Source: a virus. Taken from it: a DNA stretch of 24,969 nt. A program made the translations under genes and the position numbers. Position 1 is the stretch's first letter. Every line of letters starts with the position of its first letter. Below are positions 1 through 24,969 of the stretch, in pieces. The stretch covers positions 1 through 24,969 of IMG/VR virus record IMGVR_UViG_3300032093_000783; one strand, written 5' to 3'. The notes below the pieces were generated by a model. The model saw nothing but the letters and a program-made list of their open reading frames with translations, made no database searches and was not told where the DNA came from.

Positions 1-473
1 TTAACAAGGAATTCTTACTACATAGTTTTAATCCACCATCGCCTTATAAACAAATTGACCTATTGCGTGTTGTTCGTAGCAACTTTAGGTTTCCTAGTAA
101 CAAGCTGGATTATGTAGCACAAAGACTCAATCTCGGTAAAAAGCACGAACACGAAGGGCATGAGCTTTGGGTTAAATGTATGAACGGAGATAAAGATGCG
201 TGGAAGCGGATGGAGCAATATAATATACAAGATGTCGTTTTACTTGAGTCGTTGTATAACGCTTTGCGTCCTTGGATTAAGTCTCATCCTAATCATAATC
301 TCTTTGCTGACGATCATGTTTGCCCTAATTGTGCTTCGACTCGCTTGCAGAAACGAGGCACTGCGATCTCTAGTACCGGAACCTATCAACGCTATCAGTG
401 CGCTTCTTGTGGAACTTGGTCGCAGTCTACAAAATCAGTCAAATCGTCAGTGGAGATAAAGCAATGCAATTAA
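1..473 (+). CDS. 3'-5' exonuclease-like (RNase H fold) protein with zinc ribbon, 5' end cut by window
   Basis: The reading frame is open to the left edge (first full codon at position 3), so only the C-terminal 156 residues are seen. Motifs fit the predicted 3'-5' exonuclease (DnaQ/YprB-like, RNase H fold) family of phages: an aspartate in QIDLLR (about residue 19 of the visible part), the helix FPSNKLDYVAQRLNLGKK, and YNIQDVVLLESLY (73-85) resembling the YxxxD ExoIII motif with Y73 and D77. The C-terminus carries a likely zinc ribbon, C107-x2-C110 and C133-x2-C136. The expected role is DNA or RNA 3'-end processing in replication or recombination. It overlaps the next gene by 10 bp, so the two are probably translationally coupled. 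A TTG at 63 could be miscalled as a start, but the family motifs continue upstream of it. The N-terminal catalytic DxE motif lies outside the window, so activity cannot be judged. Confidence 0.75.
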   Translation, partial: NKEFLLHSFNPPSPYKQIDLLRVVRSNFRFPSNKLDYVAQRLNLGKKHEHEGHELWVKCMNGDKDAWKRMEQYNIQDVVLLESLYNALRPWIKSHPNHNLFADDHVCPNCASTRLQKRGTAISSTGTYQRYQCASCGTWSQSTKSVKSSVEIKQCN

Positions 474-730
474 AAGACTATATAGACCGCATAAACGAGT
501 CTGTAAGCCCCGATCGTAAGCAGGTTGGGGGAGACCATTACCAAGTCGCTGAAATCCAGCCTTGGGACGTTATGATGGCTTACGGGCTAGATCCTTGGAG
601 TGCTAATGTTGTTAAGTACTTACTTCGCTTTCCGTACAAGAACGGTATACAAGACCTTGAAAAGGCTAAGCATTATATAGAATTTCTCATTGCGAACTAC
701 GAAACTATTGACAAAAAGTATTATTCATGA
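464..730 (+). CDS. DUF3310 family protein
   Basis: An 88-aa protein with hallmarks of the DUF3310 family: VGGDHY (21-26), IQPWDVMMAYGL (31-42) and KYLLRFPYKNGIQDLEKAKHY (51-71). In phage T7 a related domain occurs in gp1.7, a nucleotide-kinase-type protein, so a role in nucleotide metabolism is plausible, but the domain's own activity is not evident from sequence. The start chosen is ATG 464, preceded by GGAG at 452-455. A longer frame back to GTG 398 exists but would lie inside the exonuclease gene and adds nothing family-like. It overlaps the exonuclease stop by 10 bp, and its own TGA overlaps the next ATG as ATGA. The position between exonuclease and RNR genes fits an early/middle metabolic operon. 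Confidence 0.85.
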   Translation: MQLKDYIDRINESVSPDRKQVGGDHYQVAEIQPWDVMMAYGLDPWSANVVKYLLRFPYKNGIQDLEKAKHYIEFLIANYETIDKKYYS

Positions 731-1743
731 TACAGTTAAACAAAAATCGACTTATTAACTTCTTTGCGATTACCAATCAAGAGGAAGCCAATCCAGCTTA
801 TCAGAAAGGGATGGAACTGATCAAGCAGGGCGATTGGGAATACGGTTTTTATCTCCACGAATTACGCTCATTGCCACACCTTCAGTTTACTCAGGGTGTA
901 AAGTCTCATTTCGACAGAACTCCTGTATGGATTCCCGGAATGGACTGCCGAGGAATGAACGCAATTGTGTGGTGCGAAGCTGGCTGGGGCGACATGATTC
1001 AATTTAGTCGCTTTATTCCGCTTCTCAAACAGGCAGGTATTCGGACAGTAAAGTTAGCATTTCCACCAGAAATCTTTCGTTTTGTCAATCGATTACCAGA
1101 TCACGATGGTGCATACGCAATGGGAGAATCATTTCCTAACGCAGTACGCATCAAAGTAATGTCCCTGCCTTACTTCTTGATGGAACACGGAGTTTTGCCG
1201 ACCAAGGCTGTAGACAAAATCTACGGCAGTGGAGGGATTTTCTCCAATCCTGAGATAGTAAAACCACAAAGAGATAAACCCTTAATTGGATACTGCTATA
1301 CTACAACTAACAAAAGTTGGAATATGGCAGCAAAGCAGATGCCAAAAGAAATCATGGACAAGTTCATAAAACAACATCCTGAGTTCGATTGGGTTTCGTT
1401 ACAACAAGACGAAGGATATTTGACCTCAAAGCGTTGGGTCGATACTGCTGATATAATTCAATCGTTGGACGGGGTAATCTCTGTCGACTCTGCTATCGCA
1501 CACTGCGCTGGTTCCGTCGGCACTCCGGTAGCAAACTTAATTGGTCAAGAAAAACTATCTTGCTGGAGATGGTATCCTAAAGGTGAAAAGACCTACTGGT
1601 ACGATAGTATGAAGACTGTTTGGTTTGATACATGGGAAGAAGGACTTGAAAAAGCATTGCAGCATTTTGAACAACCAAAGAAGGTAAAGAAAGATGGCAC
1701 TAACAATACACGATCTAAAAGACAGACTAAAGCAAATAAATGA
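727..1743 (+). CDS. Glycosyltransferase, GT9/heptosyltransferase-like (TPR-linked type)
   Basis: A 338-aa protein. The N-terminal part (about 20-80) resembles the end of a TPR unit plus linker seen in TPR-glycosyltransferase fusions: NPAYQKGMELIKQGDWEYGF, then TPVWIPGMDCRGMNAIVWCEAG. It continues as AGWGDMIQFSRFIPLL (85-100), the typical G-x-GD-x-IQF-x-RF-x-PLL motif. The C-terminal nucleotide-sugar lobe shows WVDTADIIQSLDGVISVDSA (237-256), then AHCAGSVGTPVANLIG (258-273) and WRWYP (280-284), matching the heptosyltransferase-like (GT9/GT-B fold) signature D-x-AHLAG-x-G-P. It probably transfers a sugar from a nucleotide-sugar. The acceptor is unknown: modified phage DNA bases, host LPS or a virion protein are all possible. 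The start ATG overlaps the upstream stop (ATGA). The lysine-rich tail after ALQHFEQP overlaps the following small gene by 50 bp. Confidence 0.78.
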   Translation: MIQLNKNRLINFFAITNQEEANPAYQKGMELIKQGDWEYGFYLHELRSLPHLQFTQGVKSHFDRTPVWIPGMDCRGMNAIVWCEAGWGDMIQFSRFIPLLKQAGIRTVKLAFPPEIFRFVNRLPDHDGAYAMGESFPNAVRIKVMSLPYFLMEHGVLPTKAVDKIYGSGGIFSNPEIVKPQRDKPLIGYCYTTTNKSWNMAAKQMPKEIMDKFIKQHPEFDWVSLQQDEGYLTSKRWVDTADIIQSLDGVISVDSAIAHCAGSVGTPVANLIGQEKLSCWRWYPKGEKTYWYDSMKTVWFDTWEEGLEKALQHFEQPKKVKKDGTNNTRSKRQTKANK

Positions 1744-1849
1744 GATTGACTTATTAGAGCTTCTTGAAATATCATCTGAGGATCTCGTTGAGAGATTTGT
1801 AGATTTAATTGAAGATAATTTTGATAAACTAGAGAAAGAAGTAGAATGA
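1694..1849 (+). CDS. Small acidic phage protein, 51 aa, function unknown
   Basis: Hand translation gives a 51-residue protein beginning MALTIHDLKDRLKQINEIDL and ending DKLEKEVE, rich in Leu, Glu and Asp and predicted largely helical. The start ATG 1694 lies within the 3' end of the glycosyltransferase gene, behind a purine-rich AAGGTAAAGAAAG stretch. The TGA (1847-1849) overlaps the RNR start codon as ATGA, the same coupling seen elsewhere in this operon, which supports it being a real gene. Similar small acidic helical proteins recur in environmental podovirus genomes, but I know of no function. No domain, signal peptide or membrane segment is visible. Confidence 0.7.
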   Translation: MALTIHDLKDRLKQINEIDLLELLEISSEDLVERFVDLIEDNFDKLEKEVE

Positions 1850-3750
1850 CATATAACACACCTTTCAGCACTGTAGGCTACATTACATATAAAAGAACAT
1901 ACGCAAGGAGATTAGAAGAAGGCAATCCGAAGTCTAAAACAGAAGAATTTACCGATACAGTTGAAAGGGTTATTAAAGCCGCTAACGATCAGTTAGGCTG
2001 TAACTTTGACGCTGACGAGCAAGAGCGTCTACGGAAGTATTTAATGGAATTGAAAGGCACTGTTGCTGGACGATTCCTGTGGCAAATGGGGACAGACACA
2101 GTTGGTCGCTTAGGGCTGGCTAGTTTGCAGAACTGTGCATTCACCGTTATTGATCAACCTGTCCGTCCTTTCACATGGGCGATGGACTTGCTGATGCTTG
2201 GCTCTGGCGTTGGCTATAACATTCAGAGGCAACATGTTGATAAACTTCCTTCGGTCAATGCTGATTTTAGCGCTCCTACTCGTGTTACTACCGCTGATGC
2301 TGATTTTATTGTGCCTGACTCCCGTGAAGGGTGGGTCAAACTTCTCGGCAAGACGCTCAAAGCGGCGTTTCTAGCGGATACGAATCCTACCTTTACCTAT
2401 AGCACCATCCTAGTGCGTGGTCGTGGTGCGGCTATTAAAGGCTTTGGTGGCACTGCTTCTGGTCCTGAAGACTTATGTGATGGCATTGCTAAGATTAGTA
2501 ACATCCTTGAGAAGCGTAAAGGTAAGAAACTACGCCCTATCGATTGCTTAGACATCATGAACATTATCGGTTCTATTGTCGTTGCTGGCAATGTACGCCG
2601 TTCTGCTCAGATTGCTATCGGTGATCCTGACGATGTAGAGTACTTGCTTGCTAAGCGTTGGGACATGGGGAACATTCCATCATGGAGAGCAATGTCGAAT
2701 AACAGCGTTGTATGTAACGATATTAAAGACCTTCATGAGTACTTCTGGGATGGCTATGAGGGCAAAGGAGAGCCTTACGGACTTATCAATCTGAAACTCT
2801 CTCGTAAGATTGGTCGCTTAGGCGAGACCGATTATCCTGATCCAGATGTCATGGGATACAACCCTTGTGCAGAGCAATCCTTAGCTGCTTATGAGACTTG
2901 CTGTTTAGCAGAAGTATATCTGCCTAACATCGAGAGCAAAGAACAGTTATTAGATGTTTGCCAATTACTGTACCGCATCAACAAGCATAGCCTTGCACTG
3001 CCTTGTCATCTCAAAGAGACAGAAGACATTGTTCACAAGAATATGCGGATGGGTATTGGTGTAACAGGTGTATTACAGGCAACAGAAGAGCAACGTAGCT
3101 GGTTAAATGAGACTTATCGCCGTCTGCGTGAGTTTGACTTTAAGTACAGCCATGCACATAACTTCCCTGAGTCGGTAAAGCTCACCACTGTGAAACCAAG
3201 TGGGACTTTGTCGTTGCTTCCGGGAGTTACTTCAGGATGTCATCCAGCATATTCACAATACATGATTCGTCGTATTCGTATTGCTGCAGATCATCCTTTG
3301 GTGCAAGTATGTCGTGAACATGGCTATCCTGTCGAATATCAGCGTCATTTTGATGGTTCTGAGGATCACAGCACGATGGTTGTATCATTCCCATTCTGCT
3401 ATCCTGAGGGTACTAAGATTGCTGCTGAGATGACCGCTATCGATCAGTTGGAAGTAGTTAAGTGGTTACAGGCTAACTGGTCAGACAATAGCGTATCCTG
3501 CACTGTGTACTATCGTAAGGAAGAATTGCCTGAGATTCAGAAGTATTTAGCAAAGAACTACAAGAACAATCACAAGTCTTTGTCATTCTTGCTACACAAT
3601 GAACACGGCTTTCACCAAGCACCTTTGGAGGAGATTACTAAAGAAGCGTATGATGCTTTGGTAGCTTCGACACAACTGATTACTCATGTTGATGAAGCGT
3701 TGTTTGATGGTGGCGACGAGTGTTCCAGCGGAGCTTGTCCAGTCAAATGA
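1846..3750 (+). CDS. nrdJ: Adenosylcobalamin-dependent (class II) ribonucleoside-triphosphate reductase
   Basis: A 634-aa enzyme that reduces ribonucleotides to deoxyribonucleotides using a B12-derived radical. It looks like the monomeric RTPR type of Lactobacillus leichmannii. Residues visible: the first redox-active cysteine in LQNCAFT (C97); the NVRRSAQIAIGD block (249-260); N339-P-C341-A-E343, carrying the thiyl-radical cysteine with its Asn and Glu partners; the second redox cysteine in ETCCLAEVYLP (C352 or C353); VKPSGTLSLLPGVTSG; and the C-terminal shuttle pair C626-x4-C631 (CSSGACPVK). All catalytic cysteines are present, so the enzyme should be active. It is about 100 residues shorter than RTPR (739 aa), so part of the allosteric insertion or peripheral elements is probably reduced. 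The host must supply or salvage cobalamin. The start ATG overlaps the upstream stop, and the stop overlaps the start of a 44-aa gene. Confidence 0.95.
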   Translation: MTYNTPFSTVGYITYKRTYARRLEEGNPKSKTEEFTDTVERVIKAANDQLGCNFDADEQERLRKYLMELKGTVAGRFLWQMGTDTVGRLGLASLQNCAFTVIDQPVRPFTWAMDLLMLGSGVGYNIQRQHVDKLPSVNADFSAPTRVTTADADFIVPDSREGWVKLLGKTLKAAFLADTNPTFTYSTILVRGRGAAIKGFGGTASGPEDLCDGIAKISNILEKRKGKKLRPIDCLDIMNIIGSIVVAGNVRRSAQIAIGDPDDVEYLLAKRWDMGNIPSWRAMSNNSVVCNDIKDLHEYFWDGYEGKGEPYGLINLKLSRKIGRLGETDYPDPDVMGYNPCAEQSLAAYETCCLAEVYLPNIESKEQLLDVCQLLYRINKHSLALPCHLKETEDIVHKNMRMGIGVTGVLQATEEQRSWLNETYRRLREFDFKYSHAHNFPESVKLTTVKPSGTLSLLPGVTSGCHPAYSQYMIRRIRIAADHPLVQVCREHGYPVEYQRHFDGSEDHSTMVVSFPFCYPEGTKIAAEMTAIDQLEVVKWLQANWSDNSVSCTVYYRKEELPEIQKYLAKNYKNNHKSLSFLLHNEHGFHQAPLEEITKEAYDALVASTQLITHVDEALFDGGDECSSGACPVK

Positions 3751-3881
3751 TGATAAACTTATACTTTATTACTGGGTTCAGCGTAGGATTTGAGTATGTT
3801 CCTGACTTTGATGAAGAATCCCATCTCGCTATCGATTTGGGAATCATCAGAATCATGTTCAGTAGACCTCACGACGACTGA
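3747..3881 (+). CDS. Small phage protein, 44 aa, function unknown
   Basis: Hand translation gives a 44-residue protein starting MMINLYFITGFSVGFEYVPD and containing HLAIDLGIIRIMFSRP. The ATG (3747) overlaps the RNR stop TGA as ATGA, continuing the coupling pattern of the operon; a second ATG follows immediately at 3750. Small phage proteins with a pattern of FITGF-x-x-GFE followed by a hydrophobic IDLGIIRI stretch are familiar from nucleotide-metabolism regions of other phages, but no function is known to me. It is the last gene before the convergent terminator. The family resemblance is from memory and untested. Confidence 0.62.
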   Translation: MMINLYFITGFSVGFEYVPDFDEESHLAIDLGIIRIMFSRPHDD

Positions 3882-3926
3882 CGCTGCTGATTCACCTAGT
3901 ACCCAGAATTGCATAATTCGACTTTC

Positions 3927-3953
3927 ACCCCCGCTTCGGCGGGGTTCTTTTTT
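3927..3953 (+). terminator. Rho-independent terminator of the + strand operon
   Basis: A perfect 6-bp stem, CCCCGC (3929-3934) and GCGGGG (3939-3944), closes a TTCG tetraloop, the very stable C(UUCG)G type. TTCTTTTTT follows on the + strand. It lies 48 bases after the 44-aa gene and stops the rightward operon where it meets the leftward late operon. In the opposite direction there is no T-run after the hairpin, so it looks one-way. Confidence 0.92.
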
Positions 3954-3995
3954 GTTACAAAGTGTCAATAAATGTTGATAAATACCGACATTATA

Positions 3996-4430
3996 TTACA
4001 CGAAATTCCTAGTACCAGCTTTATCAATAATTAGGGCTTGTCTACGAGGCTTGTCAGAAGTAGCGTTAGGAACGCTTATATGCGTCCAAGAGCCGAATTC
4101 TTCGATGATTTGGTCAAAGGGTATGTCTGAAGCCAAACACGCCTCTACGACCTGTTTAGGGGTCATTCCGGGGACTCTTAAATCAGCAGCACAACCTAGC
4201 CTATGCTGGCTAGTGTCCTTGCTACCGACAGAGTCATTGACTGGTTTAGACCTAAAGCCTGAGTTAATCAGGATAGGCTTGCCTAAAAGGGTTCTAACTT
4301 GCTCAAGCAAGGCTGCCAATCGAGTCAGATTAGCAACCTCGGTAGCGTTAGGGGTATTATCTAAGTTCTTACGCTCTGCTACTTCAGAGTGAGTTAGTTC
4401 TTCTAAGGTGAAATTAGGGCTTAGGTTCAT
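3996..4430 (-). CDS. Endolysin, peptidase M15-like (L,D/D,D-carboxypeptidase fold)
   Basis: A 144-aa zinc peptidase of the M15A_3 type used by phages to cut peptidoglycan peptide cross-links at lysis. Visible features: an N-terminal LSPNFTLEELTHSEVAER block common in these enzymes, INSGFRSKPVNDSVGS (55-70), zinc ligands H76 and D83 in SQHRLGCAADL (H-x6-D), and H117 in WTHIS. All three metal ligands are present. The length is normal for a single-domain phage endolysin. There is no signal peptide, so release should need the adjacent holin. It is the last gene of the leftward late operon, and its start overlaps the holin gene end by 17 bp, consistent with a lysis cassette. Confidence 0.9.
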   Translation of the reverse strand: MNLSPNFTLEELTHSEVAERKNLDNTPNATEVANLTRLAALLEQVRTLLGKPILINSGFRSKPVNDSVGSKDTSQHRLGCAADLRVPGMTPKQVVEACLASDIPFDQIIEEFGSWTHISVPNATSDKPRRQALIIDKAGTRNFV

Positions 4431-4830
4431 CTTTTTTATCCTTCTTCATATCCATTATCTTCTCCAGCGTACGTCCGCCGAAATAGAAAGACATAATCAA
4501 CATTCCCCATTGACCTAGCAGTTCAACGTAGTTATTGTTTACTTCGATGTCCCATGCAGACATCGTAGCGAATGCTGAATAGACCATAAGAATAAACACT
4601 AACGTCATAGGTCGTATATTCTTAGACAACCAGCTATCACTAGCCATGTCTGCTTCGTGTCTCTTAGTGAGTTCTTGTGCCTCAATGTTATCAGCCTGTA
4701 ACTCAGCTAGTTTGCCTTCTTGTTGCATCTGCAGCAACTCTTTCTGAGCCTTTGCTTTAGCTTCAGGATCAGGAATGAATTTATCTAGGACTTTCATCCC
4801 AACATCGAATAGTGCCATTAATGGTAACAT
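4414..4830 (-). CDS. Holin, GTA/3TM holin family
   Basis: A 138-aa protein matching the 'holin of 3TMs' type (GTA_holin family). There is an amphipathic N-terminal helix, a charged helix at 21-60, then DSWLSKNIRPMTLVFILMVY (65-84), a first membrane helix at about 73-93, and a second at about 102-119 in LLGQWGMLIMSFYFGGRTLEKI. A lysine/aspartate-rich cytoplasmic tail ends it. The role is to permeabilise the inner membrane so that the adjacent endolysin reaches the wall. The chosen start (ATG 4830) shares one base with the upstream TAA and has a GGGGGT element about 9 nt upstream; an internal ATG at 4818 is possible. The overlap with the endolysin gene supports coupled expression. Confidence 0.85.
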   Translation of the reverse strand: MLPLMALFDVGMKVLDKFIPDPEAKAKAQKELLQMQQEGKLAELQADNIEAQELTKRHEADMASDSWLSKNIRPMTLVFILMVYSAFATMSAWDIEVNNNYVELLGQWGMLIMSFYFGGRTLEKIMDMKKDKKDEPKP

Positions 4831-5282
4831 TATTGTTTATACCCCCAAGTTAGATACCAAGCAATGACCGCAGCCACTGCATAGCACATGAACATTGCTC
4901 TACGAACCTTTGCCAAATCTTGTTTAAACTCTCTAGTAAGCTCATTGTCTTGTTTCTCTATCTTTTGTTTAATGGATTCGATTTCAGACCAGCGTTTAGC
5001 ACCATGCTTCTTAATGAAATCAGCCTTGACTTTAGCTTCTTCAATACGGATGGTTTCTTGGCGTTGCCATTCCATCATTGCTCTCTTGAAATACTGCTCT
5101 TTAAAGACCTGTGCTTCTCTTATATGTCTTTTACGCTCTAGGTCTTTCTGCTGTGCTACTGCTGCAGCGTCCTTCTGTACATCGGTAATACTCTTAGTGA
5201 TGGACTTACTAGCCTCTCGACTAGCATCCATACTACCTGTTACGGATTTTGCTCCTTCGATAAAACCAAATTGGTCAGACAT
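4830..5282 (-). CDS. Coiled-coil protein with C-terminal membrane anchor, unknown
   Basis: A 150-aa protein. Residues 20-125 are highly charged and alpha-helical, with long runs of Lys, Glu and Gln suggesting a coiled coil. A single hydrophobic segment follows at about 129-146 (AMFMCYAVAAVIAWYLTW), ending in the short tail GYKQ. There is no N-terminal signal peptide, so it looks like a tail-anchored membrane protein with a cytoplasmic coil. It sits directly upstream of the holin (1-bp overlap), so a lysis-timing or membrane role is possible, but the gene before it is an ejection-type virion protein and it could equally be virion-associated. It does not have the N-terminal anchor and periplasmic coil of a classical i-spanin. 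I do not recognise the family. Confidence 0.7.
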   Translation of the reverse strand: MSDQFGFIEGAKSVTGSMDASREASKSITKSITDVQKDAAAVAQQKDLERKRHIREAQVFKEQYFKRAMMEWQRQETIRIEEAKVKADFIKKHGAKRWSEIESIKQKIEKQDNELTREFKQDLAKVRRAMFMCYAVAAVIAWYLTWGYKQ

Positions 5283-5298
5283 GGAATCATATTCTTAA

Positions 5299-7581
5299 TT
5301 ATTGTTCTTCAGGCTGAGTTGCCATTTCAGTTGCTGCTCTAATTGTCATGAAACGATTAAACTCATCACGCATCTCAGGAGTCAGACGAGCCATGAACGC
5401 ACCTACAATTTGCTTAGATTTATTAGCAGGAACCCCTTCAATAAATGCAGCCAGTTTACGAGGATCAAGCATCATTTCAGCAGCAATACGATTAATATCT
5501 TCGTTAGCATCTTTCTTTAAAGCCTTTAATACCACATTGGTAATTAACGCTGCACGATTTAACAAGTTAGGTAATTCTGCACCGCTTTCTAGTGTTTCAA
5601 CATTAGACTTTGCTGCAAGGGCTTGTGCTTTAGCATCACGTTGTACATCAGCAAGTACACGATTAACAGAAGCGACTTGATCTTTAGTTAAAACTTGTTC
5701 TAGCTTCTGGAAACGAGCTTGACCAGTAGAGGTCTTAATGGTTTGAGCTGCATTCTGAACAGCGTTAGCGAATACACCGGCTCTTTCTTTGTCTCCAAGC
5801 GAAGTACGCAATTTAGCTTCTAATGCTTGACCAATCTCCATTTGGTTAATCTTTTCAGATGCTTGTTCATATGTCTTCAAGTAACGAGTCCAGCTACCGG
5901 GATCTTCTTTAGTAGCACCGATTGACTTATTAATAGAATTGTCAATATAACTCTTTAGATTAGTACTATATCGGCTTAGCAATTTCTCATCAAAAGTACC
6001 GGTTTCACCTGCATTCTTACGCAAGATATTACCTAGATTCTTACGGATGCCGTACAAATCAGCAGAATTGATTATTCCATCTTGATTACTGAAACGCTGT
6101 ATTTCATCACGGATTTCGCTCAAAGAACGACGAATTAAATCAGAAGTTCTTGCTTCACCGGGACGGGTCAATAGTGTATCAATCTGATTAGTAATTTCTG
6201 TTGTTCGTAAAGGAAAGAATCCATTATCAGATAAACTCTGTAATTGAAAGTTCTTAAAATCTAGCTCAGCTTGACGTTGCTGTGCTGTATTACGAGCTGT
6301 TTGTGCGCCTTCTAAGTTACCAACGACACGCTGGTAGTTCTGACTAAACGATGGCGATACACGAGGAAAACCCGGAACAGGAAAGAATTGACGAGATAAG
6401 GCTTGTTGTTGAGCGCCTTCGGTCTCTAGCATTCCTGCAACACGAAGAGCCTGTCCTTTACTTTGATACTTACCAGCAATTTCTTGTTCTAGTCTTGCGC
6501 CAATGTCTCCAGCTAAATTAGCTTGTGACAATGCTTGTTCCCGTAATGGAGTCGTTATAGCCTCACGCTGTGCTTTAGCGGCAGCTAAGGATGCATCATC
6601 ACCGCCAATAGCACGAATTTCTGCTAAACGAGCAGCTTCTTGTTCAGCTTCTCTGCCAGCAAACTGAGCCGAAATACCACGCTGAGGCACACGCTCAAGA
6701 CCACGCTGATATGCCGCTAAAGCTGTTGCTTCAGGAATGTCAGCTACTGCTTGAGCTGCGGTAGGACGAGAACCAGCAACAATTTCTTCTGCTCCTCGTA
6801 AAGAAGCCACAATCTCAGCTTGTTTATCTTTTGTAAGCCCTTTAAGATAGTCACGAAGAACTTCAATACGTCCTGACTCTGTTAATGGCTTTCCTAAATC
6901 TTTTAATACTTTACCGACTTTACCAGCAGTTTCAACCCCGCCTGAAATAAGACCACCAAAGAATGCTCCAGCGCCTAGTTGTTTAAACTTTTCTTCAAGA
7001 TAATTATCGGTATCAACTACTGGCTGGACACCACCAAATAATGTACCAACAGCAGCGCCTTCAGCAATTCTACCAGCAGCCGTTGGAGCCGATGGAACAG
7101 GAGCAAGACGGTTAACCGGACTAAGCAGCGCACCTCCTAATTGAACAAAGTCAAATCCCTCACTTCCTTGTCTTGCTCGTCCTTCTTGAGTAGCTTTTTC
7201 GTATTCTTTAACGACTTCTCTAGCACCGGTTTTAACTTTCTCGCCAAACACTCCAGTTTCGGCTAAAAGCTGATTGATACCCAATAATGGATCAACAATA
7301 GCTCCTTTAGCAAATCGTGCAATAGGAGACCCGGGACCGACCATCTGATCAATACGACGAGCTGTTTCTGTTGGTGTGTTTCCGCTAAAGCCAACATCTT
7401 CAGGCGAAGACGGAGCCATTTGTTCTGCAGTATATTCTACAGGAGCGGCTGGCTGTCTTGTAGCTTGTTGTGGGCTTGCTTGTAATTGTCGAGCAATCTG
7501 AGCTAATCGTCTTGCGTCTTCTACATTACCAGCAGCATCAGCATTACGCAATGCTGTCATTACTTGTTCATAAGTAGCCAT
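5299..7581 (-). CDS. Large internal virion / DNA-ejection-type protein
   Basis: A 760-aa Ala/Gln/Glu-rich protein. The N-terminus, YEQVMTALRNADAAGNVEDA followed by RRLAQIARQL, is a short helical motif found at the start of several environmental phage internal virion proteins. Residues about 85-215 contain Gly/Ala-rich hydrophobic stretches (FAKGAIVDPLLGINQLL, AAVGTLFGGVQPVV, LGAGAFFGGLISGGV) that could insert in membranes. The rest is long helical sequence rich in Arg and Gln. Size, composition and position as the last large virion gene before lysis fit an ejection protein carried in the head or core that helps form the DNA conduit across the envelope. No lysozyme or transglycosylase motif is evident. 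The start ATG 7581 overlaps the upstream stop by one base. Confidence 0.65.
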   Translation of the reverse strand: MATYEQVMTALRNADAAGNVEDARRLAQIARQLQASPQQATRQPAAPVEYTAEQMAPSSPEDVGFSGNTPTETARRIDQMVGPGSPIARFAKGAIVDPLLGINQLLAETGVFGEKVKTGAREVVKEYEKATQEGRARQGSEGFDFVQLGGALLSPVNRLAPVPSAPTAAGRIAEGAAVGTLFGGVQPVVDTDNYLEEKFKQLGAGAFFGGLISGGVETAGKVGKVLKDLGKPLTESGRIEVLRDYLKGLTKDKQAEIVASLRGAEEIVAGSRPTAAQAVADIPEATALAAYQRGLERVPQRGISAQFAGREAEQEAARLAEIRAIGGDDASLAAAKAQREAITTPLREQALSQANLAGDIGARLEQEIAGKYQSKGQALRVAGMLETEGAQQQALSRQFFPVPGFPRVSPSFSQNYQRVVGNLEGAQTARNTAQQRQAELDFKNFQLQSLSDNGFFPLRTTEITNQIDTLLTRPGEARTSDLIRRSLSEIRDEIQRFSNQDGIINSADLYGIRKNLGNILRKNAGETGTFDEKLLSRYSTNLKSYIDNSINKSIGATKEDPGSWTRYLKTYEQASEKINQMEIGQALEAKLRTSLGDKERAGVFANAVQNAAQTIKTSTGQARFQKLEQVLTKDQVASVNRVLADVQRDAKAQALAAKSNVETLESGAELPNLLNRAALITNVVLKALKKDANEDINRIAAEMMLDPRKLAAFIEGVPANKSKQIVGAFMARLTPEMRDEFNRFMTIRAATEMATQPEEQ

Positions 7582-8768
7582 TATCTTCCTTGCTCAGATG
7601 TCGGGGTAAGATATTTAGTAATTAAATCATTATCTGAAGTTGATATACCAGCAGCTGGTTTAGCTTTTAAATCAATTCTACCGCTAGATTTAACTGTTGG
7701 TTTAAATCCAAATTGATCTGAGGTACGATTGATAGATCTTTCAAGTTTAGCTTTAGTATCATTAATCCAAGTAGCTAAAGCATCTGGATCGCTATATCCG
7801 GGGAAGTTCTTCATAGCTGCTCTCATGTCAGCATCAGAAGCAGATCCGGGAGGAAGACTTTCAATTTGTTGCATTAATTGAGATAAGGCAATCTTAGACT
7901 GTGCTGTTAAAGTCTTTTTAGTAGCTAAGCTCTTAACTTCGTTAGACTTAGTAGTCCAATCAACAAAAGATTCTGAATTTTTAACATCTTGTGGAGTAAT
8001 TTGATTTAAAGTATCCAATAAATCTTGAGCGCCTTTAAACTCTTGGCGAATTGGTTTCATCTCAGCCGGACCGTAAATTGTTCCATTAATGTCACGATAG
8101 GCTCCTCCTTTACCGACAGCACCGGCGGTTCCTATAGCACCGGCTTCTGCTTGAGCAGCTGCTAATTTAGCATTACGATCCATAGAAGCCTGAATCACAC
8201 GAGCTTGTTGATCTGGGGAGCCAAATTGACGGAATACAGCTAAATATTGAGCTTCTGTTGCGTTTGGAGGTAAGGCTGCTAATGCTTCTCTTAATTTATC
8301 TTCACGCTCAACTGTCTGCTGTGATCTAGCAATATCTGTTTGTGTTTTTTGAATGTCTGTACGAGTTTTTTGAAGATTTAATACGTCTTTTTCTCGTTGG
8401 TCTGCAATTGCAGCAGCAGCGGTAGAAAACTCTCCGTATCCTTTAGCTGCTAATGCTCTAGAATATTGACGAATTCCTTCTGGATTTGTTAAATCAAACT
8501 GAGTCCGCATCTGTGAAACATCTCTGAGCTTAACTAACTCTGGATCTTCAACACCCAACATACCCGCAATTGCGCCAACACCTCTGCCAATTAATTGCCC
8601 TTCTTGAGCAGCTTGTTGATAAAAAGGAGCTAATGACGGGGACATCATAGTTCCCGGAGCAGAAGATTGACGAGCAACCGCTAGTGTATCAAGATAGTCT
8701 CTACGATTACGCTCAGATAAATACGATTCTGGCGAAGTACCAAATAAACTGTTTACGATTTCAGCCAT
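7581..8768 (-). CDS. Putative internal virion protein
   Basis: A 395-aa protein, mostly helical and rich in Ala, Gln, Ser and Lys. It has a short hydrophobic patch, GRGVGAIAGMLGVED (about 62-76), and a heptad-like central region (about 130-165, repeated KTRTDIQKTQTDIARSQQ) typical of a coiled coil. No enzymatic motif is visible. It is the middle of three consecutive genes encoding Ala/Gly-rich proteins between nozzle and lysis genes, the place where short-tailed phages usually encode three ejection proteins. A structural/ejection role is inferred from this position and composition rather than from a recognised domain. Confidence 0.6.
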   Translation of the reverse strand: MAEIVNSLFGTSPESYLSERNRRDYLDTLAVARQSSAPGTMMSPSLAPFYQQAAQEGQLIGRGVGAIAGMLGVEDPELVKLRDVSQMRTQFDLTNPEGIRQYSRALAAKGYGEFSTAAAAIADQREKDVLNLQKTRTDIQKTQTDIARSQQTVEREDKLREALAALPPNATEAQYLAVFRQFGSPDQQARVIQASMDRNAKLAAAQAEAGAIGTAGAVGKGGAYRDINGTIYGPAEMKPIRQEFKGAQDLLDTLNQITPQDVKNSESFVDWTTKSNEVKSLATKKTLTAQSKIALSQLMQQIESLPPGSASDADMRAAMKNFPGYSDPDALATWINDTKAKLERSINRTSDQFGFKPTVKSSGRIDLKAKPAAGISTSDNDLITKYLTPTSEQGR

Positions 8769-8786
8769 GATTATTCCTGTATATAA

Positions 8787-9869
8787 TTAAGGTGCGGATC
8801 CATAGTAGCCGCCTGAATAACTACCAAATCCAGCGTCTGTCGGGGCGTAAGGAACTGAACTATAACCGCCACCAAACCCACCGCCGATACCGCCTCCGGG
8901 GAACAATCCTCCAAACCATTCGCCTACTTTAGGATTCTGGAATATTGTACCAAGAGTTTGATTCAATGCAGTATTTCTTGCAGCAGTGATACCAGCACCA
9001 GCAACATTACCAGCTAAGCCTGTCTGAGCAGCAGCTAAGCCACCTTCAGCTAGTAATCGACCAGCATTAGCACCAGCCGCAGCAGAACGACCACCAAGCT
9101 GAGCCCCAATGTCTAATGGTGCTTGAGCAAGTTCTTCTAATGCAGCGACTTGGCTGTAAGGAGTAGATACTGGAGAATATGCTGTTGAGAGTAAACCTTG
9201 ACCAAACTTAATCTGCTCTCTAGCAGCTTGTTCAGCTTCAATACCAAGTTGCAGGTCACGAGTAGCAATTGCATTGTAATATGCCTGTAGTTCAGGATTA
9301 GAAGCAGCTAAACCACCGCCTTGACCGACTGCTAAACCACCACGACCAGTAGTAAGCAAGTTAGAACGAATACGTCCTAATGCCTGTTCTTCACCGGGAG
9401 CCAATAAGGCTCTTTGTTGATAATAATATCTACTCTGTGCTTCTTGTGGTGTTTCAGATATATATCCACGACCTAACGATAGTAGACGCTCTGTGTCGGC
9501 TCTACCGGCTAAAGCATTTTGAGAATAGAAGTTTTGAAGTGTTAATAACTCTTGAGAAGGAGTATATCCGGCACTGGTTAAGTATCCTTGGTCGTTAAAA
9601 CCAAATCGAGATTTACCAAAACGAGAACTAATACCAACAGGTCTAAATTTTGCAGCTTCAGCAGCCTGTGCTGCGGCAGCGGCTTGTTGTGCAGCAGCAT
9701 CACTGTAGTAGCCCTGTACTTGTCCGCCACCGCCACCGCCTCCGCCTCCTAAAGCACCACCTAGTCCACTACCAATAGAGTAACCAGCAGCGGCTCCAGC
9801 AGGACCTCCAAAAACCCCGCCAATGATTCCACCACCAATACCTCCAACTACTGACGCAGCTTTACCCAT
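8787..9869 (-). CDS. Gly/Ala-rich internal virion protein
   Basis: A 360-aa protein. The N-terminus (about 1-50) is a glycine-zipper-like membrane-prone segment (VGGIGGGIIGGVFGGPAGAA) ending in eight consecutive glycines, followed by an Ala/Gln-rich helix (about 58-74). The middle is helical with aromatic residues, and the C-terminus is again glycine-rich (FPGGGIGGGFGGGYSS) ending in Tyr/Gly/Ser repeats. Such Gly-rich termini are typical of small ejection proteins in short-tailed phages, comparable in position and composition to T7 gp14 or P22 gp7, though homology cannot be shown here. It shares one base with the upstream gene at 9869. Confidence 0.62.
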   Translation of the reverse strand: MGKAASVVGGIGGGIIGGVFGGPAGAAAGYSIGSGLGGALGGGGGGGGGQVQGYYSDAAAQQAAAAAQAAEAAKFRPVGISSRFGKSRFGFNDQGYLTSAGYTPSQELLTLQNFYSQNALAGRADTERLLSLGRGYISETPQEAQSRYYYQQRALLAPGEEQALGRIRSNLLTTGRGGLAVGQGGGLAASNPELQAYYNAIATRDLQLGIEAEQAAREQIKFGQGLLSTAYSPVSTPYSQVAALEELAQAPLDIGAQLGGRSAAAGANAGRLLAEGGLAAAQTGLAGNVAGAGITAARNTALNQTLGTIFQNPKVGEWFGGLFPGGGIGGGFGGGYSSVPYAPTDAGFGSYSGGYYGSAP

Positions 9870-10120
9870 TATAAACCTCTGCTATAAATATGATACATTT
9901 GACCGTCTCCACCTAAAAAGGGTTTTTCAAATTTAAACCCTATAGACCTTCCAAACTTTGCTAACTTATTATTTCTTATTTCAACAAACGCAAGCAATTT
10001 AGTATTGTTTAATTTCTGTAAGGTATTTAAATCGATTAAATATTGTTTCTTAATCTTTGTTGTCCACTTATTAATATCTGTATGAAACCATAAAAACCCT
10101 TGATAGAGTTCTAAGTACAT
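9869..10120 (-). CDS. Small GNAT-like phage protein
   Basis: An 83-aa protein starting MYLELYQGFLWFHTDINKW and ending FKFEKPFLGGDGQMYHIYSR-GL. The pattern 'KLAKFGRSIGFKFEKPFL..DGQ..HIY' resembles the C-terminal half of GNAT-fold proteins that phages encode next to virion genes; T7 gp13 is a known internal virion protein with a GNAT-like relation. No complete acetyl-CoA loop is visible, so enzymatic activity is doubtful. The frame can be extended to 10252, but that would overlap the fibre-stub gene by 101 bp and give an unrelated N-terminus. I chose ATG 10120, which has AGAGA 10 nt upstream and begins shortly after the upstream gene stops at 10152. Confidence 0.6.
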   Translation of the reverse strand: MYLELYQGFLWFHTDINKWTTKIKKQYLIDLNTLQKLNNTKLLAFVEIRNNKLAKFGRSIGFKFEKPFLGGDGQMYHIYSRGL

Positions 10121-10151
10121 TACATAGTTATCTCTTATAACTACCGGTACT

Positions 10152-10352
10152 TTAGTAGGTTCCACCGTCAATGGTTCCGCCTGACATTGTTCCAGTAAAG
10201 CTAGGATTATTTGTATCAATCTTGGTTTGGACTGCCGTAGCAATATTATCAAACTCTGTGTTGATTTCAGTACCTTTAACTAACTTAGCTGGATTACCGG
10301 TGAATAATGTATCCTTAACTGCAAAGTTTGTTGTTTTTGTATAATTAGACAT
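10152..10352 (-). CDS. Short fibre-stub protein (tail fibre N-terminal type)
   Basis: A 66-aa protein, MSNYTKTTNFAVKDTLFTGN then PAKLVKGTEINTEFDNIATA, which matches the N-terminal virion-attachment segment of many phage tail fibres ('KTTNFAxKD..xGNxAKxVKGTEINTEFNNIATA'). Unlike a normal fibre it stops after one short collagen-like or triplet segment and ends SGGTIDGGTY. The long fibre-trunk gene at 16199-17734 ends in the same ten residues. It may be a minor virion adaptor or a fibre gene reduced to its attachment domain. It shares one base with the nozzle stop codon. Confidence 0.7.
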   Translation of the reverse strand: MSNYTKTTNFAVKDTLFTGNPAKLVKGTEINTEFDNIATAVQTKIDTNNPSFTGTMSGGTIDGGTY

Positions 10353-12196
10353 TATCTAATCCTTCCTTGTTTTACATAACAATCCATCTTCTGAACTGAG
10401 ATTTCTGAACCCACAATCATAGCTTCAATACCAAGTTGAAGTACTCTTCCTGTACCGCCTACTTGAGTACGGGTATTGTCAAATACAACACCAGCGGTAT
10501 ACTCAGCAATTCCATACTCAGCAATTCCGTATTCTGCTAAAGATGGGTTTGCTAAAGTATATACTTGACTTTGATACGATTCACTATAATCAAAAGCCCA
10601 CTTTAGTGATACACTAACGCCACGACCACCAATGAATGTAATACCAATACTTTTTAGTATCTTTTCTACCGTTGGTTGATTAAAGTCAAACCAATTAGTA
10701 TAATAACTCATGCGATAAGAAGCACTATTATCGGTATAGCCTGTGTAGTTACCAATATAGCCATCTTTACCTAGATACAACAAACGACCAACTGTCGGAA
10801 AGAATGCAGTAATCTTGGTGTACCATGTTGTTGTTCTTGACGCACCATTCTCTAACACACCACGAGCATCAAAGCAATATACGATATTCGATGTTGGGAA
10901 AGAGATCGCATAGAATGCGTCTTTTTCGTAATAGACACTCTTTACTTGCTTTGCTGTCTCAGCGTCAATATACTGCATCAAATCATCACGAACATTAGCA
11001 CTGATGTCCCTAATCGGTGAGGATTTCTCCTGAATCGTACGCAATAACGACCGTACACCACCGTTAGACAGGAATACTAAGTCTGTTCCTGCAAGTGCTA
11101 CGGAATCTCGTGCAATGCAACCAATTCCTTTAATTAAATCCTGCAATGCAATATTTGTAATATCATCTGCATTGTTATACAAGACAATGTGATGTTTACA
11201 GAATATTACTAAATAACCGTTGTGTGCTGCTAGTGATACAATCGGATCTCCATCTGGTACAATATCAGCAATGTTTAACGAACCTGCTGAACCGCCTGTT
11301 AATGCTCCACCGTTGTTCAGATCGCTAAAGTATATTGTCTGTCTATCGTTGACAATATCAGCATACCAAAGACGACCGTAAGCTGCTAGAGCAATGTTGG
11401 GGGTAAATGTGTCCGTAGTATAGCCTGACGGTACACTTCCAACATCGCCTAATCGTTGCAACCCGTAGCTACCCTCATGAGTGTGCTGTCCGGGTGTATC
11501 AGCTAAAGTCAATACATCGTTTATTGTATAACCAGTACCGTCATTAGTCATTGTTAGTGTTAGTACGGCAGTTCCACTAACAGAAGCAACTGTAAAAGTA
11601 GCTCCAGAACCAGTACCACCTGTTACAGTAACGGTATCGCCTACAAACCAGTTAGAACCGCCAGTAGTTACTGTATGAGCGCTAATTTTACCGCCACCAG
11701 TTACGTTCGTAACCGTAATCGTTGCACCAGTACCGACTAAAGGTAATTTGTGATACACTAATACTGGATGTCCTGCTTGAGCTAAATAACCGTGAGCAGA
11801 AGCATTCTTGCCTGTACTATAAGGCTGCACACCAATACTCCAATGATCGTCTGTAATCGTATACGACAGATTGGCAGTATTTGTACTGTTTCTTACAGCT
11901 AATTGTGTTAATGTTGTGGTGCCGCTAAATAACTTATTATTACCTGCAGTTATGACAACATTACCATCTTCTTTAACAATCTCAACGATTGTACGAACAG
12001 AAGCAGTGCTTAAATCAGCACTGGTTGCATTTACAGGACTCCAGCCCTTTCTAGCACCAATACGACCAAACTTATCAATTACACAGTTTTCTGCGATGGT
12101 CGCATAACCTGATTCAAGGGTTACACTCGAATCCTGAGTGTTAACACCTTTGAACCCCGGCGCTACAATCGACGAGGTAACAATTTGTTCAGCCAT
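10352..12196 (-). CDS. Tail nozzle / stabilisation protein (T7 gp12- or P22 gp10-like beta-propeller)
   Basis: A 614-aa protein that should form the hexameric nozzle closing the short tail. The N-terminus, APGFKGVNTQDSSVTLESGY (12-31), and ENCVIDKFGRIGARKGW (36-52) are a widespread signature of podoviral nozzle/stabilisation proteins. The body has propeller-like beta repeats such as YGRLWYADIVNDRQTIYFSD. About residues 156-237 look like an inserted Gly/Thr-rich domain (FVGDTVTVTGGTGSGATFTV and GTGYTINDVLTLAD). Near the C-terminus a tandem peptide AEYGIAEYGIAEY (554-566) matches the 'W/Y-x-x-x-x' repeat region common in nozzle proteins. It lies right after the adaptor gene, with one shared base at 12196. 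Confidence 0.82.
   Translation of the reverse strand: MAEQIVTSSIVAPGFKGVNTQDSSVTLESGYATIAENCVIDKFGRIGARKGWSPVNATSADLSTASVRTIVEIVKEDGNVVITAGNNKLFSGTTTLTQLAVRNSTNTANLSYTITDDHWSIGVQPYSTGKNASAHGYLAQAGHPVLVYHKLPLVGTGATITVTNVTGGGKISAHTVTTGGSNWFVGDTVTVTGGTGSGATFTVASVSGTAVLTLTMTNDGTGYTINDVLTLADTPGQHTHEGSYGLQRLGDVGSVPSGYTTDTFTPNIALAAYGRLWYADIVNDRQTIYFSDLNNGGALTGGSAGSLNIADIVPDGDPIVSLAAHNGYLVIFCKHHIVLYNNADDITNIALQDLIKGIGCIARDSVALAGTDLVFLSNGGVRSLLRTIQEKSSPIRDISANVRDDLMQYIDAETAKQVKSVYYEKDAFYAISFPTSNIVYCFDARGVLENGASRTTTWYTKITAFFPTVGRLLYLGKDGYIGNYTGYTDNSASYRMSYYTNWFDFNQPTVEKILKSIGITFIGGRGVSVSLKWAFDYSESYQSQVYTLANPSLAEYGIAEYGIAEYTAGVVFDNTRTQVGGTGRVLQLGIEAMIVGSEISVQKMDCYVKQGRIR
10500..10541 (+). repeat. 15-bp tandem repeat, 2.8 copies, inside the nozzle gene
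   Basis: On the + strand TACTCAGCAATTCCA is followed by TACTCAGCAATTCCG and a diverged partial third copy, TATTCTGCTAAA. It encodes the AEYGI-AEYGI-AEY peptide repeat near the nozzle protein's C-terminus. The first two copies differ at one base, suggesting recent slippage or selection to keep the repeat. Confidence 0.85.
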
Positions 12197-12846
12197 TACT
12201 CATTAGTCCATTCAACTTCTTCGAGATAGTGATTGCGTTCAATTGCAATCGCATCTGCCAAAGAATTACGATACAGGCTGTATGCTTCAATAGAACTAAT
12301 ACCAGCATCTTCACCACGCTCCGCAATTGCCTTAGCATACGCTAATTGAGCAACAAGATGATCAGGTACTTTAATCACTGTGCTGTCTGAAGTCAAATCA
12401 GGCTGCGGTACAGTCATGTTAAATCGAATTGTAAATACTGAGTTAGGAACAGGGAATAAATCTACCTGTGTATCTCCGTTGCTGTCTACACCGTTAAAGT
12501 TGTAGTAGTAAGGCGAGTTCGTTCCTTGTGTCGTTAACAAGAACTGCTGGTTCATCCAATGCGTAGGAGCATACTGCAATGTATAGTTCGACGTATCATT
12601 TAACACATCAATTACACGGAACCGAGTCTTAGAACCCACTAAAGTATAGTTATAAGTTCCTGCAGTCGTTGTTACCGTTACTGTAGACCCCAAAGCATTC
12701 CAGTCATAGGCATCTTCTACTTCACGCTTAGCATCATTAACCATGATACCAATGAGTTTTGCATAGGTGCTATCGTTTACCGACGTGACTACAGGCTCAC
12801 GCAAGCGAGTCAGTACATTATTTACAACATCAACATAGGTAGCCAT
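12196..12846 (-). CDS. Head-tail adaptor (T7 gp11 / P22 gp4-like)
   Basis: A 216-aa protein starting MATYVDVVNNVLTRLREPVV, then YAKLIGIMVNDAKREVEDAY followed by DWNALGSTVTVTTTAGTYNY. This is the standard opening of podoviral adaptor / tail tubular protein A: an N-terminal helical bundle followed by a beta domain. The C-terminal helices (AQLAYAKAIAERGEDAGISS, then EAYSLYRNSLADAIAIE) fit the same family. It attaches under the portal and receives the nozzle. It lies immediately upstream of the nozzle gene with a one-base overlap, the conserved order. The start at ATG 12846 is preceded by AGGAT and AT-rich sequence. Confidence 0.8.
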   Translation of the reverse strand: MATYVDVVNNVLTRLREPVVTSVNDSTYAKLIGIMVNDAKREVEDAYDWNALGSTVTVTTTAGTYNYTLVGSKTRFRVIDVLNDTSNYTLQYAPTHWMNQQFLLTTQGTNSPYYYNFNGVDSNGDTQVDLFPVPNSVFTIRFNMTVPQPDLTSDSTVIKVPDHLVAQLAYAKAIAERGEDAGISSIEAYSLYRNSLADAIAIERNHYLEEVEWTNE

Positions 12847-12902
12847 TTAATCGTTATCCTATCACAGATTTAGGAAAAAAGCAAGTGTTTTTTATAAAAT
12901 TT

Positions 12903-13172
12903 TTACCACTTAACTTTATCCGCCCAATATGCTGCAGACATCTTGCCTTTAGCGATATTCGACGCATGACGAGCTTTAAAACTCTTTTGGCGTGCCTTTT
13001 CAGATGAGGTTTTAGGATTCGATCCTGCCCCTTTAACGCCTTGCTGACCGAAACGAATCAGCTTTTCTTGGTCTCCCGACTTAGCCAACACAGCGTGTGA
13101 CTTAGTAGGATGGTTTGGAGTTCTTTTAGGCTTGTTATAGCCAGAAAATGTCTCTTTACCCTTCTTAATCAT
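12903..13172 (-). CDS. Small basic phage protein of the 'RFGQQGV..SFKARH' type
   Basis: An 89-aa, strongly basic protein. Its core, SHAVLAKSGDQEKLIRFGQQ then GVKGAGSNPKTSSEKARQKSFKARHA, is a conserved pattern I recognise from many environmental phages (annotated as a domain of unknown function, possibly DUF6321; number from memory). The C-terminus ends MSAAYWADKVKW. It may bind nucleic acid or sit in the virion. It shares one base with the upstream small gene (TAATG) and is the last of four consecutive tiny Lys-rich genes just before the adaptor gene. Confidence 0.72.
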   Translation of the reverse strand: MIKKGKETFSGYNKPKRTPNHPTKSHAVLAKSGDQEKLIRFGQQGVKGAGSNPKTSSEKARQKSFKARHASNIAKGKMSAAYWADKVKW

Positions 13173-13327
13173 TATTTCTTCTTCTTAGCTGTTTTAGCAG
13201 CATCTTTAAAGTCTTTAGCCGACGGTGCGCCTTTAGTGCCGGGCTTACGCATCTTCTCGCCTGAACCAGCAGCGATACGACGACGCTTTGCTGCGATATT
13301 GGCGTACAAACCGGGTTTAGTAGCCAC
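13172..13327 (-). CDS. Tiny Lys/Arg-rich protein, 51 aa ('KPGLYANIAAKRRRI' type)
   Basis: Hand translation from GTG 13327 gives a 51-residue protein that begins (M)ATKPGLYANIAAKRRRIAAG, continues SGEKMRKPGTKGAPSAKDF and ends TAKKKK. Proteins of this pattern (KPGLYANI-x-AKR-x-RI-x-AGSGEKMRKPG-x-KGAP) are common in tailed phages; function unknown. It has more than fifteen Lys/Arg residues, suggesting contact with DNA or RNA. The GTG start overlaps the preceding gene's stop by 11 bp, and the family pattern begins exactly there, which decides the start. It is too short for ordinary ORF calling and easily missed. Confidence 0.7.
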   Translation of the reverse strand: MATKPGLYANIAAKRRRIAAGSGEKMRKPGTKGAPSAKDFKDAAKTAKKKK

Positions 13328-13451
13328 GCTTAGCGCCCATCTTCTTGGCTGGTTTAGAGGTCATTTTAGCGCCAGTTTTTTTAGCGTACTGTTTAGCCTC
13401 TTTTTTACCTTTAGCGGTGTATGGGAACTTCTTATCTTTTACCATTGGCAT
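13317..13451 (-). CDS. Tiny Lys-rich protein, 44 aa ('FPYTAKGKKEAKQYAKKTGAK' type)
   Basis: Hand translation gives 44 residues: MPMVKDKKFPYTAKGKKEAK, then QYAKKTGAKMTSKPAKKMG and AKRGY. Almost a third is lysine. Short phage proteins with 'M-x-x-x-KKFPYTAKGK..AK.YAKKTG' are recurrent and of unknown function. The start ATG 13451 follows AAGGGAAG at about 6 nt. The stop at 13317 is inside the next gene's start region. It has no hydrophobic segment. It is probably a nucleic-acid-binding or virion-packed peptide; this is inference from charge only. Confidence 0.68.
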   Translation of the reverse strand: MPMVKDKKFPYTAKGKKEAKQYAKKTGAKMTSKPAKKMGAKRGY

Positions 13452-13452
13452 A

Positions 13453-13611
13453 TTACTTCCCTTTCTTAGATTTACCAGCTTGACTTAAAGCGATTGCTAC
13501 TGCTTGCTTGCGAGAAGTTACTTTCTTTGGTGATTTTCCGATATTGAGTTCACCGGCTTTATACTCACGCATTACTTTACTAATCTTTTTTTCTGCTTTA
13601 GTCTTTTTCAC
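13453..13611 (-). CDS. Tiny basic protein, 52 aa, DUF6496-like
   Basis: Hand translation from GTG 13611 gives 52 residues. The core KVMREYKAGELNIGKSPKKV then TSRKQAVAIALSQAGKSKK fits the DUF6496-type pattern 'VM.EFK.G.L..G...K.V..RKQAIAIALS.A'. That pattern is shared by tiny bacterial and phage proteins of unknown function. AAGGT lies about 8 nt upstream of the GTG. The frame continues upstream without ATG, so GTG is the best start; it overlaps the upstream membrane-protein gene by 14 bp. An alternative is ATG 13572, which would start at MREYKAG. Confidence 0.66.
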   Translation of the reverse strand: MKKTKAEKKISKVMREYKAGELNIGKSPKKVTSRKQAVAIALSQAGKSKKGK

Positions 13612-13798
13612 TGTTTTTACCTTTCTTTTTACCTAACCAACCTTGGACAGTTTCTGTTTCATAAATCCGAAAGCCAGTCCAGATGATTGTGAATAATGCT
13701 GCAATGGCGGGTAGTATCTGAGCTAAAGTACCAAGAACGGTAGCAATTGATACCGCATCGCCGATTACTTTAACTCCCTCGTCAACGTGGTAAGCCAT
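13598..13798 (-). CDS. Small membrane protein, holin-like candidate
   Basis: A 66-aa protein, MAYHVDEGVKVIGDAVSIAT, then a long hydrophobic stretch at about 17-44 (VLGTLAQILPAIAALFTIIW) and a charged end, TVQGWLGKKKGKNSEKD. The hydrophobic stretch could form one long or two short membrane helices. Size, hydrophobicity and a positively charged tail resemble small phage holins, and similar proteins appear next to fibre genes in other environmental podoviruses. A second holin candidate (the 3TM type) lies with the endolysin at 4414-4830, so this one may be a pinholin, an antiholin or unrelated. Confidence 0.6.
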   Translation of the reverse strand: MAYHVDEGVKVIGDAVSIATVLGTLAQILPAIAALFTIIWTGFRIYETETVQGWLGKKKGKNSEKD

Positions 13799-13803
13799 GA
13801 TTT

Positions 13804-14403
13804 TTACTCGTAAAGAATATTAATAGAACCAGCATCAAATGTATCTGTACCGCCAACTGTAGTGATACGAACTTGAGTTAATGTGTCTGACAATGTTTTA
13901 GAACCACCTAAAGATGCCACATTGGCTGAAACAGTTGGTTGTTGTGCAACATCACCACTTATAATCCAAGTATTACCATCAATTTTGCATAACACTGCAT
14001 TTCCTGTTAAAGAAGAAGCTGCTGCTTGAGCCTGTGTTAACAGATAACCAGTTGATGAATTTGCAGATGAAGCACCGTTTTGCGCAGTTGATAAATAACC
14101 AGTTGTTTCAAAACCGCCAGCATCCCCAAGCTGTAACTGAACTAATGAAGTACTGTTAGTCGAAACACCACTTAACATTACAGTAATTCTTTTGACCCAC
14201 GATGGAATGCTTGTAAAATCAATTGCTGTACCGCTAGTTGATGCGGCTGCAGTTCCACTGGTTAAAACACCTACACCGGTTGGAGTTCCAGCAAAAGTCG
14301 GACTTGTAAAAGTACCATTACTTGCTGAAGGAGTAGTTAAAGTAGGTGTTGTTAAAGAAGCACTTGTTAGGTTAGGGCTATCGCCCGATATTGTAATAGC
14401 CAT
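13804..14403 (-). CDS. Short tail-fibre / receptor-binding protein, paralogue of 14571-15158
   Basis: A 199-aa Ser/Thr/Gly-rich protein. The N-terminal part (about 1-50) has degenerate 'LTTPTLTTPSASNGTFTSPT' triplet-like repeats. From about residue 50 it carries a beta-rich C-terminal domain: TAIDFTSIPSWVKRITVMLS, then GNTWIISGD, VRITTVGGTDTFDAG and a final SINILYE. The protein at 14571-15158 shares this C-terminal domain almost motif by motif, but the middle is diverged. The domain is frequent at fibre tips of environmental phages, so it probably contacts host receptors. It has a compact gene start (ATG 14403), 2 bases after the preceding stop codon. Confidence 0.72.
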   Translation of the reverse strand: MAITISGDSPNLTSASLTTPTLTTPSASNGTFTSPTFAGTPTGVGVLTSGTAAASTSGTAIDFTSIPSWVKRITVMLSGVSTNSTSLVQLQLGDAGGFETTGYLSTAQNGASSANSSTGYLLTQAQAAASSLTGNAVLCKIDGNTWIISGDVAQQPTVSANVASLGGSKTLSDTLTQVRITTVGGTDTFDAGSINILYE

Positions 14404-14405
14404 AA

Positions 14406-14567
14406 TTAAGCCTCTTGGGTGGGTTCTACTGGAGTTTCAGCAGGAGTTTCTACTACTTCAGCAGCTTGTGCGGCAATAGCGGCATCGTAAGCGGCTTGTT
14501 CTTCTGCTGTGTACTCTACTTGAGTTACTTCGCCTGTTTGTACATCTACAACGATTCTGTGTGTCAT
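14406..14567 (-). CDS. Small acidic protein, tail-fibre-assembly-like
   Basis: Hand translation gives 53 residues: MTHRIVVDVQTGEVTQVEYT, then AEEQAAYDAAIAAQAAEVVE and TPAETPVEPTQEA. The opening 'V-x-TGEV-x-x-x-x-x-T-x-EE-x-A..A' is typical of small proteins found after phage fibre genes and of the C-terminal part of tail-fibre assembly (chaperone) proteins. It is acidic, with an Ala-rich helix and a Pro/Glu tail. It lies between two paralogous fibre genes, suggesting a folding or attachment role for one of them. The stop at 14406 nearly touches the next gene's start (14403). Confidence 0.65.
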   Translation of the reverse strand: MTHRIVVDVQTGEVTQVEYTAEEQAAYDAAIAAQAAEVVETPAETPVEPTQEA

Positions 14568-14570
14568 ATA

Positions 14571-15158
14571 TTAGCCCTCGTAAAGAATATTGATTGAACC
14601 AGCGTCAAATGTATCTGTGCCGTTAACTGTGGTAATGCGTACTCGGTCTAATGTTCCACCAAGAGCAAGAATGCCACTAGCAACGCTTGTTTCTGTTGTC
14701 GAGTTTGAGGTGTTGGTAGAGCAAACCCAAGTATTTCCTGAAATGTTGGTAATTATTGAAATACCTGATATGGAGTCTGCTGCTGCGTTTGACCTAATCC
14801 CAAACCCAGTAGTAAAGCTAGTAGTTCCAACGGCAGCGCTCATTACTGATGCTGAACCAGCGTATCCAGTTGTAACAACAGAACCAGAGCCTATTTGAAT
14901 CTGTTTAAAAGAAGTTCCTGATGTAGAAACACCATTAAACATTACAGTAATTCGTTTTACCCAAGAAGGAATACCAGTAAAGTCAATAGAAGTTCCACTT
15001 GTACTTGCAACAGCAGTACCACTTACTAATTGACCATAAGCACCAGTAGAAGCTACAGTTAGCTTAGTAGTACCATTACTTTGTAGTTCAATTGTTCCAC
15101 TTGTATCAGCAGTTTGTACTAAACCGCTTGATGTAGATGCGTTTAATGTGACAGCCAT
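14571..15158 (-). CDS. Short tail-fibre / receptor-binding protein, paralogue of 13804-14403
   Basis: A 195-aa protein. Its N-terminus (about 1-40) has fibre-trunk features (VQTADTSGTIELQSNGTTKL, a beta-prism-like 'IELQSNG' motif common in phage fibres). From about residue 45 it carries the same C-terminal domain as the 199-aa protein: SGTSIDFTGIPSWVKRITVM, then SGNTWVCST, DRVRITTVNGTDTFDAG and SINILYEG. The two differ in their N-terminal attachment regions and in the loop-rich centre, as expected for alternative tip proteins. The ATG (15158) shares one base with the upstream TAA. Confidence 0.74.
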   Translation of the reverse strand: MAVTLNASTSSGLVQTADTSGTIELQSNGTTKLTVASTGAYGQLVSGTAVASTSGTSIDFTGIPSWVKRITVMFNGVSTSGTSFKQIQIGSGSVVTTGYAGSASVMSAAVGTTSFTTGFGIRSNAAADSISGISIITNISGNTWVCSTNTSNSTTETSVASGILALGGTLDRVRITTVNGTDTFDAGSINILYEG

Positions 15159-15331
15159 TATTGGACTCCTTCTAATTGCTCGTCTGTTGGTCTAGCTAGG
15201 GTAGGATGATTCCATTTAGCAATGTAATCGCCTTTGCCGTCTGAATCGTTTTGCAAAAGAATTGTTCCTTCAATAAAATCATTGATAGTTAATTCAGGAT
15301 AAATAACTGTAATTTTTTCAAATAATGTCAT
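15158..15331 (-). CDS. XkdW-like small protein
   Basis: Hand translation gives 57 residues: MTLFEKITVIYPELTINDFI, then EGTILLQNDSDGKGDYIAKW and NHPTLARPTDEQLEGVQ. The core 'YP.L...DF..G.I.LQNDSDG.GDYI..WN.P.L.RPT.EQL' fits the XkdW family, small proteins found beside tail-fibre genes in prophages and phages. Its function is unsettled; a fibre-associated role is the usual guess. It is placed between the C1q-like fibre gene and the 195-aa fibre gene, overlapping the latter by one base. Confidence 0.72.
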   Translation of the reverse strand: MTLFEKITVIYPELTINDFIEGTILLQNDSDGKGDYIAKWNHPTLARPTDEQLEGVQ

Positions 15332-15332
15332 A

Positions 15333-15872
15333 TTAAGCCGCCCTTACTAACGCACCAGTAAACCTTGTATTTGAGGTTGCGTTTAAATTAATTGTTGCTG
15401 ACCCCGATGTACCTATAGCATACATTTCCACATAATCTGTTGTTCCGTTCATATAAATAACAGTAGATACCGCAGCATAATTTGTATTAGTTATACTGCT
15501 ACTAATATTCATTCCAGCACGACTGTATGCAGAACCGTTTTTATATATATATACGGAAGATAAACCACCAGTACTGTCTGAAAAACTTATTTGAGCATTT
15601 GCAGTAATTATGTAATAACCAGCAACAGTTGGCGTAAAAGTAGAAGAAGCAAAGTTACTGTTTGTATCAAAATCAACACTATTAAATGTTACTTTTGTTA
15701 CAACAGAGGTGGTAATTGTTTGTGCAGTTGTTATTTTTGTAGCACTAAACGCTGGTCCGTTGACCATTACAGTACCGCTAGTGGTCGGCAAAGTTAAAAC
15801 AGTAGTACCAGCTACCGCTTGTTCTTGTAGCGTACAACTTCCGCTTGTTGAGCCTAATAAGACAATAGACAT
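15333..15872 (-). CDS. Fibre-tip protein with C1q/TNF-like domain
   Basis: A 179-aa protein. The first 38 residues are a fibre-type leader (LLGSTSGSCTLQEQAVAGTT then VLTLPTTSGTVMVN). From about residue 39 the sequence reads GPAFSATKITTAQTITTSVV, then TKVTFNSVDFDTNSNFASST, FTPTVAGYYIITANAQISF, VYIYKNGSAYSRAG, YMNGTTDYVEMYAIG and a final FTGALVRAA. This is the C1q-like jelly-roll pattern (PAFSA..., KV.FN...FD, F.P..AGYY, ..KNG, ..V....F.G.L). Such trimeric domains occur in bacterial and phage surface proteins and bind ligands, so a receptor-binding tip is likely. It follows the two other short fibre genes in the same orientation. Confidence 0.78.
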   Translation of the reverse strand: MSIVLLGSTSGSCTLQEQAVAGTTVLTLPTTSGTVMVNGPAFSATKITTAQTITTSVVTKVTFNSVDFDTNSNFASSTFTPTVAGYYIITANAQISFSDSTGGLSSVYIYKNGSAYSRAGMNISSSITNTNYAAVSTVIYMNGTTDYVEMYAIGTSGSATINLNATSNTRFTGALVRAA

Positions 15873-15881
15873 ATATTTTCC

Positions 15882-16199
15882 TTATAAAACGACCCAGCGA
15901 CTACCGCTAGGAACAGTTACAGAAACACCTGATGCAATCGTGATTGGACCAGTAGACATAGCATTCTTGTTTGTGCTGATGGTGTAACTACCGTTTACAG
16001 TTTTGCTATTCTCATAGAAAATATCATCTGCACCGTTACCACGAGCGCCGCCGCCGATTTCAACGACAGTACCAGTAGAGGTCTCTGTGAATATCTTACG
16101 ATCTGTTACGTTGACCGCTAACTCGCCCTGAACTAGCTGACCCGCTGTTGGGACTGAGCCAGCCGTTGAGCTGTTTTTAATTACAATGGTTGTTGGCAT
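15882..16199 (-). CDS. Short tail-fibre / neck-appendage-type protein
   Basis: A 105-aa protein. The first half, SVPTAGQLVQGELAVNVTDR then KIFTETSTGTVVEIG, is a very common phage fibre attachment motif ('P....L..GELA.N..D.KI.....G.VV..G'). The second half, FYENSKTVNGSYTISTNKNA then MSTGPITIASGVSVTVPSG and SRWVVL, is a short beta-domain that often ends fibres. Together they make a minimal complete fibre: attachment segment plus tip. It is placed directly after the long fibre trunk with a one-base overlap. Confidence 0.75.
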   Translation of the reverse strand: MPTTIVIKNSSTAGSVPTAGQLVQGELAVNVTDRKIFTETSTGTVVEIGGGARGNGADDIFYENSKTVNGSYTISTNKNAMSTGPITIASGVSVTVPSGSRWVVL

Positions 16200-17734
16200 T
16201 AATACGTTCCTCCGTCAATTGTACCGCCACTAATATCTGAACCAGAAATCGTGGCTGATGCTGTCATCGCCGACGTTCCATTACCTTTTACATAACCAGT
16301 CAATGTCGTAGCACCGGTTCCACCGTTTGCAACAGCCACAGTGCCTGTGACATTCGCTGCATTACCACTAATGTTACCGCTAATCTTTGATCCTGCTAAA
16401 GATGTAATCCAGCTTGGATCTGCATAACTACCAGTAGTAACAACACCATTGGTTGCTGTTGCGGCATTTCCTGTAATACTAATACCCCAAGTACCGCTTG
16501 CACCAGTTCCAGTTGGGCTAGGAACATCTGTACCAATTGCTAAACCGATAGAACTACGCAATGTAGTACCCGATTCTACCACAAAATTAGTACCATTGCC
16601 AATAATAACCCCATTATCTGTAGGGGTTAATCCAGCAACATCTGCTAATTGTGGGTCATAGGCTTGGACATCTGTGCCAATGACTAAACCAAGGCTAGTT
16701 CTTCCAGTAGAAGCATTGAGTCCTGTAGAACCACCATCCCATTTAAGGCGATCGGTATAGGCTGTATCCCATTCAGACTGCTTTGTGGTGGTTGGTAGCG
16801 AATAACCAGACGCAAACGCTAATGCTAAAGTTCCTGCTGAAGTTACTGGAGATCCAGTTACAGCAAATCCTGTTGGGGCTGTTAAAGCGACACTTGTAAC
16901 CGAACCAGATCCGGAAGAACTAATCCATTCAACATCGGTAGCAGTTCCGTTTAACCCAAGAACTTTACCAGCATTGCCGGTATAGCTTGGAAGCAAGTTT
17001 ACACGGGCGTTAGCTGCTGTTGTAGCGCCTGTACCGCCATTAGCAACTGCTACAGTGCCTGTAACATTGGCTGCATTGCCGCTAATATTACCACTAACTT
17101 TAGAACCAGCTATGCTAGTAATCCACGCAGGATCAGCATACGAACCAGTAGATACAATTCCGTTAGTTGCTACTACTGTACCAGTTAGTTTACTACCGTC
17201 TAACGAGGTAATCCAACTAGGATTGGAATATGTACCAGAAGTATAAACTCCGTTGGTTACTGTTCCTGCATTACCGTTAATGTCTCCTACAATCGTAGAA
17301 GAGAATGTTTTGATACCAGCAATTGTCTGATCACCAGTAGTGTAAACACCGTTGGTAACAGTAGCAGCATTTCCGCTAACATCAATCGCCCAAGTACCAG
17401 AAGCTCCTGTACCAGTAGGACTGGGAATATCGGTTCCGATAGCAAGCCCTAAATTGGTGCGAGCTGTTTCCGTATCGGACGCACCAGTACCGCCATTACT
17501 TGTGGCTAAAACACCGCTAATGTCGTCAGTGCTTATAACAATATTATCCCAAGAGGTGTTTGCACCATCAGTCTTGAGATATTTACCGCTGTTAAATTGT
17601 TGTGTAGGCGCTAAAGCATTGAAGGCTTTATTAGGGTCTGTCTGTCCAGTACCGCCTTGCGATATAGACACAGGAAAGCTCAATGACTCTGTTTGTCCGT
17701 CTAAAGATCCGCCAGAACCTCTATAAATTGCCAT
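16199..17734 (-). CDS. Tail fibre trunk with internal repeats
   Basis: A 511-aa Gly/Thr/Ala/Ser-rich protein. It has the phage-fibre signatures SISQGGTGQTDPNKAFNALA, several 'NGGTGAT..AR.NL' and 'LAIGTDVPSPTGTGASGTW' units, and repeated 'GNAA.VTNGV.TTGSYADPS-WITSLAGSK.SGNISGNAANVTG' modules, one near residues 180-230 and another near 425-480. These make a long trimeric shaft rather than an enzyme. It ends SGGTIDGGTY, identical to the end of the 66-aa protein at 10152. It is the first gene after the capsid terminator. The start ATG 17734 has an AGAGGAAC Shine-Dalgarno region. Confidence 0.8.
   Translation of the reverse strand: MAIYRGSGGSLDGQTESLSFPVSISQGGTGQTDPNKAFNALAPTQQFNSGKYLKTDGANTSWDNIVISTDDISGVLATSNGGTGASDTETARTNLGLAIGTDIPSPTGTGASGTWAIDVSGNAATVTNGVYTTGDQTIAGIKTFSSTIVGDINGNAGTVTNGVYTSGTYSNPSWITSLDGSKLTGTVVATNGIVSTGSYADPAWITSIAGSKVSGNISGNAANVTGTVAVANGGTGATTAANARVNLLPSYTGNAGKVLGLNGTATDVEWISSSGSGSVTSVALTAPTGFAVTGSPVTSAGTLALAFASGYSLPTTTKQSEWDTAYTDRLKWDGGSTGLNASTGRTSLGLVIGTDVQAYDPQLADVAGLTPTDNGVIIGNGTNFVVESGTTLRSSIGLAIGTDVPSPTGTGASGTWGISITGNAATATNGVVTTGSYADPSWITSLAGSKISGNISGNAANVTGTVAVANGGTGATTLTGYVKGNGTSAMTASATISGSDISGGTIDGGTY
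16313..16440 (+). repeat. Fibre-gene repeat, copy B (copy A at about 17026-17153)
   Basis: This stretch and about 17026-17153 are in-frame, diverged copies of one module of about 128 bp within the trunk gene. Both contain on the + strand CAGTGCCTGT(G/A)ACATT followed by GCTGCATT and the codons for GSK(I/V)SGNISGNAANVTGTVA. Divergence is mostly at third codon positions, so the duplication is old and kept by selection. Confidence 0.7.
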
Positions 17735-17777
17735 GTAGTAGTTCCTCTATTTGTTTAAAGATACTCTTAGAATACCC

Positions 17778-17804
17778 TTAAACAAAGCCCCTCCGAAGAG
17801 GGAC
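17778..17804 (-). terminator. Hairpin terminator between capsid and fibre genes
   Basis: On the - strand CCCTC-TTCG-GAGGG (stem 17789-17793 with 17798-17802) is followed by GCTTTGTTT. The T-run is interrupted, so termination may be partial, reducing transcription of the tail genes relative to the capsid gene just upstream. It lies 15 bases after the capsid stop codon. Confidence 0.72.
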
Positions 17805-17818
17805 CTTGAAGCCTATAA

Positions 17819-18724
17819 TTAGGCTGGAACAGCTAGAGCGATAGCAGAAGTATCACGCAACTCTGCAACACCGTAGAGAGTGTCAGCAGTGAAGAGTGTA
17901 CCTAAGTACTCTTGCTTGTACTGAGTTTGGCTGCGAACAGCTACTTGCTCAGCGAGAACAGCGAAGTCCTTGTGTGCCATCAAAGCAATGCGGTCGCCGT
18001 CAGTTGCAGCGTCAGCATTGGTGGTTACATATACGGATACACCGTAGATGTCGCCGATCATACCGTTACGGATGCTGTTAGCAGAAGCAGCCTCACCAAC
18101 GCTATTGAACGTGGTGAAAGTGTCTAAGCCAAGCAATGTGTTACGGCTTGATGGAGGGATGATGAAGAAACGACCGTCCATTGGAACATCGTTGTCATCT
18201 AAGCGCTGAATGGTACGGCGGATAGCAGCAGCAGTCAAAGCAGCAGCAGTTCCGGTGTACAGAGTCGTACCGTCGTCACCTTTGTAAGCCTTGTCATAAG
18301 CAGCAGTACCGTCGCCACCGTTAGCACCACGACCTAAACGAACTAAGTCGGTGTCAACTTGCCTAGCAAGAGCGTAACCAGCGTCGTCGGTGTAGAACTG
18401 ACGGAGTGAAGACAGAGCTTGCACTTCGACGATGTCCTCAATCAAGCGGCTATATTCATAGTGCTTGTTGATGTACACCAATACTTCTGATTCGGTGTTT
18501 GCGTTCAAAGTAACTTGAGTTTCAGCAACTTTCAAGTTAGCAGAGCCACGAACAGGAGCTGGAATGTGAACGGTGTCACCTTTCTTGCCCTTGAATGACA
18601 TCTTTTTGAACAAATTAGCAGCAACTAAATTCTTTTTGTAAGCTGCTACGATTTCGTCAGACCAGATTTCTGGAATGAACGTTGCCGCACGAGCTGCGGT
18701 TACGTGTGAAGTACCTAATGGCAT
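17819..18724 (-). CDS. Major capsid protein
   Basis: A 301-aa protein, presumably HK97-fold. The N-terminus, TFIPEIWSDEIVAAYKKNLV then AANLFKKMSFKGKKGDTVHI, is a familiar opening of environmental podovirus capsids. The P-domain region SEVLVYINKHYEYSRLIEDI and the C-terminal GDIYGVSVYVTTNAD also fit. There is no sign of a prohead protease or cleavable delta-domain, and a separate scaffold gene is encoded upstream. The gene order scaffold-capsid-terminator is standard. AGGAG precedes ATG 18724 at about 9 nt. GC-richer, more biased codon use than neighbouring genes is visible by eye, as expected for high expression. It should be the most abundant virion protein. Confidence 0.9.
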   Translation of the reverse strand: MPLGTSHVTAARAATFIPEIWSDEIVAAYKKNLVAANLFKKMSFKGKKGDTVHIPAPVRGSANLKVAETQVTLNANTESEVLVYINKHYEYSRLIEDIVEVQALSSLRQFYTDDAGYALARQVDTDLVRLGRGANGGDGTAAYDKAYKGDDGTTLYTGTAAALTAAAIRRTIQRLDDNDVPMDGRFFIIPPSSRNTLLGLDTFTTFNSVGEAASANSIRNGMIGDIYGVSVYVTTNADAATDGDRIALMAHKDFAVLAEQVAVRSQTQYKQEYLGTLFTADTLYGVAELRDTSAIALAVPA

Positions 18725-18747
18725 TTTATAAATCTCCTAAGATTAAG

Positions 18748-19548
18748 TTATTTAACCCTGTTTTCAGCATAGGCAGCCATGATTTCATCTTGTAGCGCCA
18801 TATACCGATCAGGATCAGTCATTTTCAATTTGATAAGGTCAGCCCGTCTGTAAATCTTTTTGCTTACTTCTCCAGATCCGCCAACATCCACTGCTGCAGC
18901 ACGTAATGCTGTTTCTTGAGCTTTGGTTTCGACTGCGTTTGATAATTGCTGCTGTTGCGTTGCTTTGATTTGCTTGAGTTCTTTGTAAGTACTTAGCAAT
19001 TCATCTGCTGCAGGAAAATCAAATTCAGTATCTGCCTTGGTAAACAAATCAATTCGCACTGGGCTTGCTTTAACCCACTCATGGAAGTTAGCGTTTTGTG
19101 CTATTTCCATATAATCAGGATGCTTAGACTGCAACTGTTGTGCAATCTTCATCTTCTTCATTTCGAGTGCTGCTTGTTTTGCTTCAAGAACTGCAGGGTG
19201 CTGATCGACAGCTTTGTTTACAGCCTGTCTTGGATCAACAAAAAAATCTTCTTCTGGTTCTGATTCAGGTTGTTTCTGTTGCTTGGCATCGAGTTGTTGC
19301 TTGAGGAGTTGATCAGCGAGACTACGAACCTCATGTACTTCTTGTGCTTGTCGTCCAATGAGCTTTTCAGCTTCTTGGTGCATCTTAACGATGTCTTCTA
19401 GTGACTTGCCCTTGTACTTATCAGGAACTACTTCCTGTTTAGGTTCTTCAACTGGAGTCTCAATTTCTTGAGGTTGTTCCTGTTTTACTTCATCGATCTG
19501 ACTATAGGTTCCTTCTTGCAGTTCGTTTTCTTCAACAAATTCAGCCAT
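18748..19548 (-). CDS. Capsid scaffolding protein
   Basis: A 266-aa, Gln/Glu/Lys-rich, almost entirely helical protein. The acidic, proline-containing N-terminus (EENELQEGTYSQIDEVKQEQ...) is followed by PDKYKGKSLEDIVKMHQEAE then KLIGRQAQEVHEVRSLADQL, a conserved scaffold signature of podoviruses. The C-terminal helical basic tail (KIYRRADLIKLKMTDPDRYM) would contact the capsid protein. It guides prohead assembly and is then released. It lies directly upstream of the capsid gene. AGGAG lies 7 nt before ATG 19548. Confidence 0.86.
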   Translation of the reverse strand: MAEFVEENELQEGTYSQIDEVKQEQPQEIETPVEEPKQEVVPDKYKGKSLEDIVKMHQEAEKLIGRQAQEVHEVRSLADQLLKQQLDAKQQKQPESEPEEDFFVDPRQAVNKAVDQHPAVLEAKQAALEMKKMKIAQQLQSKHPDYMEIAQNANFHEWVKASPVRIDLFTKADTEFDFPAADELLSTYKELKQIKATQQQQLSNAVETKAQETALRAAAVDVGGSGEVSKKIYRRADLIKLKMTDPDRYMALQDEIMAAYAENRVK

Positions 19549-19601
19549 AATAATGCTCCTGTCACAAAGTGATTGTAGGATTTATAAAATAACAAAGGTG
19601 C

Positions 19602-19850
19602 TTACGCAGTATCTTTGTCTCTATTGAGCTTACGCTCTTGTGCCAACTTCTCAGCTCTTCGTTTCTCCCACTTACTCGTTGCACTAGGAAAAATCCCAGT
19701 AAACGGTTCGAGGTTGATACGAGGTGTTGATAATTGGCGATGTGCGGTCAAGCCACACTCCGAACAAGTAACGCTAACGGTATCAATTTCCACTAGTTTT
19801 TCTTGTTCATGTCCGGCTTCGCAAAGGAAGTCGAACAACCTACGAGGCAT
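19602..19850 (-). CDS. Zinc-ribbon (FmdB-type) phage protein
   Basis: An 82-aa protein, MPRRLFDFLCEAGHEQEKLV then EIDTVSVTCSECGLTAHRQL and STPRINLEPFTGIFPSATSK. A short zinc ribbon is formed by C10, H14, C29 and C32, as in FmdB-type putative regulatory proteins. The following 'RI.LEPFTG.FP.AT.KWEK.RAEKLAQERK' stretch is conserved in phage versions found between portal and scaffold genes. A structural or assembly role is possible; a transcription role is unproven. It overlaps the upstream gene by 11 bp, suggesting coupling. Confidence 0.78.
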   Translation of the reverse strand: MPRRLFDFLCEAGHEQEKLVEIDTVSVTCSECGLTAHRQLSTPRINLEPFTGIFPSATSKWEKRRAEKLAQERKLNRDKDTA

Positions 19851-20097
19851 CTGAAGCGTCTCCCGACGAGTTCTGAAGTTGCTCGTAAGCCTTTGCTGAA
19901 GTATCTCGTAAGGTTAGCACCCATAAAATGATGTCTAATTGTCCTTTACGGAAAAACAGCGTTTTTTCATCTGGAACGCTCATCAAGTTATCAACGGCTT
20001 TCTGCATTTCTTTTAGGTCGGCGACTAAATCTAACCAACCCTGCGTTGACATCATTGAAAAACGATCGTCATAATACTTTTGAAGTTCTTTGTCCAC
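19840..20097 (-). CDS. Conserved phage protein next to portal, unknown
   Basis: An 85-aa protein, MDKELQKYYDDRFSMMSTQG then WLDLVADLKEMQKAVDNLMS and FFRKGQLDIILWVLTLRDTS. It is helical with no recognised catalytic motif. Similar small proteins recur between portal and scaffold genes in environmental podoviruses, but the function is unknown to me. The start is GTG 20097, with AGGAG 6-7 nt upstream. It is the first gene behind the internal late promoter at 20149-20177. Confidence 0.75.
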   Translation of the reverse strand: MDKELQKYYDDRFSMMSTQGWLDLVADLKEMQKAVDNLMSVPDEKTLFFRKGQLDIILWVLTLRDTSAKAYEQLQNSSGDASDAS

Positions 20098-20120
20098 AGT
20101 TTTCTCCTTTAATGGGAACT

Positions 20121-20140
20121 GTGTTGTTAAATTACAACAC
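20121..20140. promoter_or_regulatory. Palindromic operator-like site GTGTTGT-N6-ACAACAC
   Basis: GTGTTGTTAAATTACAACAC has perfect 7-bp inverted arms around a 6-bp spacer. It begins about 9 bases downstream of the -10 of the internal promoter, over the likely transcription start and early leader. Three near-identical sites occur at 24819-24902. It could be a DNA operator, or a hairpin at the 5' end of the transcript. Confidence 0.65.
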
Positions 20141-20148
20141 TGTGGCTG

Positions 20149-20177
20149 ATATTACCACAGTTTTGTTAAAATGTCAA
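20149..20177 (-). promoter_or_regulatory. Sigma70-type promoter for capsid genes
   Basis: On the - strand TTGACA (20177-20172), a 17-nt spacer, then TAATAT (20154-20149). The -35 is a perfect consensus; the -10 matches 4 of 6. An inverted repeat CTGTGG-N9-CCACAG (20140-20160) straddles the -10. It lies between portal and the 85-aa gene and would boost scaffold and capsid expression. Confidence 0.75.
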
Positions 20178-22156
20178 GCACTTTTTGATTGTTTTTGCAA
20201 CATTTGTAAACTAGCGATACGCTCGTTACTCTTAATATCCTCTTCTTTGAGGGCTAGTTCAGCAATCTTGGCTCTTTGCTCAAACTCTCCGCTGGTGTTT
20301 TGACCCCTAATATTCTGGCTTAGACCGCTAATTACCTTCGCTTGGGTCTCGGCTGGCATCAATTGAGTCTCAACTACATCTTTCTGAGCAGAAGCGTTGT
20401 TTCTAACGGCTTCGGACTGTAGTTTAGCGATTTGAGCCTGTGCTGCAGCCACTTCAAGCTGGGTTTGAACTGCTTGTAATTCCTGTTGTTGTGGGTTAGG
20501 TTGCATCATTTGATCCAAAGTAGCTTCCATTTCAAGGCGATTTGGTAAGCTAGAGCTGGCAATAATGCCTTTGAGAAGCATTGGCAATACAGGCGTATTA
20601 GGTCCAAGAGTCTGTAGCAACGCAATAAGCTGTTGTTGCTCGTATTCACGGGCAATAATGCCTAATGTAGCTGTTGGAATGAACTTGAGGTCCACTGTTG
20701 GATAGCGCTCAGGGTCAAACTGCATGAAACGATAGGCAGCTTTCTTAATAAACGGAACTAAGAAGTCCTCTTGGAAGTTCATGAGTGTCCGCTTATACTT
20801 CTTAATGATTCCAGCAACCGACATCGAGGTTTGTGGGTAATCACGGGTAGAAGCTGTTGGCTGTCCAGCCGCATCGACAGTACCAGTAGCTTGTAGTAAC
20901 ATCTTTTCAAATACAGAGCTGGTTGTCAAGTTAGCAGGATCGGTATTGCCAAACTTAAACGGAACCATAATTTCATTTGGATTACCGTTGGTAAGGATTG
21001 CTTTACCGGGTTTGACTTCAAACTTAGCGCCACGAGGCAGACGAGTAGCATCCATCGCTACCATTGGAGCTGTAGTCAATGCTAGGCTGTCTAAATGCGC
21101 CCGTAACTGAGCATCAATAGCCTTTTGCATATTGTAGGCTTTTTCGACAGTGCCACGACCAAAGAAACGACCGGGAACGCTATCGTCTTGATAAGCGATT
21201 ACAGGACGATCCTTCATCATGTACGGATTCTTTTCTGCCTTGAGCAGAGTTCCGCCATTGGCGATCACCACGATGCACTCGACTAAATCGCTGTATTTGT
21301 CAGCAGTCGTGTCATCTGGGAAGAGATCAACAACTTCACCCTCTTCATTTTCTAACTGCTCGATATACTCACGAGGAGCAAGACCGTAGTAAGTCAATAG
21401 CAATACTTTATCGTCTTGGAACTGGGTAACTTGTTGAGTAGGCTCTAAGTCGGTATCTTCTGGAGCTTGTTGAATATCTACTTTGCGGTAGATACCTTTT
21501 TCCATTCCTTCAACAACCTTGTGAATCGACACATACTTCTCGACTGCAATTCCCATTGCGTCGTCAATCGTAGTAGCATTTGGGTCAATGAGGAAGTTTT
21601 TAGGATTGACAGGATTTAACTTAACGCAAGTGTATTCCTTTTCCATAATACCGTATGCAGCAGTGCCATCAGGCATTGGCATCGTAGTAGGAATCATCTC
21701 AGGCTTACGTTGGACAAGAATCTCACCGATACCTGTACCGTAAATCTCAGCCATTAACTCGATCTGCGAGATGGCTTTACGAGCATTATCTTTTTCTAGG
21801 TCTTCTTTAAGTTGTCGTTTAAGTATTTCAACATCAAGTTTGTTTGCGTCGCCCAAGTCGTCAGCAATGTCAAACCATTCTCCATTGCCGAATATGGCTT
21901 CGCATACCTCTGCATGTCTTGTTTCCACAGCTTGTTGAGTCGCTGGGGAGATAATACGGCTTCGCTCAGATTCACGAGTGCGGTCTTCGGCAGACCATTG
22001 TCCTCGAAAAATGCGTTCATATTCTTTCCAATCCTCTAAAAAGTTGCTATCACGCCAGTCTCTCCAGCGATCGGTATGGGATACAACGAAGTCTACGATC
22101 TCTATGTCTGACTGAGTCGGTTCTTCAAATACGTTGTTGTTCATATTTTCAGCCAT
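20174..22156 (-). CDS. Portal protein (podovirus/P22-like type)
   Basis: A 660-aa protein forming the dodecameric DNA entry ring of the head. Visible: WRDWRDSNFLEDWKEYERIF then RGQWSAEDRTRESERSRIIS and PATQQAVETRHAEVCEAIFG near the N-terminus (about 30-100), a familiar start of P22-like portals; GIGEILVQRKPE; PVIAYQDDSVPGRFFGRGTV then EKAYNMQKAIDAQLRAHLDS, typical of the portal stem region; and a C-terminal, Gln/Ala-rich coiled-coil 'barrel' at about 545-660. It lies downstream of the terminase genes as usual. AAGGAAAAAC precedes ATG 22156. The last codons contain the -35 element of the downstream promoter. Confidence 0.88.
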   Translation of the reverse strand: MAENMNNNVFEEPTQSDIEIVDFVVSHTDRWRDWRDSNFLEDWKEYERIFRGQWSAEDRTRESERSRIISPATQQAVETRHAEVCEAIFGNGEWFDIADDLGDANKLDVEILKRQLKEDLEKDNARKAISQIELMAEIYGTGIGEILVQRKPEMIPTTMPMPDGTAAYGIMEKEYTCVKLNPVNPKNFLIDPNATTIDDAMGIAVEKYVSIHKVVEGMEKGIYRKVDIQQAPEDTDLEPTQQVTQFQDDKVLLLTYYGLAPREYIEQLENEEGEVVDLFPDDTTADKYSDLVECIVVIANGGTLLKAEKNPYMMKDRPVIAYQDDSVPGRFFGRGTVEKAYNMQKAIDAQLRAHLDSLALTTAPMVAMDATRLPRGAKFEVKPGKAILTNGNPNEIMVPFKFGNTDPANLTTSSVFEKMLLQATGTVDAAGQPTASTRDYPQTSMSVAGIIKKYKRTLMNFQEDFLVPFIKKAAYRFMQFDPERYPTVDLKFIPTATLGIIAREYEQQQLIALLQTLGPNTPVLPMLLKGIIASSSLPNRLEMEATLDQMMQPNPQQQELQAVQTQLEVAAAQAQIAKLQSEAVRNNASAQKDVVETQLMPAETQAKVISGLSQNIRGQNTSGEFEQRAKIAELALKEEDIKSNERIASLQMLQKQSKSA

Positions 22157-22164
22157 GTTTTTCC

Positions 22165-22650
22165 TTACTTAGTAGTATCGCCAAAAGGATCTTGATACAT
22201 TGGATTTAGAATTTGTTGTTGCGGTCTAACTGCCTGTATTGCTTTATCTAAAGTGTCTAAGCCAATAGAATCAGGATCTTGACCGTACTGCTGCATGAAC
22301 AATTCTTTCCATGCTGTTTGATGCTTTGGCGACTTTAACCATGTTCCGTCAGGCGCTCTTGAAGACCAATGCGGCATTTTATCATAGGGGCTAATTTCTT
22401 CAGTAACACCCTTTTTCCACGCTCCACGATAATCATATTCGCCAGAAGCAAGCATTTCATCAATAATTTCATTATCGCTTAGCTTGTTAACAGGTTTTTC
22501 TAAATCTTGAGCAATTATAGGTTTTAGATTTGTAAATAACTGTGTGCCGGTAATCCATTCTCTAAACTGTTTTTCTTCTGTATCAGAAAGTTTAGTTGGC
22601 GACCAATTCGTCTCTTGTAATTTGTAGTATTCTTTTAGCCAGTCATCCAT
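22165..22650 (-). CDS. Conserved phage protein between terminase and portal, unknown
   Basis: A 161-aa protein, MDDWLKEYYKLQETNWSPTK, then YDYRGAWKKGVTEEISPYDK and MPHWSSRAPDGTWLKSPKHQ. The pattern 'YD.RGA.K.G.......HW.......LK.P.H.T' is recurrent in phage proteins found near terminase and portal, whose role is not established to my knowledge. It is acidic overall, with a Pro/Gln-rich C-terminus (RPQQQILNPMYQDPFGDTTK). There is no membrane or zinc motif. It is packed 8 bases before the portal gene and 1 base after the large terminase. Confidence 0.72.
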   Translation of the reverse strand: MDDWLKEYYKLQETNWSPTKLSDTEEKQFREWITGTQLFTNLKPIIAQDLEKPVNKLSDNEIIDEMLASGEYDYRGAWKKGVTEEISPYDKMPHWSSRAPDGTWLKSPKHQTAWKELFMQQYGQDPDSIGLDTLDKAIQAVRPQQQILNPMYQDPFGDTTK

Positions 22651-22651
22651 C

Positions 22652-23911
22652 TTAGTATCCGCTTATAACATCCAATACTTCGTAGTCATCGTCGTCATAA
22701 TCCTGTTGATAGTTCGATACCGCTAACTGATCAACATAAGCCAATGCGTCGACTAAGTCGTCATGCACATTAGCGGTTGGGAAGAGGAGCAACTGATCTA
22801 CTAACTCTCTCCAATCTTCGTCTTCGTTTAAGGTGATTCTGCCATGCTCGAATCGACCTTGTAGCGCCCAAGCAATTCGCTCAGTCTTCTTTTTGTTGCC
22901 ATGCGTCAAATCTGTGATGTGAAAGTACACATTATTCTTACGCATTAAATCATTGAGGTAAGGAGCAACAGCATTCTTTAGCGCCCCTCGCTCGATACCT
23001 ACAGCCATCGGTTGATACTCGTGTACAAGTCGAAGTATCTTTGCTGCTGTCTCTTTAATGTCCCAACGACCATGTACAATCTTTTCAACGAACCAATCTC
23101 CTTGAGGTTCTACTTTTACAATTGCGATAGCGGATTCGTCTAAGCGTTTCTTTGAAGCACCAGCGTTCTTCGCCACCTCTTCAAATCCTGCCAAATCGAT
23201 AGCGATAACATAGTCCCCGTACTGAGGGTCTTCACCATAACGGATCCACTCTTCTTTAAAGATCTCCTGCCCCGCATTGTCAAAAGATGCTTCGTACTCT
23301 TGCTTGAACGCAAAAGACGACAGCGTTTTTCTTGCAGCGTCCACCTCTTTCGGGTCAATCGTCTCATTATCTTTTGTAGTAAAGTGCCAAGCCTTCCATT
23401 CATGATCTTCTGCTTCAAAGCCTAGCTTATACATCTCATAGAACCAATTCCGCCCTGACGGAGTCGAGATGAACATCGCTTCACCTTTACGGTCTGAGAG
23501 CGATGCTCGGATAATCTTTTCCCAAGTGTCCTGCTTAATAAACGCACACTCGTCTAGGACTGCGTAATACAAACTCAGACCACGAAGGGTATCACTGTTA
23601 TCTGCACCACGAACATGAATCTTACGACCATTCACTAAGGTGATGTCCAGATTGTTAATGTGTGCCGACTTAATCACTGGCTTACCAATCTCTAGGAGAC
23701 TGTCCCAGATGATTTGTCTACTTTGACCGAGCGTCGGGGAGACATAAAGTACGGCGCTCCCCTCCGGAGCTTCTAATGCTTTGATGATCAACATCATCGT
23801 TGCTAGACGACTCTTACCGCACCGCCGCCCGGCTGCTATTACTTTAAAGCGAGTCTTGTCCTTAAAGACATCTTGTTGCCATTTTAGCAACTGAAAGTTA
23901 AGACTCGTCAC
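22652..23911 (-). CDS. terL: Terminase large subunit
   Basis: A packaging ATPase-nuclease of 419 aa from GTG 23911. ATPase: Walker A AAGRRCGKS (26-34), a Walker B-like hydrophobic run YYAVLDE ending D120-E121, and motif III STPSGRNWFY (149-158). Nuclease: first acidic residue in VIAIDLAG (D239), then E308 in VGIERGA and the D384/D385/D388 cluster in VHDDLVDALAYVDQL. All key acidic residues are present. The frame extends to a GTG at 23923, but GTG 23911 has GAGG at 6 nt and begins MTSLNFQLLKWQQDVF, so I chose it. It overlaps the small terminase stop by 14 bp. It powers DNA into the portal and cuts the concatemer. Confidence 0.95.
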   Translation of the reverse strand: MTSLNFQLLKWQQDVFKDKTRFKVIAAGRRCGKSRLATMMLIIKALEAPEGSAVLYVSPTLGQSRQIIWDSLLEIGKPVIKSAHINNLDITLVNGRKIHVRGADNSDTLRGLSLYYAVLDECAFIKQDTWEKIIRASLSDRKGEAMFISTPSGRNWFYEMYKLGFEAEDHEWKAWHFTTKDNETIDPKEVDAARKTLSSFAFKQEYEASFDNAGQEIFKEEWIRYGEDPQYGDYVIAIDLAGFEEVAKNAGASKKRLDESAIAIVKVEPQGDWFVEKIVHGRWDIKETAAKILRLVHEYQPMAVGIERGALKNAVAPYLNDLMRKNNVYFHITDLTHGNKKKTERIAWALQGRFEHGRITLNEDEDWRELVDQLLLFPTANVHDDLVDALAYVDQLAVSNYQQDYDDDDYEVLDVISGY

Positions 23912-24329
23912 TATCGACCTCACCCATGTCTACGACATTGGCATCTACGCTAGGACTATTCAGCCCAGTGATGTTAATGCTAATCTGCGGTGTTTGACCG
24001 CTGTTTTTCGCCGCATCGAACATCGACAGCGGTAAGACACGATCGACACACATCTTCAATGCAGCGATTTGATCCTTATCATTTGGGTCTAATGCTTTGT
24101 GGATCAAAGTCTCAATAATCTTATCTCCGGAGGTGCCAAGCAATCTGGCTTTGAATTCAGCAATTCGTGCTGAGTCTCCGGCTGGTCTTCCGACCTTACC
24201 CCTATTACCCTTCTTCTTCGCCTCGATGTCCTTCTTTAGGGGACGACCTAACTTACGACGAACAATCTTAGGACGAGGCGGTTTAGTATCAACAACTTCA
24301 GTTATTACTTCGACAGAATCATTACTCAT
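23898..24329 (-). CDS. Terminase small subunit (probable)
   Basis: A 143-aa DNA-recognition subunit, inferred from position directly upstream of terL and from composition. The basic N-terminal part has two AT-hook-like 'GRP' motifs (KLGRPLKK, 27-34; KVGRPAGD, 46-53) inside a Lys/Arg-rich region. A helical centre follows (KARLLGTSGDKIIETLIHKA then PNDKDQIAALKMCVDRVLPL), and then a Ser/Thr/Asn-rich acidic tail. The helical part resembles phage small terminases that recognise the packaging start. The ATG (24329) has AGGAT about 11 nt upstream. It is the first gene of the late operon, about 190 bases after the promoter. Confidence 0.72.
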   Translation of the reverse strand: MSNDSVEVITEVVDTKPPRPKIVRRKLGRPLKKDIEAKKKGNRGKVGRPAGDSARIAEFKARLLGTSGDKIIETLIHKALDPNDKDQIAALKMCVDRVLPLSMFDAAKNSGQTPQISINITGLNSPSVDANVVDMGEVDSDES

Positions 24330-24389
24330 TGTGTCTTTTATCCTTTTTGGAAGACGATGTTGCGAAGCAACGGCTTTATTAACTGCTGT

Positions 24390-24412
24390 CTATAAAATCC
24401 AGCCTTCGGCTG
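24390..24412 (-). promoter_or_regulatory. Leader hairpin, attenuator-like
   Basis: On the - strand CAGCC-GAA-GGCTG is followed by GATTTTATA, a weak terminator-like shape in the 5' leader of the terminase transcript. A second 5-bp hairpin, GTTGC-TTC-GCAAC (24359-24371), follows it. Stems are short, so function is uncertain. Confidence 0.35.
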
Positions 24413-24523
24413 TACAATATAGGGTTTTCGCTATTGGAGAGGTTTCTATAGGAGAAGAATATTAATCATCCTATATCGCTGACGTATCACCCTAACGATT
24501 CGTCATAGTTCTATATAGTGCGA

Positions 24524-24552
24524 ACTATATCATACTTTTCTTAATTTGTCAA
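24524..24552 (-). promoter_or_regulatory. Sigma70-type late promoter for the virion operon
   Basis: On the - strand TTGACA (24552-24547), a 17-nt spacer and TATAGT (24529-24524) match the sigma70 consensus at 6/6 and 5/6. A palindrome ATATAGT-gcga-ACTATAT (24513-24530) covers the -10. The leader to the small terminase ATG is about 190 nt. Confidence 0.85.
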
Positions 24553-24584
24553 GTACTTTGTTGCTTATTTTACTCTGCAGACCA

Positions 24585-24633
24585 GCAGGGCTGTGCGGGA
24601 CTCCATAGGCTTGATAGGTCTCCGCAACCCTGC
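24585..24633. other. Long stem-loop in control region
   Basis: GCAGGG (24585-24590) pairs with CCCTGC (24628-24633). After an asymmetric internal loop (CTGT against AA), GCGG (24595-24598) pairs with CCGC (24622-24625), with GAC/GTC extending it over a bulge. No T-run on either side, so it is not an intrinsic terminator. It could be an RNA structure, an origin hairpin or a protein-binding site. Confidence 0.6.
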
Positions 24634-24660
24634 GACATAGTCCCTACGGTGCGCCGATTC

Positions 24661-24706
24661 TGTCTACGACTGTGTCCCTTTATTGTCTACTCTGTCCCTA
24701 TTTATT
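24661..24706 (+). repeat. Imperfect 23-bp direct repeat
   Basis: TGTCTACgacTGTGTCCCTT and, 23 bases later, TGTCTACtcTGTCCCTATTT share the TGTCTAC and TGTCCCT blocks. They lie in the gene-free region upstream of the late promoter. Confidence 0.5.
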
Positions 24707-24818
24707 TCTTCTTTTAATTTCAAAGACTTACATTGCAGTGCAATATAGTCCTTTTTTACTATTTTGTATACAGTAGCGCCTACATCATTATCTCATCACA
24801 GTCCAATACCCTCCCCCC

Positions 24819-24902
24819 ATGTTGTTTTTATACAACACTTTAGCGATAGTGTTGTTTCTACGCAACACTGTATAGATCATCAGTGTTGTTTTTATACAAC
24901 AG
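24819..24902. promoter_or_regulatory. Three operator-like palindromes in tandem
   Basis: Sites at 24819-24838 (ATGTTGTTTTTATACAACAC), 24849-24868 (GTGTTGTTTCTACGCAACAC) and 24883-24902 (GTGTTGTTTTTATACAACAG) share the arms GTTGT and (A/G)CAAC. Spacings are 30 and 34 bp, close to three helical turns, so a dimeric regulator could bind cooperatively. The arms equal those of the site at 20121-20140. Confidence 0.7.
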
Positions 24903-24945
24903 TCTGTGACGATAGCGATAGACTATTAAGAATCATTATCGATAG
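24844..24945 (+). repeat. Four CGATAG motifs, iteron-like
   Basis: CGATAG occurs at 24844, 24910, 24916 and 24940, in contexts TAGCGATAG, ACGATAGCGATAGAC and TCGATAGCGGG. They are interspersed with the operator palindromes. They may be replication-initiator iterons or regulator half-sites. Confidence 0.45.
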
Positions 24946-24969
24946 CGGGAATGTATGGGTCGATGATGC

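Follow-up and report, generated by a model that had tools for sequence, protein, structure and literature searches.

Three short palindromes at the right-hand end of a sequence from an uncultivated aquatic phage belong to a motif that recurs in many unrelated phages and upstream of outer-membrane-protein genes of Proteobacteria. Judging from the sequences, we consider it fairly probable that they are operators of a host-encoded dimeric regulator of the envelope, borrowed by the phages for the control of their own promoters. One operator common to host outer-membrane-protein genes and to many unrelated phages would be the new element here.

Layout of the phage and its relatives

The window, i.e. 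the whole stretch of DNA that was analysed, corresponds to the complete 24,969-bp IMG/VR record IMGVR_UViG_3300032093_000783, which probably covers only part of a larger phage genome. A late operon runs leftward in it and encodes the terminase large subunit (terL, 22652-23923, minus strand), the portal protein (20174-22156, minus strand) and the major head protein. The gene at 23898-24329 (minus strand) had no PHROGs match and, given its position before terL, likely encodes the terminase small subunit (terS). At the left edge of the window lie genes for a DNA-polymerase exonuclease subunit and a ribonucleotide reductase, both reading rightward.

For comparison, 80 related loci were collected through the terminase. 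In relatives of about 35-49 kb the early genes, which include those for a primase-helicase, DNA polymerase, single-strand-binding protein, exonuclease and reductase, go rightward from the control region and converge with the late operon; early genes just to the right of the window, which the original prediction made a condition, are thus present in the relatives. The nearest isolates, as assessed by the primase-helicase, are Pelagibacter phages (about 50 % identity), and the portal protein found only distant matches among isolates. As a clue to the host, a relative of the terminase was sought in bacterial genomes and none was found; tetranucleotide usage, compared on short sequences, did not favour Methylophilaceae. 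One related record of 49.4 kb (G001, loci L087-L089) has nearly the same late genes, in a run, at two places (about 1-12170 and 38503-49403). Either it is a mixed assembly, or it stems from a circle of about 38-40 kb and continues beyond the point where it began.

The operator array in the control region

The array comprises ATGTTGTTTTTATACAACAC (24819-24838), GTGTTGTTTCTACGCAACAC (24849-24868) and GTGTTGTTTTTATACAACAG (24883-24902), predicted palindromic operators with no assigned strand, each one base off GTGTTGT-N6-ACAACAC. Their coordinates and the start-to-start spacings of 30 and 34 bp agreed with those first proposed. The accompanying claim that the copies stand near whole helical turns fared worse, as the spacings amount to 2.9 and 3.2 turns, and whole-turn spacing was rejected as a property of the array since relatives have spacings of 17, 19, 30, 34 and about 50 bp, which are not conserved. 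With at most one mismatch to GTGTTGT-N6-ACAACAC there are four sites in the window and none in 60 dinucleotide shuffles; with at most three mismatches the window contains seven sites versus a shuffle mean of 1.4. The surrounding region (24330-24969) is, as expected, devoid of a credible gene, and neither the Rfam scan nor the tRNA scan found anything in the window. The array looks well suited to a dimeric regulator, which is indeed not encoded in the window.

Copy 1 is kept in relatives and the GTAGAA-type spacer of copy 2 recurs there. When up to two mismatches were allowed, 126 sites were found in the 80 relatives and the window, in comparison to four in the reversed sequence. The scan of relatives recommended by the original prediction placed the array at the same position, upstream of terS in the divergent early/late control region; in most close relatives the last control-region site precedes terL by about 860-1010 bp, and thus lies upstream of terS. 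Further sites occur behind the portal gene in relatives, and the TGTTGT site is missing from distant ones, for example L076 and L078. The three palindromes are, as predicted from sequence, a real and conserved operator array. The stronger claim that they form the main control switch of the phage is unproven, no good sigma70 promoter clearly adjoining the array within the window. The sigma70-type promoter of terS (24524-24552, minus strand; TTGACA at 24552-24547, 17 bp, TATAGT at 24529-24524) lies about 270 bp away. In a second clade (L044-L050) a palindrome is located a few bases upstream of the -35 motif of the terS promoter.

Two other elements were noticed in this region. A run of C at 24809-24818 (G on the late strand) abuts array copy 1, and in nearly all relatives the sequence AGGGGGG-A/T-GGGG on the late strand directly adjoins the last array operator. 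Between the array and the terS promoter (about 24570-24640, late strand) a conserved TGCGGAGACC...AGTCCCGCA pair is capable of forming a hairpin, both arms of which are changed in relatives; it had no Rfam match and is possibly a structured RNA or DNA element.

A fourth operator at the head-gene promoter

The original prediction recognised the three array copies but missed a fourth, GTGTTGTTAAATTACAACAC at 20121-20140 (no strand), which is the only perfect copy of GTGTTGT-N6-ACAACAC in the window. It is at this site, and not at the array, that an overlap of palindrome and promoter is clearest. A sigma70-type head-gene promoter (20149-20177, minus strand) consists of TTGACA (20177-20172), which is overlapped by the portal stop codon, a 17-bp spacing and TAATAT (20154-20149) with an upstream TGn. 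On the late strand the palindrome follows at about +2 to +21, and then a ribosome-binding site; the first gene behind the operator, of 85 aa (19840-20097, minus strand), is kept in relatives, as is the promoter itself. This layout was retained in 28 related loci, with the palindrome 8-9 bp past the -10 motif in 25 of them and overlapping the -10 motif in three; such an overlap was read in L054, L055 and L080. Among 12 distinct head-gene operator sequences the arms TGTTGT and (A/G)CAACA were invariant and the six middle bases varied, which is the behaviour of an operator. A role of the palindromes as promoters of a phage single-subunit RNA polymerase was rejected, since no such polymerase was found among the large early genes of relatives and the promoters found were sigma70-like.

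The same site at bacterial outer-membrane-protein genes

Searching about 85,000 genomes of bacteria and archaea for TGTTGTATARAAACAACA yielded 66 loci, of which nine had Methylophilaceae or Methylotenera in the title. The genes beside the loci were strikingly alike: ompW, porins, and mlaA following a photolyase-type gene. In Methylophilaceae, TGTTGT-N6-ACAACA is located 70-250 bp upstream of ompA, ompW, mlaA, porin and TonB-receptor genes. Summed over 120 Methylophilaceae genomes, exact arm matches numbered 106, versus 19 in the reversed control; the corresponding sums for 100 genomes from the whole order were about 31 and 18. Twenty-nine of the 38 loci inspected lay upstream of genes read as outer-membrane proteins, and most of the others were intragenic. 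Pfam confirmed OmpA, OmpW, MlaA, Porin_O_P, Porin_4, a KdgM-type porin and a TonB receptor, with three of ten proteins giving no match. In one genome of 1.4 Mb, genes of the porin, MlaA and TonB-receptor types are found behind all three of the exact sites and also behind TGTTGTTTTTTTGCAACA. The site is also present at porin-like genes of marine Alphaproteobacteria and at TonB receptors of Woeseiaceae, so that Alpha- and Gammaproteobacteria are represented too. In the few host outer-membrane-protein promoters that could be read, the offsets tend to 35-36 and 46 bp.

The same site in unrelated phages

The exact 18-mer was present in at least 119 viral stretches, and 46 of the 73 newly fetched viral loci had at most one protein match to this phage lineage. 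Phage genomes are mostly coding; of 76 sites in viral loci, 41 were intergenic, 24 intragenic and 11 at contig edges when genes of at least 60 aa were counted. Sixteen viral records of up to 367 kb contained 40 sites, versus none in the reversed control, many of these records having one site only and others several. The densest user seen was the L325 record (39,341 bp, G258), which contains TGTTGT-N6-ACAACA ten times in exact form and the reversed control not once. Isolated phages gave only partial, chance-level matches to the exact site, and a literature search on the motif and on such phage promoters found nothing relevant.

A good sigma70 promoter with its -35 motif 3-12 bp from the palindrome was found at 34 of 72 sites, in comparison to 1 % of random positions. 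The offsets from palindrome to -35 motif form two clusters, one at 5-9 bp and the other, about a helical turn farther away, at 13-16 bp. Such helical phasing suggests that RNA polymerase is contacted from one face of the DNA, which is the geometry of an activator.

NtrC-like sites next to the array

In relatives, sites resembling TGCACTATAAAGGTGCA lie on that side of the array which faces the early genes, at a distance of about 80-120 bp. The family TGCAC-N7-GTGCA gave 93 matches in relatives versus four in the reversed sequence; the examples L017:2503-2577, L013:8874-8921 and L081:4033 correspond to positions just right of the window end at 24969, and the window itself ends in the last three bases of the first TGCACTATAAAGGTGCA-like site. 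In Methylophilaceae the pattern TGCACY-N5-RGTGCA precedes glnA, amtB-like genes and a gene resembling ntrB. Since the phage sites share the pattern found at these genes, they are probably NtrC sites, a prediction that extends to relatives without the TGTTGT site, where they also occur. A canonical sigma54 -24/-12 promoter, TGGCACACTGTTTGCA, reading in the early direction, was found beside NtrC-like sites only in the control regions of the divergent loci L058 and L062, both of which lack the TGTTGT palindrome; none was found near the array in the clade of the window.

Candidate regulators

The regulator had been expected to be the product of a phage gene just to the right. Of the small early genes conserved in the relatives, however, those tested or read included none that was recognised as a helix-turn-helix gene. 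The presence of the same site at bacterial outer-membrane-protein genes and in unrelated phages points instead to the host. Ten streamlined Methylophilaceae genomes were searched for regulator families. A Crp/Fnr regulator was rejected, as none of the ten genomes had a protein over the PF13545 cut-off. Two or three OmpR-type response regulators were present per genome; among those read, one pair looks like OmpR/EnvZ and another like PhoB/PhoR. The OmpR/EnvZ pair is a candidate for the regulator by function: as in the OmpR regulation of porins, outer-membrane-protein genes would be controlled from upstream, and an OmpR/EnvZ-like pair is encoded in the site-carrying genomes. It is only a candidate since the sites of OmpR in E. 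coli are direct repeats arranged head to tail, whereas TGTTGT-N6-ACAACA is an inverted repeat.

NtrX resembles the proposed regulator in that envelope genes come under a dimeric regulator of the NtrC type, and the motifs GCA-N9-TGC and CAA-N2-5-TTG have been proposed for it (PMC7240162, PMC9223101). It was rejected because these motifs differ from TGTTGT-N6-ACAACA and the gene content does not fit: the HTH_8 proteins of the ten genomes are mostly a Fis-sized and one NtrC-sized protein, with extras in a few.

Proposed mechanism and alternative explanations

We suggest that a host-encoded dimeric factor sits at proteobacterial outer-membrane-protein genes and that the phage promoters have been placed under the same factor, one protein binding host and phage sites alike; in principle the two kinds of sites could be bound by different proteins. 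Such a regulator would activate from upstream, where site centres lie near -50, -60, -80 and -90, and would repress or act as a roadblock where the site overlaps the -10 motif or +1, as at the head-gene promoter. The three-site array may help to set the early/late timing. The regulator could, for instance, serve as a timer, holding the head genes down early and being diluted as copies of the phage DNA multiply.

An unlikely alternative is a repressor or early regulator encoded by the phage itself, with a control region of the lambda type and its gene farther right, among the early genes. The position of the array in the divergent control region, the overlap of an operator with the -10 motif or +1 of a strong promoter, and the existence of several small conserved early proteins without assigned function would all suit it. 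The conserved early proteins that were tested or read include no recognisable helix-turn-helix gene, however, and the same operator is present at bacterial outer-membrane-protein genes and in unrelated phages. We regard as still less probable that the phage copies are decoys, which soak up the host regulator of outer-membrane proteins and thereby alter the host surface (e.g. receptor porins) rather than phage genes. Several copies per phage genome and the occurrence of the site at porin-type genes speak for such titration, yet a decoy needs no fixed position or helical phase relative to phage promoters, both of which were seen, and many phages have only one site.

Two further explanations appear very improbable. 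The palindrome might work at the RNA level, either by terminating transcription or as a hairpin that protects the 5' end of the head-gene mRNA; the 20121 palindrome would lie at the very start of this mRNA. Terminators were rejected since T-runs are absent after the array and fourth sites; moreover, the palindrome overlaps the -10 motif in L054, L055 and L080 and lies upstream of the -35 motif in unrelated phages, the array retains variants with a C-A mismatch, such as TGTTGC-N6-ACAACA, and there was no Rfam match. The array could equally be imagined as iterons of a replication origin or as terminase-binding sites for packaging, being a set of repeats near terS, beside a conserved G-run and in a long conserved non-coding region. 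The sites found at head genes, early operons, promoters of unrelated phages and chromosomal genes argue against both functions.

A borrowed host operator remains the reading we prefer. In its widest form, in which a widespread proteobacterial outer-membrane-protein operator, served by a regulator not described before, was taken up by many unrelated aquatic phages at a fixed helical phase to their promoters, and NtrC-type sites were added in this lineage so that envelope and nitrogen state of the host are both read, it is put forward tentatively, as a possibility that we would not yet call probable. If the interpretation is correct, one 18-bp site ties many kinds of uncultivated phages to a regulator of bacterial surface proteins, which often serve phages as receptors. 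It would then predict the kind of host signal that times gene reading in phages not yet grown, indicate that bacteria which are abundant and streamlined in aquatic habitats possess an outer-membrane-protein regulon not described so far, and provide a promoter signature for the annotation of viral metagenomes.

Comparison with known systems

As in operator arrays of the lambda type, several similar palindromes are present in a control region between divergent early and late genes. The lambda repressor is encoded by the phage, beside its operators, whereas no such gene was recognised here and the site is common to bacterial genes. The nearest precedent is that of T4-like cyanophages, whose promoters contain sites for the host nitrogen regulator NtcA; each genome has several of them, and the phage genes thereby follow a response of the host (PMC3037559). 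The case described here is alike in that the same site is found at host genes and in phage promoters. It differs in the site, the hosts and the phages, and in that the regulator is known for the cyanophages; in contrast to the NtcA sites, the site described here is common to outer-membrane-protein genes and spans many unrelated phage groups.
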